Source of the DNA: Peptoanaerobacter stomatis
GTDB lineage: Bacteria; Bacillota; Clostridia; Peptostreptococcales; Filifactoraceae
Length of the DNA: 64,000 nt
Assembly: GCF_000238095.2 (NCBI RefSeq)
Contig: NZ_JH815225.1
Location: 1,780,449-1,844,448, forward strand
Direction: 5' to 3'
Part shown: positions 1 to 64,000 of the stretch, piece by piece
Layout: each line of letters starts with the position of its first letter
Numbering within the stretch: position 1 is the stretch's first letter
Program-made: the position numbers and the translations under genes
Notes under the pieces: model-generated
The model's input: only the letters and a program-made list of their open reading frames with translations
What the model was told of the DNA's origin: nothing
Database searches by the model: none

Positions 1-520
1 TATTTCTTTCATCGGCTAATTGTGCAATTTTTTTGTCATATCCTTCGCCTCGATATTCTTTTGTAGGTATGTTGTATCCGTCAAGCTCAAAATATGATAT
101 ACCTGTGTAAGAGTCAGTTTTCACAGGTAATTGTTCTTCCCATTGTTCAAGACTTTGACCTTTATAAAATATAGCACCTCTTGAAACAAATGTAAGCCAA
201 TCGCCGTCAGGTTTAGCCAAACCTTGAAAACAGTTTTTTACTAAATTATAATATTCTAATCCTAATTTGGCTGCGGCCTTTAAATCACCTTTTTTTATAG
301 CTTTATGCAAATCAGGTATTATTTGATTAACTTTTTCTGTAAATTTTTTATTTTTTATATCATCTGCAATAATAATTTCTCTTTCAGATTCATCAGCACC
401 ATAGGTTTTGTAATATTCGTTTATAGCATCTGAATAAGTTGAATTTTTGATTTTGGCACTGTAATAATTCTTATTATTGAACATATGATTGAAATAGAAC
501 ATTCCATTTGAAATCAGCAT
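1..520 (-). CDS. Hypothetical protein, 3' end outside the window
   Basis: An open frame of 173 codons runs off the left edge. It starts at an ATG (518-520) preceded by a well-placed AGGAG. The product begins MLISNGMFYFNHMF and is soluble-looking, rich in Lys, Asp, Tyr and Asn, with no signal peptide or membrane segment in the visible part. I do not recognise a family. It lies head-to-tail with the two-component operon but is separated from it by a terminator-like hairpin, so it is probably transcribed on its own. The frame is convincing; the function is unknown. Confidence 0.7.
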   Translation of the reverse strand, partial: MLISNGMFYFNHMFNNKNYYSAKIKNSTYSDAINEYYKTYGADESEREIIIADDIKNKKFTEKVNQIIPDLHKAIKKGDLKAAAKLGLEYYNLVKNCFQGLAKPDGDWLTFVSRGAIFYKGQSLEQWEEQLPVKTDSYTGISYFELDGYNIPTKEYRGEGYDKKIAQLADERN

Positions 521-672
521 AAATTAACTCCTAAAATGATTTATAACTAACGAATAATTTATAACTAATAAGTTATTTTCCTTACTGAAATAATTATCTG
601 ACATAATTTTTTGAAAATCAATAGGATTGACACAACTAACCAATTTTTTGACATAATTGGTATAAAAAAACA

Positions 673-734
673 GCCTATTTATGTTTTAGGTAAATTGACT
701 GCTTTATATTTTTATATTGATACCTAAAATAGGC
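673..734 (-). terminator. Probable terminator of the AgrA/AgrC-like operon
   Basis: TACCTAAAATAGGC (721-734) pairs with GCCTATTT...TAGGTA (673-692, with a six-base bulge). On the minus strand the right-hand stem is followed by TG and a run of seven T. It lies about 75 bases after the stop of the histidine kinase, where a Rho-independent terminator is expected. A second small inverted repeat (ACCAATT/AATTGGT, about 640-662) follows. The rest of the 521-808 gap shows nothing else. Confidence 0.6.
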
Positions 735-808
735 ATATAATAAAAATGTTAAATTGAACGTGTTTGATTAGGGGTGTTTGTATTTTTTTAACAGGCTTTG
801 GTATTAGC

Positions 809-2095
809 TTAATTTTTGTCTTTAATAAACATAACATATGATGTGAACTTTTTATCGTTATAATTAATTTTAAATATTCCGTCATATTTTTCAACACATT
901 CTTTTACGCTATTAAGACCGAGCCCATGAGATGAACTGTCTTCTTTTTTTGATATAAGAATACCGTTTTTTTCTTTTATTTCGCCGTTGAATGTGTTGTT
1001 GATTGTGATAGTAAATTTATTTTTTTCATCGACTATTTTTATATTTATTTTTCTATTTTCTTCATTTATTTTCATTTGGGCATCCATAGCATTATCTATT
1101 AAATTTCCAAGTATTATTGACATATCATAATCTCTGACAGGGAGATTTTTGTTTATTTTAATTTCTGTAGTTAGCTTGATTTTATTATCTTTCATCTTTT
1201 TAATTTTATAATTTAATAAGCTGTTTATCACTTTATTTTCTGTTTTTATAAACATATCTTCGGTTGAATAAATATCTAATAGATTTTCTATATATTTTAG
1301 TGCGTCTTTGCTTTCTTTTCCTTTCATCAATCCCATCAATACCAGTAAATGATTTTTTCCATCATGTTTATATTTTCTTAAATTTGTTATTTGTTCATCC
1401 ATAAATTGTATATCTTTTTCATAAGACTTTGTTTTTTCTTTAAGTGATTCTATTTTAAATTGCTCGTTTAATGTGGTTGTTATTTGCTCATATCCCCACA
1501 TAGAAAATAAATTGATAAATATAAGAGATACTGATACAAAAGTAAACGCTTCAGAATTTATGCTTGAGTTTGAAGCTAATATAAATGTTATGATGATTGT
1601 GAGGAATGATATCGCAAGGTTAAAAATTGGCAGCATCGTGGTAGTTTTTTTATTATTTTTGTAATTGAAAAAATATTTTATTAAAATTGCTGATAACAAG
1701 AATAGTATATTGCCTAAAAATATAATTGATATATTAAGGTGTTTTTCACTTTTAAAAATTAGAAGAGTCTTAATATTTGCTATAGTAGATATAATTAATT
1801 CTTCAGTTGCCAAAATAGTATATATAACGATAGATATTTGCAAATTATTTAATATATGACTGCTGTATAAAAATGACAGCATGAAAAGACATATTAAATT
1901 TGCAAATAATGTTATAACGGGGATATTTATAAATGAGAATACAGTTGTCACTATTATATAGAATAGGGCATAACTAAGATTTTGTATGTTCTTAGGATAT
2001 GTAGATTCTTTTCTTTGAAATGTAGTCATAAGCAAATAGATTGTATATATATAAATTATATTGGTAACATAATGAAGTACATTAAAATTTTTCAA
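809..2095 (-). CDS. AgrC-like sensor histidine kinase (GHKL family)
   Basis: This membrane sensor kinase has 428 residues. Roughly the first 205 are hydrophobic and form several membrane spans, as in peptide-pheromone sensors of the AgrC type. A coiled linker leads to the phospho-acceptor region RKYKHDGKNHL (His244). The ATP-binding domain shows the N-box LGNLIDNAMDA (about 330-340) and the glycine-rich stretch SSHGLGLNSV. It should phosphorylate the LytTR regulator whose gene ends four bases upstream in the same operon. No agrB or agrD pheromone gene is visible within the window, so the signal is unknown. Family assignment is secure; the ligand is not. Confidence 0.88.
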   Translation of the reverse strand: MKNFNVLHYVTNIIYIYTIYLLMTTFQRKESTYPKNIQNLSYALFYIIVTTVFSFINIPVITLFANLICLFMLSFLYSSHILNNLQISIVIYTILATEELIISTIANIKTLLIFKSEKHLNISIIFLGNILFLLSAILIKYFFNYKNNKKTTTMLPIFNLAISFLTIIITFILASNSSINSEAFTFVSVSLIFINLFSMWGYEQITTTLNEQFKIESLKEKTKSYEKDIQFMDEQITNLRKYKHDGKNHLLVLMGLMKGKESKDALKYIENLLDIYSTEDMFIKTENKVINSLLNYKIKKMKDNKIKLTTEIKINKNLPVRDYDMSIILGNLIDNAMDAQMKINEENRKINIKIVDEKNKFTITINNTFNGEIKEKNGILISKKEDSSSHGLGLNSVKECVEKYDGIFKINYNDKKFTSYVMFIKDKN

Positions 2096-2099
2096 ATTT

Positions 2100-2816
2100 T
2101 TAACCTCTATTCATATCAAATTTTGCAATTTGCTCCATAAACTCGTTTCTTTTACTTCTGCTTATTTTTATGAAGCAACCGTTAGACATTTTTATTTTGT
2201 CTTTGTTATATTCTTCTATGTGCTCTATATTTACAATATAAGAGGCGTGGCACAAAGCAAAACCATAATCTGCAAGTTCATAATATACGTCAAAGATGGA
2301 AGAATAAAATTCAAAATCCTTATCTTTAGTGACTACTTTCATTTTATGTCGCATAGATTCAAAATATATAATTTCAGAAATTCTTTTCTTTATTTCTGTT
2401 CCTTTGATATTGAATGTGAATGTTTTTTCTTTATCATTTATAAGCCTTATTGCTGTAGATAATGTTTCTTCAACTTCTTCTTTTGAAAAAGGTTTTATAA
2501 GAAAGTTATTCGGTCTTACTTGGAAAAGATCCATTGCATAATCTTTTATAGCCGATATATATACTATTTGTATTTCGTCGTTGTATAATTCTTGTCTTAT
2601 TTTTTTTCCAACTTCTATTCCGGTAAGATTTTTCATTTGTATATCTAAATAAAGTAGATCTATGTAATTATTTTCTAAGAAACTTATCAAGTCTTTTCCG
2701 TTCAAAAAAAAATGTATCAAGATTTTTATATTTATTAGAGTAGCATATTCTGATAATATATTTTCTATTTCTTTGATTGCTTTTATATCATCATCACAAA
2801 TTGCTATATTTATCAT
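2100..2816 (-). CDS. LytTR-family response regulator (AgrA-like)
   Basis: A 238-residue response regulator. The receiver domain (about 1-125) has the acidic pocket ICDDD at residues 6-10 and the phospho-acceptor Asp58 in LLYLDIQMKN; a LytTR DNA-binding domain occupies about 135-238. It is the first gene of the operon with the AgrC-like kinase. I chose ATG 2814-2816, giving MINIAICDD, because GAAAGAAG lies at proper distance; a TTG nine bases upstream is also in frame. LytTR regulators commonly bind pairs of direct repeats upstream of their targets; none was recognised here. Confidence 0.88.
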   Translation of the reverse strand: MINIAICDDDIKAIKEIENILSEYATLINIKILIHFFLNGKDLISFLENNYIDLLYLDIQMKNLTGIEVGKKIRQELYNDEIQIVYISAIKDYAMDLFQVRPNNFLIKPFSKEEVEETLSTAIRLINDKEKTFTFNIKGTEIKKRISEIIYFESMRHKMKVVTKDKDFEFYSSIFDVYYELADYGFALCHASYIVNIEHIEEYNKDKIKMSNGCFIKISRSKRNEFMEQIAKFDMNRG

Positions 2817-2837
2817 TAATATCAACTTCTTTCATAT

Positions 2838-2946
2838 TTAATACTAAAATTTAATAAACCTATTGGAAAATAACGTTTTATAAATTTAATAAAATATAAT
2901 ATTATTTATGAGCTTCTTATATAAATTAGCTATTATCAGTATTAAT
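2838..2946 (+). repeat. Dispersed element family A, copy A1
   Basis: This AT-rich element of about 108 bp begins TTAATACTAAAATTTAATA and ends CAGTATTAATA, so both ends carry the inverted octamer TTAATACT. Its interior aligns with copies A4, A6 and A7 (for example AATAAAATATAA shared with A4). It lies between the regulator start and the tyrA promoter and codes for nothing. Confidence 0.6.
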
Positions 2947-3073
2947 AATATCGTAAAAATAATTAAAACTATAAATGGATTTATAAAAATTGATTAAAAA
3001 AGATAATAATAAATTATTTTTTGCAATATATGAAAAAACAATGTAAATGCATCATACTTTAGCGCTTTTTCTA

Positions 3074-3102
3074 TTGTGCTTTGTTAGGTTTTTGTGTATA
3101 AT
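3074..3102 (+). promoter_or_regulatory. Promoter of the tyrA-pheA-symporter operon
   Basis: A -35 box TTGTGC (3074-3079) and a perfect -10 TATAAT (3097-3102) are separated by 17 bases. Transcription would start near 3109, about 60 bases before tyrA. I saw no T-box or attenuator in the short leader. Confidence 0.7.
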
Positions 3103-3170
3103 AGGTCAATTACAAATTTTAAGGTTAACGATTGGACGATGATATAAAGCTTTTTTAAGGAGGGTTGTTT

Positions 3171-4016
3171 ATGAATTTGCAGGATAAGAAATATACTGTA
3201 GTCGGGCTTGGAATGGAAGGCGGTTCGTATGCACTTGCCATAAAGGAAAAGATAAATCCCGTAAAAATATATGGAATAGATATAGATAAAGATACGCTCA
3301 AAAAAGCTGTAAACTTTGGCATAGACACTCAAAAGCCTAAGAAAGATATATTACATGATACAGATGTGCTTATATTAGCGGTATATCCTAAAATTGCGAT
3401 CGATTTTTTGAAAGAAAATCAAAAATTTTTAAAATCAGGCTGTATAGTTACGGACGTGTGTGGTGTGAAGTCTTTTGTAATTGATGAGATACAGTGTTTT
3501 TTGAGAGATGATTTGGATTATATAGCCGGTCATCCTATGGCGGGCAATCAATATAGCGGTTTTGACAATGCCGATATAAATATATTCAAGGATAAAAACT
3601 ACATATTTGTACCTCAGACAAAAAATAAACAAGAAAATCTTGAATTTATGAAATCGCTCGCTCTTGCAATAGGTTTTAAAACAACATCCGATATAGATAA
3701 AGATGTTCATGATAAAAAAATAGCTTATGCTTCGCATATGATGCACTTTATATCTGTTTGTGTAACGAATTGTCCGGCATTTGAAAGCTCTCTTGATAAT
3801 TTTGCTGGAGGAAGTTTCAAGGATTTGACAAGAATTTCAAATTTAAACCCTTATCTGTGGAGTGAAACATTTTTTCTGAATAAGAAATTTCTGTTGGAAG
3901 AAGTAAAGGAGTTTAGGAAAAACATTGATTTTCTGTTAGATTCATTGAAGGATGATGATTATAAAGCTGTTTTTGATTTTTTGGAAAAATCAAGAAAAAG
4001 AAAAGGGGGGATATGA
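3171..4016 (+). CDS. tyrA: Prephenate dehydrogenase
   Basis: This 281-residue NAD(P)-dependent enzyme oxidatively decarboxylates prephenate to 4-hydroxyphenylpyruvate, the step to tyrosine. The Rossmann motif GLGMEGGSYA lies near the N-terminus, and the family signature GHPMAGNQYSG with its substrate-binding His follows in the middle. There is no fused chorismate mutase or ACT domain. ATG 3171 is preferred because AAGGAGGG lies seven bases before it; an in-frame TTG at 3165 abuts the SD. The stop overlaps the start of pheA (ATGA at 4013-4016), so the two are translationally coupled. Confidence 0.9.
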   Translation: MNLQDKKYTVVGLGMEGGSYALAIKEKINPVKIYGIDIDKDTLKKAVNFGIDTQKPKKDILHDTDVLILAVYPKIAIDFLKENQKFLKSGCIVTDVCGVKSFVIDEIQCFLRDDLDYIAGHPMAGNQYSGFDNADINIFKDKNYIFVPQTKNKQENLEFMKSLALAIGFKTTSDIDKDVHDKKIAYASHMMHFISVCVTNCPAFESSLDNFAGGSFKDLTRISNLNPYLWSETFFLNKKFLLEEVKEFRKNIDFLLDSLKDDDYKAVFDFLEKSRKRKGGI

Positions 4017-4867
4017 TGCAAAAAATAGGATATCAAGGTGTTTATGGGGCTTATAGCTCTATAGCCTCATTAAATTATTTTGGTGAAAACAATGATTTTA
4101 TAGGGTATGACGATTTTAAAACCATGGCAGATGATTTGCAAAGAGGTAAAATTGATTATGGCGTTTTTCCTGTTGAAAATTCTACTACAGGTCAAATTTA
4201 TAGAACGCTTGATATATTAAAATATGAAAAAGATTTGTTCGCTATAGGTGAAACAATAGTAGAGGTAAATCATAATCTTATAGCTTTGCCAAATACGACT
4301 GTTGATGATTTAAAGTTCGTATATTCTCACCCTGAAGCGCTTAGCCAATGTCTTGAATTTTTTAAAAAACATCCTCATATAACTCCTGTTTCCTATGAGG
4401 ATACGGCAAAGTCGGTTGTGTATATAAAAGAGCTTAACAATAAAGAAAATGGAGCGATAGCAAGTAGCTTAGCAGGAAAAACTCATAATATGAACATACT
4501 TTCTACCTCTATTCAAGATATGAGCGGAAATAAGACGAGATTTCTCATATTTAAAAAAGTTTTAGATAAGTCATATTATTTTACAGATACTGCCCAAAAT
4601 TCTGAAAAATTATCCTGTTATTTTGAAACTAAGCATGAAATAGGAGCATTGTCAAAAATTTTGGAGATATTTTCAAAGCAAAATTATAATTTGTTATCCT
4701 TGCATTCTCGTTCTACAAAGAAAAATTCTTTTGAATACGGTTTTTTTGTAGATGTAAATATAAATGGAATAGATGTAGAAAGTTTGAAAAATTTATTATA
4801 TAAATTAGAAGACAATCTGTTGTATTTTAATTTATTGGGAATATATAACGAATTTAAAAATCTTTAA
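4013..4867 (+). CDS. pheA: Prephenate dehydratase
   Basis: This 284-residue enzyme converts prephenate to phenylpyruvate for phenylalanine synthesis. The catalytic domain (about 1-185) has the conserved GYQGVYGAYS start and the TRF motif in SGNKTRFLIF. A C-terminal ACT domain (about 200-275, EIGALSKILEIFSKQNYNL) normally gives feedback inhibition by phenylalanine; the usual ESRP motif reads LHSRSTKK here. It overlaps tyrA by four bases and is followed after 15 bases by a symporter gene. A second ATG directly follows the first, so the true start may be 4016. Confidence 0.92.
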   Translation: MMQKIGYQGVYGAYSSIASLNYFGENNDFIGYDDFKTMADDLQRGKIDYGVFPVENSTTGQIYRTLDILKYEKDLFAIGETIVEVNHNLIALPNTTVDDLKFVYSHPEALSQCLEFFKKHPHITPVSYEDTAKSVVYIKELNNKENGAIASSLAGKTHNMNILSTSIQDMSGNKTRFLIFKKVLDKSYYFTDTAQNSEKLSCYFETKHEIGALSKILEIFSKQNYNLLSLHSRSTKKNSFEYGFFVDVNINGIDVESLKNLLYKLEDNLLYFNLLGIYNEFKNL

Positions 4868-4882
4868 AAAGGAGTGATACAA

Positions 4883-6109
4883 ATGCTTGAAACTATAATG
4901 AAAAAGAAAAATCTGTTCATAAGAATAGCTATAGGTTTTATACTTGGAATTTTTATCGGAATAATATTGCCGGAGTTTTCCATTGCGACAAAGGTAGTGG
5001 GCGATGTCTATTTAAAACTCATAAAGATGATGATAGTACCTATAATATTTGTTGCTGTAGCAGGTGGAATATGCAATATAGAAAGTACCGAAGATTTGAA
5101 GAGGATAGGTTTTAAGACAGTAGGACTATATGTTGTTATGTTTGTGTTTTCTTGTATAGTTTCTCTTATAGTAGCTTATGCTATAAGACCGGGCAAAGAT
5201 GTCGTATTTGCAAACCCGCCTGTTTTTGAACAGGAGATAACAAACCCATCCATATCAGATTTTTTTATAAATATATTTCCGGATAACCCTATAATGGCAA
5301 TGGCTGAAGGAAAAATTCTTCCTGTTATAATATTTACTATTTTATTCTCATCAGCTATAGTTATGTCAGGGGAAAAAGGAAAACCTGTACTTGATTTTAT
5401 AAATTCACTCAGTACAATATTTTTTAAACTGTTGGAATTTGTTATGGAACTATCTCCTATAGGAGTAATGTCATTAATGGCATTTTCTGTATCAAAGTAC
5501 GGTCTTGGAATATTTTCTGCATTGGGCAAATATATAATAACTTGTTATATAGCGTGCATACTTACTTATATATTTGCTATGTGTCTACCGTTATTTTTAT
5601 ATACGAAAATGGGAATAGTGAAGCTTACAAAATCTATGTATAAGGTGTGGCTTGTAACACTGTCCACAACTTCATCTGCTGCGACTCTTCCAACATCTAT
5701 AAAAGTGAGTATGGAAGATTACAAAGCGCCGGAAGGAATTACAAAATTTACTTTACCTCTTGGCTGTACAATAAATATGTGCGGTGGTGCTTGCTCATTT
5801 TCTTGCTTGGCAGTATTTGTTTCAGATTTTTACGGTATAAATCTTTCATTTAAAGAGATAGTTACTCTTATTTTTGTTGCTACTCTCATAAATATGGCTG
5901 CTCCCGGAATACCGGGCGGTGGAATAATACTTGGAGCAAGTTTCTTGTCAATTCTTGGATTACCGTTTGATTTGATGGGACCAATAGCAGCATTTTACAG
6001 ATTACTTGATATGGCATTTACTTCATTGAATGTAACCGGTGATTTGGTAGCTAATCTTATGATTGCAAAATCGGAAAAGCAGTGGGATGTTTCAATGATT
6101 AATGAATAA
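4883..6109 (+). CDS. Dicarboxylate/amino acid:cation symporter (DAACS family)
   Basis: A 408-residue membrane carrier of the glutamate-transporter fold. It has several N-terminal spans, the serine-rich re-entrant loop TLSTTSSAATLPTS, the unwound segment LGCTINMCGGA, and the second hairpin AAPGIPGGG. Members take up glutamate, aspartate, dicarboxylates or neutral amino acids with sodium or protons. It is the third gene of the tyrA-pheA operon, 15 bases behind pheA with its own GGAG. The location suggests a link to aromatic amino acids, perhaps as glutamate supply for transamination, but the substrate is not readable. A bidirectional terminator follows. Confidence 0.85.
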   Translation: MLETIMKKKNLFIRIAIGFILGIFIGIILPEFSIATKVVGDVYLKLIKMMIVPIIFVAVAGGICNIESTEDLKRIGFKTVGLYVVMFVFSCIVSLIVAYAIRPGKDVVFANPPVFEQEITNPSISDFFINIFPDNPIMAMAEGKILPVIIFTILFSSAIVMSGEKGKPVLDFINSLSTIFFKLLEFVMELSPIGVMSLMAFSVSKYGLGIFSALGKYIITCYIACILTYIFAMCLPLFLYTKMGIVKLTKSMYKVWLVTLSTTSSAATLPTSIKVSMEDYKAPEGITKFTLPLGCTINMCGGACSFSCLAVFVSDFYGINLSFKEIVTLIFVATLINMAAPGIPGGGIILGASFLSILGLPFDLMGPIAAFYRLLDMAFTSLNVTGDLVANLMIAKSEKQWDVSMINE

Positions 6110-6224
6110 TGCTAAATGCTAATTGAAAATATAATCATAATCTTAGAATGTTATACTTTTTCAAAATAAGCAATTATATAAAAGTTAGAAATTTTATATT
6201 TTGTAATAGTGTTCAGTATAAATA

Positions 6225-6274
6225 AAAAAAGCATCATTTTAATAAATTATATTGTTAAGATGATGCTTTTTTGT
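6225..6274. terminator. Bidirectional Rho-independent terminator
   Basis: AAAAAAGCATCAT is matched by ATGATGCTTTTTT around a short AT loop, with an A-run on the left and a T-run on the right. It can end the tyrA-pheA-symporter transcript on the plus strand and the hotdog gene transcript on the minus strand. Confidence 0.85.
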
Positions 6275-6288
6275 TTATATTCAATATG

Positions 6289-6395
6289 ATACTAAAAGTT
6301 AATAGAATAACGGATATTTTTGTTTTTAAGAAATTTATTGGCTAAGTAAAATTAAGTATATTTAAAATAAACAACTTATCCATTAATCAAGTGAT
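6289..6395 (+). repeat. Probable family A element, degenerate copy A2
   Basis: The segment begins GATACTAAAAGTTAATAGAATAACGG, matching the left end of family A (consensus TAATACTAAAATTNAATAGAATAA), but the interior is poorly conserved and the right end is not defined. It fills most of the gap between the terminator and the hotdog gene. Confidence 0.35.
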
Positions 6396-6441
6396 TATTT
6401 GTGTGAGCTGTAATTATATTTATAATTTTAACTATATAGTT

Positions 6442-6927
6442 TTACATATTGTCCTTTACACCTACAGCTACTATTCTTGCTTTTGCACGAAGCTCTCCGG
6501 CAGCTTCCATTTCCATATTAACTATAACTTTTCTTTCACCTATTTCTTCAACTGTAGATGTAACAGTCACTTCCTCGTTTACAGGTAGAGGTTTTTTGAA
6601 ATCTATTTCCAATCTGGCAGTAATAAATCTTCCTATAACAGTATCCTCTGTAAGTTCAAGTCCTTTGTTGTTATGAGCAAACCACGCTGCTGAAGCAGTA
6701 CCATGACAATCAAAAATAACGGCAATCATACCTCCAAAAATATTGTTTGGAACTCCACCTGTATACTTGCCATCTGGATTAAACTTACAAATACATTTAT
6801 TACCATCTTCATTTGGATAAGATTTCAAGTGTAATCCGGCTTCATTTTTAGGGCCACAACCCCAACAATGTTGAAATCTTTCTCCATAAGTATCTTGAAT
6901 AGCAATTTTTTTATTTTCTGTAGCCAT
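6442..6927 (-). CDS. Hotdog-fold thioesterase-like protein (PaaI/YbgC superfamily)
   Basis: A 161-residue single-domain protein. The N-terminal part has Cys-rich FQHCWGCGPKN, typical of a PaaI-like subgroup. The hotdog core follows, with NNIFGGMIAVIFDCHGTASAAW in the position of the active-site helix and strands ending in EVTVTSTVEEIGERKVIVNME. Such proteins usually hydrolyse acyl-CoA thioesters; the substrate is unknown. ATG 6927 is preceded by AAGGAGA at good spacing. It is a single gene with no operon partner. Fold assignment is good; activity is inferred. Confidence 0.75.
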   Translation of the reverse strand: MATENKKIAIQDTYGERFQHCWGCGPKNEAGLHLKSYPNEDGNKCICKFNPDGKYTGGVPNNIFGGMIAVIFDCHGTASAAWFAHNNKGLELTEDTVIGRFITARLEIDFKKPLPVNEEVTVTSTVEEIGERKVIVNMEMEAAGELRAKARIVAVGVKDNM

Positions 6928-7140
6928 ATTTTTTCTCCTTTAGAATAATAATATAACAATTCTTAATAGATTTATTATAACATTTATATATTGCAAAATA
7001 AATAGTAAATGAGCATATTTTATATTGAAAGCTAATGGAACTATTAACCCAAATAGATATGATAATATTATTATCACAATTAAACATAGATATATTTTAG
7101 AATAATGCAAATATACTTTATTTGTAAAAGCATTTGAAAA

Positions 7141-7270
7141 TATTATACTACTATCTAATAAAACTATGTATAAATAATATAATTATACAACATTAATATA
7201 AATTCTTTATTTTAAAAATTAATTATTATTATTTCCGGTTATTCTATATTATTTCAGTATTAGTATAATA
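7141..7270 (-). repeat. Dispersed element family A, copy A3
   Basis: A 130-bp element bounded by the perfect inverted decamer TATTATACTA / TAGTATAATA. Read on the minus strand it aligns almost without gaps to copy A5 at about 35.2 kb, including AATAATTAATTTTT and the right-end ATTAGATAGTA. It is MITE-like and has no reading frame. Confidence 0.65.
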
Positions 7271-7474
7271 TATAAATGAAAGCGGTATGTAAAATAGTAT
7301 TTATACTAAAAACCAATATAAATATTGAAGAATGTAATATATAGATTGTGTGACACCATAAATTTATTAACTAAAGATATTGTAAAAAGTGTTACCCATA
7401 GGAAACGAGGTATCTCTACTATTTATTTGGTTATTAGTATCAGTATTAGTATAATATAGAAATCAAAGCTGTAT
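7254..7474 (+). repeat. Pair of 35-bp direct repeats flanking element B1
   Basis: Bases 7254-7288 and 7440-7474 match at 32 of 35 positions (differences at repeat positions 20, 25 and 31). Both begin TCAGTATTAGTATAATATA. They bracket element B1 exactly on its right side and by 14 bases on its left. The first copy overlaps the end of element A3, so the arrangement looks like nested insertion or duplication. Confidence 0.75.
7303..7441 (+). repeat. Dispersed element family B, copy B1
   Basis: An element of 139 bp with inverted ends TACTAAAAACCAA / TTGGTTATTAGTA. It matches copy B2 (20825-20965, opposite strand) over its whole length; the core of about 85 bp (7343-7427) aligns without gaps and contains the shared AACTAAAGATATT and AAAAAGTGTTAC. 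One frame of the core stays open from about 7328 to 7457 (peptide core RLCDT.N.LTKDI.KSVTHRK). Confidence 0.75.
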
Positions 7475-7487
7475 TTGGATAAAATTA

Positions 7488-7510
7488 AACCCCCATTTAA
7501 CTGGGGGTTA
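7488..7510 (-). terminator. Terminator of the chemotaxis receptor gene
   Basis: AACCCCCA and TGGGGGTT form an eight-base-pair stem with a six-base loop. On the minus strand it is followed by TTAATTTTAT, and it lies just after the stop of the receptor at 7517. A stem of pure G/C stands out in this AT-rich DNA. Confidence 0.85.
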
Positions 7511-7516
7511 GGTAGT

Positions 7517-9565
7517 TTATATAGTAAACTTATCTATTTCATCTTTTAAAGAGTTAGCCATTTCAGATAATTTGTTTGTAACATTTCTCAATTCATGTAT
7601 TTTTTCGCTTTGCAACTGTGTGCTTGATGATATTTGTTGTGAGTCGGATGCATTTTCCTCTGCTATACCGGCTAAAGCTTCAAATATATTTATTATATCA
7701 TCTTTTGATTTATTCATTGTTGCAGTTGAAGTTTCAACGTCACGAACGACTGTATCAGTTTTTTTGACAGATTCGCCTATATATTCGTATTTCTTTTGCA
7801 TTTCATCAACTATTTTTTGTTGATTATCTACGATTTTTGCTACTGACTCCATTTTACTTACGGCATAACTTGCATTTTTTACAAGTTCGTCTACTATGGA
7901 GTTTATGCTTTCTGTAGATTTTGATGATTCTTCTGCAAGCTTTCTTACTTCTTCTGCGACTACAGCAAAGCCTTTGCCGGCATCTCCGGCTCTTGCAGCT
8001 TCTATTGAGGCATTAAGTGCAAGTAAGTTGGTTTGGTCTGAAATAGATTTTATAACTTCGTTTGCAGTGTTGATCTCTTTAGATTTTTCTTCTGTAGATT
8101 TTACTATTTCGAATATTTCCTTTATTGCAACTTGAGAATCTGCAGATGATCTGGAAAGTACGTCTATTATTTCCATACCGCTGTTTACAGCTTCTTTTAC
8201 TTCGTTTGTGGATGTTGATACAGCGTCGGCAAGATTTGTATTTTTTTGTATAGATTCACCGAAATCTATTATTTTTAAAAGTCCTGATTCGTTTTCGTGT
8301 GCTTGAGATAAAACTCTGTCAGCCAATTCTTCGATGGTATGAGCGGTTTCTCTTGTAAGGTTTGAACTTTCGTCCATATTTTCCTGCAATGTTATAGAAG
8401 TTTGTGCAACATTATCCGAAGTCACAGCTATATTTTTTACCATCTGCTTTATTTGAGCTGCAAATGTGTTTAGCTCTTCTGACAAGATTTTTAATTCGTC
8501 ATTTTGTTTTAAATTTATTTCATTTAGACTTATTTTTCCTGATTTGTCTGTGCTGAAAGAGCTTATTATTTTATTTATAGGGTTTACTATTATTTTTTTG
8601 TTAAGAATGTATACAAATATTGAGAAAATTATGATTGTAAGTATAGTAATTATTACTATTCTCGTCAAAAGTCTATTTAAGTTTTGCATAAATTCGTATT
8701 CAGGCACTATGCTTAGAATTTTCCAATTTGTTCCGCTGATAGGCATAATAGTCATATATTTATTTTCTGAATTGTATTTATACTTTTCAAAATTTGCCTG
8801 TCCTTTTGAAACTATGGCTTTTACCTGTTCATTGTTAAGTTCTTCTGTAAGAGCCTTATTTTCTTGAGATAATATCAAGTTGTTATTTGAATCTATAAGA
8901 TAAACAAGACCGCTTGCACCTATTTTTGCGTTTTCCACTTCTTCCATTATGGTATCTATAGTTATATCGGCAGCCATTACACCGGATAAAGCGTTTTTAC
9001 TGTTTTTTACAGGCATTGATAAAGTTATTACAAGTTTTTCTGTAAAAGCGTCAACATATGGATCGCTTATAACTAATTTATCAGCATTTTGGGCTTCGAT
9101 ATACCAAGGCCTTTTGCGAGGATCATATCCTTCAGGTGTGCTTTTATCCATCATTTTGAATGTTTTTCCGTCGGCTCTTCCGAAATAATATGATAATATT
9201 CCGTCAAAATTTTTAGCGAATAATTCAAGATGCTCATATATAGCGTCTTCGTTTGAATTCGGCTCTGCAAATATAGTATTGTTGGCAGTTAGTGTTACTG
9301 CAGAAATGTATTTGTCTATATAGTTTTTTATTGAGTGATTTATCTCATTTTGTACTTGAACGGTATTTGCAGCTAATGATTCCTTACTTGAGCGTACTTG
9401 TGAAACGTATAAAAATATTCCACATATACACATAACGACTATCATACCTAATGAAAAAACCATTATGAGCTTTGTAGCTATGTTAAATTTAGTTTTTTTA
9501 TTTACGTTACTATCATGTTTTTTTGCTGAGTTGTCTATTATTTTTGTGTTACCATCGTTTTCCAT
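7517..9565 (-). CDS. Methyl-accepting chemotaxis protein with dCache-type sensor
   Basis: A 682-residue receptor. After a short cytoplasmic leader comes one membrane span (about 30-52), an extracellular region of about 250 residues with Cache features ([60 protein letters not shown]), a second span (about 300-325), a HAMP segment and the long signalling coiled coil. The CheA/CheW contact tip reads [20 protein letters not shown]. PRKRPWYxxA Cache domains often bind amino acids or other small acids. I chose ATG 9565, which follows AAGAGGTG; an ATG 18 bases upstream overlaps that SD. A GC-rich terminator follows the gene. Confidence 0.92.
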
Positions 9566-9732
9566 ATTAAAACACCTCTTCATAATAATTACATCAATAT
9601 CAATTCTACTTTATACAGGTCTCGTTCATAATGTCATATAATGTTTTGTGTGAAATATTTCTGCTTAAATTCATTTAATAATATTTTTTTACCCTATTTT
9701 ACTATTCTTTTAACAGTATTATTTATATTTTA

Positions 9733-9766
9733 TTCCCCCCAAAAAATTTTAAATGGGGGGAGTTAA
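9733..9766 (-). terminator. Terminator of the leucine-rich wall protein gene
   Basis: CCCCCC (9735-9740) pairs with GGGGGG (9755-9760) around an A/T interior. On the minus strand it is followed by AATAAAATATAAAT. It is placed 14-48 bases after the stop of the gene at 9781. The stem resembles the one that ends the neighbouring receptor gene. Confidence 0.7.
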
Positions 9767-9780
9767 ATAAATTTTAGTAA

Positions 9781-12534
9781 CTATTTATTTTTTTTCTTGT
9801 TAAATAAAAATCCTAATCCCAATATAGTTAAAAATGCTCCAAAAAACTGCATAAAGAGATTGTTCTCTTGACCTGTCTTAGGAAGTGATAAAGGAGTATT
9901 ATCTTCATATACCTCTACTATTTCAAGAGAATTATCAGGGTTTATTTTGGCAGAACCTAAAGGAGTTGTATCTTCATCTATAAATGTATATGTGCCTTTA
10001 TCTGCATCTATAATAGCGTTGCCTAAAGGTGTATCTTCAGGACTTATTATATTAAATACAGGATTTGTGACATTTGGTATGATGTCGGCATTTATTATAT
10101 TATTAGGGGTATATGGCACATTTGTAGGTGGATTAACAGGAGGTATAGTATTAGAATTTACATCGTCATCTGTACTTCCGCCTCCACTTTGCTGGTTAGT
10201 ATTTGTATTGTTGTTACTGTTATCAGTGTTAGGATTCGGTTGTGGGTTTGGTTGTGGTTGAGGTTGTGGTGTGTTTTCATTCTGGTTATTATTGTTATCA
10301 TTACCACTACTGTTATTAGGGGTATCTTTATATCTCAATGTAACTGTAGCTTGATATCTATCCTCTCCATCTATTTTTTCCACATCAGTACCACTTAAAT
10401 TTATTTTATGCGTATCAATTAGCGGTGTTAGTGCTCCGTTGTTTGATAATTCTATGTCTACAGTATCTCCATAAAGCAAGTCATTTATGCTTGAGCTTGT
10501 TAAGTTAGTTGTTGCTGCTTTATTTTTAGATGTGTATCTTACTTGAGGTATATCTGATAATTGTAGATTTTGTTTTGAACCATCAGAGAGTTCTTTCTCA
10601 AATACAAAGTTAAGTGTTACAGGGAGTGCTTCATATTTTAAATTAATATTTGATTTTTTATAGCCTATATTATAGCCTAAATCATTTCCGTTTTCGTCTA
10701 TATATCTTTCTTCCTGCGTTATATTTTCATTAGTAGGATCAAGTGTGAAACTGTATTTTTTATCGGATATTTTTGTAAGTTGACTGTTTGATAAGTTTGC
10801 ATCTTCTACAAGTTTATATCCTTCAAGTGAATCAGGCATTTCAAATGTTATTGTATCGCCTAACTTGAAACTTGTATAGTCTACCAATTTTATATCAGAC
10901 AGCTCTTGAGTGTCGGGAGTACCGTTTGTTGTTCTTGTTCTGCTCATCTTTATACTATTAGGTAGTGATGATTCTGCGACATTGTTTCCGTTTTGGTCTA
11001 TTAGCTTAAACTTTACAAGTATAGGATTGAATACATAGTCTGCTCCATCAGACAAGCTATTATCAATTACATAATCTCCACTTTTAAGAGTGTTGTCAAA
11101 GCCATTATTCTTTCTATATAATGCTACCCTATTATCACCATCAATCCAGCCTATATTATCGGCAAATGAAGAAAGAGAATGATTTGGATTAAGAACATAA
11201 TGGTTTTTAGTATCAAATTTATTTATTGAACTCGGTATTTCAAGACTTCTTAATTTTCCTCCTCTAAACATCTGAGCCGGAATAATATCTTTTGTGTATT
11301 TGTCAAAATTAACATTTTTTAGTGTGTCTGTATCAGCGTATACTCCGTTTTCCACTATGTTTGGTGTAGGAAGGTTTACATTTTCGAGAGGGACTTTTCT
11401 GAAAGAGTATGGTCCTGTTGTTACCCATCCGTTTGGAAATATAATTTCTGTTATAGGGTTGTCTTCAAACGCACGTGAAGAATTCACTTCAATATTAGCA
11501 GAAGTAAACTCCAATTTTCCGGTAAGCTTAGTTCCTTTAAAAGCATATCCGTTTATATGATTTGCCGCTATTTGATTATGTGTAGCATCTTCTTTTCCAG
11601 CAATTCTTATTGTTGTTAAGTTGGGGTTGTCTTGAAAAACTCCATAATTTAACATAGTTATATCATCTTGTAGAACAACTTTATTTAAATTATTATTGCG
11701 GAATGTATATGATCCTGTTCTTTTTATTCCAGTACCTTCTATTCTAAGTTCAGTTAAATTATTATTTCTGAATAAGTCATATGATAATACACCTGCTTCA
11801 GGATGTAGATGTTCACCGCCTTTTCCGTATTTTCCCCATAAAAGACCACGAATATTTGTCAATTTACCGAGATGAATATCTGATATTTGATTATCGGCAA
11901 ATACTCCTGCAAATAATTCTACTATATTATCAGGTAGGCTTACATAGGTTAAATTATTTTTTCTGAAAGCACTAAACCATATAGAGACTATATTTTCAGG
12001 TAATATTAACTCGCCTCTAAGACCGGAATCATAAAATGCCTCATCATATATAGTTTTCAAATTAGTCATGTCTTTTAAATCCAATATTTCAACAAGTGAT
12101 TTATTGTTTGAAAATGCATGTTCTCCTATGGATTCAAGGGATGAAGGGAATTTTATAGATATTGGCTTTCCATTTGTAACTTCATTGGTAAATTTTTCTT
12201 TAAATGCATCTTTTGCTATACTTGTTGCGTCTGTATCCATTATTATTTTTATTTCTGATGCATCTGAATCTACCGCTTTTTTAAATTCTTGTTCTCCAAG
12301 AGGGGAAAAACCTGCTATTTCGCTTGTTCCATCGAAATGCTCAGCTTTTAGTGTAATTTCTGTTGTAGTTTGAGCATATGCGATATGAGAAAGTTGTTTT
12401 ATATACTCTCCACCAAAATAGCTTGGGACATTATTAACTCCTGATAGTGCGCATGGACCAACGCCTGCAAGTATCAGTGCAAGTGATAGTGATATACGTC
12501 TTTTGAATTTGTTGTAAGCATAAAGTTTCTTCAT
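9781..12534 (-). CDS. BspA-like leucine-rich repeat surface protein with LPXTG anchor
   Basis: A 917-residue wall-anchored protein. A signal peptide (RRISLSLALILAGVGPCALSG) is followed by about 400 residues of LRR_5/BspA-type repeats, seen as recurring units like LTTIRIAGKEDA, LKNVNFDKYTKDI and IEILDLKDMTNLKTI. Beta-rich spacer domains follow, then a Pro/Gln/Asn/Thr-rich wall-spanning linker and three EDTPLG-type units. The end is a classical sorting signal: LPKTG, a hydrophobic stretch, and NKKKNK. A sortase should attach it to peptidoglycan. ATG 12534 has AGGAAAGGTAG in front; an upstream ATG at 12576 has none. BspA-like proteins act in adhesion in other oral and gut bacteria; the ligand is unknown. 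Confidence 0.9.
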   Translation of the reverse strand: MKKLYAYNKFKRRISLSLALILAGVGPCALSGVNNVPSYFGGEYIKQLSHIAYAQTTTEITLKAEHFDGTSEIAGFSPLGEQEFKKAVDSDASEIKIIMDTDATSIAKDAFKEKFTNEVTNGKPISIKFPSSLESIGEHAFSNNKSLVEILDLKDMTNLKTIYDEAFYDSGLRGELILPENIVSIWFSAFRKNNLTYVSLPDNIVELFAGVFADNQISDIHLGKLTNIRGLLWGKYGKGGEHLHPEAGVLSYDLFRNNNLTELRIEGTGIKRTGSYTFRNNNLNKVVLQDDITMLNYGVFQDNPNLTTIRIAGKEDATHNQIAANHINGYAFKGTKLTGKLEFTSANIEVNSSRAFEDNPITEIIFPNGWVTTGPYSFRKVPLENVNLPTPNIVENGVYADTDTLKNVNFDKYTKDIIPAQMFRGGKLRSLEIPSSINKFDTKNHYVLNPNHSLSSFADNIGWIDGDNRVALYRKNNGFDNTLKSGDYVIDNSLSDGADYVFNPILVKFKLIDQNGNNVAESSLPNSIKMSRTRTTNGTPDTQELSDIKLVDYTSFKLGDTITFEMPDSLEGYKLVEDANLSNSQLTKISDKKYSFTLDPTNENITQEERYIDENGNDLGYNIGYKKSNINLKYEALPVTLNFVFEKELSDGSKQNLQLSDIPQVRYTSKNKAATTNLTSSSINDLLYGDTVDIELSNNGALTPLIDTHKINLSGTDVEKIDGEDRYQATVTLRYKDTPNNSSGNDNNNNQNENTPQPQPQPNPQPNPNTDNSNNNTNTNQQSGGGSTDDDVNSNTIPPVNPPTNVPYTPNNIINADIIPNVTNPVFNIISPEDTPLGNAIIDADKGTYTFIDEDTTPLGSAKINPDNSLEIVEVYEDNTPLSLPKTGQENNLFMQFFGAFLTILGLGFLFNKKKNK

Positions 12535-13173
12535 ATGACTACCTTTCCTACTGAATATTTTTAAAATATTATTCATAATAATATCGACAAAATAATTTAT
12601 AGTTTCGATATATTTTAGTATATATTACCCAGTAAATATATTTTGTAACACAGTTTACTAAAGGTGTTAATATATCAAATAAATACTTTATTATCTAATA
12701 GAACAAAAATACAAAATATATTGAAATGTCTTGATAATAAAGGAGAATAGTATAATTGAATTTTATAAAATAGACATTAAAGTCAGCTATAAAACGAATA
12801 AATCATGTGATAAAATTCAACTAAAAATATAGTAAAAAATATTTAGTATATAAATTTGATTATATTATACTAAATTTAATTTAAAAATCAAATATAAAAA
12901 TACATAATAATTATAATATTTTTTATTATGCTTATAATTTTATGTAAATATTAACATAAATAATAATAACTGATTTTGTAAAAAATTGTTTTATTGTAAA
13001 TATATAGCATACAAAAAATATTTTTAGATTTTATAGCAAAATCTAATTTAAACCTTATGTCTATTGAGTCTATAGTTTATTTTATTATATATCTTTAGCG
13101 ATATAAAAAATGTTTCTATAGCTGTTATATAAAATGATATTGGTATATTTTATGGAATATAGTATTCAATGAA
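12535..13173. other. AT-rich intergenic region
   Basis: About 640 bases without a convincing gene. Near the wall-protein start an inverted repeat ATATCGA/TCGATAT (12581-12587, 12605-12611) lies in the probable leader. At about 12683 ATACTTTATTATCTAATAGAAC resembles the second end of the family A elements, so a decayed copy may be present. I see nothing else. Confidence 0.4.
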
Positions 13174-13225
13174 AAAAGCTCTTATGATGTATTGAATAAG
13201 CAATATACGTCACAAGAGCTTTTCG
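13174..13225 (-). terminator. Terminator of sstT
   Basis: AAAAGCTCTTATGATGTATTG pairs, with a few G-U pairs, with CAATATACGTCACAAGAGCTTTT-like bases 13201-13223. On the minus strand the stem ends in a T-run. It lies 13 bases after the sstT stop. Confidence 0.85.
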
Positions 13226-13237
13226 TTTAATCTAATA

Positions 13238-14512
13238 TTATATGTTTGATAATATTTTTTTGAAATCTATTTTTTCGCCATCTGCTATTCTTTGAGCATA
13301 ATCTGCAGTGGCAGTGAAGAGTACATCTGTTGATGAATTAAGTGCAGTTTCTGTTGAATCTTGTAATACACCTATTATAAAACCTACTCCGACAACTTGC
13401 ATAGCAATATCATTGGATATACCGAACAAGCTGCACGCAAGAGGAATTAAAAGTAATGAGCCTCCGGCAACGCCTGATGCACCACAAGCAGCAAGAGCTG
13501 ATAAGACGCTCAGTATCAATGCAGTTGCAAAATCCACTTGTATTCCAAGGGTATTTACAGCAGCAAGAGCCATAACGGAAATAGTTATTGCTGCCCCAGC
13601 CATATTTATTGTAGCTCCCAAAGGAATGGATACTGAATAAGTATCTTCATTAAGTTGTAAATCTTGAGATAACTTCATATTTACCGGAATGTTTGCAGCA
13701 GAGCTTCTTGTAAAAAATGCTGTTATACCGCTCTTTTTTATACAAGTCAGTACAAGCGGATAAGGATTTGTTTTAATTTGAGTAAACACCATTATAGGAT
13801 TTACGACAAAAGCTACAAACAACATAGTTCCAAGCAAAACAACGAGTAACATAAAATAGTTTTTGAATATGTCTGAACCGCTTGTAACTATTGAATCATA
13901 TATAAGTCCCATTATACCGAATGGAGCGAAACTTATAACATGGCGAACAACTGATGATATAGCTTCTGAAAAATTGCTTATAACATTTTTTGTTTCTTCT
14001 TTTGCTCCTCTAAGGGCAAGACCTATAAGAACAGCCCAAAATAATATACCCATATAGTTAGGTGTTATAAGAGCGTGAACAGGATTGTCAACAAGGTTTA
14101 AAAGTAGTGTTTTAAGCACTTGATCCAATCCTTCAGGAGCAGACGGTGCATCAGTGACTGCTTGTGGCAATATGAGTTCAAGCGGGAATAAAAAGCTTAT
14201 TATTACACCACATAGAGCTGCCAAGAAAGTACCTACAAGATATAATGCTATGACTCTTTTCATATTGGTTTTTTGACCTTCTTTATGTTTACAAAGAGCC
14301 TCCATAACCAAGAAGAATACAAGTACCGGAGCTATAGCCTTAAGTGCTCCTACAAATAGGCTTCCGAATATACTCACTATGTCTACAAAATTTCCGAGAG
14401 ATTCGTTAGTGATATTCGGGCGAATAAATGCCAGTACGGTTCCAATTATAAGTCCTACGATTATTCTTTTTACAAGACTTATACTGTTCCATTTTTTCAA
14501 TAATTCTTTCAT
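13238..14512 (-). CDS. sstT: Serine/threonine:sodium symporter
   Basis: A 424-residue DAACS-family membrane carrier. It shows the family core [14 protein letters not shown] (first re-entrant loop), [17 protein letters not shown] (unwound helix) and [24 protein letters not shown] (second hairpin). The opening [12 protein letters not shown] and the overall pattern fit SstT, which imports serine and threonine with sodium, better than glutamate carriers. It is a single gene with GGAGG five bases before ATG 14512 and its own terminator. The name is by recognition of sequence style; the substrate could be checked by comparison with characterised SstT. Confidence 0.87.
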
Positions 14513-14965
14513 AAAACCTCCTATAAAAATCCTCAGAGCTTAAAAATTGCAATTTAATGTATATACTGTTACCTCATTAAACAATAAATATTATAAAATG
14601 ATTATAAATAAAATTATTATATTTATGATATTTATATATTATTTTTTTGAAGATCAGCATTATAAAAATAAAATAAAAAATAAATCCGATTAATATTACA
14701 AGGTTTTAAGCACCGAAAAAATAAAATATCTGCATATTATATCATATTCTTTTTGGTTTGTATACAATTTTGTTTGTTTATGAAATACAACTGTATTTTT
14801 GACAAATACATATCAAAGCAGTGTGTAAATGCCAATAAACTTGTATATATTGAAAAAATAAATATAATGTGATAAAATCTGAATGTATTTTAAAATATAT
14901 TGAATAAGTGTTTACATATTTTTGAAAAGTAATTATGCATAAAAATTGAAACTTTGGAGGAAAAA
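14513..14965. other. Intergenic region between divergent sstT and pncB
   Basis: About 450 AT-rich bases separate the two divergent genes and must hold both promoters. I could not assign either with confidence, and saw no riboswitch-like conserved core. Confidence 0.4.
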
Positions 14966-16399
14966 ATGGTCAATTTAACAATGTTAACAGATTTTTATCA
15001 GCTTACCATGATGAACGGTTATCTTAAAAGCGATAAAAAAGATGAAATAATGATCTTTGATATGTTTTATAGGAAAAATCCGAATGACGGAGGATATACA
15101 ATAGTATGCGGTATCAATGAGGTTATAGATTACATTGAAAATCTGAAATTTGAAGAAGAAGATATACAGTATTTAAAAAGTTTAAATACATTTGATGAAA
15201 AGTTTTTGGAATATCTTAGAGATTTTAAATTTGATGGAGAGATATATGCGGTTGAAGAAGGAACTATAATGTTTCCGAATGAACCTATAATAAGAGTAAA
15301 AGCTAAAGCCATGCAAGCTCAACTTGTAGAAACGACAATATTATGTATAATAAATTTTCAGACATTGATAGCTACAAAGGCTTCAAGGATATGTTACAGT
15401 GCTATGGGCGATAGTGTTATGGAATTCGGACTTAGAAGAGCTCAAGCACCTGATGCAGGTTTATATGGAGCAAAAGCGGCAGTTATAGGAGGCTGTATAG
15501 GAACATCAAATGTATTGGCGGGGCAAAAATTTGATATTCCGGTATTAGGGACACATGCACATAGTTGGATACAAAGTTTCGATAGTGAGCTTGAAGCATT
15601 CAGAGCATATGCAAAAGCTTATCCGACAAAAACGGTATTACTTTTGGACACATACGACACTTTAAACAGCGGTATAAGAAATGCAATAACAGTTTTTAAT
15701 GAATTAAGAGAGCAAGGATATGAACCTCTTGGAGTAAGAATTGACTCAGGTGATTTGGAGTTTTTATCAAAAGAAATAAGAAAAATATTGGACAGTGCAG
15801 GATTTGAAAATGTAAAGATAACGGCCTCAAACGACCTTGATGAAAACACAATCACTTCGCTAAAAAATCAAGGCGCTCAGATAGATATATGGGGAGTAGG
15901 AACGAAGATGATAACATCGTTTGACTGGGCGGCATTAGGTGGAGTATATAAGCTGTGTGCGGTTGTAAGAAATGGTCAGATGATACCGAAGATAAAAATA
16001 TCGGAAGATCCTAACAAGATAAACAATCCGGGTTATAAAAATATATATAGAATATATGATAAAAATGATAATAAGGCAAAAGCTGATTTGATAGTTTTGG
16101 ATGAAGAAGTAATAAATGAAAATGAGCCTCTTACAATATTTGATCCTATACACACTTGGAAAAAAATGACATTTGAAGATTTTTATGTAAAAAAATTGTT
16201 ATTGCCGTTGTTTATAGATGGAAAATGTGTTAGAGAAAAAAGAGATATAAAAGATATAAAAAGATATACAGATGAAGAAAAAGAAAGTTTTTGGATACAA
16301 TATAGAAGAAATAAAAATCCGCAAGTATATAAAGTAGACTTGTCAAAGAAACTTTGGAATATGAAAAATGATTTATTAGAAAATAGAAGTATATTGTAA
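14966..16399 (+). CDS. pncB: Nicotinate phosphoribosyltransferase
   Basis: A 477-residue enzyme that makes nicotinate mononucleotide from nicotinate and PRPP, the entry to NAD salvage. It opens with the conserved NLTMLTDFYQLTMMNGYL. Further signatures are MEFGLRRAQAPDAG, the active-site region GTHAHSWIQSF with the phosphorylated His, and RIDSGDLEFLSKE. The long Gram-positive form is expected at about 480 residues. ATG 14966 is six bases after GGAGG; an in-frame TTG (14954) would lie before it. It probably forms a transcription unit with phoH 69 bases downstream. Confidence 0.93.
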   Translation: MVNLTMLTDFYQLTMMNGYLKSDKKDEIMIFDMFYRKNPNDGGYTIVCGINEVIDYIENLKFEEEDIQYLKSLNTFDEKFLEYLRDFKFDGEIYAVEEGTIMFPNEPIIRVKAKAMQAQLVETTILCIINFQTLIATKASRICYSAMGDSVMEFGLRRAQAPDAGLYGAKAAVIGGCIGTSNVLAGQKFDIPVLGTHAHSWIQSFDSELEAFRAYAKAYPTKTVLLLDTYDTLNSGIRNAITVFNELREQGYEPLGVRIDSGDLEFLSKEIRKILDSAGFENVKITASNDLDENTITSLKNQGAQIDIWGVGTKMITSFDWAALGGVYKLCAVVRNGQMIPKIKISEDPNKINNPGYKNIYRIYDKNDNKAKADLIVLDEEVINENEPLTIFDPIHTWKKMTFEDFYVKKLLLPLFIDGKCVREKRDIKDIKRYTDEEKESFWIQYRRNKNPQVYKVDLSKKLWNMKNDLLENRSIL

Positions 16400-16468
16400 G
16401 AAATTATTGAAAGATTTAAAATATATCAAGTTTTAATATTGTGTTAAAATTGTTTAAGGAGTGTAAAT

Positions 16469-17482
16469 TTGCAAGAAAATATATTAAGTTTTGACAATGC
16501 GGAATTTGAAAAAGAACTTTTCGGAAATTATGATAAAAATATAAAAGTGTTGGAAGAAAGCTATAGTGTAAATATAGTGCTTAGAGATTCACATATAGTC
16601 ATAATAGGCGAAGATAATAAAGCTGTAAACATAACGGCAAGAGTTATAGAAGAACTCTATAACCTTTTTAAAAAAGGCACAACTATTGATACAAGACTTG
16701 TGAGATATGCTATGGATATGCTCGGGGAAGATTTAAAAAACAATCTGTCAGGAATAAGTGATGATGTTATAATATTGACAGCGAAAGGTAATGCCGTAAA
16801 AGCAAAAACACTTGGTCAAAAAACTTACATCGAAAATATAAAAAAGCATGATATGAGCATATGTATAGGTCCTGCCGGAACGGGTAAGACATATTTGGCG
16901 GTTGCCATGGCAGTGCAAGCATTTAAAAAAGGTGAAGTTTCGAGAATAATACTGACAAGACCGGCGGTTGAAGCAGGAGAAAGCCTCGGATTTTTGCCGG
17001 GAGATTTAAAAGACAAAGTAGATCCGTATTTAAGACCTTTATATGATGCTTTGTTTGAGATGTTCGGAAGCGAAAAATTTGAAAAGCATCTTGAAAGCGG
17101 TGTTATAGAAGTAGCACCTTTGGCATTTATGAGAGGAAGAACTTTAGATAATTCGTTTATAATATTGGATGAGGCACAAAATACTACAAGAGAGCAAATG
17201 AAGATGTTTTTGACGAGATTCGGCTTCGGTTCAAAAGTTGTAGTTACAGGCGATATTACACAGATAGACTTGGGAGATAACAAAAAAAGCGGACTTTCGC
17301 ATGCAGTTATGATACTCGATGGAGTAAAAGGCATATCGATAAATATGCTTACAGAAAAAGATGTAGTAAGACATGAGCTTGTTCAAAGGATAATCAAACA
17401 ATATGATAAATATGAGAAAAAACAGGAGTTTTTAAAAAATAAAGGTAAGATAAAAAGAGTATTCAACAAAAAAAATATTTAA
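16469..17482 (+). CDS. phoH: PhoH family ATPase
   Basis: A 337-residue P-loop protein. The N-terminal quarter is a KH-like region. The ATPase core carries Walker A GPAGTGKTYLA (about 132-142) and Walker B FIILDEAQNTT, with the PhoH helicase-like motif GLSHAVMIL following. The start is TTG 16469 with AAGGAG seven bases before it; no ATG fits. PhoH sits next to the endoribonuclease ybeY here, the usual pairing in Firmicutes, which suggests a part in RNA processing, though a terminator separates the two. The biochemical role of PhoH remains poorly settled. Confidence 0.92.
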   Translation: MQENILSFDNAEFEKELFGNYDKNIKVLEESYSVNIVLRDSHIVIIGEDNKAVNITARVIEELYNLFKKGTTIDTRLVRYAMDMLGEDLKNNLSGISDDVIILTAKGNAVKAKTLGQKTYIENIKKHDMSICIGPAGTGKTYLAVAMAVQAFKKGEVSRIILTRPAVEAGESLGFLPGDLKDKVDPYLRPLYDALFEMFGSEKFEKHLESGVIEVAPLAFMRGRTLDNSFIILDEAQNTTREQMKMFLTRFGFGSKVVVTGDITQIDLGDNKKSGLSHAVMILDGVKGISINMLTEKDVVRHELVQRIIKQYDKYEKKQEFLKNKGKIKRVFNKKNI

Positions 17483-17508
17483 AAGAAGATTTTTTGATAA
17501 AAATATAT

Positions 17509-17550
17509 AAACCTACTTATGTTTATGTTAAAATATAAGTGGGTTTTTTA
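17509..17550 (+). terminator. Terminator after phoH
   Basis: AACCTACTTAT pairs with ATAAGTGGGTT and is followed by TTTTTT. It lies 27 bases after the phoH stop and separates phoH from ybeY. Confidence 0.8.
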
Positions 17551-17722
17551 TTTAATTTCTAAAAAATTGCATAATTATTAAACACGAATTATAAAGTGTA
17601 TTATATTATTATGCTTAAAAATTTATTTTTTTAAAAATGAAAAATTATAAAATTTAGATATTTTATAATTTTTATAGTATTCAACATTAAAACAAATTTT
17701 AAAATAATTGTTAGGAGAAGTT

Positions 17723-18199
17723 ATGATAAATCTTATAATGAGCGATGAACAGGATAAAATTCAAGTATCTGACGAGCTGATGGAAAGTATTAATAAGGTT
17801 ATAGAAGCCTGTGAGGAAGAAGAAAAAATCGGTTTTGACAATGAAATATCCCTTACATTTACAGATAATATAGGCATAAGACAGATAAACAAGGATTATA
17901 GAGATATTGATAAAGAAACTGATGTATTGTCGTTTCCTATGTATGATATAGACGAACTTGAAGAAGAAAAAATGTCACAAGATAAACATATCAAACCGCT
18001 TGGAGATATAGTAGTGTCACTTGAAAAAGCAAAGGAGCAGGCGGAAGAATACGGACATTCATTTGAAAGGGAAGTTTGCTATTTGGTATGTCATAGTATG
18101 TTTCATCTCATGGGATATGACCATATGGAAGAAGAAGAAAAAGAGATTATGAGAGAAAAAGAAAAAAAAGTTATGAAAAAATTAAATATATCAAGGTGA
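17723..18199 (+). CDS. ybeY: Endoribonuclease YbeY
   Basis: A 158-residue metal-dependent endoribonuclease that takes part in 16S rRNA 3' maturation and ribosome quality control. The zinc-binding signature HSMFHLMGYDH near the C-terminus supplies three histidines; the upstream segment DKETDVLSFPM is also typical. ATG 17723 follows AGGAG by five bases; a TTG at 17708 is in frame but precedes the SD. It follows phoH and is followed after 13 bases by an antiporter gene, so ybeY and the antiporter probably share a transcript. Confidence 0.93.
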   Translation: MINLIMSDEQDKIQVSDELMESINKVIEACEEEEKIGFDNEISLTFTDNIGIRQINKDYRDIDKETDVLSFPMYDIDELEEEKMSQDKHIKPLGDIVVSLEKAKEQAEEYGHSFEREVCYLVCHSMFHLMGYDHMEEEEKEIMREKEKKVMKKLNISR

Positions 18200-18212
18200 G
18201 GGAGATGATTTT

Positions 18213-19514
18213 TTGTTCGGTAATGTGGTGCTGATCCTTTTTGTGGGTTTGCTTGTAGTATGTATAAGTTTTAATATAGATGTGATTATAGCACTTTTAT
18301 TGGGGATAGGATTGTTTTTTATATACTGTGTGAAACAGGGTATGAGCGTAAAACAGACTTTATCCGCTATGAGAGAAGGCTCGGATAAAATAGCCAATGT
18401 AGTCGCAGTATTTTTAACAATAGGTGTACTTACGGCTAGCTGGAGAATGTCGGGGACTATAGCGTACATAATATACAAACTGATACCTTTTATAAATCCG
18501 AATTATTTTGTAGTGGCAACTTTTTTGCTTTGCTCGGCTATGTCAATGATGATAGGTACGTCTTTCGGTACAGCGGCAAGTATGGGAGTAATATGTATGG
18601 TAATAGCAAAATCTATGGGACTTAATGAAGCGCTTGTAGGAGGAGCTGTATTATCCGGTATATATGTAGGCGACAGGACTTCTCCTATGTCAACTATTGC
18701 AATATTTGTATGTGCCATTACAAATACGGATTTATATCAAAATATAAAAAATATGCTTAAAAGCGGTTTGGTGCCGTTTATACTTACTGCTGTACTATAT
18801 TTTATATTAGGATTTGGAAAAGATATAGGGGAAATGGACATAACTATATTGTCCATATTTTCCGACAATTATAATCTTAACTTTTTTATGATATTGCCGG
18901 CACTTGCAATAATAATATTGTCTCTTTTGAGATTAGATGTGAAGATAGTAATGTTTACAAGTATAATAATCGCAACTGCTATAAGTGTTGTTTATCAAGG
19001 GGCGGATATAATAGATTTATTAAATGTTTATGTATTCGGCTATAAAGCACAAAATGCCGAGCTTGCCAAGCTTATGGACGGTGGAGGTCTTGTTTCTATG
19101 CTCAAACCGGTTATAATAGTTCTATTGTCATCTGCATATTTCGGAGTTTTTGACAAAACACCTATCTTGAAACCTGTAAAAATGCTTGTAGAAAAATTTT
19201 CAAGAAGATTTACAGTGTTTGGAAGTATGATATTTACAGCTATATTTACATCTGCAATAGCTTGTAGTCAGGCATTGGCAACTGTGCTTACATACCAGCT
19301 GACGATAGACATTCAAAAAGATAAATATGACCACGCCTTGGATATAGAAAACACTGCTGTAATTTTACCCACTATACTTCCTTGGAACATAGCCGCCGCT
19401 ATACCGCTTACAACTATCGGAGCAAGTAATGAATCAATACTGTTTGCTTTTTTTATAATATTACTTCCAATTTATACTTTTATAAAGAGAATTATAAAAA
19501 GAGAAAATATATAA
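18213..19514 (+). CDS. NhaC-type Na+/H+ antiporter superfamily carrier
   Basis: A 433-residue polytopic membrane protein. Motifs typical of the NhaC/ion-transporter superfamily are MMIGTSFGTAASMGVICMV and GGAVLSGIYVGDRTSPMST in the first half, with AILPWN-like ILPTILPWNIAAAIPLTT near the end. NhaC members exchange sodium for protons; some exchange organic acids or amino acids. The start is TTG 18213, eight bases after GGGAG that overlaps the ybeY stop. It is one of three NhaC-superfamily proteins in the window (also at 48560 and 58712). The exact substrate is not readable. Confidence 0.8.
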   Translation: MFGNVVLILFVGLLVVCISFNIDVIIALLLGIGLFFIYCVKQGMSVKQTLSAMREGSDKIANVVAVFLTIGVLTASWRMSGTIAYIIYKLIPFINPNYFVVATFLLCSAMSMMIGTSFGTAASMGVICMVIAKSMGLNEALVGGAVLSGIYVGDRTSPMSTIAIFVCAITNTDLYQNIKNMLKSGLVPFILTAVLYFILGFGKDIGEMDITILSIFSDNYNLNFFMILPALAIIILSLLRLDVKIVMFTSIIIATAISVVYQGADIIDLLNVYVFGYKAQNAELAKLMDGGGLVSMLKPVIIVLLSSAYFGVFDKTPILKPVKMLVEKFSRRFTVFGSMIFTAIFTSAIACSQALATVLTYQLTIDIQKDKYDHALDIENTAVILPTILPWNIAAAIPLTTIGASNESILFAFFIILLPIYTFIKRIIKRENI

Positions 19515-19666
19515 ATTCAGACAATTAATTGTTTATTTTAACTTAAAATCAGGGTATATTAAAAAAATTGAAGATAGATTTTTAAATATGAATAAAATAA
19601 ATAACAGTAAGTATAGTGTAAAAGTAAAAAAAATTTTTAGATGCACCATAATTTAAAGGAGAGTAT

Positions 19667-20419
19667 ATGAAACAGGCAATATTGGTAGTGAGCTTCGGTA
19701 CTACATATAAAGAGGCAATGAAAAACAGTATAGATGCTACGGTAAATCATATAGCGAATGAATTTAAAGAATATGATATATTTCAGGCATATACATCAAA
19801 TATAATAAGAAAAAAGCTAATAGATAGAGGAATGGATATAAATGACACAAAGACTGCGCTTGAAATAATAAAAAATAACGGATATGAAAAGGTTGTAATT
19901 TTGTCACTCCATCTGATAGCAGGATATGAATACGAAAAGATATTGGATGCAGTGGAGTCGTATAAGAATGACTTTAGAGAGATTACAGCAACTACACCTA
20001 TGTTATATAAAGAACAAGATTATATAGAAGTATCTGAAATAATAGAAAAATTATATTCAAAGATAGATACACCTATTGTTATGATGGGACATGGAAGTGA
20101 TCATGAAAATGACATAGCTTATGAGAATTTACAGCAAAAATTGGATAAAATATCAGCAGATAAATATTATATAGCGACAGTTGAAGGCGATATAACAATA
20201 GATGATATATTAAAGAAATTGAAAGAAAAAGGAATAAGCAAAGTTACGATAACTCCTTTTATGTTAGTTTGTGGAGATCATGCCCACAACGATATGATAG
20301 GAGATGAAGATGACTCTTGGATAAATATGCTTAAATCTAATGATATAGAAGTAGAGGTCATATTAAAAGGTCTTGGAGAATACAAAGCTGTTAGAGAATT
20401 TTTTTGCCAAAAAATATAG
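19667..20419 (+). CDS. cbiK: Anaerobic cobalt chelatase (sirohydrochlorin cobaltochelatase)
   Basis: A 250-residue class II chelatase that inserts Co2+ into sirohydrochlorin in the anaerobic cobalamin pathway. It starts QAILVVSFGTTY, and the two metal-site histidine regions are visible: MMGHGSDHEND and LVCGDHAHNDMIGD. There is no signal peptide, so it should act in the cytoplasm. AAAGGAGA lies just before ATG 19667. No other cobalamin biosynthesis gene is near, but the window also encodes B12-dependent MetH (39.8 kb). CbiK relatives may also serve as iron chelatases, so the metal is an inference. Confidence 0.88.
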   Translation: MKQAILVVSFGTTYKEAMKNSIDATVNHIANEFKEYDIFQAYTSNIIRKKLIDRGMDINDTKTALEIIKNNGYEKVVILSLHLIAGYEYEKILDAVESYKNDFREITATTPMLYKEQDYIEVSEIIEKLYSKIDTPIVMMGHGSDHENDIAYENLQQKLDKISADKYYIATVEGDITIDDILKKLKEKGISKVTITPFMLVCGDHAHNDMIGDEDDSWINMLKSNDIEVEVILKGLGEYKAVREFFCQKI

Positions 20420-20428
20420 AAAAAATTA

Positions 20429-20458
20429 TTTACAAAAATGCAGATTTTATGGTATAAT
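20429..20458 (+). promoter_or_regulatory. Promoter of the small transcript after cbiK
   Basis: TTTACA (20429-20434) and TATAAT (20453-20458) are separated by 18 bases, ten bases after the cbiK stop. Transcription would begin near 20465, immediately before a hairpin leader. Confidence 0.55.
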
Positions 20459-20468
20459 CAAAAAAGCG

Positions 20469-20527
20469 ATAGGACTAAAGATACAATGATATGTGCAAAA
20501 AATATGTATTGACCGAAAAAGTCCTAT
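20469..20527 (+). other. Structured 5' leader hairpin of the small transcript
   Basis: ATAGGACT (20469-20476) pairs with AGTCCTAT (20520-20527). Inside, CAATGATAT can pair with ATATGTATTG, leaving an internal loop AAAGATA / ACCGAAAA and an apical loop GTGCAAAAA. It does not match any riboswitch core I know. It may be a regulator of the small frame downstream. Confidence 0.45.
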
Positions 20528-20567
20528 GTTCTATATGGATAAATTATATTGAAAAGAGGCATTTTTT

Positions 20568-20732
20568 ATGTATAAAAAGGAGCGTTTGACAAGAAAAGTA
20601 GAAGCGGAAAAAGATATACACAAAGATATAAAAAAACAGATAAGTAAAAATAAAAAAATACAAAGAGATATAAAAGAACAGATAAACAGTCAAATAAAAA
20701 AGTGCCATGTACTTTTAAACGAATTGAACTAA
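20568..20732 (+). CDS. Small basic protein, 54 residues
   Basis: The frame runs from ATG 20568 to TAA 20732, with AAAGAGG nine bases before the start. The product (MYKKERLTRKVEAEKD... ending HVLLNELN) is very lysine-rich, predicted helical, with a repeated DIKKQI / DIKEQI motif suggesting a short coiled coil; it has one Cys and no membrane segment. It sits alone between a promoter with a hairpin leader and a strong terminator, a complete small unit of about 310 bases. I do not recognise it. It might be a nucleic-acid-binding small protein, or the RNA itself could be the product. Confidence 0.55.
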   Translation: MYKKERLTRKVEAEKDIHKDIKKQISKNKKIQRDIKEQINSQIKKCHVLLNELN

Positions 20733-20773
20733 AAAATCTTAATATGATCTGATATCATATTAAGATTTTTTTT
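20731..20773 (+). terminator. Strong terminator of the small transcript
   Basis: AATCTTAATATGA pairs with TCATATTAAGATT around a short loop, followed by nine T. It overlaps the last base pairs of the 54-codon frame's stop codon. Confidence 0.9.
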
Positions 20774-20824
20774 TGGCAATGTATGTAACACTGTTTTTCT
20801 ATAGTTTTATTGAGTTTTAGAATA

Positions 20825-20965
20825 TGATGCTAATAACAGATTAAATAGCAGAGATAATCAGTTTCCTATGAGTAACACTTTTTAGAATATCTTTAGTTAA
20901 TGAATTTACGGTATCACATAATCTATCTACTAAATCATTCCATGTTTTTATTGGTTTTTAGTATT
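20825..20965 (-). repeat. Dispersed element family B, copy B2
   Basis: This is the reverse-strand counterpart of B1 with the same ends (TACTAAAAACCAATA; TGATGCTAATAACAG). The core of about 85 bp aligns to B1 without gaps, with about 12 differences. It ends three bases before the stop codon of the perR-like gene, so its insertion point is at that gene's 3' edge. Confidence 0.75.
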
Positions 20966-20967
20966 AG

Positions 20968-21375
20968 TTAATCTTGACAATTCGGACATAAGCCTCTTAA
21001 CAAGACGTATTTGCTTTCTATGGTAAAATCATTATACTCTTTTAAAAAGTTATCGCTGAGTTCCATTTTCATATTATATATTTCACCGCATTTTTTACAT
21101 TCAAAATGTATATGATTGCTTCTATCACGTTCATATTTAACTTCTCCGCTCGGTAGAGTTACATTGCTTATAAGGCCTTCACGTTTAAACAGGCTTATAG
21201 TATTGTATATTGTAGCCAGTGACAGTTTTGTATCATTATCACGAAATGCTTTGAATATATCATCAACAGTGTTGTGTTTGTCGCTGTGTTCGTTGAGATA
21301 ATTAAGCACGAGAACCCTTTGTTTAGACGGATTTATATTGAAACTTTTAAGTTCCTCGATTTCTTTTTCAAACAA
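20968..21375 (-). CDS. Fur-family regulator, PerR-like
   Basis: A 135-residue metal-dependent repressor. The winged-helix half contains LSLATIYNTISLFKREGLI, the Fur recognition helix. The metal-binding half has NHIHFECKKCGEIYNM and a second CPNC at the C-terminus, giving the two CxxC pairs of the structural zinc site. The size and style fit PerR, the peroxide sensor, better than Fur or Zur, and the palindrome overlapping its promoter resembles a Per box. It is a single gene with GGGTGAGC-type SD (AAGGGTG) before ATG 21375. Confidence in family is high; the PerR subtype is inferred. Confidence 0.85.
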   Translation of the reverse strand: MFEKEIEELKSFNINPSKQRVLVLNYLNEHSDKHNTVDDIFKAFRDNDTKLSLATIYNTISLFKREGLISNVTLPSGEVKYERDRSNHIHFECKKCGEIYNMKMELSDNFLKEYNDFTIESKYVLLRGLCPNCQD

Positions 21376-21407
21376 TTTAGCTCACCCTTCTTCACTCAGT
21401 ATAATAA

Positions 21408-21422
21408 TTAGAATTATTCTAA
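21408..21422 (-). promoter_or_regulatory. Per-box-like palindrome
   Basis: TTAGAATTATTCTAA is a perfect 7-1-7 inverted repeat. It differs from the Bacillus Per box TTATAATNATTATAA by one symmetric base change in each half. It covers the expected start of transcription of the perR-like gene and should allow autoregulation. Confidence 0.7.
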
Positions 21423-21427
21423 ATTGA

Positions 21428-21456
21428 ATTATAACATCAAAAGAAAATTTTGTCAA
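21428..21456 (-). promoter_or_regulatory. Promoter of the perR-like gene
   Basis: On the minus strand TTGACA (21456-21451) and TATAAT (21433-21428) are both perfect and 17 bases apart. Initiation would fall at about 21421, inside the Per-box-like palindrome. Confidence 0.85.
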
Positions 21457-22013
21457 ATTGATGCTTTTATATAATTGAATATGTATATAATAAAATGCGG
21501 AATTTAATCTATTTGATTAAATTTTTGCCACACAAGGGTTAGCAATTTTCTTAATCTAACACATTTAAACGTATTTTTTATAGCATTAATACTATTTTTC
21601 ATTTGTAATATCATACAGTTTTGATTTCTATATTATGTATTTTTATGTGATTGTCATTGAGATATTTTATAATGTATGGCTTTTTAGTATAAATTTTTAT
21701 TTTTATAATAAAGCAGGATTTTTACACTTGAATAAATATTGTATTGCAAATATAATTATAATTAAAAAATGTTTTAAAATAGTTTTTAAGTCCTTGTTAA
21801 AAATGATAATATATAATTAAAAATTTAAAAAATATTATTTAAGCAGTTTTTGCATTGTAAAAACAATTATTGAAAAGAATCTTATGCGATAAGTAGAGAG
21901 TATAAAATAATTGATGTAAATTATAAGGAATGTGATATAATTGTATTATAAATCACTATGTATGTGTAAAATTATAAATATAGATGTGAATTATTGATAC
22001 ATATGGAGTTGTC
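21457..22013. other. AT-rich intergenic region upstream of the nucleotidase gene
   Basis: About 550 bases of very AT-rich DNA between divergent genes. A 61-codon plus-strand frame (21635-21820) has low-complexity composition and no SD and is judged spurious. No structured element was recognised. Confidence 0.4.
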
Positions 22014-23801
22014 ATGGTAGTAGATATAAATATACTTGCAAGTTCTGATGTGCATGGATATTATATGCCTTGGGATTATTCTATGGATAAACCTTATGAA
22101 AAAGGATCTCTTGCACAAATCTCAACGGAAGTTGAAAAACAAAGAGGATTATACAAAAATACAATTTTAATAGATGCGGGAGATATGTTCCAAGGGAACT
22201 GTTCTGAGCTTTTTTGCGAAGATGACATACATCCGGCGATAGTAGCTATGAATGAAATAGGATATGACATTTGGGAGATGGGCAATCACGAATATGGCTA
22301 TGGAATAAAAAATTTGCAAAGGTTCATAGATGAATTCAATGGAGAAGTCATAGGAGGGAATGTCTACAAAGACAATAAAAGATTACATAAACCATATTGT
22401 ATAATAGAAAAAGAAGGAATAAAAATAGGATTTATAGGGCTTGTGACCTCGCTGATAAATAAGTTTGAAAAAGGCGCTAAAGCTATGAGCGGAATAATTG
22501 CAACAGATATGAAACATGAGCTTGAACTCATAGAAAAAGAGCTTAAAGATAAAGTCGACTGTATAATAGGAGTAATTCATGCAGGTATTGATAATGAAAA
22601 TAATGTAGCTAATACGGGAATAAGAGATTTATTAAAAAATGATGATAAACTTACAGCGGTGTTTTGCGGGCATTTTCATGATATTCAAAACTTCAACATA
22701 GGAAACACAACAATATTGGAGCCGGGTAAATTCGGACAGGCAATAGCAAAATTATTGCTCAGATTTGAAAAAAGCGATGGAAACATAAAACTCGTCAAAA
22801 AGACATCTGAGATAATTCCAATAGATGCGAGCATAAAACCTGACAGTGAAATAATAAAAAAACTTAACCATTTTCACGAGCGAGCTGTTTCATATTCTAA
22901 TGAAGAGATTGGAATACTTATAAACGACTGTATGTCGGAAAAGTCGGAAATATCCAAAATACCGCAGATGAGAGTAAAACAAACCGGAATAACGGATTTT
23001 TTCTTAGAAGTTGTAAGATATTACGGCAATGCTGATGTGGCAATGATACAACTTGATAATGATAATGCAGGTATAAATAAAGGGATAATCAGAAGAAAAG
23101 ATATAAATCGTAATTACACATATGTAAGCGGAGGGATAACCTCATATCAAATAACAGGTAAAGTATTAAAGAAAATATTGGAATATTCGGCATATTTTTT
23201 TAACGAAAGCAGATTTGGAGATGTTAATATAAGCTTTAATTATGAAAGACAGTTATATAAATATTCGAGTAACTATTTTTTCAGCAATTTAATATATGAT
23301 ATAGATTTGACGAGTGAAAAAAGAATAAAAAATCTAACTTATGAGAATGAAAGCCCAATTGGAGATGAAGATAAAATAATTTTTGCAACTACGAAATATA
23401 CTATGGATATACTTATAGCCAATGTGTTAAGTGGTGAAGTTGTAAATAAAATATATTCAAGCAAAGATGAGCTTAGAGAACAAGGAAGTATTAGAAATTT
23501 ATCTTGCAGATATATAAAAGAAGTATTAAAAGGCTTGGTAGAAATAAAACCCAAAAATAATTGGAAAATAATAACAGCACCAATCGAAAAAAATATAAGG
23601 GAGATTGCAATAAAACTTATAAATCAAGGATATATAAGCCTTATAAACAGTGAAGACGGAAAATGCAATATAAAATCTGTAAATATATATGATAAAGTCG
23701 ATAAATTTGATAAAGGTTTAAAAAAATCGGGAATAGACATATCAAGATTTTCGACAAAGGGAGAGCTTTACAGATATGCAAATAGTTTTATTTTCGGATA
23801 A
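22014..23801 (+). CDS. 5'-nucleotidase / cyclic phosphodiesterase family metallophosphoesterase
   Basis: A 595-residue enzyme of the UshA/YfkN type. The calcineurin-like domain (about 1-280) shows all metal motifs: SSDVHGYY, DAGDMFQGN, MGNHEYGYG, VIHAGID and CGHFHDIQ. The second domain (about 310-560) is the 5'-nucleotidase substrate domain, with VSGGITSYQITGKVLKKILE. These enzymes remove phosphate from nucleotides or 2',3'-cyclic nucleotides. Unlike most relatives, it has no signal peptide, so it seems to work inside the cell. TGGAG lies six bases before ATG 22014. It is a single gene; substrate specificity is unknown. Confidence 0.85.
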   Translation: MVVDINILASSDVHGYYMPWDYSMDKPYEKGSLAQISTEVEKQRGLYKNTILIDAGDMFQGNCSELFCEDDIHPAIVAMNEIGYDIWEMGNHEYGYGIKNLQRFIDEFNGEVIGGNVYKDNKRLHKPYCIIEKEGIKIGFIGLVTSLINKFEKGAKAMSGIIATDMKHELELIEKELKDKVDCIIGVIHAGIDNENNVANTGIRDLLKNDDKLTAVFCGHFHDIQNFNIGNTTILEPGKFGQAIAKLLLRFEKSDGNIKLVKKTSEIIPIDASIKPDSEIIKKLNHFHERAVSYSNEEIGILINDCMSEKSEISKIPQMRVKQTGITDFFLEVVRYYGNADVAMIQLDNDNAGINKGIIRRKDINRNYTYVSGGITSYQITGKVLKKILEYSAYFFNESRFGDVNISFNYERQLYKYSSNYFFSNLIYDIDLTSEKRIKNLTYENESPIGDEDKIIFATTKYTMDILIANVLSGEVVNKIYSSKDELREQGSIRNLSCRYIKEVLKGLVEIKPKNNWKIITAPIEKNIREIAIKLINQGYISLINSEDGKCNIKSVNIYDKVDKFDKGLKKSGIDISRFSTKGELYRYANSFIFG

Positions 23802-23926
23802 ATATCAATAATTGCCTAAAGATTGAACATAAAAAATTACTTTAAATTATAGAAAATCTCATAAAAAAGAGTTATAAGATGTATGACTACATAAATGAAA
23901 CATAATATTTGGGAAAGGGATTGTTT

Positions 23927-24811
23927 ATGGATATAATACAAAAAAATGGAAATATAGTATTAAAAAATATAAAAGACTTTGTGCCGAAACATATATTTGA
24001 ATGCGGTCAATGTTTCAGATGGGACTTGGAAGAGGACGGTTCTTATACGGGAGTTGTTTATGACAAGGTAATAAATGTTTCCTTGGAAGATGAGGATGTT
24101 GTATTGAAAAATACCAATGTGGATGATGTAGAAAATATATGGATAAATTATTTTGATATAGGTAAGGATTATGGACATATAAAAAAAGAACTGTCTGATA
24201 TGGATGAGTATTTAAAAGAGTCCACAAAATTCGGCTATGGAATAAGAATATTGAAACAACCTTTTTATGAGATGGTGATTTCATTTATAATATCTGCAAG
24301 AAATGCCATACCTATGATAAAACGTTCAGTCAACAAGTTGTCAGAAGATTTGGGAGAACATATAGACACATATAACGGAAAAAAATATTATTCATTTCCA
24401 ACTGTGAAATCTCTTGCAAATGCAGATATAGAAACTATAACAGCATCAAAGGTTGCTTTTAGAGCACCGTATATACAAAAAACGGCTAAAATGATAGTGG
24501 ATGAAGATATACAAGAAAAAGATTTTGAAAAACTTACATTAGATGAAACGGCAGAAAAATTGACAAAATTTGCAGGAGTAGGAGCAAAGGTGGCTGATTG
24601 TATAGCTCTTTTCGGTTTGTCAAAATATGATGCTTTTCCTGTAGATGTATGGGTCAAAAGGGTTATGGAAGAGTTTTATTTAAAAGATACAAATATGTCG
24701 TTGCCTAAAATGAGAAAGTATTCAATAGAAAAATTCGGCTCTTTGGGCGGTTATGCACAGCAATATTTATTTTATTATGCAAGAGAAAAAGGTATAGGAA
24801 AAAATAAATAA
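23927..24811 (+). CDS. 8-oxoguanine DNA glycosylase, OGG1 type
   Basis: A 294-residue bifunctional base-excision repair enzyme. The N-terminal OGG_N domain (about 5-115, FECGQCFRWD) precedes the HhH-GPD domain: helix-hairpin-helix FAGVGAKVADCIALFGL with the catalytic Lys of GVGAKV, then FPVDVWVKR with the conserved Asp. It removes 8-oxoguanine opposite cytosine and nicks the strand. ATG 23927 follows GAAAGGGA; a TTG at 23909 is in frame but has no SD. It is close to a nucleotidase and about 8 codons-worth of spacing before a lipoprotein gene (35 bases), so it may be co-transcribed with the latter. Confidence 0.88.
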   Translation: MDIIQKNGNIVLKNIKDFVPKHIFECGQCFRWDLEEDGSYTGVVYDKVINVSLEDEDVVLKNTNVDDVENIWINYFDIGKDYGHIKKELSDMDEYLKESTKFGYGIRILKQPFYEMVISFIISARNAIPMIKRSVNKLSEDLGEHIDTYNGKKYYSFPTVKSLANADIETITASKVAFRAPYIQKTAKMIVDEDIQEKDFEKLTLDETAEKLTKFAGVGAKVADCIALFGLSKYDAFPVDVWVKRVMEEFYLKDTNMSLPKMRKYSIEKFGSLGGYAQQYLFYYAREKGIGKNK

Positions 24812-24846
24812 CATAATTGGAATGACATCAGAAGGGAGAAGGTTCG

Positions 24847-26289
24847 TTGAAAAAAAATCATGTAAAAATCGTAGCGGTCATGCTTATCCTTATATTGTTA
24901 TTTTCAAGTTGTATTAATCAAAAACAAACAAAATTGGATCCTAAAAATCCTATTTTATTAAAGTTGGTGACATATTACAACAGTAAACAATTAGAAGAAT
25001 TAAAGGAAATGGCGGATCAGTTCAATGAAACAGAAGGCTTAAAAACAGGGATAATAGTAGAAATAATAGGAATGAATACAATTTCCAAAACTAATGAACA
25101 TATTTTAAAAGCGGCTTATAATATGGCTGGAAGTGAAGACTTTCCTGATATGTTCATAGCATATAAAAGTATAGTACCGTATCTGATAAAAAGAAAAGAA
25201 TTGGTTGATTATAGAGATTATTTCACTGATGAGGAATTGGAAAAATATCAACCTAATTTGATAGCATCAGGTAAAATAGAAGATGATGAAAAGATATCTA
25301 TGCTTCCACTTGGAAGTTCGGTCAATATGATGTTTGTGAACGATACGGAGTTTAAACTGCTTAGGTATAAGATAGGTGTAAATTATAGTAGTATAAAGAC
25401 ATATGAAGGACTTATAGAATCTGCAGAAAGATACTATAATTATACTGACTCTCTTACAAAGACTCCAAATGACGGGAAACCTCTATACACTACAGATACA
25501 GTGGCAGAGCAGGTTTTATCCATATGTAGAGAAATGAATAAAGATTTGATAACAGAGGAAAACGGGAAAGCCAAGATTAATTTTGATTATGAAGTTGCAA
25601 GAAAGCTTTGGGACATATTTTATGTACCTATAATCAAAGGGTATTTTATAAGGAGCGGAAGATATGCTTCAGAAGATATGAGGACAGGAAAAACTCTTTT
25701 GGCACTTTCCTCAACAACAAGCTCAGTTTATATGCCTAACAAAATAATGGAAACTAATGGATATATAAGAAGTATAACTATGAAAGCTTTTAATGCGCCT
25801 CATTTGGAAAATCATAACAAGGTAAACATAGTTCAAGATGGAGGAATTTTTACGGCAAAATCTATGAAATTGAGGGAAGAAGCCTCCATACAATTCATAA
25901 AATGGCTTACAAATAAAGAAAATAATTTGGAGTTTGCAGTGGAATCAGGTTTTGTACCTGTAAAGACCGATAACAGCGATATAGACTCTATAAGAAATAA
26001 AGCACAAGCAAGATATATAGATGAGCTTATCAGAGAGTCTATAGTTATGTCGAAGTTACAAATGGAAGAAAATGAAGAGTATGTTTTGCCGAATGTAGAT
26101 GCATATGAAGAGATTAGAATGGCGATAGAACGTGCATTTTTCGATGATATAAAGAATAATAGGAAAAAGCTTTTGGAAAGAGTAAAAAACGGTGAAAACT
26201 ATGATGAGGTATTGGCAGAGTATTTGAGTGAAAAATCATTTTATGAGTGGCGAAACGGAGTTGTATATAGGCTAGAAAAAGGCATTTAA
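24847..26289 (+). CDS. Extracellular solute-binding lipoprotein, orphan
   Basis: A 480-residue lipoprotein. The signal peptide KIVAVMLILILLFSSC ends in a lipobox with the acylated Cys; the mature part has the fold signs of family 1 (sugar-type) ABC binding proteins: LKEMADQFNETEGLKTGI, DFPDMFIAYKS, SMLPLGSSVNMMFVN, and QDGGIFTAKSMKLREEASIQFIKWL. The start is TTG 24847 behind GGGAGAAGG. No ABC permease or ATPase gene is nearby; the next gene encodes a membrane GGDEF-EAL protein. It may serve as a ligand-sensing partner for that protein rather than for uptake; that is inference. Confidence 0.82.
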   Translation: MKKNHVKIVAVMLILILLFSSCINQKQTKLDPKNPILLKLVTYYNSKQLEELKEMADQFNETEGLKTGIIVEIIGMNTISKTNEHILKAAYNMAGSEDFPDMFIAYKSIVPYLIKRKELVDYRDYFTDEELEKYQPNLIASGKIEDDEKISMLPLGSSVNMMFVNDTEFKLLRYKIGVNYSSIKTYEGLIESAERYYNYTDSLTKTPNDGKPLYTTDTVAEQVLSICREMNKDLITEENGKAKINFDYEVARKLWDIFYVPIIKGYFIRSGRYASEDMRTGKTLLALSSTTSSVYMPNKIMETNGYIRSITMKAFNAPHLENHNKVNIVQDGGIFTAKSMKLREEASIQFIKWLTNKENNLEFAVESGFVPVKTDNSDIDSIRNKAQARYIDELIRESIVMSKLQMEENEEYVLPNVDAYEEIRMAIERAFFDDIKNNRKKLLERVKNGENYDEVLAEYLSEKSFYEWRNGVVYRLEKGI

Positions 26290-26577
26290 AACCTATGTAA
26301 AATTAAAAATAAATCTTGCCAAAAACTTATTTAAGCAATAAAATATGAAATATAAATAACTTTAATAGATTTTATAATTTTGAGAGTATATAAAAAATTA
26401 AATTTGACTTTCCTTAAATACTTATTATAAAGATTTTTATATGCACATGATATTTATTATTTAACGAAAAAGACTTGATATATGTATATAATAATGCATT
26501 TGCAGGTTTAATTATTAGACGGTAAAATTTAATTATATTAAATATTTCTATTAAAAATAAGCAAGGAAAGATAATCT

Positions 26578-29500
26578 ATGTTTAAAATGAATAAAAAGGA
26601 TATAACATTTAAAAATAGACATTCTATAACATCTATAATGGTATTAAGCTTTTTAGGTGTGTTGCTGATACAGTTAGTAGTGTTGTTTTTTAACTTTATT
26701 TTGCTGAGAACCGATCATAAGTTGGAGCAAAATACATATAGATATATTCTTGAAAAGGTGGAAAGCAGAAGTAGAGAACTGGAGCGCTACCTTACAGAAT
26801 TATGGGCAAACAGCGAATATATGAAACAGATTATGGATTTCTCGCAGACGGTATATAATGAGCATGTAAATTTGGGAAAGAATTTTGTAATAAATAAAGA
26901 CATAAGCGGTTCATTATTGGATATGGTGGAGCTCATGGAAATCAGTGGAGCGTTTATAGTATTTGACGATAAACCGGATATGCTTGGAATAAAAAAAGCT
27001 GTACATTTGGCAGATGCAAACTTAAGAACCAAATTTGCAGATAAATCGGATATAATTTTAAGGGTTGGAGAAGAAAAAATAGCCGGAGATTTAGGCGTTT
27101 ATCTTGAAAATGATTGGAAACCTTTTATAGATACGAGGACCATGTCAAAGACTATATATGAAAAAGCTATAAAAATAGCTAAAACTGTAAATCCGAGAGA
27201 AAAGACAGGTTTTTGGTTTTCGCCATCTGATGTGGCGGATACAAACGGCAGAAGTATATATTTCATACAACCGCTTTTTGACGACAGCACAGGTATTTTT
27301 TACGGTGTTATAGGAATAGAAGTGGGCGATGAGCTTATAAATGAGATACTTAGATATACAGAATTGTCAGAAAGTGGTAAGGGAGCATATATTTTGGCAA
27401 ATGAAAAATATGTTTCTGCGGTAAATACCAATTACGATGTAATTTCTATACAAGGTCCTTATGTAAAAAGACTTGTAAAAGACAATGAGTTATTTGCTCA
27501 TAAGATAAAAAATAAATATTATAATGAAGCGTACAAAATACAAGATAACAAATATCTTACAGTATTGGATTTTGAAAATACTAATAAAGATATGACATTG
27601 ATAGCGATACAAAGACCCATAAGATTATCAGCGAAAGACTCATCGGAAAATATAGATACCAATTGGTATCTTATGGGAGTAATAGATAAAAGTGAATTGG
27701 AGATATATTCAAAAGAGCTTATTAAAAGCATAATCGAGACCCTGTTGTTATCACTTATTATAGATGGTATTATAATATATTTGGTTTCGTATCTAATAGG
27801 ATATCCTTTGAGAAAACTGTCGAATGATATTAAAGAAAGTTACACAAAAGGCGGTCTAAGAAAGATAAAGCATATGAATATAGTTGAAATAGACAATATT
27901 ATAGATACAATAGAAGTTTTGTCGCAAAGATTATTGTCAAGTTCAAAAAAATTCCAAGGCATTTTAGATTCGGCATCTATACCTATAATAGCCGTTGAGA
28001 AAGATGAAGCAAGCGGCGTGGTATATAAGATGGGTGAGCTTTCTTCAATATTTCCTGGCTATATAAACAATGAGAAATTTGAAGTACGAATGAGTGAGGA
28101 AGAATATGACAAGGCCTCAAGATATTTTTTCTCAGACACCATAATAATAGACAGTATATATGATATAGAAAAAGATACACAAATAGACATTCGTAAGAAG
28201 ATATGGAATGGGGAAAGTTACTATATAAAAGTAATAACAAGACAAGTAAAAAACTATTGGAGAACATATGAAGATATGTCCGACGACAGTAATGAAACAT
28301 CAGATAAAAAAACTGTCACATTACAAGTAATAATGGATTATACAAAAGATATGATAGAAAAGATAAAGATTCAAAAAGAAAGAGACTTTGATGTACTTAC
28401 AGATCTTTTGAACAGACTGTCTTTTAAAGAAAGAGTTGAAGACTATATAGAAAAAGACATAAGAAAAACTAAAAAAGCCGCAATGGTTATGTGGGATTTG
28501 GATAATCTTAAATATGTAAATGACACATATGGGCATGATTTCGGCGACAGTTATATAAAATGTGCAGGGAATATAATAGGAATGCTTCAAGGCAAAGATT
28601 CATTTGTAGCGAGGGTATCAGGTGACGAATTTTTTGCATTCATACAATATGAAGATGATAAAAATGAAATCAGGCGAAAGATAGAAAATATAAAAATTAA
28701 ACTTAACAATACTAATCTGAAAGTTTCAGATGATATAAGCGTGAGAGTCAGAGCTACATCAGGCATAGCGTGGTATCCTGATGATGCTACTGTATATGAT
28801 GACTTGCACAGATTAGTAGACTTTGCAATGTATACAGCTAAAAATTCACAAAAAGGAAGCATAGGAGAATTTAATAGAGATAGTTATGATAAAAACTATA
28901 TCTTAATATCAGGAAGAGAAGATTTGAACAAGTTCATCGATGAAAAGCAGGTGAAATTTGCTTTCCAACCTATAGTAAGTGCAAAAGACGGAGAAGTATT
29001 TGCATATGAAGCACTTATGAGATCAGTGTCGGATAAGATAAAAAATGTTGGCGATATAATGAGACTTGCAAAATCACAATCAAAACTGCTTGATATAGAA
29101 ATTTTGACATTTGAAGGAGTCCTTAGAACCGTATCAAAATATACAGAAAAATTTAAAGATAAACATATATTTATAAATTCAATAGCCAGTACATCAATAC
29201 CTGAACATAGATTTTATGAGCTTTTAAATAATTATAAAGATATTATAGACTATTCTAAAATGGTCGTAGAAATTATAGAAAGCGAAGAGGTTGATTTAGA
29301 TTCTCTTTCAATAAAACAAAGATTGGCAACGGAAATAAATGCCCAGATAGCAATAGATGATTTCGGTTCAGGGTATGCGACTGAGTCATGGTTGTTACAA
29401 GTAAATCCTAATTTTGTCAAAATAGATATGGCACTTATAAGAGATATTGATAAAGATATGGAAAGACAGTCGATAGTTGAAAATATCTTAAAGTATACAA

Positions 29501-29694
29501 AAGAACGCAAAATAAAAGTTATATGTGAAGGAGTTGAAACACATCAGGAAATGAAAAAACTCATAAATATGGGAGCAGATTTTATACAAGGCTTTTATTT
29601 AGCAAAACCTGATTTTGAAATAAAAGATATAAGCAGAGAGAAAAAACGTGAAATTCAAGTATTGAATGTATTAAAAGGAGGTCAAAGCTTTTAA
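26578..29694 (+). CDS. Membrane GGDEF-EAL protein (cyclic di-GMP metabolism)
   Basis: A 1038-residue signalling enzyme. Two membrane spans (about 19-44 and 385-410) enclose a large extracytoplasmic sensor region of about 340 residues with Cache-like features (KTGFWFSPSDVADTNGRSIYF, YGVIGIEVGDELI). A HAMP/PAS-like linker leads to the GGDEF domain with SGDEF at residues 681-685, then the EAL domain with EAL at 811-813. The EAL domain keeps the phosphodiesterase residues: FINS, VVEIIESEE, IDDFGSG, VKID, EGVET, and IQGFYLAKP. Both activities may be present; the EAL half looks intact. The preceding gene encodes an orphan binding lipoprotein. Confidence 0.92.
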   Translation: MFKMNKKDITFKNRHSITSIMVLSFLGVLLIQLVVLFFNFILLRTDHKLEQNTYRYILEKVESRSRELERYLTELWANSEYMKQIMDFSQTVYNEHVNLGKNFVINKDISGSLLDMVELMEISGAFIVFDDKPDMLGIKKAVHLADANLRTKFADKSDIILRVGEEKIAGDLGVYLENDWKPFIDTRTMSKTIYEKAIKIAKTVNPREKTGFWFSPSDVADTNGRSIYFIQPLFDDSTGIFYGVIGIEVGDELINEILRYTELSESGKGAYILANEKYVSAVNTNYDVISIQGPYVKRLVKDNELFAHKIKNKYYNEAYKIQDNKYLTVLDFENTNKDMTLIAIQRPIRLSAKDSSENIDTNWYLMGVIDKSELEIYSKELIKSIIETLLLSLIIDGIIIYLVSYLIGYPLRKLSNDIKESYTKGGLRKIKHMNIVEIDNIIDTIEVLSQRLLSSSKKFQGILDSASIPIIAVEKDEASGVVYKMGELSSIFPGYINNEKFEVRMSEEEYDKASRYFFSDTIIIDSIYDIEKDTQIDIRKKIWNGESYYIKVITRQVKNYWRTYEDMSDDSNETSDKKTVTLQVIMDYTKDMIEKIKIQKERDFDVLTDLLNRLSFKERVEDYIEKDIRKTKKAAMVMWDLDNLKYVNDTYGHDFGDSYIKCAGNIIGMLQGKDSFVARVSGDEFFAFIQYEDDKNEIRRKIENIKIKLNNTNLKVSDDISVRVRATSGIAWYPDDATVYDDLHRLVDFAMYTAKNSQKGSIGEFNRDSYDKNYILISGREDLNKFIDEKQVKFAFQPIVSAKDGEVFAYEALMRSVSDKIKNVGDIMRLAKSQSKLLDIEILTFEGVLRTVSKYTEKFKDKHIFINSIASTSIPEHRFYELLNNYKDIIDYSKMVVEIIESEEVDLDSLSIKQRLATEINAQIAIDDFGSGYATESWLLQVNPNFVKIDMALIRDIDKDMERQSIVENILKYTKERKIKVICEGVETHQEMKKLINMGADFIQGFYLAKPDFEIKDISREKKREIQVLNVLKGGQSF

Positions 29695-29786
29695 GATATA
29701 GAAAAACACTTCACAATCACACCAATTTAATCTTTTTAATTATTTGTATATTTAGCAAAATCAGAAAGGAAGTACGGTAATAAGCA

Positions 29787-30020
29787 ATGAAACAGGGTAT
29801 CGATCAAGAATTATATAATGTGGCAAAAGAAAAAAGAACAAAAAAGATGATTGAGCAAACCCATAAGAAAAATTCAAAAATGAATTTAAGTTCGGATAAC
29901 TTTGATGAATTTATAGGGAAAAAGAAAACATTTAAACAAAAAAGTGAAAAATCTTTTAGAAGAAATCAGAGAAATTTTGAATATGATTATGAAGAAGATT
30001 TTTATGAACCGGGATATTAA
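29787..30020 (+). CDS. Small charged hypothetical protein, 77 residues
   Basis: This frame begins MKQGIDQELYNVAKEKR and ends YDYEEDFYEPGY. It is rich in Lys, Arg and acidic residues with an aromatic, acidic tail, and has no signal or membrane segment. AAAGGAAG lies 14 bases before the ATG, a little far; a stop codon just upstream excludes an earlier start. A strong terminator follows. I do not recognise a family. Confidence 0.6.
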   Translation: MKQGIDQELYNVAKEKRTKKMIEQTHKKNSKMNLSSDNFDEFIGKKKTFKQKSEKSFRRNQRNFEYDYEEDFYEPGY

Positions 30021-30036
30021 AAAATGATTGAATTAT

Positions 30037-30074
30037 AAGCACTACCTTATTACAAAATAGGTAGTGCTTTTTTA
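30037..30074 (+). terminator. Terminator
   Basis: AAGCACTACCT pairs perfectly with AGGTAGTGCTT around TATTACAAAAT, followed by T-run. It closes the unit ending with the 77-residue frame. The 30075-30308 gap after it is AT-rich and shows nothing else. Confidence 0.9.
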
Positions 30075-30308
30075 AAAAAACATCAATTACATTTTGACAA
30101 AAATTATATAACAAGATATAATATTAAAAAGCAAATTAATTTTTATACTGTATAATTATAAAGTTAGTTTGCTATATTATTATATTATTGTACTTTTTTA
30201 GTTTATAAAGTTATATTACATAGTAAGGTTTTGAATAAGTTTTTGTCGGATGTATAAGATTTGATATGAACTTATGGTTTTTGTCTTTTCTGCATGGAGG
30301 TGGAAAAA

Positions 30309-30926
30309 GTGAGAGTAGGTAGGATAAACTTGGTAAAGTTTATGCCGTATAGAGATGTTAAGATGATACTCAGGTATTTTGCTATGAAAGGTGTAGCACA
30401 AGGTGCATCAAAAGAAAATGATTTGTCTAAGATAAATACACTTCAACCATATGATGATAGAGATATAAAACAGCAAATAAAATCCAGAAATGCTTTAAAT
30501 GATTTGGTTTTGGATACCATAGAGGATTCAAACTTAAATTCTATGCAAAATGGTACGACTGTGTCTGCAAAATCACAAATAAGACTTATGAAAGCTATGA
30601 GACTTATGAGAAAAGGAAGTAAAGTTTCAGGCTTGGATTTGCTTGCAAAATCTGATTCTAAAAGTGCAATTATGAATACTGACAAGACTAATGTGAGTAC
30701 ATCTCAAAAAACTGACACTAAATATTTTAGCGATGAAAAAGTGCAAACCGTAGCAAAAGAAAAAAATATAGATAAAAATGATAATCAGAAAAAAGAAAAT
30801 ATATCAGTAATAAAAGAAGACAGTAAAAAAGAAACTAAAACAGTTATGGAAGAATATGCCGATTTATTAAAAAGACTTGATGAGAAAAAAGAACAGGAAA
30901 AGAAAGATAAGGATAAAGACAATTAA
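30309..30926 (+). CDS. Conserved-looking hypothetical protein, charged C-terminus
   Basis: A 205-residue protein starting at GTG 30309, with GGAGGTG six bases before it. An ATG at 30294 is in frame but overlaps that SD. The first 100 residues (RVGRINLVKFMPYRDVKMILRYFAMKG... MKAMRLMRKGSKVSGLDLLAK) look globular and basic. The last 90 are low-complexity Lys/Glu/Asp-rich and probably helical or disordered. No known domain is recognised. It is 38 bases upstream of the zinc-ribbon gene, so the two form a likely operon of unknown role. Confidence 0.65.
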   Translation: MRVGRINLVKFMPYRDVKMILRYFAMKGVAQGASKENDLSKINTLQPYDDRDIKQQIKSRNALNDLVLDTIEDSNLNSMQNGTTVSAKSQIRLMKAMRLMRKGSKVSGLDLLAKSDSKSAIMNTDKTNVSTSQKTDTKYFSDEKVQTVAKEKNIDKNDNQKKENISVIKEDSKKETKTVMEEYADLLKRLDEKKEQEKKDKDKDN

Positions 30927-30964
30927 GCTCATTAAGGAGTATTTTATTTCGGAGGTGATACTGT

Positions 30965-31393
30965 TTGAAGATAAGAGTGAAGCCTACAATAGGCAAGGAT
31001 GAAGAGTTTCATATAGAAGATAAAGAAAACTATACAAAATTGGAAATGGACAAGATGTATCGAATTGTGCGTGATTATCTCTATGATCACCAAGGAGAAA
31101 ATGCTATTAAAGTATCAGACGATACAGGTGTGCCACGAAAAGTGATAATGACTTTTTTGAGGCAAGGAAAGATATCATTGGCAGAAAATTCGAGAACATG
31201 GCTTAGAAAATGTAAAAAATGCGGTGCTCTGATAGAGACCGGAGATAATTGCATCGAATGTATGCAAAAAAAGATGAGTCAGATATTAAATCCTGAAGAA
31301 ACTCAAGTGAAAAAGAAAAACATATCAGGATATTCAACTAATAATATCAATGCTCATGATAACAGTTATGGACGAAGAATAAGGAAAAAATAA
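30965..31393 (+). CDS. HTH-like plus zinc-ribbon protein, YvyF-like
   Basis: A 142-residue protein. Residues 20-75 (MYRIVRDYLYDHQGENAIKVSDDTG...KVIMTFLRQGKI) look like a helix-turn-helix of the kind seen in flagellar-operon proteins such as YvyF. A zinc ribbon CKKCG-x7-NCIEC follows at about 80-97; in YvyF the ribbon comes first, so the order here is reversed. The tail is basic. The start is TTG 30965 after GGAGGTGA. No flagellar gene is nearby, although two chemotaxis receptors are in the window. Family placement is tentative. Confidence 0.6.
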   Translation: MKIRVKPTIGKDEEFHIEDKENYTKLEMDKMYRIVRDYLYDHQGENAIKVSDDTGVPRKVIMTFLRQGKISLAENSRTWLRKCKKCGALIETGDNCIECMQKKMSQILNPEETQVKKKNISGYSTNNINAHDNSYGRRIRKK

Positions 31394-31430
31394 AAGATTA
31401 TATTATAAAAAGATAATATAATCTTTTTTA
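31392..31430 (+). terminator. Terminator before glsA
   Basis: AAAAGATTATATTA pairs with TAATATAATCTTTT followed by a T-run, directly at the stop of the zinc-ribbon gene. It separates that gene from glutaminase. Confidence 0.85.
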
Positions 31431-31464
31431 AATGAATGAAAAAATTATTTATTTGGAGGATGAT

Positions 31465-32391
31465 ATGGATAAGAATATTCTCGAAGATATTTTGCAAAAT
31501 AACAGAAAATATATACAATTAGGTGAAGTTGCTACATATATACCCCAACTTGCAAAAGCAAATAAAGAAGACTTAGGCTTATGTATAAAGGATATGAATG
31601 GAGATATGTATGCTTGTGGAGATTATGAAAAAAAATTTACCATACAATCTATGTCAAAGGTAATAACATTTACTTCCTGCCTATTGGATAATTCTATTGA
31701 AGATGTGAAAAAAACAGTATCCTTCGAGCCTACATCTACTGCATTTAATGCAATAGTGGATTTGGAAATTAAAAACAGACACAGACCCTTAAATCCATTT
31801 ATAAATGCCGGAGCTATAGCTTGTATAAGTATGCTAAAAGAAAACACATATCAAGAAAAATTTGATAGAATAATAAATTTTATAAAATTGTTATCCTTAA
31901 ATGAAAACATAGATTATGATGAAGAAGTTTATGAATCTGAAAGAAAAACAGGTTCAAGAAACAGAGCGCTTGCTTATTATATGCAAAGCACAGGCATAAT
32001 AGATAAAGATGTAGATATAGAAAAATTGCTGGAAGTATATTTTAAAATATGCTCTATAAAAGTAAATTGTATAGACTTGTCCAACATAGCACTCATATAT
32101 GCAAACAACGGAGTAAATCCGTTTACAAAAGAAAGATATTTTTCAAAAGAAGTAAGCAAGATAGTAGTTGCAACTATGGCACTTTGTGGTATGTATGATG
32201 AATCAGGAGAAATAGCTGTTACCGTAGGTATACCTTCAAAAAGCGGAGTGAGTGGAGGAATACTATCAGTGCTTCCGAGCAAAATGGGAATAGGAATATA
32301 TGGACCTGCATTAAACGATAAAGGTACAAGTGTAGCAGGATTAAAAATATTGGAAAGCGTAAGTGAAAAATTTGATTTAAGCATATATTAA
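31465..32391 (+). CDS. glsA: Glutaminase
   Basis: A 308-residue serine-dependent beta-lactamase-fold enzyme that hydrolyses glutamine to glutamate and ammonia. Family marks are the Ser-x-x-Lys motif in FTIQSMSKV, EPTSTAFNAIVDLE, NPFINAGAIA, SRNRALAYYM, and the C-terminal KSGVSGGILSVLPSKMGIGIYGPAL. ATG 31465 lies five bases after GGAGG and gives the usual family length; an ATG 33 bases earlier is in frame but sits in the preceding terminator region. It is a single gene. Together with HutH it suggests that the cell uses amino acids as nitrogen and energy source. Confidence 0.93.
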   Translation: MDKNILEDILQNNRKYIQLGEVATYIPQLAKANKEDLGLCIKDMNGDMYACGDYEKKFTIQSMSKVITFTSCLLDNSIEDVKKTVSFEPTSTAFNAIVDLEIKNRHRPLNPFINAGAIACISMLKENTYQEKFDRIINFIKLLSLNENIDYDEEVYESERKTGSRNRALAYYMQSTGIIDKDVDIEKLLEVYFKICSIKVNCIDLSNIALIYANNGVNPFTKERYFSKEVSKIVVATMALCGMYDESGEIAVTVGIPSKSGVSGGILSVLPSKMGIGIYGPALNDKGTSVAGLKILESVSEKFDLSIY

Positions 32392-32581
32392 TTTTTTATT
32401 TACAACTTTAAGCATAAAATTTTACCTAATTATAAAGTAGATTTAATATGAAAGTAAAATATATATTATATAATAGCAAGTACAGTATATTAATATTGAA
32501 AAATTTCTAAACATAGGAATTGTTTTAAAAGAAAATCAGGATAAAAATAATTTTATTCTATATGAAAAAGGAGAGAACTTG

Positions 32582-33322
32582 ATGAAAAAGCTGTCAAAAA
32601 TAATTATGATTTCTATTCTTATAGCAGGAATTATGGCGCCTTCCAACATTTTTGCAGGCCAATATGCAAGCTATAATGCTAAGACCAACACGATAGATAT
32701 AATATCTACAGTAAATGGAACATATGAACAAAAAACACAGGCAAATAAAGAGATTAAAGAAATATATACAAAGCTACAAAAAGATAAAAAAGATATAAAG
32801 AAAATAAAAGTGAATTTGATAACACCCAAAATAAATATAAAAAAACAACAAAAAAAAGTAATGCTTACACAAAATGAGATGGCACAAAAAGTCCTTGAAC
32901 TTGTAAATGAAAAAAGACGTGAAGCAGGGCTTAAAGAGTTGACCTTGAGTGAAGACTTGATGAAGGGCAGTAAATGGAAAAATGATTATATGGCACAAAC
33001 TAACGATTATGGACATATACCAAAAGACGGAACAAGTATGGGAGTTCAAGGTGCAAAATTTTATTCGACAAACTTTGTAGGGGAAAATATACATGTATCC
33101 TACAGTTTGCCGAGTGAATATAATGATTTAACACCACAAAGTTTATTTCAAGGCTGGTGGAATTCACCGGGACACAGAGCAAATATTTTGAACGAAAACT
33201 ATACGCAAATGGGTATGGCATATACAAATTCATTGACTGGTGTGAAAAGTGGTGATTTTAGAGCATATTATGCGACACAATGGTTCGGTAATCCTGAACT
33301 TGTAGCACCAAGCGATTATTAA
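32582..33322 (+). CDS. Secreted CAP-domain protein
   Basis: A 246-residue exported protein. The signal peptide (KIIMISILIAGIMAPSNIFA) is followed by a Lys-rich linker and a C-terminal CAP/SCP domain (about 105-240) with the usual motifs: LVNEKRREAGLKELTLSEDL, YGHIPKDGTSM, VGENI, WWNSPGHRANILN and MGMAY. Bacterial CAP proteins are extracellular and their activity is mostly unknown. AAAGGAGAG precedes ATG 32582. No sorting signal is present, so it is probably released. It stands alone. Confidence 0.88.
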   Translation: MKKLSKIIMISILIAGIMAPSNIFAGQYASYNAKTNTIDIISTVNGTYEQKTQANKEIKEIYTKLQKDKKDIKKIKVNLITPKINIKKQQKKVMLTQNEMAQKVLELVNEKRREAGLKELTLSEDLMKGSKWKNDYMAQTNDYGHIPKDGTSMGVQGAKFYSTNFVGENIHVSYSLPSEYNDLTPQSLFQGWWNSPGHRANILNENYTQMGMAYTNSLTGVKSGDFRAYYATQWFGNPELVAPSDY

Positions 33323-33376
33323 TAGTGTTTAGTATCAGTGTTTTTTTATTATATAATTAATCTATTATAAAAAGCA

Positions 33377-33475
33377 TTAATACTAAAATTCAATAGAATA
33401 ATAGCTTTGTGTAAATTAATAAAATATAACACCATTTAATACAATCTTTATATTAAACTTCTATAAAATAACGGT
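33377..33475 (+). repeat. Dispersed element family A, copy A4 (right end unclear)
   Basis: It begins TTAATACTAAAATTCAATAG, the best match to the family A left end, and shares AATAAAATATAA and neighbouring bases with A1. The right inverted end was not found. It lies in the gap between the CAP gene and the rph-rdgB terminator; TTTAGTATCA at about 33333 and GATTAGTATAAA at about 33598 may be further remnants. Confidence 0.5.
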
Positions 33476-33605
33476 GCAAAAGAGAAAAATAAGACATAAT
33501 CCATTTCAAAAAATATATTCTCAAAAGTATAATTTTAAGGGATTTGAACATGGTATATATTTGGGGAAATATTAGTATTACTATAAATTATCTGATGATT
33601 AGTAT

Positions 33606-33637
33606 AAAAGCTGTTGTAAATTTTTACAACAGCTTTT
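33606..33637 (-). terminator. Terminator of the rph-rdgB gene
   Basis: AAAAGCTGTTGTAAA and TTTACAACAGCTTTT form a perfect 15-base-pair stem with a two-base loop, ten bases after the stop at 33647. On the minus strand the stem ends in TTTT, so it may also act on the plus strand. Confidence 0.9.
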
Positions 33638-33646
33638 AAAATGCCT

Positions 33647-34987
33647 TTAATTTTTTAAAAATTCTTCCAATTTTTCAAGCGATTTTGCTCTATGTGATAT
33701 GAGATTTTTTACTTCTTGTGATATTTGAGCAAATGTTTTAGAACGTGCAAGATTATCGTCAGGCAAAAACAGAGGGTCATATCCGAAACCGTTTGAGCCT
33801 ACCATAGTAAAGCCTATTTTACCTGTACATTCTCCTCTAAATACATATTCTTTTCCATCAGGATATACAAGTGCGATCACCGATACAAATTTTGCAGTTC
33901 TTTGATCAAGTGTAAGTCCCATTAGTGATTTTAACAGTTTTTCGTTATTTTTTAAATCTCTCGGCTCTTCATTTGTAAATCTTTTTGACATAACACCAGG
34001 TTTACCGTTTAATGCGTCAACCATAAGTCCTGAGTCATCCGCAATGCATATTTTTCCTGTTCTTTTGCTAAATTCTCTTGCTTTTATAAGTGCATTTTCT
34101 TCAAATGTTTCGCCGTTTTCTTCAACTTCCACATTTTCTAAATTATAATCTAAAAGGGATTTGTGATTTATATTATATCTATCCAGTATTTTTCCTATTT
34201 CATCAAGCTTGTGCCCGTTTCCTGTAGCAATCATAATTTCTATGTCTTTTTCAGTTTCTCCTAAGATTAACTCAGTTATTTCTTTTCCTAAAATTTCTTT
34301 TTGAGTTGCGATTATTTTTTCGTTTCCTTTTGTTGCAAGGTCTAATAAATTATTTAATCTGTCTCTTGAAAACGGTGATTGTTCACCTGTACCTTGTACT
34401 TCTATAAATTCTCCCTTATCATTCATAACTATATTCATATCCACTTGTGCATTGCTGTCTTGCTCATAGCAAAGATCCAAGACATTCTCGTCTTTTACTA
34501 TACCTACACTTATTGCGCTTACAAATGAGTTGATAGGGAATTCGCTTATTATTTTTCTGTCATAGAGTTTTTTGGCTGCCAGAGCGAGTGCAATGAAAGA
34601 ACCGTTTATTGATGTGGTTCTTGTTCCTCCGTCAGCTTGTATAACATCACAATCTATCCATATTGTGCGTTCACCAAGTTTTTTAAAATCGACTGCATTT
34701 CTTAGACTTCTACCGATTAATCGTTGTATTTCGTGACTCCTGCCATCGACTTTGCCTCTTGTTGAATCTCTTAGTTTTCTTTGTTTTGTTGAACGAGGTA
34801 GCATAGAATACTCTGCAGATATCCAACCTGTACCTGTATTTTTTAAAAACGGAGGTACTTTGTCTTCAATAGAGGCTGTACATATTACTTTTGTTTCGCC
34901 AAACTCTATGAGTACGCTGCCTTCTGCATATTTTGTATAATTTTTTATGATTTTTATATTTCTAAGCTCATCATTTGCTCTTTGCAT
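33647..34987 (-). CDS. RNase PH fused to RdgB/Ham1 (XTP/dITP) pyrophosphatase
   Basis: A 446-residue two-enzyme fusion. Residues 1-240 are RNase PH, which trims tRNA 3' ends by phosphorolysis: [67 protein letters not shown]. From about residue 251 a complete Ham1/RdgB domain follows: [51 protein letters not shown] and [10 protein letters not shown]; it hydrolyses XTP and dITP. The two genes are neighbours in many Firmicutes; here they are in one frame with no stop or internal SD seen. A good SD-like stretch before ATG 34987 was not obvious (GTAGGTGCG is present). Confidence 0.92.
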
Positions 34988-35170
34988 TTACGCACCTACT
35001 TTTTTATGTATATTTTTAAAATATTTATTGTATGTAAACAGTTGATATATAATTTATTTATAATGTTTCTGCTAATATATGTATGTTTGAACTATTGCTT
35101 AATAGAACAACCAACACAAGTATATAAAACAAAATTATATTGAGAAATAAACACTATCTAAAAAATGCAA

Positions 35171-35296
35171 TTTTATACTATCTTCTAATAAAATTATGGA
35201 TAACTTGTATAATTATATAATATCAATATACATAGTCTACCAGAAAAATTAATTATTATGATTTTTCATTATTCTATAAGATTGTAGTATTAAAAA
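35171..35296 (-). repeat. Dispersed element family A, copy A5
   Basis: Read on the minus strand it begins TTTAATACTACAATCTTATAG and ends AGAAGATAGTATAAAA. It aligns nearly without gaps to A3. Immediately to the right, 35283-35362 carries a further segment ending TAGATAATAGTATAAAA, which has the same type of end and may be a second, shorter element sharing the boundary. Confidence 0.6.
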
Positions 35297-35363
35297 ATAA
35301 AAAATACATTCAATTTTAGAATGTTTATTAAATTGCTGTTTAATTAGATAATAGTATAAAATT

Positions 35364-35390
35364 ATTAGTGGAGATAATATCTCCACTAAT
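35364..35390 (-). terminator. Terminator of lon
   Basis: ATTAGTGGAGATA and TATCTCCACTAAT form a 13-base-pair near-perfect palindrome six bases after the lon stop. On the minus strand AATTTTAT follows. Loop size is minimal, so the effective stem is slightly shorter. Confidence 0.75.
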
Positions 35391-35395
35391 TGTAT

Positions 35396-37798
35396 TTATT
35401 TTTCAAGGTTATTTTTTGCCTTTGAAGATTTTTTTGAGTTTGCAGAGATTTTTTTGATATCTTGTTTTACCAAAGCTATATCAAGCACTTGTTTCATATC
35501 TTCTGCAAGCGTGAATGTCATCTCATCTCTTATTTCTTTAGGCAAATCTTGAAGGTCGCTTTCGTTTTCTTTTGGAAGTAATATATTGTATATTCCTGCT
35601 CTATGAGCGGCAAGCAATTTTTCTTTTATTCCGCCTACAGGAAGAACTCGTCCTCTAAGTGTGACTTCACCTGTCATTGCTATATCTTCTCTTACTCTTA
35701 TATTTGTGAGTGCGGATAGTATAGCTGTTGCCATAGTGATACCTGCTGACGGTCCGTCTTTTGGGATTGCGCCTTCCGGTATGTGTATGTGAATATCTTT
35801 TGTTTTGTAAAAATCTTTTTCGATAGGATATTCATCACTTATTGAACGCACGTAGCTTAGAGCGGTTTTTGCAGATTCTTTCATAACATCGCCTAATTTT
35901 CCGGTAAGGTCTATTTTTCCTGTTCCGTTCATAACATTTATTTCTATGGATAGTGTATCACCGCCGACTTGTGTCCATGCAAGACCTCTTACTATACCTA
36001 CTTGAGGTTTTTTGTTGGCAAGTTCGTATTTGAATACAGGTTTACCAAGATAAGTTTCAAGTTCGTCCATAGTTATAGTGACTGATTTAAGATTAGGGTT
36101 TTCTACTTTTTTTCTTGCAACTTTTCTACATATCCTTGCTATTTTTTGCTCTAAGGCTCTTACTCCTGATTCTCTTGTGAAGGTTGAAATTATTTTTTTC
36201 AAGACTTCATCAGAAATTTTTATGAATTTTGGCGTAAAATTATGCTCTTTTAATTGTTTAGGGATGAGATATTTTTTTGCTATTTGGAGTTTTTCCATCT
36301 CTGTATATCCGCTTAGTTGTATGATTTCCATTCTGTCTATGAGTGGACGTGGTATGGAATCAAGAGTGTTTGCTGTAGTTATAAAAAATATTTTTGACAA
36401 GTCGAATTCATATTCCAAATAGTGGTCTATGAAATTTTTATTTTGTTCAGGGTCTAAGACTTCAAGCATAGCGGATTCGACATTTCCTTTGAAGTCGGCA
36501 CCCATTTTGTCAATTTCATCGAATAATATTACAGGGTTGTTTGTTTTTACATTTATCAGTGCATTTACTATTCTTCCGGGGATTGCACCTATATATGTGC
36601 GCCTGTGTCCCCTTATTTCCGCCTCATCTCTTACTCCTCCAAGTGATATTCTTGCGAACTCTCTGTTGATTGAGTTTGCTATGGATTTTGCAATAGATGT
36701 CTTACCTACACCGGGAGGACCTACAAAGCATAATATAGGAGATTTTAAATTGGATGACAATTTTCTGACAGCCAAGTATTCGATTATTCTGTCTTTTACT
36801 TTTTCTAAACCGAAGTGGTCTTTATCAAGTATCTTCGCACAATTTTTTAAATCTATTTTTTCTTTTGACGAATTGTTCCACGGCAAGTCAAAAAAAGTTT
36901 CAAGGTAGTTTCGTGATACTTCTGCATCTGCACTTCCTCTATGTTCACGCTCTAATTTTGATATTTCTTTGCTTATCTTTTCACGTATTTTTTCAGGTAT
37001 TTCAAGAGATTCCAGTTTTTTTCTGAATTCTTGTGTATCAGTTAAGTTATTGTCTGAATATTCTCCGAGCTCTTTGTTTATAGCTTTTATCTGTTCTCTT
37101 AAATAATAAGTTTTTTCAGATTTGGTCATTTCACGTCTTACACGTTGATGAATTTTTTGCTCCAATTTTACAATTTTATTTTCACTGGCTAAAATATAGT
37201 GGAGCTTTTCAAGTCTTTTGTCTATATCTATTTGTTCCAATAACTCCTGACGTTGTTCTGTCGTAAGGAGCATATGTGCGCATACTATATCACAGAATTT
37301 TCCCGGTAGAGGAATATCATTTAATATTGATATTATTTCAGGGGCAGTTCTTGAACCTATGCTCACATATTCTTCAAATAAATCGGCAATACCTCTCATC
37401 ATAGCTTTTTGCTCTAAGGTAGCATCTTTTTCGTCATCTTTGAGTATTTCGATTTCAGCTTCAAAAAAAGGAGCATCGTCATAAAACTTTTTTAAACGTC
37501 CTCTGTAACTTCCTTCCAATAAAACTCTCAACACGTTGTTAGGCATTCTGATTACCTGTTTTATGATACAAACAGTACCTATCGTGTTTATATCTGCGAC
37601 GTTTTCAGGATCGTCTTTTTCCATATCGTGTTGAGTTGTTGCAAAAATTAATTTATTATCATCAAGTGCGTCTTCTATGCTTAGCACGGATTTTTCTCGT
37701 CCTATATCAAAATGCACTGACATATAAGGAAATATAGTCATTCCTCTTATAGGCACTATCGGCATTTTTTGTAAGTTTGTTTTTTTTGTTCTTGGCAA
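35396..37798 (-). CDS. lon: ATP-dependent protease La (Lon)
   Basis: An 800-residue AAA+ serine protease that degrades misfolded and regulatory proteins. The N-terminal LON domain starts [15 protein letters not shown], the ATPase has Walker [16 protein letters not shown] and Walker [11 protein letters not shown], and the protease domain has the Ser-Lys dyad in [11 protein letters not shown] and [15 protein letters not shown] chose TTG 37798 because AAAGGA lies ten bases before it and the LON domain then begins at residue 13. An in-frame ATG at 37852 lacks an SD and would add 18 residues. No CtsR- or CIRCE-type site was recognised. It is a single gene. Confidence 0.93.
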
Positions 37799-38139
37799 AT
37801 TAATGTCATTCCTTTCAGTACAAAAAATATTGCTTAATATTTCGAAGTACATTTTAAAAGTATTATATCATTTATTAATACTTTGATATTTTAGAAAAAT
37901 ATTCAATAAAAACGGACTTTTTATAAAAAATATTAAAAGAGTTTTTATTTTTAATATACATTCTAATTATATCAAAAAATAGATATTTTGTAAAAATTTT
38001 AATTATTTTATACCCCAAAAAATGCAATATTAAAAGAATGTGGTCAATATTATAGAGTATTATAGATAAAATTTATAATCGATTATAGGATATTCGAAAG
38101 CGTAAAATACGCTATTTTACTATACAAGATGACATTTTA

Positions 38140-38148
38140 TGTTATAAT
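38140..38148 (+). promoter_or_regulatory. Extended -10 promoter of metF
   Basis: TGTTATAAT is an extended -10 (TGn plus a perfect TATAAT), 33 bases before metF. The -35 region is weak. No SAM or cobalamin riboswitch was recognised in the 37799-38139 gap, which is AT-rich; GCGTAAAATACGC at about 38099-38111 is a small hairpin just upstream of the promoter. Confidence 0.5.
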
Positions 38149-38181
38149 GTTTTAATCAAAAATAGAAATGGAGATATAGTG

Positions 38182-39051
38182 ATGAAAATAAGCGATATAT
38201 TAAGTAAAAACAAGATAAATTTATCTTTTGAAGTGTTTCCTCCTAAAAGTGACGTTGCGCTTGGTGCGGTAATGGATACTGTAAGAGACATAGCTGATTT
38301 AAAACCGGCATTTTGTTCTGTTACATACGGTGCTAACGGTGGAACGAGCGAAAATACGGTCAAAATAGCAAGTTATATCGAAAATGAATTGAATGTGTGT
38401 GCTTTAGCGCATCTTACTTGCGTACTTTCAAGCAAAGAAGATATTGATGAAAAATTGCAAAAATTAAAAGAAAACAACATAGATAACATACTTGCTCTAA
38501 GAGGCGATATAATAGATGAAGAGTTATTTAAAAATAAAAAAGACTTGATACATTCATCCGAGCTTATGAGTTATATCAAAGACGACTATGATTTTTGCAT
38601 AGGAGGAGCTTGTTACCCTGAGGGACATCTGGAGAGCAAAAGCAAGGATGAAGATGTGGAATATCTTAAACTTAAACAGGATTTGGGAGCGGATTTTTTG
38701 ACAACTCAGATGTTTTTTGACAACAATATTTTTTATAATTTTATGTATAAATTGAGAAATAAAAATGTGAATATACCGATAATACCAGGAATAATGCCTG
38801 TAACCAATGTAACTCAGTTAAAAAGGATAAGGCAATTATCAGGAGCGCAGATACCGCCTAAATTTTTATCAATAGCCGATAAATTTAAAGATGATGTGCC
38901 TGCTATGAAACAAGCCGGAATAATATATGCCTGCAATCAGATAATAGATCTTATATCAAACGGAATAAATCATATACATGTTTATACTATGAATGACTCC
39001 GATATAGCAAAGCGCATATCCGACAACTTGTCATATATACTTGAAAAATAG
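38182..39051 (+). CDS. metF: Methylenetetrahydrofolate reductase
   Basis: A 289-residue flavoprotein TIM barrel that reduces 5,10-methylene-THF to 5-methyl-THF, the methyl donor for MetH. Motifs: SFEVFPPKSD near the start, FCSVTYGANGG, AHLTCV, LALRGDI, CYPEGH and GADFLTTQMFFDN. ATG 38182 lies behind ATGGAGAT; a GTG three bases earlier is possible. It opens the metF / MetH-activation / metH cluster. In some anaerobes MetF also serves in one-carbon metabolism, but the neighbours here point to methionine. Confidence 0.93.
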   Translation: MKISDILSKNKINLSFEVFPPKSDVALGAVMDTVRDIADLKPAFCSVTYGANGGTSENTVKIASYIENELNVCALAHLTCVLSSKEDIDEKLQKLKENNIDNILALRGDIIDEELFKNKKDLIHSSELMSYIKDDYDFCIGGACYPEGHLESKSKDEDVEYLKLKQDLGADFLTTQMFFDNNIFYNFMYKLRNKNVNIPIIPGIMPVTNVTQLKRIRQLSGAQIPPKFLSIADKFKDDVPAMKQAGIIYACNQIIDLISNGINHIHVYTMNDSDIAKRISDNLSYILEK

Positions 39052-39184
39052 CAAAATGCAATAAAATATATAAATATTTTATGAATATGAGTGTATAAAA
39101 ATAAAAGCTCTTGTGTTAAAATAATCCAATACAACGTTTAGTTATAGATTAATATATTGATTAGAAAAGTATTACGAGGGAGAT

Positions 39185-39832
39185 ATGGATATACTGCTTG
39201 ACAAATCCGAAATAAGAAGGTATGCGGGATATAAAGAAAAATTCAAGATAATACCTGAAATAGAAGAAAAAATAGACATATTAATATCTGAAATTAAACA
39301 AAAAGCGAGAGTAAAATACACTTATGAAATATTTGACGTGAGCATTTTGGGAGATGAAGTAAAATTTGCCGATATTACTTTTAAGAGCAGATTTTTAGCA
39401 AAAAATCTGAAATGCTGTGACAAGATTATACTGCTGGCGATAACTCTTGGTAATGAAGTGGATTCTATGATTAGGAGATACTCTACTATAGACGGTACAT
39501 CTATGATACTTGTTCAAGCTATAGCGGCAGAATACTTGGAAAAATATATAGACGAGATAGAAAAAGAAATACTGTCTAAAATTGACAAAAAAGTATATTT
39601 TAAACCGAGATTTTCTCCGGGATATTCAGACCTTGACATAGTACACCAAAAAGATGTTATAAATATATTAAATGCGACAAAAAAAATAGGTCTAAGCACG
39701 ACATCGAGCTATATGCTTACACCTGCCAAAAGCGTTACGGCAATAATAGGAATAACGGATACAGATTATAAAAACGTCAAAAACAAATGTAGTTATTGTA
39801 TGCTTACAAATTGCAGTATGAGAGAAAAATAA
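39185..39832 (+). CDS. Stand-alone MetH reactivation-domain protein
   Basis: A 215-residue protein that resembles the C-terminal activation domain of cobalamin-dependent methionine synthase. The signature RFSPGYSDLDIVHQKDVINIL corresponds to the RxxPGY region that binds S-adenosylmethionine, and the C-terminus KCSYCMLTNCSMRE has clustered cysteines. It should help to reductively methylate inactive cob(II)alamin on MetH, whose gene begins six bases downstream and lacks this domain. GAGGGAG lies directly before ATG 39185. The assignment is good; the electron donor is unknown. Confidence 0.85.
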   Translation: MDILLDKSEIRRYAGYKEKFKIIPEIEEKIDILISEIKQKARVKYTYEIFDVSILGDEVKFADITFKSRFLAKNLKCCDKIILLAITLGNEVDSMIRRYSTIDGTSMILVQAIAAEYLEKYIDEIEKEILSKIDKKVYFKPRFSPGYSDLDIVHQKDVINILNATKKIGLSTTSSYMLTPAKSVTAIIGITDTDYKNVKNKCSYCMLTNCSMREK

Positions 39833-39838
39833 AAAGAG

Positions 39839-42229
39839 GTGTTTAAAATTAAATTTAGAGATCTACTTCGAAAAGAATTGATAATATTAGACGGTGCTAT
39901 GGGAAGTGTTTTGCAACAAAAAGGCATGCAGGCAGGAGAGTTGCCGGAAATATTAAATATCACAAATCCTGAATTAATTCAAGATATAAATGAAGCCTAT
40001 TATAAAAGCGGTGCCAATGTGACATACACCAATACATTCGGTGCAAACAGACTGAAATTTGAAGGTAGTAGTTATGATTTTAAGGAAATTATAAAAGCTG
40101 CTGTAAAAAATGCACAAATAGCAAGAGAAAATGTAAAAAATGACAGAGAAAAATTTGTAGCTCTTGACATAGGTCCATTAGGCAAACTCTTAAAGCCCAT
40201 AGGAGATTTAGAGTTTGAAGATGCAGTGGATCTATTTAAAGAGATGATAGAAGCCGGAGTAGAAGCAGGTGCAGACCTTATAGCAATAGAAACCATGTCG
40301 GACACATACGAATTAAAAGCTGCTGTAATTGCGGCAAAAGAAGTATGTGATTTGCCTATAATAGCAACTGTAGCATTTTCAGATGACAAGAGATTGTTAA
40401 ACGGCGCTGATGTAAAAAGTGTGATTGCACTTTTAGAGGGATTGAGAGTAGATGTGCTTGGTCTTAATTGTGGATTAGATCCAAGAAATATAGACGATTT
40501 GGTAGAAGAATTTATCTCTTATTCATCCACTCCGATAGCTATTAAACCGAATGCCGGTATTCCTGAAAATGTAAACGGAGTTATAAAATTTAATTTAGAG
40601 CCTGACGGCTTTGGAAAAATTGTCGGTGATTTTGTTGAAAAAGGTGTGATGTTGGTAGGGGGATGTTGCGGTACAACACCTGAGCATATAAAGAAATTGT
40701 ATGAATATACAAAAGATAAAAAAATATGCGAACAGACATTTAAAAATCATACTTTGATAAGTTCATATACAAAATGTGTCGTATGTGATAGACCTATAAT
40801 AATAGGAGAAAGAATAAATCCTACAGGAAAAAAATTATTGAAACAAGCACTTATGAATAAAGATTTTTCGTATATATTAAAAGAAGCTGTAATACAAGAA
40901 GAGAATAAAGCTGAGATACTCGATTTGAATGTCGGTATGAATGATATAGACGAAGAAGAAATGATGATAAAAACTATAAGAGCTGTTCAGGAAATAAGCA
41001 CATTGCCACTACAAATAGACTCTGCAAAAATAAATGTAATAGAACAAGGTCTTAGAATATATAATGGAAAAGCCATGTTAAATTCAGTAAACGGAAAAAA
41101 AGAATCCATGGAAAAAATATTTCCTCTTGTCAAAAAATATGGAGCCGTAGTTGTAGCACTCACATTAGATGAAAACGGTATACCGGAAAATGCAGAAGGC
41201 AGATACAAAATTGCAGAAAAAATAGTAAAAACAGCAAAAGAATATGGAATAGATAAAAAAGACATAGTAGTGGATCCACTTTGTATGACGATAAGCTCAG
41301 ATAAAAATGCTGCAAATGAAACGCTTAAAGCACTTGATTTAACCAAAAAAAATCTTGGAGTAAAGACTACTCTCGGTGTTTCAAATATTTCGTTTGGTTT
41401 ACCACAAAGAGAATTGATAAATCATACATTTTTTTCTATGGCATTAAAAACAGGATTGGATTTTGGAATAATAAATCCGTTAGCTGAAGATATGATAAGA
41501 GCCTATGATGCACACATGGTGCTTGTGGGATTGGATGAAAACTCACTTAATTATATAGCAAAATATTCACAGGCAAAAAAAGAAACTCAAGCACCAATAA
41601 AAAATCAAATGACTCTTTGTGAGTCTATAAAAAAAGGTCTTAAAGAAGACAGCTTTATGATAGCAAAATATATGTTAAGTGATAAACAACCGCTTGATAT
41701 AATAAATGAAGAACTAATTCCGGCGCTTGACGAAGTAGGTTTGGGGTTTGAAAAAGGAACTGTATTTTTACCTCAACTTATGATGAGTGCAGATGCTGCG
41801 TCAAGAGCATTCGATGCATTAAAAGAAAAATTAATATCTTTGGAAGATAAAAGCAAAGAAAAAGATAAAATCATACTTGCTACAGTCAAAGGAGATATTC
41901 ATGATATAGGGAAAAATATAGTTAAAGTTTTGCTGGAAAACTACGGTTATGATGTTTATGATTTAGGAAAAGATGTAGATTATGATACTATATTGGACAC
42001 TATTGTAAAAGAAAATGTAAAACTGGTAGGTTTGTCGGCACTTATGACCACAACTGTGGACAATATGCAAAAAACAATAGAGCTTATAAAAGAAAAGACG
42101 CCGAAAACTCAAATAATGGTAGGAGGAGCGGTGCTTACCAAAGATTATTCTATGAAAATAGGAGCGGACAGATATTGTAAAGATGCAATGGAATCAGTAA
42201 GATATGCAAAAGAAGTGTTTGGAAAATAA
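39839..42229 (+). CDS. metH: Cobalamin-dependent methionine synthase lacking the activation domain
   Basis: A 796-residue enzyme that moves a methyl group from methyl-THF to homocysteine through cobalamin. Domains: homocysteine-binding barrel (about 1-290; LDGAMGSVLQ, zinc cysteines in LNCG and GGCCGTTPEH), pterin-binding barrel (about 310-570; IIIGERINPTGK), helical cap (about 580-665) and B12-binding Rossmann domain (about 675-796; GDIHDIGKNIV, the His that binds cobalt). The fourth, SAM-binding domain is missing and is encoded separately just upstream. The start is uncertain: GTG 39839 overlaps AGAGG, whereas an ATT at 39848 sits at ideal spacing from it. Confidence 0.92.
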   Translation: MFKIKFRDLLRKELIILDGAMGSVLQQKGMQAGELPEILNITNPELIQDINEAYYKSGANVTYTNTFGANRLKFEGSSYDFKEIIKAAVKNAQIARENVKNDREKFVALDIGPLGKLLKPIGDLEFEDAVDLFKEMIEAGVEAGADLIAIETMSDTYELKAAVIAAKEVCDLPIIATVAFSDDKRLLNGADVKSVIALLEGLRVDVLGLNCGLDPRNIDDLVEEFISYSSTPIAIKPNAGIPENVNGVIKFNLEPDGFGKIVGDFVEKGVMLVGGCCGTTPEHIKKLYEYTKDKKICEQTFKNHTLISSYTKCVVCDRPIIIGERINPTGKKLLKQALMNKDFSYILKEAVIQEENKAEILDLNVGMNDIDEEEMMIKTIRAVQEISTLPLQIDSAKINVIEQGLRIYNGKAMLNSVNGKKESMEKIFPLVKKYGAVVVALTLDENGIPENAEGRYKIAEKIVKTAKEYGIDKKDIVVDPLCMTISSDKNAANETLKALDLTKKNLGVKTTLGVSNISFGLPQRELINHTFFSMALKTGLDFGIINPLAEDMIRAYDAHMVLVGLDENSLNYIAKYSQAKKETQAPIKNQMTLCESIKKGLKEDSFMIAKYMLSDKQPLDIINEELIPALDEVGLGFEKGTVFLPQLMMSADAASRAFDALKEKLISLEDKSKEKDKIILATVKGDIHDIGKNIVKVLLENYGYDVYDLGKDVDYDTILDTIVKENVKLVGLSALMTTTVDNMQKTIELIKEKTPKTQIMVGGAVLTKDYSMKIGADRYCKDAMESVRYAKEVFGK

Positions 42230-42235
42230 ACGATT

Positions 42236-42431
42236 AAAAAAGCGACTTTTATACTTTTATCTAATGAAATGCAGATGTTTTTTAATATAATTTTCAAATA
42301 TATTTTGCTCGGGGCACTTTTTTATAAATACCTGCAAAGCAGATATTTATAAAAGCTTTAGCAATCCCGCTGGCAAAACAATTTGAATACATCTTAAATT
42401 CAATAGAGTTTAGTATTAAAAGTCGCTTTTT
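42236..42431 (+). repeat. Dispersed element family C, copy C1, with 18-bp inverted flank
   Basis: AAAAAGCGACTTTTATAC (42237-42254) and its inverted copy (42413-42431, one insertion) bracket about 160 bp. The right arm includes the last codons and stop of the methyltransferase gene. The inner ends, ATACTTTTATCTAATGAAA and TAATACTAAACTCTATTGAA (minus strand), resemble those of family A. Within it TTTATAAATA-CTGC/GCAG-TATTTATAAA (42319-42354) makes a strong hairpin. The parts on either side of that hairpin match copy C2. Confidence 0.65.
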
Positions 42432-43399
42432 CTTTCCAATGTCATAACTATTTGACTGTATTTTTCTTCAAAAGACTGATAGTATTGTGGGAATATATTT
42501 CCTATAAGATTTTCCATAAGCAATCTCGGTTTTGCTCTATATCCAAATCCTATTTTTTTTGCAACTTTTTCCTGGTGTTCATCTTTTATGGAAAAAGGTA
42601 ATATTATATGGACTTTTCCACTGAAATTACCGGCTATGTCACGTATGCCTATATATAGTTTTGTCAATGTTTCATCGTCTAAAAATTCAGCAAATCCGTT
42701 ACACGAAACAATAAGATTTTTTTTACCTTTACAATCCTGCTCATATAATTTTTGTTCGAGATAATCAAATATGGAAATATTGTATCTTTTTGTATTGTTA
42801 TTTTTTTGGCATAATAAGTCACAAAGAATTTCATTATTATGAAGCCATTTTGAACTTATATCTATATTTATTATCTCGTTGTCTGTAGGAATATATTGTT
42901 CTTTGCAAAGCTCTTGCATACGATCTGCTATTCTGTTTATTTCCAAGCCGTCAAATCCACAACCGCTACCTATATCCATAAAAACAAACGGCTCTTTATA
43001 ATCTGAAATATATTTTTTAAGTGTATATCTTATTGTAGATTCAACCGCCACACGTCGCCAAGTTATAGGAGGAGCGACTATTTTAAGTAATTTTGCGTCA
43101 AAAGATGTACCGAAAAAACTGCTTTGCGGAGTGCTTAGTAGAGAATATAAAGTTACTTCTTCAGTTCCCGGGCATCTTGACATAATATTTCCAAGTGTAC
43201 TCAAATTTACCAAGATATTACCTGCAATAGTTAATTTTGAAGTTCTTTTCGGTAAGTCTTTTGTTTTATAACTTGTCAGTTTTATAGTATTATCATCTTT
43301 TTCAAAATATAAAGAGTGATCTTTTATATACATATATTCCCATATGGATTTTTCGTTAGTGACGGTTTCCCAAGATTTATTAAATTCTGTATTTTTCAT
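42416..43399 (-). CDS. Class I SAM-dependent methyltransferase-like protein
   Basis: A 327-residue protein. The central motif VFMDIGSGCGFDGLEI (about 137-152) is the glycine-rich SAM-binding loop of class I methyltransferases, and NEIINIDISSKW may hold the acidic residue contacting the ribose. The N-terminal 130 residues and the C-terminus (KVHIILPFSIKDEHQEKVAKKIG) are not recognised. The start ATG 43399 overlaps the stop of a tiny leader frame (43396-43428) which carries the only good SD, so translation may be coupled. It converges on metH. Substrate unknown. Confidence 0.7.
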   Translation of the reverse strand: MKNTEFNKSWETVTNEKSIWEYMYIKDHSLYFEKDDNTIKLTSYKTKDLPKRTSKLTIAGNILVNLSTLGNIMSRCPGTEEVTLYSLLSTPQSSFFGTSFDAKLLKIVAPPITWRRVAVESTIRYTLKKYISDYKEPFVFMDIGSGCGFDGLEINRIADRMQELCKEQYIPTDNEIINIDISSKWLHNNEILCDLLCQKNNNTKRYNISIFDYLEQKLYEQDCKGKKNLIVSCNGFAEFLDDETLTKLYIGIRDIAGNFSGKVHIILPFSIKDEHQEKVAKKIGFGYRAKPRLLMENLIGNIFPQYYQSFEEKYSQIVMTLERKSDF

Positions 43400-43428
43400 G
43401 GCATAACACCAATGTACAATGTAGACAT
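43396..43428 (-). CDS. Possible 10-residue leader peptide
   Basis: ATG 43428 follows AAAGGATA and opens MSTLYIGVMP, whose TGA stop overlaps the ATG of the methyltransferase gene (ATGA). The main gene itself has only a weak GGTG before its start. This would couple translation of the two. It could be a chance frame; the SD placement is the main argument. Confidence 0.4.
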   Translation of the reverse strand: MSTLYIGVMP

Positions 43429-43652
43429 TATCCTTTCTTTTATTTATACTAAAACTTATTTAATCAGGTAATAGTATTATATCCTCAATAAACTGATGTT
43501 GGATTTTTTATAGCTTAGTAAAATATATATAATTATATTATTTGCTTTAGTAATTCTTATTAGTGTTCAATTTGTTACCATGATGTTTTGATTAAAAAAT
43601 AAACAATTAGTAGCTACTTAAATATATTGAGTACTAATAAGGTAATCCATTT
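43429..43652. other. AT-rich gap between galM and the methyltransferase
   Basis: TTTATACTAAAACTTATTTAATC (at about 43440; only its first bases match) resembles an element end, and AGTACTAATAAGG occurs at about 43631. A decayed dispersed element is possible. No terminator for the gal genes was found here. Confidence 0.3.
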
Positions 43653-44762
43653 TTACAGCTTTGTCAAGTTTTCTGTTATTTTATAGCAAATATTCCTTGA
43701 ATAATCATGGTTTGAAAATATTTTTGTGGATTCAAAATTTGGCGTATTTATTGCATTAGGAGCAAATTGAGGCTCTATACATACTCCTGCATACTTATTA
43801 TAAACATTATTATATTTTCCTTTTATATTATCTATAAAATTACCTGTGTATAATTGAAAACAAGGTGCATCGGAATATATTAAAAGGTTCAGTGAATTTG
43901 ATTCGTTTGCTATTATTCCGTTTAATATGAAATTTACATCCGATATTTCCTCTATATCCGTTTTATTTGAAACAGATATTTTTAAAGCTTCAAATTCAAT
44001 ATATTCAGATTTTTTGTCCAATACAAAGTTGTGGTCATATCCTCTTGTAAAACTTAATTGTTTTGAATATTTATCTAAATTTTCGCCTATTTGTACAATA
44101 TCTGTGAAGTCAAACGGTGTTTTTTCTACGCTTAAAATTTCTCCGCTTGGTATATAGCAGTCAGAATTTGTATATAATTTGGAGTTAAGTATAATTTTAT
44201 GAGAGAGTATATCTTTTTTGCCACTTAAATTGAAATATGGATGCGCTGTCAGGTTTGCTATAGAGTCCATATCTGATTTATATGTGTAATTTATAATTAA
44301 ACTGTCTTGTGTAAGCAAAAAAGTTGCAAATATGGTAAGATTTCCGGGATATCCGTCATACTCTTCTTTTTGTACGAGTTTGATTACAAGTTTTGCATAT
44401 GAAGTATGTGTCTGCTCAGAAATTACTTCCCATATTTGTTTGTGCAATCCGTTTGAACCGCCGTGAAGATGATTTTCGCCATTGTTTTGTTCTAATTTAT
44501 AGATGGTATTGTTAATCGTAAAAAGTCCTTTTTCTATTCTGTTGGCACATCTTCCTATAGTTGCTCCGAAGTAATTGGGATTATCTTCATAATCTGATAG
44601 CTTATCATATCCGAGCACTATGTCTTTGCCTTTATATATAAGATTTTTGATTATAGCGCCATATTGTATTATATGGGCGCTGATATTTTGATTAGACAGT
44701 ATATACTCATATATATCTTGATTAGATGAGGTCTTGCCGAAAAGTTTTTTCTCGATATTCAT
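43653..44762 (-). CDS. galM: Aldose 1-epimerase (galactose mutarotase)
   Basis: A 369-residue enzyme that interconverts alpha and beta anomers of galactose before phosphorylation by GalK. Typical motifs are IIQYGAIIKNLIYKGKDIVLGYD, GRCANRIEKG, NNGENHLHGG with the catalytic His, LTAHPYFNLSG with the second His, and GVCIEPQFAPNAIN with the catalytic Glu. GGAGAAG precedes ATG 44762. It is last in the galT-galK-galM run, 24 bases after galK. Identification is firm. Confidence 0.93.
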   Translation of the reverse strand: MNIEKKLFGKTSSNQDIYEYILSNQNISAHIIQYGAIIKNLIYKGKDIVLGYDKLSDYEDNPNYFGATIGRCANRIEKGLFTINNTIYKLEQNNGENHLHGGSNGLHKQIWEVISEQTHTSYAKLVIKLVQKEEYDGYPGNLTIFATFLLTQDSLIINYTYKSDMDSIANLTAHPYFNLSGKKDILSHKIILNSKLYTNSDCYIPSGEILSVEKTPFDFTDIVQIGENLDKYSKQLSFTRGYDHNFVLDKKSEYIEFEALKISVSNKTDIEEISDVNFILNGIIANESNSLNLLIYSDAPCFQLYTGNFIDNIKGKYNNVYNKYAGVCIEPQFAPNAINTPNFESTKIFSNHDYSRNICYKITENLTKL

Positions 44763-44786
44763 TTCTTCTCCTGTTTTTACGTTATA

Positions 44787-45956
44787 TTAAAATATTTCTC
44801 TTACGCCGTCATCTACATCAGCTATTATAAATTCTCCGTCTAATCCGGTTTCCTCTTTATATTTTGCAGAAACTTCTTTTATGAATTCATCTATTTTATT
44901 TTCTTCTACTATGGCTATACAGCAACCGCCAAATCCTGCGCCTGTCATTCTTGCGCCTACACATCCTGTTGCAGAGTTTGCATATTTTGTCATTGCATCA
45001 AGATATGGTCCTGTAACTTCATATAACTCTCTTAGAGAGTTGTCGGATTCTATCAATAGTTTACCAAGAGTTTTTATATCGTTTGAAGACAGTGCTTGTT
45101 GTGCTTGAATAACTCTTTTGTTTTCTTCTACAACGTGTTGAACGCGCTTTCTTATTGGGAGCTCTATCAATCTGTTAATTAAATAAAAATCTTTTTCTTG
45201 TAATTCGCATAAGTTGTTTATATCGACAAATTGCTTTAAAATTGAAAGCCCTTCGTCACACTCGGCTCTTCTCTCGTTATATTTTGAGTCTTTGAGTTCT
45301 CTCCTTTTGTTTGTGTTAAGTATCACAATTTTATAACCTTTTAATATAAAAGGATTATATTCATATTCTAAAGTATCTGTATTTATTAAAACAGCATTAT
45401 CTTTTTTCCCTATGCCTATTATGAATTGATCCATTATTCCTGAATTTATGCCTATAAATTCATTTTCTGCCAGTTGTCCTATTTTTATAAGCTCTAAAAT
45501 AGGTATGTTATTGTCATTATATAATGTGTTTATAATTTGTCCTATGAGTAATTCTAAGCTCGCTGATGAACTAAGTCCGGAGCCGTTTGGTATATTGCCG
45601 TATATTAAAAGGTCAAAACCTCCTATTTTATATCCTTTTTGCTCTATATATTTTACAACGCCCATAACATAGTTTGCCCAAGTATTTTCTGTTTTGTATG
45701 AAATAAAATCATCTTTTGTAAGAGAGTATGAAGGCTTTATGTTTAAGCTTGTAATGTTGAATTTTTCATCGTCATTTTTTCTTGCTATACCGTATGTTCC
45801 TATGCTGATTGCACATGGCAATACCTTTCCTCCGTTATAGTCTATATGTTCTCCTATTATGTTTATACGGCTTGGAGAAAAAAACTTGTGTATTTTTTGC
45901 TCGTTTGAAGGAAATAACTCATTAAATTGTTGTAATAAATTCTGCGTTATACTCAT
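44787..45956 (-). CDS. galK: Galactokinase
   Basis: A 389-residue GHMP kinase that phosphorylates galactose at C1. The N-terminal signature FSPSRINIIGEHIDYNGGKVLPCAI, the ATP loop IPNGSGLSSSASLELLIG and the C-terminal MTGAGFGGCCIAIVE are all present. AAAGGAGC lies before ATG 45956, inside the end of galT; the stop of galT and this start are directly adjacent (TAAATG). It is co-transcribed with galT and galM. Confidence 0.95.
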   Translation of the reverse strand: MSITQNLLQQFNELFPSNEQKIHKFFSPSRINIIGEHIDYNGGKVLPCAISIGTYGIARKNDDEKFNITSLNIKPSYSLTKDDFISYKTENTWANYVMGVVKYIEQKGYKIGGFDLLIYGNIPNGSGLSSSASLELLIGQIINTLYNDNNIPILELIKIGQLAENEFIGINSGIMDQFIIGIGKKDNAVLINTDTLEYEYNPFILKGYKIVILNTNKRRELKDSKYNERRAECDEGLSILKQFVDINNLCELQEKDFYLINRLIELPIRKRVQHVVEENKRVIQAQQALSSNDIKTLGKLLIESDNSLRELYEVTGPYLDAMTKYANSATGCVGARMTGAGFGGCCIAIVEENKIDEFIKEVSAKYKEETGLDGEFIIADVDDGVREIF

Positions 45957-46940
45957 TTATAAGCTCCTTTTATATTTTTCATATGCTTGTTGTAATTCTA
46001 TTGCTGTTTCTTCCGGTATTCTCGGATTTGTTTTCGCCCATGCGGCTGTTTCTGATGAAGCATTCCATTTTATAGAGTTTTCGCCTCTTAAAGGAGGGAA
46101 AAATTTTACATGGAAGTGATAGTAGTCATTCACATCAGTGTAGTTTTTATCGTTAAAAGGTGGTTGATATATCCCCATCATATATGGAAATATTTTATTA
46201 AAAAGTGTATCAAAAGTGCCTTGCATATGTTTTATTATGAGTGCGAAATCATATTTTTGTTTATCTGAAAAATCTTCTATTGTGTTTAGATTATCAGCTT
46301 TTGGCACTATATAAACACCGTATGGGTAATCTGTATAAAATGGTATGAAAGCTACAAAAGAGTCATTTTGCATTATTATTCTTTTGTTTTCCTTTAACTC
46401 TTCATCTCTTATTTTTAAAATAAGAGATTTATTTGTTTGCTGATAATATTTTTTTGAATTTTCCAATTCCACTTTTATTCTAAGAGGTACAAAACCGTAG
46501 CCGTATATTTGTCCGTGTGGATGAGGTTGTGTAGTACCTACTTCTTTACCTCTGTTTTCAAATATAAGCACATGTTTTATATGTTCGTCTTTTTTCATGG
46601 CGGTAAATCTTTCCTGCCATAAGTTAACAATTTTAAGAACGTGTTCATCGCTTAAATCATAGATAGAATCATTATGATTAGGCGAGTATAATATTACTTC
46701 AGCCTTTCCGAAAGATTTAGCGGTTTTGTAAAAATCTGTGGATATATCATCAGGTTCATCAGGTATAGGTTTCATACTCGGCCAGTCATTTTCATACATA
46801 AGGACATCGTAGTTATCCGGTACTTTTCCTGAACCTATACAAAATGCACAGTAATCTTTGGGCATATCCGGTCTGCTTTGTCTGTTGCCGGCAACTATTG
46901 TCCAATCGTCAAGTAATGGGTTGTAACGAAATTCTGCCAT
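45957..46940 (-). CDS. galT: Galactose-1-phosphate uridylyltransferase
   Basis: A 327-residue HIT-superfamily enzyme that exchanges UMP between UDP-glucose and galactose-1-phosphate. The active-site motif is TQPHPHGQIYGYG with the nucleophilic His in HPH. Zinc ligands are suggested by CAFCIGSGKVP near the N-terminus, and EFRYNPLLDDWTIVAGNRQSRP is the family opening. This is the HPHGQ type I form rather than the Bacillus GalT type. AAGGAG precedes ATG 46940. A family A element lies between galE and galT, so galT may have its own promoter or read-through. Confidence 0.95.
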   Translation of the reverse strand: MAEFRYNPLLDDWTIVAGNRQSRPDMPKDYCAFCIGSGKVPDNYDVLMYENDWPSMKPIPDEPDDISTDFYKTAKSFGKAEVILYSPNHNDSIYDLSDEHVLKIVNLWQERFTAMKKDEHIKHVLIFENRGKEVGTTQPHPHGQIYGYGFVPLRIKVELENSKKYYQQTNKSLILKIRDEELKENKRIIMQNDSFVAFIPFYTDYPYGVYIVPKADNLNTIEDFSDKQKYDFALIIKHMQGTFDTLFNKIFPYMMGIYQPPFNDKNYTDVNDYYHFHVKFFPPLRGENSIKWNASSETAAWAKTNPRIPEETAIELQQAYEKYKRSL

Positions 46941-47092
46941 AAATTCTCCTTGCTTATTAAGAAATTTTTGTAATGTATATTTATTTTTGTATTTATAAAA
47001 AGCTATAAATATTTAGCTATTTGTATCTTTAATAGTCTTAATTTCAGATGTATAATATGTGAAATAAAAAATATTTGCGTTTTTTAATCATG

Positions 47093-47208
47093 AATACCAA
47101 TATATAATAGCATAATAGATAACTTATATGAATGTTCATAAGTATTGTCATAGATTATAAAACTTGCACAATACTATTTTTCTATTAGTCTATTAATTTT
47201 TAGTATGA
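47093..47208 (-). repeat. Dispersed element family A, copy A6
   Basis: On the minus strand it runs from ATACTAAAAATTAATAGAC to ATATATTGGTATTC. It aligns closely with A7 at 50.1 kb, including AATAGTATTGTG, AAGTTTTATAA and CTATGACAATA. It lies between galE and galT, in the middle of the gal gene run, within a 287-base gap. Confidence 0.75.
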
Positions 47209-47227
47209 ATTTTGATAAAAATATTGT

Positions 47228-48208
47228 CTAAAATCCGTTTGGATGTTTTTGGTGAAAGTTCCAAGCGTCTTGGATAATTTTTTCTATCTGTGGATATTTT
47301 GGAGCCCAACCTAATTGCTTTGATATTTTTTCAGAAGAGGCTACAAGTTTGGCAGGATCGCCGGCTCTTCTACCCTCAAATTTTACTTTTATATCATAAC
47401 CTGTTACTTTTTTTGCAGCGTCTATTACCTGTGAGACTGAGTATCCAAGTCCGTTACCGAGGTTATATACTGTGCTTTCATCTCCGTTTAATAGTGATTT
47501 TACAGCAAGATAATGTGCTGAGGCAAGGTCTTCTACGTGTATATAATCTCTTATACAAGTGCCGTCAATCGTATCATAATCATTCCCGAATACACTTATA
47601 TATTCTCTTTTTCCAAGAGGAACTTGAAGTATTAGAGGAATCAGATGAGTTTCTGTCATATGTGCTTCTCCAAGAACTCCTTCAGTATCTGCACCGGCTG
47701 CGTTGAAATATCTAAGTGCAATATATTTTATACCATATGCTTTGTCAAACCACTTCATCATTTTTTCCATAGAAAGTTTGGTTTGTCCATAGGTGTTTGT
47801 AGGATTAGTTTCATCATCTTCTGTTATAGGAATGTTTTTAGGCTCGCCGTATGTAGCGGCTGTAGATGAAAATACTATTTTATTTACCCCGTTTAGACGC
47901 ATTTCTTCAAGCAGACAAGCTGTACCATATAAATTGTTGTCGTAGTATTTGAAAGGATCTTGCATACTCTCACCGACAAGCGATGAAGCGGCGAAATGTA
48001 TTACAGCATCTATTTTATTTTCTTTAAATACTTTGTTCATAAATGCCCTGTCACGAATGTCACCTTGATAAAATTTATCGGATAATACTGCCTCTTTATG
48101 CCCGGTTATAAGGCTGTCGACAATAATTACGTCCTCAGATTGTTTAAGTAATAGTTTTTGTACATGAGAACCGATATATCCGGCTCCTCCTGTGATTAGA
48201 ATAGACAT
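47228..48208 (-). CDS. galE: UDP-glucose 4-epimerase
   Basis: A 326-residue short-chain dehydrogenase family enzyme that interconverts UDP-galactose and UDP-glucose using tightly bound NAD. The N-terminal TGGAGYIGSH binds NAD; the catalytic YGQTK (Tyr-x-x-x-Lys) and Thr/Ser of VFSSTAATYG are present; NLGNGLGYSVSQVI is typical for GalE. GGAGG lies five bases before ATG 48208. It is first in the minus-strand galactose run galE, galT, galK, galM. An inverted repeat brackets its promoter. Confidence 0.95.
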   Translation of the reverse strand: MSILITGGAGYIGSHVQKLLLKQSEDVIIVDSLITGHKEAVLSDKFYQGDIRDRAFMNKVFKENKIDAVIHFAASSLVGESMQDPFKYYDNNLYGTACLLEEMRLNGVNKIVFSSTAATYGEPKNIPITEDDETNPTNTYGQTKLSMEKMMKWFDKAYGIKYIALRYFNAAGADTEGVLGEAHMTETHLIPLILQVPLGKREYISVFGNDYDTIDGTCIRDYIHVEDLASAHYLAVKSLLNGDESTVYNLGNGLGYSVSQVIDAAKKVTGYDIKVKFEGRRAGDPAKLVASSEKISKQLGWAPKYPQIEKIIQDAWNFHQKHPNGF

Positions 48209-48232
48209 ATATCCTCCTGTTTTTGTCGAAAT

Positions 48233-48282
48233 ATTAAAACCATGAAAAAATATTATAGCATATATTTTAATATGGTTTTAAT
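48233..48282 (-). promoter_or_regulatory. galE promoter bracketed by an 11-bp inverted repeat
   Basis: ATTAAAACCAT (48233-48243) and its exact inverted copy ATGGTTTTAAT (48272-48282) are 39 bp apart centre to centre. Between them, on the minus strand, lies ATGCTATAAT, an extended -10 with TATAAT at 48257-48252. One arm would cover the start of transcription and the other the -35 region, which is a repressor-like layout. Confidence 0.6.
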
Positions 48283-48469
48283 TTATATTATAATTTTTAA
48301 AAATTAAAAACACTTTTATTAAAAATATTGTATGACGTAAACTCTATTATAATATAAAACAGATAAAATATAAACAGTATTTTAGTAATATATCAACAAT
48401 TATTTATTGAAAAAATCAAAGAATTATAGATTTTTATGAGCACTATAGCTGAATTCACATATATTTTAC

Positions 48470-48498
48470 TTGACACATAAATATATTTTATGTATAAT
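48470..48498 (+). promoter_or_regulatory. Promoter of the 48.6-kb NhaC-type gene
   Basis: TTGACA (48470-48475) and TATAAT (48493-48498) are both perfect, 17 bases apart, with TG one base before the -10. This is the best consensus promoter in the window together with that of the perR-like gene. Confidence 0.85.
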
Positions 48499-48559
48499 AG
48501 GACAATTATTTTTTTTTAAAAGGTAGTATTAATTTTATTTTTAAGAAGGGATGATTTTT

Positions 48560-50062
48560 ATGGAATTTGGAGTTTTATCAATAGTACCTCCTCTTGTTGC
48601 CATAATACTTGCTCTTATAACAAAAGAAGTTATATCATCACTTATGCTCGGTATATTTGCGGGTGGACTTATATTTACCGGTGGAGATATACTTAACACT
48701 TTTCAGACGATATTTGAGCTTATGGGAAACAAACTTGGTGAGAATGGCTTGATGATTTTGTTTTTGAGTTTACTTGGAGCATTAGTTACTGTTATGAACA
48801 GGGCAGGAGGCTCTTTTGCCTATGGTAAATGGGCTGGTGAAAAAATCAAAAGCAAATCTATGGCGAAAGTATCTGCCGGTATACTTGGAATACTTATATT
48901 TATAGACGATTATTTCAACTGCCTTACAGTAGGAGCGGTAATGCGTCCTATAACTGACAAAAATAAGGTATCTCGTGCAAAGTTGGCATATATAATAGAC
49001 TCTACTGCAGCGCCTGTATGTATAATAGCTCCGGTATCAAGCTGGGCGGCATCAGTTGTATCCAATATAGGAAGTGCCAATGTGGACAACCCTATGGGAG
49101 TGTTTATATCTACCATACCGTTTAATCTTTATGCACTGCTTACAATATTTTCTGTATTTTTCTTTGCATTGGTAGGTTTTGATATAGGACCTATGGCATC
49201 TCTTGAAATGGATGATACATCTGCAAATGATGTTATGATAGATGATGGTGAGCTTAAACATAGTGAAAAAGGAAAAGTAATAGATTTGATATTACCGGTT
49301 GCTGTACTTATAGTTGTTACAATATTCTTTATGCTTAGAACGGGCGGATATTTTGACGGTTCAAATCCTACATTAAAAGATGCTTTCGGAAATGCCTCTG
49401 TAAATATATCACTTGTACTTGGTTCTACTATTGCTTTGGTTGTCGCATTTTTGATGTATATTCCGAGAAAACTCTTGGCTTTCAGAGAGTTTATGGAGTG
49501 TATAACTGAAGGCGTTAAATCAATGGTAGGTGCGATGATAATCCTTACTCTTGCTTGGACAATAGGTGGAATAACAAAAGAAGAATATCTTAACACAGGC
49601 GGATTTGTGGCACATCATCTTGCAAGCAACAATATTCCTATATGGATATTCCCTGCCATAATATTTGTAGTTGCGGCATTTTTGGCATTTTCAACAGGAA
49701 CGGCGTGGGGAACATTCGGTATACTTATACCTATAATAGTTCCTATAATAGTAAATATGGATGCTATGAGTCATATATCAATCATACTTGCATCAATATT
49801 TTCAGGTTCAGTATTCGGAGATCACTGCTCGCCTATATCAGACACTACCATATTGTCTTCGGCAGGTGCAAACTGTAATCATATAGACCACGTTTCATCA
49901 CAGTTGCCTTATGCGTTTGTTACGGCTATTGCGTCATTTATAGGATTTATAATAGGCGGATATTTCAACAATGTTATAGTTGCACTTGGAACAGCGTTGA
50001 TATCACTGCTTATATTAATATTTATAGCTAAGAAATTAACATATGATAAACTAAAAGTGTAA
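48560..50062 (+). CDS. NhaC-family Na+/H+ antiporter-like carrier
   Basis: A 500-residue polytopic membrane protein. Motifs of the NhaC family: ILIFIDDYFNCLTVGAVMRPI, YIIDSTAAPVCIIAPVSSWA, FSTGTAWGTFGILIPI and SVFGDHCSPISDTTILSSAGA. The last pattern is typical of this group, whose members exchange Na+ for H+ or transport organic solutes with them. ATG 48560 is nine bases after GAAGGG; the ATG at 48551 touches the SD. It has a consensus promoter and no operon partner. Substrate unknown. Confidence 0.85.
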   Translation: MEFGVLSIVPPLVAIILALITKEVISSLMLGIFAGGLIFTGGDILNTFQTIFELMGNKLGENGLMILFLSLLGALVTVMNRAGGSFAYGKWAGEKIKSKSMAKVSAGILGILIFIDDYFNCLTVGAVMRPITDKNKVSRAKLAYIIDSTAAPVCIIAPVSSWAASVVSNIGSANVDNPMGVFISTIPFNLYALLTIFSVFFFALVGFDIGPMASLEMDDTSANDVMIDDGELKHSEKGKVIDLILPVAVLIVVTIFFMLRTGGYFDGSNPTLKDAFGNASVNISLVLGSTIALVVAFLMYIPRKLLAFREFMECITEGVKSMVGAMIILTLAWTIGGITKEEYLNTGGFVAHHLASNNIPIWIFPAIIFVVAAFLAFSTGTAWGTFGILIPIIVPIIVNMDAMSHISIILASIFSGSVFGDHCSPISDTTILSSAGANCNHIDHVSSQLPYAFVTAIASFIGFIIGGYFNNVIVALGTALISLLILIFIAKKLTYDKLKV

Positions 50063-50065
50063 TTT

Positions 50066-50184
50066 AGTAATACAAAAATTCAATAGAGAAAGAGAAAATA
50101 GTATTGTGTAAGTTTTATAAACTATGACAATATTTGTGGACTTTCATATAAATCATATATAATACTATTGAAGATTAGTATTAT
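50066..50184 (+). repeat. Dispersed element family A, copy A7
   Basis: It runs from GTAATACAAAAATTCAATAG to GATTAGTATTATG, so the ends are inverted TAATACTA-like motifs. Its interior matches A6 closely (AATAGTATTGTG, AGTTTTATAA, CTATGACAATA). It follows the antiporter stop within a few bases. TTTAGTATTAGATAACAG at about 50291 may be one end of another element. Confidence 0.75.
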
Positions 50185-50325
50185 GCTATTATCTATTTAA
50201 AATGCCACGTATTTTTTATATATGATTTGTTTTTTAATCTTAGCAATTGTTCTAATTGTTTTAGATTTTAAATGGCTTTTTAAATCTGGTTTTAGTATTA
50301 GATAACAGCGTAAAATTATGATTAT

Positions 50326-50369
50326 AAAAAATAGAACTCTTGATAATTTATCAGGAGTTCTATTTTTTG
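50326..50369. terminator. Terminator between the convergent antiporter and SLH genes
   Basis: AAAAAATAGAACTC...GAGTTCTATTTTTT forms a long stem (with inner TTGATAA/TTTATCAG pairs). A-run and T-run flank it, so it can work in both directions, ending the SLH gene on the minus strand and any read-through from the antiporter. Confidence 0.85.
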
Positions 50370-50399
50370 TTTATTTTTTAAGGATAGATTGAAAACTGT

Positions 50400-53300
50400 T
50401 TAATTCTTTAATTTTATTGTGTATTCAGAATAAGTGTTTTGCTCATATAAATTTCCTCTTATTCTTATTTTCATACCATTTTCTAAGCGTTTATGAGGAT
50501 TTTCGATTAATCTTCCGTCTTTACCGTATACGGTAACATATGGTGTAGTAAGCATTTTACGAAGCGGGGAATGAATAGTTAGTGCTGCTGAAAAATCTTT
50601 TAATACTGCGCCTTGTGGGACATCTTGTATCTCGTTTCCTACCATTTTTCCAAATATACCGCCGTTTTTAATCTCGCCTATGTTTAGTTTTCTGTGTACA
50701 GCTATGACTTCTTCTTGGTAATTTGAATTTTTTATTGTTAGTTTTATTTGATTTCCATCCAATTTATCTATATCCTTCAGTTCTACTTCATACTCTTTAT
50801 TAGGAGCTGATATAATTTTGAATTCTTTTTTAATATCTTTCCAAGGATGATTTCCAAACCAACCTTCTATTTTTATATCGCTATCAGTTAGTGATGTATT
50901 ATCTAATACTTTTATCTTTAATTTTGTAGTATCTTTTTTATATGCTTCACCATCTTGTGATATATCGAATTTTTTATCTATTACTTTTAATGTTCCGCCG
51001 GATTTAACCTCACGAGTTGCAACATATTTTCCGTCACCTTTTACTTTTACGCTCAGAGATTTTCCTTTATCTTCTTCTTTGACAATATAAGTTCTCTGAT
51101 TTTCGCCTGCTATTTCTTGCTCATTTCCATCATTGTCTACTCTGTACCATCTATATGTTACATTGTCATACTTATAGTCTGCGCTTATATCTTCAAGTGA
51201 TTTCTTTCCGTCAGGTAAAAATTCTACAAGAATTTTAGCGGTTAATTTATCACCTACCTGCGGTGCAACACCTGTCTTGCTAAAACTTACGGAATCAATA
51301 TTTTCTTTTATTGTTATATGGTATTCAACACTTTTTTTATATATGTGTGAAAATGCAGCTTTAGGCTCAACTGAAATATAAAAACCGTCATCTAAATGGC
51401 TGTTTTTATCAACGTCTTGACCGCTATTTTTTACTGATATGTCGAAGCTGTTTGTTACGTCTTGATTTTCTGAAATAATCTTAATTTTATTTTCAAAGGC
51501 ACCTACTGTTATCACTCTGTCGGCTATTATTGTGAATTTATCTATGGAATATGATCCTGCCGTTAATGTCCACTCTTTTCTTTTAGGAATGTTTACATTG
51601 ACATTTGTCAATCTTGTGCTTGAATATGCTGCTAATTTGCCTGTTGAATTGTCAAATTCGTACACTGTAAGGTAGTAAGGCTTTTGTTCAAATTTATCAA
51701 CTATATCTTTGCAACGCTCTTCAGTTATATCAATATCTTGTCCTGCAGGTTTAAGCATATCGGCTGTTGTTAAATCAATTAAATTTACTCCTGATGATAC
51801 ACTTCCTCCTTTAGGGATATTTTGCATATTATCTGTAATTGAATATTTAAAATTGACTTGTGCTTCCAATGTATTGGAAGTTGTAACAGATATATTGGTA
51901 TGGAATATTTGGCTTGCCGGTTTGATTGTAGTTTTCAGATACATATCCAACTTGTTTATTTTTTGTGTAGGTGTACTTTCTTTTTGTCCTTGGTAATTAC
52001 CTGTTCCGTTTACTACTACTCTTATATATTTGTCTGCATCGCTTTCTGTAAGTGTGTATACACTTTGTGTAGCATTTGGTATATCTGTGTAATTTCCGTT
52101 TCGTTCAGTTGCTATCTGCCATTGATATGTTACTGTTGCGCTCTGTGGTTTTACTTTTGCTTTAAGTGCTTCTCCCACTGTTTCATTTCCGTCTATCTCT
52201 ACTTCTGTTACAGTAATTTTTTCTATTTCTATAGGAGTGCTTTTTGCACTTCCTGTGTAGCCGTCTTTTCCTGTTGCCACAACTCTTATGAATTTACCGG
52301 CTTGGTCTTTTTTTACGGTGTAACTGTAACCTGTTGCATTAGCTATATCTGTATACTCGCTGTCATTCGCATTTTGTTTATCTGCTATTTGCCACTTATA
52401 ATCCGCTCTTGCATCAAGCGGAGATATATCTGCCGTAAGCTCAGAATTTACTTTTGCAACTCCTGATATTGTTACGCTGTCTATATTTTTTTGTTGTGAA
52501 GGAGGTTGAGTCATTTTTTCTATTTTATATCCTTGGCTTTCTTTTTCTCCTGTATAGTTGTTTATTCCTTTTACTACCACTCTTATATATTTTTCTTGCT
52601 TATCTGCTGTTACTTTATATGTTTTATCTGTTTGTCCTGCTATATCTTGATATCCTGCATTTTGATTATCCGATACTTGCCATTTGTATTCTACATCTGC
52701 TCCGGCAGGTGTAACTTCTGCTGTTAGGATTTCGTCTACTTTTGTATTTCCTGTTATTGATACACTGTTTATATCTATCTTCATTTTTTCTATTTTTCCG
52801 ACTTTTTCTTTTACTTGTGCGGTTGAGTTTACATTTAATCCTATAGGTGTATCTGATTTGTTTTCTATCTTATCTACTACAGCAGTTCCCTGTACATTGA
52901 TTGATACTTTTTTATTAGTTTGTGAAGGTACTTCTATGTTTTCAACTTTTATATCTTTTATATTTAATGCTGATTGTGTTTTTATTGTTTTTATTGTTCC
53001 TTGTCCTGATATGGTATTTGATGTTGAGTTTATATCCGGTGTAAATTCGTCTATTGTTGTTTGTGAATCTTCCATCTTTATATTAGAAGTTTGTTTAGTT
53101 GTTTTTACTGTTTTATATTCGCCTTTTAGCTTTACTTCTTTATCTGTTGCTATAGTAACTGTAGGTGATTGATTTTGTGAGTTTGTAGGCACTTCTATTT
53201 TTGCACTGCTTTGTACGTTTATATTGCCTACAAAGTCCAATGCTTTGAATGTGCTTGATGCAACTCTTAGTATATTTACATTTTCTGCCTGAAATTGTGA

Positions 53301-54326
53301 TTCAACATGTGCATTAGGTGCATCTATTGTGAGTGTGTTAAGAACTGTTCCGCTTGTGCCGATACCGTCATCATTTAGTTTTATACTTGTTGTATTAGGT
53401 GCTGTAAGATTGATATTATCAAGCCCGTCTTGTGTATTATTTATAGTTATTTTAAGTTCTTCTTTAGGAGCATAGTTTAAATCTACATCTTTTTCTATTT
53501 TTCCGTCTACAGTTATGTCGTTATAACCGTCTTTTAATGCTTGCACCAATTCTTGCGCATTTTTTACCGTTTTTGCTCCACGTGCTTTTTGAATTGAAGG
53601 TGTGCTTGACGTACCGCCACCGCCTCCTCCACCGCCGCCTGATGATGTTGTTTTCTTTTGTTCAGTTTTTTTAACTTCTTCTTTCTTTTCATCATCTTTT
53701 TTTGTGTCTTGTTTCATTTCGTTTTGTTCTTTTTGAGTAAGAACTTTATCCAATATAGTAACGGCTTCCGCTCTTGTAAGTTTGTTGTTTGCCGCAAATG
53801 TATTGTCCGGGTAACCTGACATATATCCTTTTTCTATCATTAATGATACTGAACTTTTCGCCCAAGCTGGTATTGTATTTATGTCACTGAACATCAGTTG
53901 TTTGTCTGACTTTTCATTCAGTATGTTTGCTATAAATACTGCCGCCTCCGCTCTTGTAAGTGTGGTGTTAGGCATAAACATATTGTCTGGAGTTCCGTTT
54001 GCATATCCGTTTCCTACAGCTATTTGAACATCTTTGTAGAACCAATCCGTTTCTTTTACGTCACTGAATTTCACTTCACCTTGTTTAGTAAGCTTCAAAG
54101 AAGTGTTAAGTATGTGTATAAACTCTGCTCTTGTTACTTGTTTGTTCGGCTTGAATGTTCCGTCCTGATATCCTGCGATAAGACCTTTTTCTTGCCAAGA
54201 AGTTATAGTTTTTTCAGCCCAGTGTCCCTTGGTATCTGTTGATATTGCGTGTGAAGGTATAGCCGGTATGGTAAGTGACATAGCTAAAGCTATTGAAAGC
54301 ATCTTTTTAGCTTGTATTCTTTTCAT
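50400..54326 (-). CDS. SLH-domain surface protein with repeated Ig-like domains
   Basis: A 1308-residue exported protein. After a signal peptide ending SHA there are three SLH domains (about 30-75, 88-135, 147-192; each with GHWAEK- or DWFYKDV-type openings and TRAEF/TRAEA motifs), which bind secondary cell-wall polymers. A Lys/Glu-rich linker and a run of nine Gly follow. A repetitive beta-rich region (about 250-500) comes next, then three tandem units of about 85 residues (each YKWQ/YQWQ ... Y.RVVV.G..Y.G) and a fourth diverged copy near 1100. AAAGGATA precedes ATG 54326. It is probably an adhesin or S-layer-associated scaffold; the ligand is unknown. Confidence 0.9.
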   Translation of the reverse strand: MKRIQAKKMLSIALAMSLTIPAIPSHAISTDTKGHWAEKTITSWQEKGLIAGYQDGTFKPNKQVTRAEFIHILNTSLKLTKQGEVKFSDVKETDWFYKDVQIAVGNGYANGTPDNMFMPNTTLTRAEAAVFIANILNEKSDKQLMFSDINTIPAWAKSSVSLMIEKGYMSGYPDNTFAANNKLTRAEAVTILDKVLTQKEQNEMKQDTKKDDEKKEEVKKTEQKKTTSSGGGGGGGGGTSSTPSIQKARGAKTVKNAQELVQALKDGYNDITVDGKIEKDVDLNYAPKEELKITINNTQDGLDNINLTAPNTTSIKLNDDGIGTSGTVLNTLTIDAPNAHVESQFQAENVNILRVASSTFKALDFVGNINVQSSAKIEVPTNSQNQSPTVTIATDKEVKLKGEYKTVKTTKQTSNIKMEDSQTTIDEFTPDINSTSNTISGQGTIKTIKTQSALNIKDIKVENIEVPSQTNKKVSINVQGTAVVDKIENKSDTPIGLNVNSTAQVKEKVGKIEKMKIDINSVSITGNTKVDEILTAEVTPAGADVEYKWQVSDNQNAGYQDIAGQTDKTYKVTADKQEKYIRVVVKGINNYTGEKESQGYKIEKMTQPPSQQKNIDSVTISGVAKVNSELTADISPLDARADYKWQIADKQNANDSEYTDIANATGYSYTVKKDQAGKFIRVVATGKDGYTGSAKSTPIEIEKITVTEVEIDGNETVGEALKAKVKPQSATVTYQWQIATERNGNYTDIPNATQSVYTLTESDADKYIRVVVNGTGNYQGQKESTPTQKINKLDMYLKTTIKPASQIFHTNISVTTSNTLEAQVNFKYSITDNMQNIPKGGSVSSGVNLIDLTTADMLKPAGQDIDITEERCKDIVDKFEQKPYYLTVYEFDNSTGKLAAYSSTRLTNVNVNIPKRKEWTLTAGSYSIDKFTIIADRVITVGAFENKIKIISENQDVTNSFDISVKNSGQDVDKNSHLDDGFYISVEPKAAFSHIYKKSVEYHITIKENIDSVSFSKTGVAPQVGDKLTAKILVEFLPDGKKSLEDISADYKYDNVTYRWYRVDNDGNEQEIAGENQRTYIVKEEDKGKSLSVKVKGDGKYVATREVKSGGTLKVIDKKFDISQDGEAYKKDTTKLKIKVLDNTSLTDSDIKIEGWFGNHPWKDIKKEFKIISAPNKEYEVELKDIDKLDGNQIKLTIKNSNYQEEVIAVHRKLNIGEIKNGGIFGKMVGNEIQDVPQGAVLKDFSAALTIHSPLRKMLTTPYVTVYGKDGRLIENPHKRLENGMKIRIRGNLYEQNTYSEYTIKLKN

Positions 54327-55057
54327 AAATTAAATTATCCTTTCAGATTAAAATATATAATAAAAATTAAACATCAAAAAAATATTAGACTTAATGCCTA
54401 TAAATAGACTATGTGTTTATAAATTAAAGACATATAATTAAATATTGCGAAAATAATTATTTAGAGAAATCATTGTGGTATATATCTTTATATTTTTGGT
54501 GTTTAGAATTAAACTGAGAAGTATTTTACCAAAATTTCACATTATAGGCAATAGTTTTTACAAAAATAATTTATATTTTTATAAAAACTATTGAATAAAG
54601 ATTAGTCTATATACCTAAAATAATAAGGTTTATGCGGTTTTTATTTTATAAAATATATTGGAGGGATTTTATATAAATTTTAAATTGTATTGTGAATTAA
54701 TTGTAAAAATAATTTTAACGTATCTTAATTTAATAGGGGTTAGTATCACAAATATAATTATTGAATTTTTTGTATATAAACAGATATAAATAAGTTTCAT
54801 AATTATTTCAAATTATATTGATTTTTAAATTTTTAATAGTATAATGTAAAAGCTGAATATTATTAAATTTATATTGTAATAAAATTAAAAGATAGTTACA
54901 TATGTTGCAATATAATGTATATTGTTTTAAAATTTTTAAAGCTTTAACTTTGATATAAATTGTTTTTAATTTTTATAAATTTGATGTGGATTGTGTATAT
55001 GAAGTGTTTATTCCGGGAAAGGAGATAATTACATATAGATGTAATTTTGTATATAGT
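54327..55057. other. Divergent intergenic region, very AT-rich
   Basis: Over 700 bases lie between the divergent SLH and amidase genes. Apart from the hairpin at 54549-54593 and the SD and start-stop motif just before the amidase, I see no gene, riboswitch or consensus promoter. Confidence 0.4.
54549..54593. other. Long inverted repeat in a divergent promoter region
   Basis: CAATAGTTTTTA-C-AAAAATA and TATTTTT-A-TAAAAACTATTG form a stem of about 20 base pairs with one mismatch and a small loop. It is upstream of both flanking genes, so it is not the terminator of either. Confidence 0.6.
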
Positions 55058-56923
55058 ATGAAGATAAAAAATAATGTGTTTTTTTTGATGTGTTTTTTAT
55101 TTTTGAATTTTATTGCTTTAACTTCAAGCTATGCCAAGTTGCCTATAGACTATGATAATTTTACGGTAAACGGTAAGATTGTAAAACTTCCTATAGCTGA
55201 GCTTGTTATAGACGGTCAATACATAAATAAATCGACTGTAGGAGTAGATCCTGTTACTATTAATTCAAGAACTCTTGTGCCCGTAAGAGCATTATCCGAG
55301 AAATTGGGTTATCACGTTACATGGCTTGAAGCGGTGCAAAAAGTAACTATAGAAAATTCAAACAAGAAGATAGAATTATTCATAGGAAATGTGAATGCCA
55401 AAATAGATAATAAAAATGTGACAGTTACAGATTCTGTTGCACCTATGATAATAAATAACAGCACTTATGTGCCGATAAGGTTTGTAGTAGAAAATATGGG
55501 ACTCTCTATAGATTATGACGCAAAACAAAATAAAATTTCTTTAAATTCAAATGGTTTGGAGGAACTTTTATTCGACGAGAAAACTCAATTATCTCAAGAA
55601 AAAAATATAGTGAATAATTCCAACGAAGATTTGTCTGTCCCAAAAGATGTCGATAGATTTATAACTCCTGAAAAACCGACAGCTCCGACTAAACCGACAG
55701 TTCCGGAAGTTCCAAGTGTATCTGATGACAGCAATAAAGCTGATGCAAGATATGAAGTGGGTTTGGATTTTTCTGCTTTGAATGGCGAAGTTTTAAAAGT
55801 TGTACAAAATGATGGCGAATTGGATGTAAACTATTTTTATCTTACTGAACCGAAAAGACTTATTATAGATGTAAAAAATGCTAAATTAAATGCCTATGAA
55901 AGCGGAGAAAGAAAATTAGACGGCAAAATATTTTTATCATCCACTGCTTCATATGATTCAAATAGCAATTATACAAGATTTTCAGTGGTTTTAAATGAAG
56001 ATGTAAATAATAATGAAATTAAAATATTAAAAGACAAGAGTGCATTGAAGGTTGAAAAAGTGACTGTGATTAAACAAGGCGAAGAATTTAAGTATGAATT
56101 TGACCGAAAAACAGGAAGTATAAGTGTAACAACATCAAAAGAAGAAACTATTCAAAATTTGTCATCTGACAGCAATATGCTTGAATTTAATATAGCAAAA
56201 TACAAAATAAAACTGAACACAGGTGATTTTAACATATCCAACAGATTGGTAAAGAATATGACAGTTTCAGAAGAAGGCAATAACTATGTCATTAAAGTTG
56301 CATTAGGCGATAGAGTTACAGCGGATATAAATAAAATTTCAGCTACTTCAACTATAATAAAACTTAAAAAACAAGACAGGCAAACTCCACGAATAGTTTT
56401 AGATCCCGGTCATGGAGGCAAAGATGCAGGTGCTATAAACAAAGAGTTTAATATAAATGAGAAGACACTTAATATTCAAGTTGCACGCAGATTGAAACAA
56501 AAACTTGTAGACGCCGGTTATGAAGTTTTTATGACAAGAGAGGACGATACATTTGTACCGCTAAATGACATAGCGAGCTTTTCAAACAGTAAAGATCCGG
56601 ATATATTTATATCAATGCATCACAATTCAGCAGATAGTAATTCGTCAGCAAGCGGTATAGAGAGTTTTTATCACATATCATCAGACAGCAAACAGTTGGC
56701 GCAAATAATTCAAAAACATCTAATATTATCATCTAAAGCGGTTAATAGAAATATTAAATCCATGCCGTTTGTTGTTATAAAAAAGACAACATCACCGGCT
56801 ATATTGGTAGAATTAGGCTTTATGTCAAATAAAGCAGAAGTACAGAAAAATATGTCACAGGAATATCAAGAGTTACTGGCAGACGCAATTTTATCCGGCG
56901 TAAATGAATATTTTGGCAGATAA
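55058..56923 (+). CDS. N-acetylmuramoyl-L-alanine amidase (Amidase_3) with substrate-binding repeats
   Basis: A 621-residue secreted cell-wall hydrolase. A signal peptide (VFFLMCFLFLNFIALTSSYA) precedes a copper-amine-oxidase-N-like domain (about 45-155, two TLVPVRAL / TYVPIRFV units), a Pro/Thr linker, an AMIN-like domain (about 230-330), and the C-terminal zinc amidase: LDPGHGGKDAGA, NEKTLNIQVARRL, FISMHHNSAD and ILVELGFMSN, which supply the zinc ligands and catalytic Glu. It cuts the bond between muramic acid and the peptide. ATG 55058 gives a clean signal peptide but has no close SD; AAAGGAGATA lies 32 bases upstream, followed by an ATG-TAA start-stop. Confidence 0.9.
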   Translation: MKIKNNVFFLMCFLFLNFIALTSSYAKLPIDYDNFTVNGKIVKLPIAELVIDGQYINKSTVGVDPVTINSRTLVPVRALSEKLGYHVTWLEAVQKVTIENSNKKIELFIGNVNAKIDNKNVTVTDSVAPMIINNSTYVPIRFVVENMGLSIDYDAKQNKISLNSNGLEELLFDEKTQLSQEKNIVNNSNEDLSVPKDVDRFITPEKPTAPTKPTVPEVPSVSDDSNKADARYEVGLDFSALNGEVLKVVQNDGELDVNYFYLTEPKRLIIDVKNAKLNAYESGERKLDGKIFLSSTASYDSNSNYTRFSVVLNEDVNNNEIKILKDKSALKVEKVTVIKQGEEFKYEFDRKTGSISVTTSKEETIQNLSSDSNMLEFNIAKYKIKLNTGDFNISNRLVKNMTVSEEGNNYVIKVALGDRVTADINKISATSTIIKLKKQDRQTPRIVLDPGHGGKDAGAINKEFNINEKTLNIQVARRLKQKLVDAGYEVFMTREDDTFVPLNDIASFSNSKDPDIFISMHHNSADSNSSASGIESFYHISSDSKQLAQIIQKHLILSSKAVNRNIKSMPFVVIKKTTSPAILVELGFMSNKAEVQKNMSQEYQELLADAILSGVNEYFGR

Positions 56924-56940
56924 AAATGGATGTATTGTGG

Positions 56941-57030
56941 ATACCATATCTAAATGGAACATAGATGTTTTTTGATATAATGTCAGAAGATATTTATCCG
57001 CAAAACAATTTAAGCCTATCTTAATTAAAT
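56941..57030 (+). repeat. Dispersed element family C, copy C2
   Basis: ATACCATATCTAAATGGAAC, then GATGTTTTTTGATATAAT and GCAAAACAATTTAA align with both halves of C1 at 42.25-42.4 kb. The central hairpin of C1 is missing, so C2 looks like an internally deleted copy. It follows directly after the amidase stop. Confidence 0.6.
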
Positions 57031-57063
57031 AAAGCTTAATATAGGTTTATAAAAAGTATTTCA

Positions 57064-57106
57064 TAAAAAATCTTTCTGAAACTATTTCGGAAAGATTTTT
57101 TTATTT
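57064..57106 (+). terminator. Terminator of the amidase gene
   Basis: AAAAAATCTTTCTGAAA pairs with TTTCGGAAAGATTTTTTT (one G-U pair), followed by a T-run. It lies about 140 bases after the stop, beyond element C2, which suggests that C2 inserted between gene and terminator. Confidence 0.85.
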
Positions 57107-57691
57107 TTCAAAATTTTTAGAATATATCAAAATGCAGTAAACGCAAAGAATAGAAAATATTTTATCGAAAATATAATAAACAACACAAAAATATATTAAA
57201 AAAATAAATTAGACGTTCTATTGACGAAATTTAATTTAATGATATAATTATCTCCGAACATTGCAAACATAGACACATCTGATATTCTTTTTATTTTTAA
57301 CAAAAAAAGTATAATATTGTTTTTTTTAAAAGCATATGACAAAAATATAGTTTATTATTTAACAATATGTGATTTGAATGTATAATATTATATATTGCTA
57401 ATTGTAACACACTTGTAATAATCAAAACGTATTAATTATGTAATTAGCAACAATAAAAATAGTTAAAATATATTAAAAAAAATATTTGCTGATATAATAT
57501 ATATAAAATGTGTTATAAAAATATTTTTTATGATAATATTATTGTATAAGCCTTATAAAAATATAAAATAAGGAAATTGTTTTTTATTTTTAAAATAGAC
57601 TTTTATTAGACGTAATTAAAATATAATTCTAACTACATAATCTTACACAATTGTTTTATACATTTTTTACGAGTGAATATAGGTGATTTTT
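57107..57691. other. AT-rich leader region of the racemase gene
   Basis: Almost 600 bases of extreme AT content precede the racemase gene and show no reading frame or conserved structure that I can name. A weak promoter may lie near TATAAT-like sequences around 57490-57560. Confidence 0.35.
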
Positions 57692-58522
57692 ATGAAACTC
57701 AATTTTGTGAAAGTAAATCCTGTAGAAAATATGACGGTATTTATATCGAATGAAGTGGATAGAAATAGTCATATTGAAATTTCAAAAAAACTTATGGATT
57801 ACAGCAATATTTATGCTGAGCAAGTAGGATTTATCGAAAAACCTGCATATACATATGATGATTCCTGTAAGGTTAGATTGCAGATGATGGGTGGGGAGTT
57901 TTGTGGAAATGCCACAAGATCTTTAGGAGCGTATTTAGTGCATAATAATCATGAGAGCGTAAAAAAAGCGGATGATAAATATTATGTAAATATAGAAACT
58001 TCCGGACTTAATCAGGTGCTTACTTGCGAGGTGGAGAAGGTAAACGATAATACTTATATGTCGAAAGTTGAAATGCCACTTATTATAAGGAAACCCAGAG
58101 AAATTATCCTTAAAGATAAGTATAAGCTCATAAGGACAGACTTCAGCGGAATTACTCACTTTATAGTAAACTCGGCTGATGTGGAAGATAAGGACTTGCT
58201 TTTTGATATCGTGAAAACTTATATTGAAGCTGAGGAATATGAAGCATTCGGTATAATGTTTTATGACTTTGAAAAAGAGTATCTGGAACCTCTCGTGTAT
58301 GTTAAAGCTACTGACAGTTTGTTTTGGGAAAGGAGTTGTGCTTCAGGCACATCGGCATTTGGAGCTGCACTCACATATATAAAGCAGGAAAACCTTGTTA
58401 TAGATGTAAAACAGCCCGGAGGAATACTTAAAATAGAAACTTGCTTTAGCGAAGGGGATTTAAAAAAGATAGTATTAAACGGTGAAGTTGAGATAGTAGC
58501 TCAAGGTACTGTCTATGTATAA
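57692..58522 (+). CDS. DapF-fold two-cysteine amino acid racemase, candidate histidine racemase
   Basis: A 276-residue PLP-independent racemase of the diaminopimelate epimerase fold. The two catalytic cysteines are visible: Cys71 in GGEFCGNATRSLGAYL and Cys216 in WERSCASGTSAFGAAL, at the spacing usual for this fold. The DapF motif ACGSGACA is altered and the diaminopimelate-recognition GAGET is missing, as in the CntK-type histidine racemases. The next genes are a YuiF-like (histidine-type) permease and histidine ammonia-lyase, so a role on histidine is the best guess. AGGTGA lies five bases before ATG 57692. The fold is sure; the substrate is inferred from context. Confidence 0.75.
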   Translation: MKLNFVKVNPVENMTVFISNEVDRNSHIEISKKLMDYSNIYAEQVGFIEKPAYTYDDSCKVRLQMMGGEFCGNATRSLGAYLVHNNHESVKKADDKYYVNIETSGLNQVLTCEVEKVNDNTYMSKVEMPLIIRKPREIILKDKYKLIRTDFSGITHFIVNSADVEDKDLLFDIVKTYIEAEEYEAFGIMFYDFEKEYLEPLVYVKATDSLFWERSCASGTSAFGAALTYIKQENLVIDVKQPGGILKIETCFSEGDLKKIVLNGEVEIVAQGTVYV

Positions 58523-58667
58523 TTTTGAAAGTACTGCTGATTTCAGCGTATTTATATATTATAGTTAAGGTTTTTTAAATATGATTTGATAGACTTTTTT
58601 AGGTTGAAAGGTATTTTTTATATGAATTTTTATATCAAAGGCGTTTAAAAAATCAAGCTAAAAAATC

Positions 58668-58685
58668 TGCACAATATATTGTGCA
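58668..58685. promoter_or_regulatory. 18-bp perfect palindrome before the permease gene
   Basis: TGCACAATATATTGTGCA is a perfect palindrome 26 bases before the permease start and 15 before its SD. It has no following T-run, so it is more likely an operator than a terminator. No second copy was found by eye before the racemase or hutH. Confidence 0.6.
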
Positions 58686-58711
58686 AAATATTAATTTTAG
58701 GAGGTTTTGAT

Positions 58712-60037
58712 ATGTTATTATTTAACCCTGTTGTTATATCGGTTATTGTAATGTGCGTACTTTGCTTGATCAAACTTAATGTACTTCTTGCAATATTAGT
58801 ATCAGCAGTAGTTGCAGGTGTTGCAGCGGGAATGCCTATTTATGCACCCGGAGCTGACAACAACATAATTGATGTACTTATTTCTGGTATGGGGGGAAAC
58901 TCAGCGACTGCACTTAGCTACATATTACTTGGAGCATTCGCAGTGGGACTTGCAAAATCAGGTCTCGGAACAATATTATCAGTAAAATTATCAAAGGTAT
59001 TATCAGGTAAAAAATTCTTTATGATTTTTGCTATAGCGGTTATATCTTGTTTTTCACAAAACTTGGTACCTATACATATAGCGTTCATACCTATATTGAT
59101 ACCACCACTACTTGGCTTAATGAATAAGCTTAAAATAGACAGAAGAGCTATGGCTTGTGCACTTACATTTGGACTTAAAGCGCCATATATAACACTACCT
59201 GTAGGATTTGGTCTAATATTCCATGAGATATTGGTAAAAAATATTTCTGAAAACGGAGTAGAAATATCAATATCTGATACACGTTCAGTTATGTGGATAG
59301 GTGGATTATCAATGTTGCTTGGTTTGATATTCTGCGTTTTTGTACTATACGGAAAAGACAGAGAGTATAAAGACCTTCCTATAATGGGAGCAGAAGATGC
59401 ACCTAAGGATGTTGTAATGACTAAAGAAGCTTGGGGAGCATTAGCAGGTTGTATCGTTACAGCAGTAGTTTCAATATTTACAGAATCACTTCCTTATTCA
59501 GCTATTGCAGGTCTATTCGTAATGGTTGCTACAGGTTGCGTAAAATGGAAAGATATAGATGAAGTTATGAACGGCGGTATAGGAATGATGGGATTCATAG
59601 CTTTCGTTATGTTGGTTGCATCAGGATATGCTACTATACTTAGACAAACAGGAGCGGTTGAAGAGCTTGTTACATCGGCAGCAGCTTATATGCAAGGTTC
59701 AAAAACGGTAGCAGCATTTATAATGCTTATGATAGGTCTACTTATAACAATGGGTATAGGTACATCGTTTGGTACTATTCCAATAGTTGCAGCAATATAT
59801 GTACCGCTTTGCAACCATATGGGATTCTCACCGGCATCTATAATATTACTTATAGGTATTGCAGCAGCACTTGGTGATGCAGGTTCACCGGCATCAGACT
59901 CAACACTTGGACCTACATCAGGTCTTAATGCTGACGGACAACACGAACATATATGGGATACATGCGTTCCTACATTTATAGCTTACGACATACCTTTAGT
60001 AATAGGTGGAGTTATTGGAGCTACAATATTTGGATAA
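58712..60037 (+). CDS. YuiF-like permease, probable histidine transporter
   Basis: A 441-residue polytopic carrier of the NhaC/ion-transporter superfamily. Marks: MGGNSATALSYILLGAFAVGLAKSG, FSQNLVPIHIAFIPILIPPLL, MGIGTSFGTIPIVAAIYVPL and the C-terminal GDAGSPASDSTLGPTSGLNADGQHEHIWDTCVPTF. Relatives called YuiF are often annotated as histidine permeases, and the neighbours here (a racemase and hutH) agree. AGGAGG precedes ATG 58712; an in-frame GTG 33 bases upstream lies within the palindrome region. A strong terminator follows. Transport specificity is inferred. Confidence 0.78.
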   Translation: MLLFNPVVISVIVMCVLCLIKLNVLLAILVSAVVAGVAAGMPIYAPGADNNIIDVLISGMGGNSATALSYILLGAFAVGLAKSGLGTILSVKLSKVLSGKKFFMIFAIAVISCFSQNLVPIHIAFIPILIPPLLGLMNKLKIDRRAMACALTFGLKAPYITLPVGFGLIFHEILVKNISENGVEISISDTRSVMWIGGLSMLLGLIFCVFVLYGKDREYKDLPIMGAEDAPKDVVMTKEAWGALAGCIVTAVVSIFTESLPYSAIAGLFVMVATGCVKWKDIDEVMNGGIGMMGFIAFVMLVASGYATILRQTGAVEELVTSAAAYMQGSKTVAAFIMLMIGLLITMGIGTSFGTIPIVAAIYVPLCNHMGFSPASIILLIGIAAALGDAGSPASDSTLGPTSGLNADGQHEHIWDTCVPTFIAYDIPLVIGGVIGATIFG

Positions 60038-60050
60038 TATATAAAAACTA

Positions 60051-60086
60051 AATATATAGCCTATTTATACAAATAGGCTATATATT
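60051..60086 (+). terminator. Terminator between permease and hutH
   Basis: AATATATAGCCTATTT and AAATAGGCTATATATT form a perfect 16-base-pair stem with loop ATAC, 14 bases after the permease stop. Only AAAAAA follows, so on the plus strand it may act as a processing or weak terminator site; hutH likely has its own promoter. Confidence 0.7.
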
Positions 60087-60306
60087 AAAAAATACATCAG
60101 AAAAAAATTGGTAATACAGGATTTGCTCATAAAACTTTGAATTTATGCAGTTAAATTATATGGAAGTCTTAATTTTGAATAAACTGTAGTAGATTTGTAC
60201 ACATAAATTTATAAATTTTATAGAACAAATGGATAAATTCTAATCAGAGATATTTTATACAAGTTTTAAATAAAAAATTAAATATAAGGATTCAATTTAT
60301 ATAAAT

Positions 60307-60336
60307 ATATTAGGGTTTTGATATTGCCTAATATCA
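60307..60336 (+). promoter_or_regulatory. Overlapping palindromes upstream of hutH
   Basis: ATATTAGG (60307-60314) pairs with CCTAATAT (60327-60334), and TGATATT (60319-60325) pairs with AATATCA (60330-60336). The two share bases, so only one can form at a time. They are about 100 bases before hutH, in a 400-base gap that otherwise shows nothing. Confidence 0.45.
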
Positions 60337-60434
60337 TTTAGTGTGTAAAAAATATTAATTTGAAAGCAATACATGCTTAAATTTAAGTATGGTTTATATA
60401 AAAATTTCTTAAATATAAAAAGGAGAACAATAAG

Positions 60435-61979
60435 ATGAAAGAGTTTAAAGAAATTGTACTTACAGGTAATGACCTTACACTTGAAGAATTGGTCGCAGTT
60501 ACAAGACATAATGTAAAAGCTGTTTTAAGTGAAGAAACAATAAAAAACATAGAAGACTCAAGAAAAATAATAGATGATATAGTAGAAAATGAAAGAGTAA
60601 TATACGGAGTAACAACAGGATTCGGAGAATTTTCAAAAGTAAGCATATCAAAGGAAGACTGTAAAACTCTACAAGAAAATCTTATACGTTCACATGCTTG
60701 TGGATATGGAGATCCGCTCACTACAGATATAGTAAGAGCTATAATGCTTACAAGAGTAAACGCATTGTCAAAAGGATACTCAGGAATAAGACTTATGACT
60801 GTTCAAACACTTCTTGCTATGCTTAATAAAGGCGTTCACCCAATTATACCTGAAAAAGGATCACTTGGAGCATCAGGAGACCTTGCACCTTTAGCACATA
60901 TGGTACTTCCTATGCTTGGACTTGGAGAAGCTGAATATCAAGGAACTGTTATGACAGGTAAAGAAGCTATGGAAAAAGCTGGAATACCTACAATTCAGTT
61001 GGATGCAAAAGAAGGATTGGCTCTTATAAACGGAACACAAGTTTTAACATCAGTAGGAGCATTAGCGACTTATGACGCAATAGAATTATTAAAAGTTGGA
61101 GATATAGCAGCAGCACTTTCATTAGAAGCACTTAGAGGAATAACAGATGCATTTGATGAAAGACTTCATGTAATAAGAAATCATCATGGACAAGTAGTAA
61201 CAGCAAGAAATATGTTAAAATTAGTAGAAGGTAGCACATACACTACAAGACAAGCTGAACTTAGAGTACAAGACGCATACTCACTAAGATGCGTACCTCA
61301 AATACATGGAGCAAGTAAAGATACAATAGCTTATGTAAAATCAAAAGTAGAAATAGAGCTTAACTCAGTAACTGACAATCCTATAGTAACAAGAGAAGGC
61401 GACGTAATATCAGGCGGAAACTTCCACGGAGAACCTATGGCACAACCATTTGACTTCTTAGGAATAGGCGCTGCGGAAATAGCAAACGTATCAGAAAGAA
61501 GATTAGAAAGATTAATAAATCCACAATTAAATGATCTTCCTGCATTCTTAACAAAACACGGTGGACTTAACTCAGGATATATGATTACTCAATATGCAGC
61601 AGCAGCATTAGTATCAGAAAATAAAATACTTGCTCATCCTGCATCAGTAGATTCAATACCGTCATCAGCTAATCAAGAAGACCTTGTAAGTATGGGAACA
61701 ATAGCAGCAAGAACAGCAAGAGATATAGTAAGCAATGCAAAAAGAGTATTGGCTACAGAATTAATGGCAGCTTGCCAAGCTATAGATTTCAGAGCTGACA
61801 AAGGCTTCAAATTAGGAAAAGGAACACAAAAAGCTTATGATGTAATAAGAGAAGCTTCTAAATTCATCGAGGTGGATACAGATATTCAAATGTATCAAGA
61901 GTTAAACAAAGTAACAGAAGTAATTACAAACGGTAAATTATTGGAAGCGGTAGAATCGGCAGTAGAATTAGAATACTAA
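60435..61979 (+). CDS. hutH: Histidine ammonia-lyase
   Basis: A 514-residue enzyme that removes ammonia from L-histidine to give trans-urocanate, the first step of histidine breakdown. The self-made MIO cofactor comes from Ala146-Ser147-Gly148 in KGSLGASGDLAPLAHM. Tyr57 in IYGVTTGFGEF and His87 in RSHACGYG, the residue typical for histidine rather than phenylalanine or tyrosine lyases, are present; INGTQ and NFHGEPMAQPFD are further family marks. AAAGGAG precedes ATG 60435. The remaining hut genes (hutU, hutI, ftcD or hutG) are not in the window. A strong terminator follows. Confidence 0.96.
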   Translation: MKEFKEIVLTGNDLTLEELVAVTRHNVKAVLSEETIKNIEDSRKIIDDIVENERVIYGVTTGFGEFSKVSISKEDCKTLQENLIRSHACGYGDPLTTDIVRAIMLTRVNALSKGYSGIRLMTVQTLLAMLNKGVHPIIPEKGSLGASGDLAPLAHMVLPMLGLGEAEYQGTVMTGKEAMEKAGIPTIQLDAKEGLALINGTQVLTSVGALATYDAIELLKVGDIAAALSLEALRGITDAFDERLHVIRNHHGQVVTARNMLKLVEGSTYTTRQAELRVQDAYSLRCVPQIHGASKDTIAYVKSKVEIELNSVTDNPIVTREGDVISGGNFHGEPMAQPFDFLGIGAAEIANVSERRLERLINPQLNDLPAFLTKHGGLNSGYMITQYAAAALVSENKILAHPASVDSIPSSANQEDLVSMGTIAARTARDIVSNAKRVLATELMAACQAIDFRADKGFKLGKGTQKAYDVIREASKFIEVDTDIQMYQELNKVTEVITNGKLLEAVESAVELEY

Positions 61980-62005
61980 AATCGGTATATAGGATAACTC
62001 ATAAA

Positions 62006-62050
62006 TAAAAAATGCGACTATTTTCAATATAGGAGATAGTCGCATTTTTG
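62006..62050 (+). terminator. Terminator of hutH
   Basis: AAAAATGCGACTAT pairs with ATAGTCGCATTTTT around TTTCAATATAGGAG, followed by TGTAGTTT. It lies about 28 bases after the hutH stop. Confidence 0.9.
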
Positions 62051-62474
62051 TAGTTTAACATTATATAATATTAATTAGTGTTTAGTATTAAAGAATATTG
62101 GCTATAAAATATATTGCTTTTTAAAATCTTTTTAACTAAAAAATAGTTAATTTATACTGGACTATATTTACTAAAATTGATAAAATATAAAATGGATTTG
62201 TTTAATATAATTTTTGGGTTTATATTAAAAATAGTATTTAAGTTTTCAATAATATTTTTATACTTATTTTTGTTAAAATTTTAAGATTAATATACGATAT
62301 AATAATTGTATGCATATTTTTGTAATTCTTAAAAAATTGTTCAGCATTAGTATGAAGAAAAAAATATAGGTATAGTTCTTTTTACATCTAAAAGAATTTT
62401 ACTATTGAGTTTTGTACACAACTTGGTTTTACATAAAAGTATATTTAAATTTATTTTTAGAATAGGAGATTAAA
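62051..62474. other. Intergenic region upstream of the second chemotaxis receptor
   Basis: GTGTTTAGTATTAAAG (62083-62098) and GCATTAGTATGAAG (62344-62357) resemble ends of the dispersed elements, so an old copy may lie between them. No clear promoter was assigned. Confidence 0.35.
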
Positions 62475-64000
62475 ATGAAATTAAGAAGTAAAATGTTGGC
62501 ATTTATAGGATTGCCTGTATTATTTGTATTATTGATACTTTCGGTTATATCATACAAATATTCAGACAGCTTGTTAGTGAGTGAATCGGAAAATTCGATG
62601 AAAATGACAGCAGAAAAATATGGCTCAGATATAGAAACACTAATACAAAGCAAAATAGCATATGTAGATGTAATATCATTGGAAATCTCAAAAATGGTAC
62701 CTGAAGAAAAAGAACTTATAGAAGATTTAACTTACTATTCACAAAAAGTTCCTGGTACATTAGGATTTCTTTCAGGCTTTGAAAATGGGAAATATTATGA
62801 CGGAACAGGTTGGGTGCCTGATGCATCATACGACCATACAACAAGAGAGTGGTATAAAGGAGCAATAGGTAAAAATGTCGCTTTTATATCAAAACCGTAC
62901 ACAAATGCTTCAGAAGGTGCAATGGTTGTAACAATAAGTGAGGGGATAAACCCTTTAGACTCTTCAAAACCTAAGGGAGTAGTAGCGACAGATATATCAA
63001 CAAAAGAATTAGTCGAAATGGTAAACAGCATAAAGATAAAAGACACAGGAGCAGCATTCTTGTTAGACGGAGACGGAAACTTTATGGTGCACTCAAAATA
63101 CACACTTACAGACAATATAGCAACAGTAGAAAACGGAGCATTACAACCATTTATGGATAAATTTTTAGACACCGAATCAGACTTTTTTGAGGCAAAAGTA
63201 GGAGGAGTGCAAAGATTTTATTTCACATACCCGATAAAAAACACAAGTTGGGTATTAGCCCTATCAGTACCAAAAGCAGAAGTATTAGAAGGCTCATCAA
63301 CATTAGGTAAATTTATGCTATTAATAAGCATAATATCACTGATAATAGTAATAGCAGTAATATACTTAGTAGCAAACTCAATAACAATACCAATAATAAA
63401 ACTAAGCGAATGCGTAAAAGGAATGGCAGAGTACGATTTAACCCTAACAGAAAAATCAGCCTCAGTAATATACTCAAAAAATAAAGACGAAATAGGAATA
63501 ATATCAAGAGCCTTAATACAAGTAAAAACAACAATGAAAGAAATAATGACAAACGTAAACGATTTGGCAAGTCAAGTATCAGCCTCATCAGAAGAATTAA
63601 CAGCAACAAGTGAACAATCAGCCCAAGGAGCAGAACAAATATCAAGAGCAATAAACGACATATCCCAAGGAGCAATGACCCAAGCAGAAGACATGCAAAG
63701 AGGAGCAGAATCCATGGAAGTAATGGAAAAAGCCCTAAAACAAACAGAAGAAATAATAGAAAAACTAAACCAAACAACAAAACAAGTATACGAAGCAAAA
63801 GAAAACGGAATGACAGCCCTAAGAGGATTAATAAAAGCAACAGAAGAATCACAAACAGCAGCAGGAGGAGTAGCGCAAGTAATCCAAAACACAAACGAAA
63901 GCGCAATAAAAATAGAATCAGCAAGCGACATGATAAAATCAATATCAGACCAAACAAATCTGTTAGCCCTAAACGCAGCAATAGAAGCAGCAAGAGCAGG
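62475..64000 (+). CDS. Methyl-accepting chemotaxis protein, 3' end outside the window
   Basis: A receptor of which 508 codons are visible. After a membrane span (about 7-28) comes an extracellular dCache-like domain of about 250 residues (SYDHTTREWYKGAIGK, FISKPYTNASEGAMVVTIS, GVVATDIS), a second span (about 278-300), a HAMP segment and the signalling coiled coil, cut at the tip [25 protein letters not shown] lies six bases before ATG 62475. From about 63230 on, the coding strand becomes strikingly poor in T with codons ending almost only in A or C, unlike the first half of the same gene. Ligand unknown. Confidence 0.92.
   Translation, partial: MKLRSKMLAFIGLPVLFVLLILSVISYKYSDSLLVSESENSMKMTAEKYGSDIETLIQSKIAYVDVISLEISKMVPEEKELIEDLTYYSQKVPGTLGFLSGFENGKYYDGTGWVPDASYDHTTREWYKGAIGKNVAFISKPYTNASEGAMVVTISEGINPLDSSKPKGVVATDISTKELVEMVNSIKIKDTGAAFLLDGDGNFMVHSKYTLTDNIATVENGALQPFMDKFLDTESDFFEAKVGGVQRFYFTYPIKNTSWVLALSVPKAEVLEGSSTLGKFMLLISIISLIIVIAVIYLVANSITIPIIKLSECVKGMAEYDLTLTEKSASVIYSKNKDEIGIISRALIQVKTTMKEIMTNVNDLASQVSASSEELTATSEQSAQGAEQISRAINDISQGAMTQAEDMQRGAESMEVMEKALKQTEEIIEKLNQTTKQVYEAKENGMTALRGLIKATEESQTAAGGVAQVIQNTNESAIKIESASDMIKSISDQTNLLALNAAIEAARA

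Follow-up and report, generated by a model that had tools for sequence, protein, structure and literature searches.

The analysed window, a 64 kb stretch of Peptoanaerobacter stomatis DNA, carries on its forward strand, between positions 57692 and 61979, three consecutive genes in the order racemase, YuiF/NhaC-type permease and canonical hutH, just as the original prediction had placed them (Table 1). The racemase and permease genes are separated by 189 bp, and the permease gene and hutH by 397 bp, gaps that call for caution over one transcript shared by all three. The promoter-like site upstream of the racemase gene is of a kind no commoner in the region than chance would give (33 sites vs. 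35.7 in shuffled sequence), and Rfam at its gathering thresholds detected no regulatory RNA anywhere in the window. Sigma-54 control, for which the HiaR regulon hiaL-hyp-hutH offers a precedent (PMC6615313), was considered and rejected, as no site with up to two mismatches lies between position 56924 and the racemase start; the whole window contains 13 sigma-54-like sites vs. a shuffle mean of 7.9. A strong hairpin is located between the permease gene and hutH (60051-60086), but since a T-tail is listed for it solely on the minus strand, no stop between these two genes can be concluded from it.

Table 1. Features of the racemase-permease-hutH locus (positions in the window)
Feature	Position	Strand	Basis
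Promoter-like site TTGACG-16-TATAAT, 11/12 consensus match, upstream of the racemase gene	57221..57248	+	consensus match only
Predicted HisR/CntK-like cofactor-independent histidine racemase, 276 aa	57692..58522	+	ATG start; NCBIfam, PDB match, tree, predicted structure
Glu43 codon (HisR Glu49, CntK Glu46), one proposed imidazole contact	57818..57820	+	alignment
Glu69 codon (HisR Glu65), one proposed imidazole contact	57896..57898	+	alignment
Catalytic Cys71 codon (HisR Cys67)	57902..57904	+	alignment
Glu213 codon (HisR Glu206), proposed amino-group and imidazole contact	58328..58330	+	alignment
Catalytic Cys216 codon (HisR Cys209)	58337..58339	+	alignment
YuiF/NhaC-type permease, 441 aa, probable histidine importer	58712..60037	+	Pfam domains; ATG behind GGAGG at 58712
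HutH histidine ammonia-lyase, 514 aa	60435..61979	+	NCBIfam scores; PDB HAL match
Ala-Ser-Gly 146-148 codons of HutH	60870..60878	+	sequence

The first gene had been predicted to code for a histidine racemase of DapF fold, and four lines of evidence, each compared with DapF, support its assignment to the HisR/CntK type: the sequence, the residues of the pocket, its place in the tree and the structure predicted for it. Its product scores 221.5 bits with the NCBIfam model of HisR (cut-off 400), 173.9 with that of CntK (cut-off 300) and 28.7 with that of DapF (TIGR00652, cut-off 114.65); with both histidine-racemase scores under their cut-offs, it is labelled here HisR/CntK-like and placed outside both equivalogs. 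Pfam assigned it no family at E<=1. The best match among PDB sequences is HisR of Fusobacterium nucleatum (9CR1/9CR6, E 4.3e-42; 38.7% identity), while the identity to CntK of Staphylococcus aureus is 28.4%. The predicted structure (mean pLDDT 95.3) has a DapF-type fold, and a structural comparison found it closest to HisR (9CR1, Z 35.5), with CntK second. In a tree from which truncated L038 and two loci of genomes already included (L133 and L134, from the same genomes as L003 and L013) were left out, the protein lies nearest F. nucleatum HisR and apart from DapF. Identity as DapF or as a lanthionine epimerase was rejected on the scores, the tree, the pocket residues and a missing loop.

The two predicted catalytic cysteines, Cys71 and Cys216, are present and align with Cys67 and Cys209 of HisR. 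The proposed histidine contacts of HisR, Asn18, Glu49, Glu65 and Glu206, correspond to Asn13, Glu43, Glu69 and Glu213. Glu43, Gln44, Glu69 and both cysteines are common to the racemase, HisR and CntK; of these, Glu43 and Gln44 differ in DapF, while the position of Glu213 is occupied by Glu in the six compared DapFs too. Among 97 HisR-like rows Glu43 is found in 96 and Glu69 in all 97, although 80 of the rows were found via the seed pattern QMMGGEFC, which contains Glu69 and inflates the conservation of Glu69 and Cys71; the 14 rows from the genome search, HisR and CntK are free of this bias. The racemase has a six-residue deletion immediately preceding Cys216, where all six relatives' DapFs have a loop (six of ten DapF loci passed the motif filter), and none of the 97 rows, of which L038 is truncated in that region, has a residue in this loop or a G-x-GET motif. 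The original prediction had spoken of a missing GAGET of true DapF; the loop is indeed deleted, but these exact letters, which we take to be those of other DapFs, occur in none of the six DapFs compared, five of which read GAGxT(L/M)A and one GCGYTLA.

HutH exceeds the curated cut-offs of TIGR01225 (667 bits, cut-off 539) and NF006871 (700 bits, cut-off 524), belongs to Pfam PF00221 and matches a histidine ammonia-lyase (HAL) in the PDB with an E of 7e-119. It also has the Ala-Ser-Gly triad, from which the MIO group is formed, and its designation as histidine ammonia-lyase stands. The residues described as catalytic in Geobacillus HAL, Tyr52, His82, Asn194, Gln274, Tyr277, Arg280, Phe325 and Glu411, have counterparts in Tyr57, His87, Asn199, Gln279, Tyr282, Arg285, Phe330 and Glu415, assigned by motif rather than by alignment to HAL. 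The genes hutU, hutI and ftcD are encoded elsewhere in the genome, with hutU-hutI and ftcD unlinked to hutH. Histidinol dehydrogenase found no match in the genome, so that protein synthesis, too, might draw on imported histidine, whichever its enantiomer.

The permease has the Na+/H+-antiporter-family domains expected of a YuiF-type protein, PF03553 (E 4e-62) and PF13726, both over cut-offs when scored from 58709; the start is placed at 58712 (441 aa) because of the GGAGG site before this ATG. PDB sequences gave no useful match. In a sample of 393 genomes of the class, the permease gene lies beside hutH in seven of the ten racemase-bearing genomes with HutH and in none of the 39 racemase-free ones (Fisher test, 1.4e-6), the control covering the flanking stretch of the best HutH copy per genome, with eight of the 39 stretches shorter than 2.5 kb on one side. 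The pair is likewise absent from six further racemase-free relatives, three of them only 72-84% complete. No permease was found in the stretches read from the other three racemase-bearing genomes of the sample (G154, G197, G287), from the further racemase-bearing genomes G002, G006 and G018, and from 13 of the 34 genomes with HutH among the first 50 homologue loci. The protein is probably a histidine importer, and its confinement to racemase-bearing genomes in these samples makes it a candidate for carrying D-histidine.

The survey of other genomes proposed for the racemase-permease-hutH order revealed that the association recurs: the three genes occur together, in four gene orders and often within a larger hut cluster, in 15 of the 80 fetched homologue loci, two deltaproteobacterial records included. 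In Clostridium tetanomorphum DSM 4474 (L004), a single stretch carries hutU-ftcD-hutI, a regulator gene and racemase-permease-hutH. The counts come from tblastn, as at 16 of the 80 loci the ORF-based neighbour counts had no racemase ORF; the loci are not all independent, since L022 is identical to L135, L008 is a near-copy of L011, and L002 and G001 stand for one genome. HutH is absent from the fetched stretch, in part a short contig, at 65 loci, and two genomes of the same genus, G001 and G002, do not have hutH next to the racemase gene. At the level of genomes, HutH is encoded by 10 of the 11 racemase-bearing members of the class sample (the exception being G157) vs. 39 of the 382 racemase-free ones (Fisher test, 3.8e-9, kinship ignored). 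The HutH search among homologue genomes took in the first 50 of the 80 loci; 16 of these 50 lack it, all with homologues at 30-37% identity, so distant homologues may act otherwise.

We regard it as probable that the locus is a D-histidine utilisation module ensuring uptake, racemisation to L-histidine and conversion to urocanate. The permease would import histidine, the D form included, and the racemase, to judge from its family and pocket, would convert D- to L-histidine by swapping the alpha-proton between the two cysteines. HutH, whose identity is established by sequence, would then turn L-histidine into urocanate and ammonia, and its drain of L-histidine may pull the reversible racemisation forward; HutU, HutI and FtcD, whose genes are present, would carry urocanate towards glutamate. 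This catabolic direction, the main option of the original prediction, gains support from the repeated association of the racemase gene with hutH and with hut clusters, and from the permease-hutH pair being found solely in racemase-bearing sampled genomes. Published findings in its favour are a turnover of 250 per s for HisR on D-His, the depletion of both enantiomers of histidine by F. nucleatum (reported in 1999, cited in PMC11602996) and the YuiF-type identity of the main L-histidine importer of S. aureus.

Were the racemase to make D-histidine from L-histidine instead, whether for use in the wall, as a signal, in a small molecule or to be exported, its proximity to HutH would merely reflect a common use of imported L-histidine. 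That is the direction of CntK in staphylopine synthesis; the KM of HisR is lower for L-His (4 vs. 24 mM, published), HisR knockout cells are reported to clump and lag slightly, and HisR-like genes also occur in the 16 genomes without HutH. However, HutH would compete for L-histidine, which leaves its recurrent joining in four gene orders unexplained, and the F. nucleatum hisR mutant did not regain growth when given D-histidine (PMC11602996); we consider this direction unlikely, and less likely than the catabolic one. Mere salvage or detoxification, with a permease carrying L-histidine and a racemase recovering stray D-histidine from other routes without dedicated uptake, is also improbable. 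A YuiF-type relative does carry L-histidine, and 1% D-histidine slows Streptococcus mutans (MIC 2%; PMC12269051), but a plain L-histidine importer would be expected beside hutH in racemase-free genomes as well, where it was seen in none of the 39 and none of the 6.

There is very little chance that the enzyme acts chiefly on DAP, lanthionine or some other amino acid and that its histidine surroundings are a coincidence. The common DapF fold and the scores below both histidine-racemase cut-offs would allow it; against it stand the low DapF score, the DapF loop missing throughout the 97 rows and the published assay of HisR on 35 compounds, in which it was active on histidine and weakly on lanthionine. 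Moreover, the Pfam DapF family (PF01678) found no match in the genome in a search that detected nine of 14 controls, and, in keeping with the original prediction, no dap or lysine gene is among the 20 recurring, annotated neighbour families. Membership in a staphylopine-like metallophore pathway, at which the CntK-model score and the second structural match might hint, is scarcely credible: no metallophore gene was seen at the locus, as the original prediction had noted, or among the same 20 families, and a search of the genome for the CntM family (PF10100) matched nothing, a weak negative given that none of its 14 controls was detected either.

As a broader proposal, put forward tentatively and at somewhat less than even chances, D- to L-histidine catabolism may constitute a dedicated, oxygen-independent fermentation module of anaerobes, composed of a D-specialised or D-tolerant permease, a cofactor-free racemase and HutH, which would then account for what the HisR branch, the F. 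nucleatum orphan included, does physiologically. The purpose of HisR was called unclear by its discoverers in 2024 (PMC11602996), and the recurrent module suggests a role for enzymes of this type; no link between a histidine racemase and hut genes was found among the open-licence papers searched. If the proposal is true, D-histidine is common enough in the habitats to merit a transporter. Where genes of this kind in histidine-fermenting anaerobes are labelled diaminopimelate epimerase, the label may be mistaken.

The standard Hut pathway begins with L-histidine and, to our knowledge, includes no racemase; all its genes (for HutH, HutU, HutI and FtcD) are present in the P. stomatis genome, and the hut clusters of relatives include the racemase. 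Catabolic racemases, e.g., the alanine racemase DadX and the clostridial proline racemase, feed the enantiomer accepted by the next enzyme, as is proposed here, but they act on other substrates, DadX uses PLP, and with proline it is the D form that is consumed. S. aureus CntK has the same fold and the same pocket glutamates as the P. stomatis racemase; unlike the latter, with no such genes at its locus, it serves metallophore synthesis together with CntL and CntM. CntK is also the sole enzyme of this kind with a demonstrated use, which runs from L to D. F. nucleatum HisR (FN1732; PDB 9CR1, 9CR6) shares the fold, the two catalytic cysteines and the proposed histidine-contact residues, but its gene has been reported to form an orphan operon close to folate genes (PMC11602996), whereas the racemase gene here adjoins those of a permease and HutH; two Fusobacterium genomes, neither of them the HisR strain, encode HutH and HutU away from hisR. 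The permease shares its NhaC/Na+:H+-antiporter-type annotation with SAUSA300_0846, the YuiF-type main L-histidine importer of S. aureus (PMC10817146). Finally, a 1974 paper cited in PMC4836201 indicates by its title that Salmonella uses D-histidine through D-amino acid dehydrogenase, which likewise brings it into L-histidine metabolism, but by an oxidative, two-step route of another enzyme family, while a single cofactor-free step would suffice in P. stomatis.

The racemase, the YuiF/NhaC-type permease and the histidine ammonia-lyase HutH lie on one strand, preceded by an amidase gene and directly followed by a chemoreceptor gene (table). dCache-type domains often bind amino acids, so histidine sensing by this chemoreceptor is conceivable.

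Features of the window and of related sites (window positions unless another sequence is named)
Feature	Length (aa)	Position	Strand	Remark
S-layer-homology protein	1308	50400-54326	-	three S-layer-homology stretches, glycine-rich linker
N-acetylmuramoyl-L-alanine amidase gene		54986-56923		upstream of racemase
Racemase	276	57692-58522	+	
Permease	441	58712-60037	+	
HutH	514	60435-61979	+	
Chemoreceptor gene		62475-63998	+	dCache domain; open at window end
hutU and hutI		C1 (contig of window genome), near 1.336-1.340 Mb		adjacent; then formate/nitrite-transporter-like gene
HutH paralogue		G000 (window genome):C1:1360016-1361503 (L122:8005-9504)		outside window
Site of serine-dehydratase-alpha-domain protein		L002 (E. 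yurii locus), 5355-9081		near racemase; with SDF-type symporter gene

The racemase scores 221.5 bits with the NCBIfam model of HisR, the histidine racemase of Fusobacterium nucleatum, 173.9 with that of CntK, the histidine racemase of the S. aureus staphylopine pathway, and 28.7 with that of the diaminopimelate epimerase DapF, in each case under the cut-off (400, 300, and 114.65, respectively). A PDB sequence search returned HisR (E 4.3e-42) and CntK (E 2.2e-31), and the identity amounts to 38.7% with HisR, 28.4% with CntK, and 18-21% with six DapFs of relatives. Asn13, Glu43, Glu69, Cys71, Glu213, and Cys216 are aligned with HisR Asn18, Glu49, Glu65, Cys67, Glu206, and Cys209, for which roles in binding and catalysis have been proposed. 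Since all six DapFs also have Asn and Glu at the positions of Asn13 and Glu213, and two of them Glu at that of Glu69, the clearest residue difference from DapF in this alignment is Glu43 with Gln44. Every one of the 97 HisR-like rows lacks the six-residue loop that precedes the second cysteine in DapF, one row being truncated at that point. In a quick tree, the branch separating 94 HisR-like rows from the six DapFs is fully supported, and the window racemase falls with F. nucleatum HisR in a 31-row branch (support 90). Its predicted structure (mean pLDDT 95.3) matches HisR best (Z 35.5, 1.7 Å over 254 residues), followed by CntK (Z 32.6), O-ureidoserine racemase (26.4), and DapF (25.2). HutH scores above the cut-offs of two curated models; it carries the ASG triad, and its catalytic residues were matched by motif. 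The permease carries Na+/H+-antiporter-family domains; according to PMC10817146, S. aureus imports L-histidine mainly through a YuiF-type protein annotated as belonging to that family.

A scan of a genome collection left 80 of 126 racemase homologue loci, whose content was determined by tblastn (E≤1e-15) with the window and neighbour proteins. HutH and the permease are both found in 15, the permease in 17, HutU in 11, and HutI and FtcD in 10 each. The order racemase-permease-hutH occurs in the window and in L003, L004, L010, L013, L015, L016, and L020, loci in which 19-44 bp lie between the racemase and permease matches, and the order hutH-permease-racemase in L017, L023, L026 (labelled Desulfovibrio), L028 (labelled Deltaproteobacteria), and G014/L123; the racemase is divergent from hutH-permease in L008 and L011 and convergent with it in L009 and L012. 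On the tree, linkage, scored in 19 rows (L006 and L021, where it is to the permease alone, included), requires five changes. Immediately upstream, L003, L004, and L016 carry hutU, hutI, and the gene of a large regulator with a BTAD domain. This regulator of ca. 1000 residues, which combines BTAD, AAA ATPase, and TPR domains, recurs beside hut genes with and without the racemase (also in L010, L013, L015, L020, and other hut loci) and is a candidate hut regulator.

The cluster is split in the window genome and in [Eubacterium] yurii of the same genus (G001, the genome of L002, with identical HutH and racemase coordinates). In the latter, permease-hutH lies near hutU-hutI, and the racemase, at a separate site, adjoins genes for a serine-dehydratase-alpha-domain protein and an SDF symporter, a pair that comes after hutH in L003, L004, and L013. 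The former protein, only weakly like known serine dehydratases, is also encoded near the racemase in L130 (G006), there, as in E. yurii, with no adjoining hutH.

Among 393 sampled genomes of the class, 11 have the racemase (E≤1e-25), family f37 contributing four and f44 three; 49 have HutH (E≤1e-100), and 10 have both (Fisher 3.8e-9, without correction for kinship). The permease (E≤1e-10), sought around the best HutH of each genome, was beside hutH in seven of these 10 and in none of the 39 HutH-positive, racemase-free genomes (Fisher 1.4e-6; within f37, 3/4 vs 0/8, p 0.018). The racemase is adjacent in G000, G014, G258, and G319 and elsewhere in G210, G331, and G386; no permease was found beside hutH in G154, G197, and G287. 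The sample and the locus set are not disjoint: L003, L013, and L022 come from G258, G319, and G197, respectively. Among further relatives, the pair was present in racemase-bearing G001 and G016, not found in the stretches read of racemase-bearing G002, G006, and G018, and absent from all six racemase-free genomes. Of the 50 genomes to which the first 50 loci belong, 34 encode HutH. They comprise, among others, every one of the 23 genomes of L002-L024 and the two Fusobacterium genomes, in which HutU is next to HutH. The permease is beside hutH in 20 of the 34 (15 linked loci, E. yurii, L005, L014, L021, and L034) and adjoins the racemase in L006; the stretches read of the other 13 held none.

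The 16 HutH-negative genomes among these 50 have racemase homologues of 30-37% identity, 15 of them in one 47-row branch with ABC-transporter parts as recurrent neighbours, in which the racemase may have a different use. The branch is not wholly HutH-free, as L044 and four f37 rows have HutH. Amino-acid-type parts (SBP_bac_3, BPD_transp_1, ABC_tran) lie within six ORFs of the distant homologues in, for example, L040, L052, L057, and L062; the Fusobacterium loci L035 and L049 likewise have an SBP_bac_3 neighbour.

The window genome (2.33 Mb, three contigs, 97.4% complete) encodes, besides HutU and HutI, a formiminotransferase on contig C2. Histidinol dehydrogenase had no match in it (13 of 14 controls did), which, on this one gene, suggests histidine auxotrophy; DapF had none either (controls 9 of 14). 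The HutH paralogue, 30% identical to HutH, has GSIGEADI in place of GSLGASGD and matches ergothionase 6S7J, of the Treponema denticola type, with 833.7 bits (E 3.6e-250). It adjoins genes for a BCCT-family transporter and a xanthine-dehydrogenase-like protein, both under NCBIfam cut-offs, a candidate locus for ergothioneine degradation.

HutH is well known to prefer the L form of histidine, and PMC11432326 remarks, in keeping with this, that HutH-type enzymes are used for preparing optically pure D-histidine. D-histidine, and probably L-histidine too, would be taken up and racemised without a cofactor, and since HutH would withdraw L-histidine, the sequence would run from D-histidine to urocanate and onward through HutU, HutI, and FtcD. 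The published HisR constants (kcat 250 per s for D-histidine and 74 for L-histidine, KM 24 and 4 mM) suit a high-flux catabolic step. According to PMC11602996, F. nucleatum takes D- as well as L-histidine out of the medium and its hisR mutant is not rescued by D-histidine; with this a D-histidine-consuming role, in our view and not that of its authors, fits better than a D-histidine-making one. The racemase-permease-hutH combination and a role in D-histidine use were not met in the openly licensed literature searched; the histidine racemase family, the permease family, and the Hut pathway are each already known.
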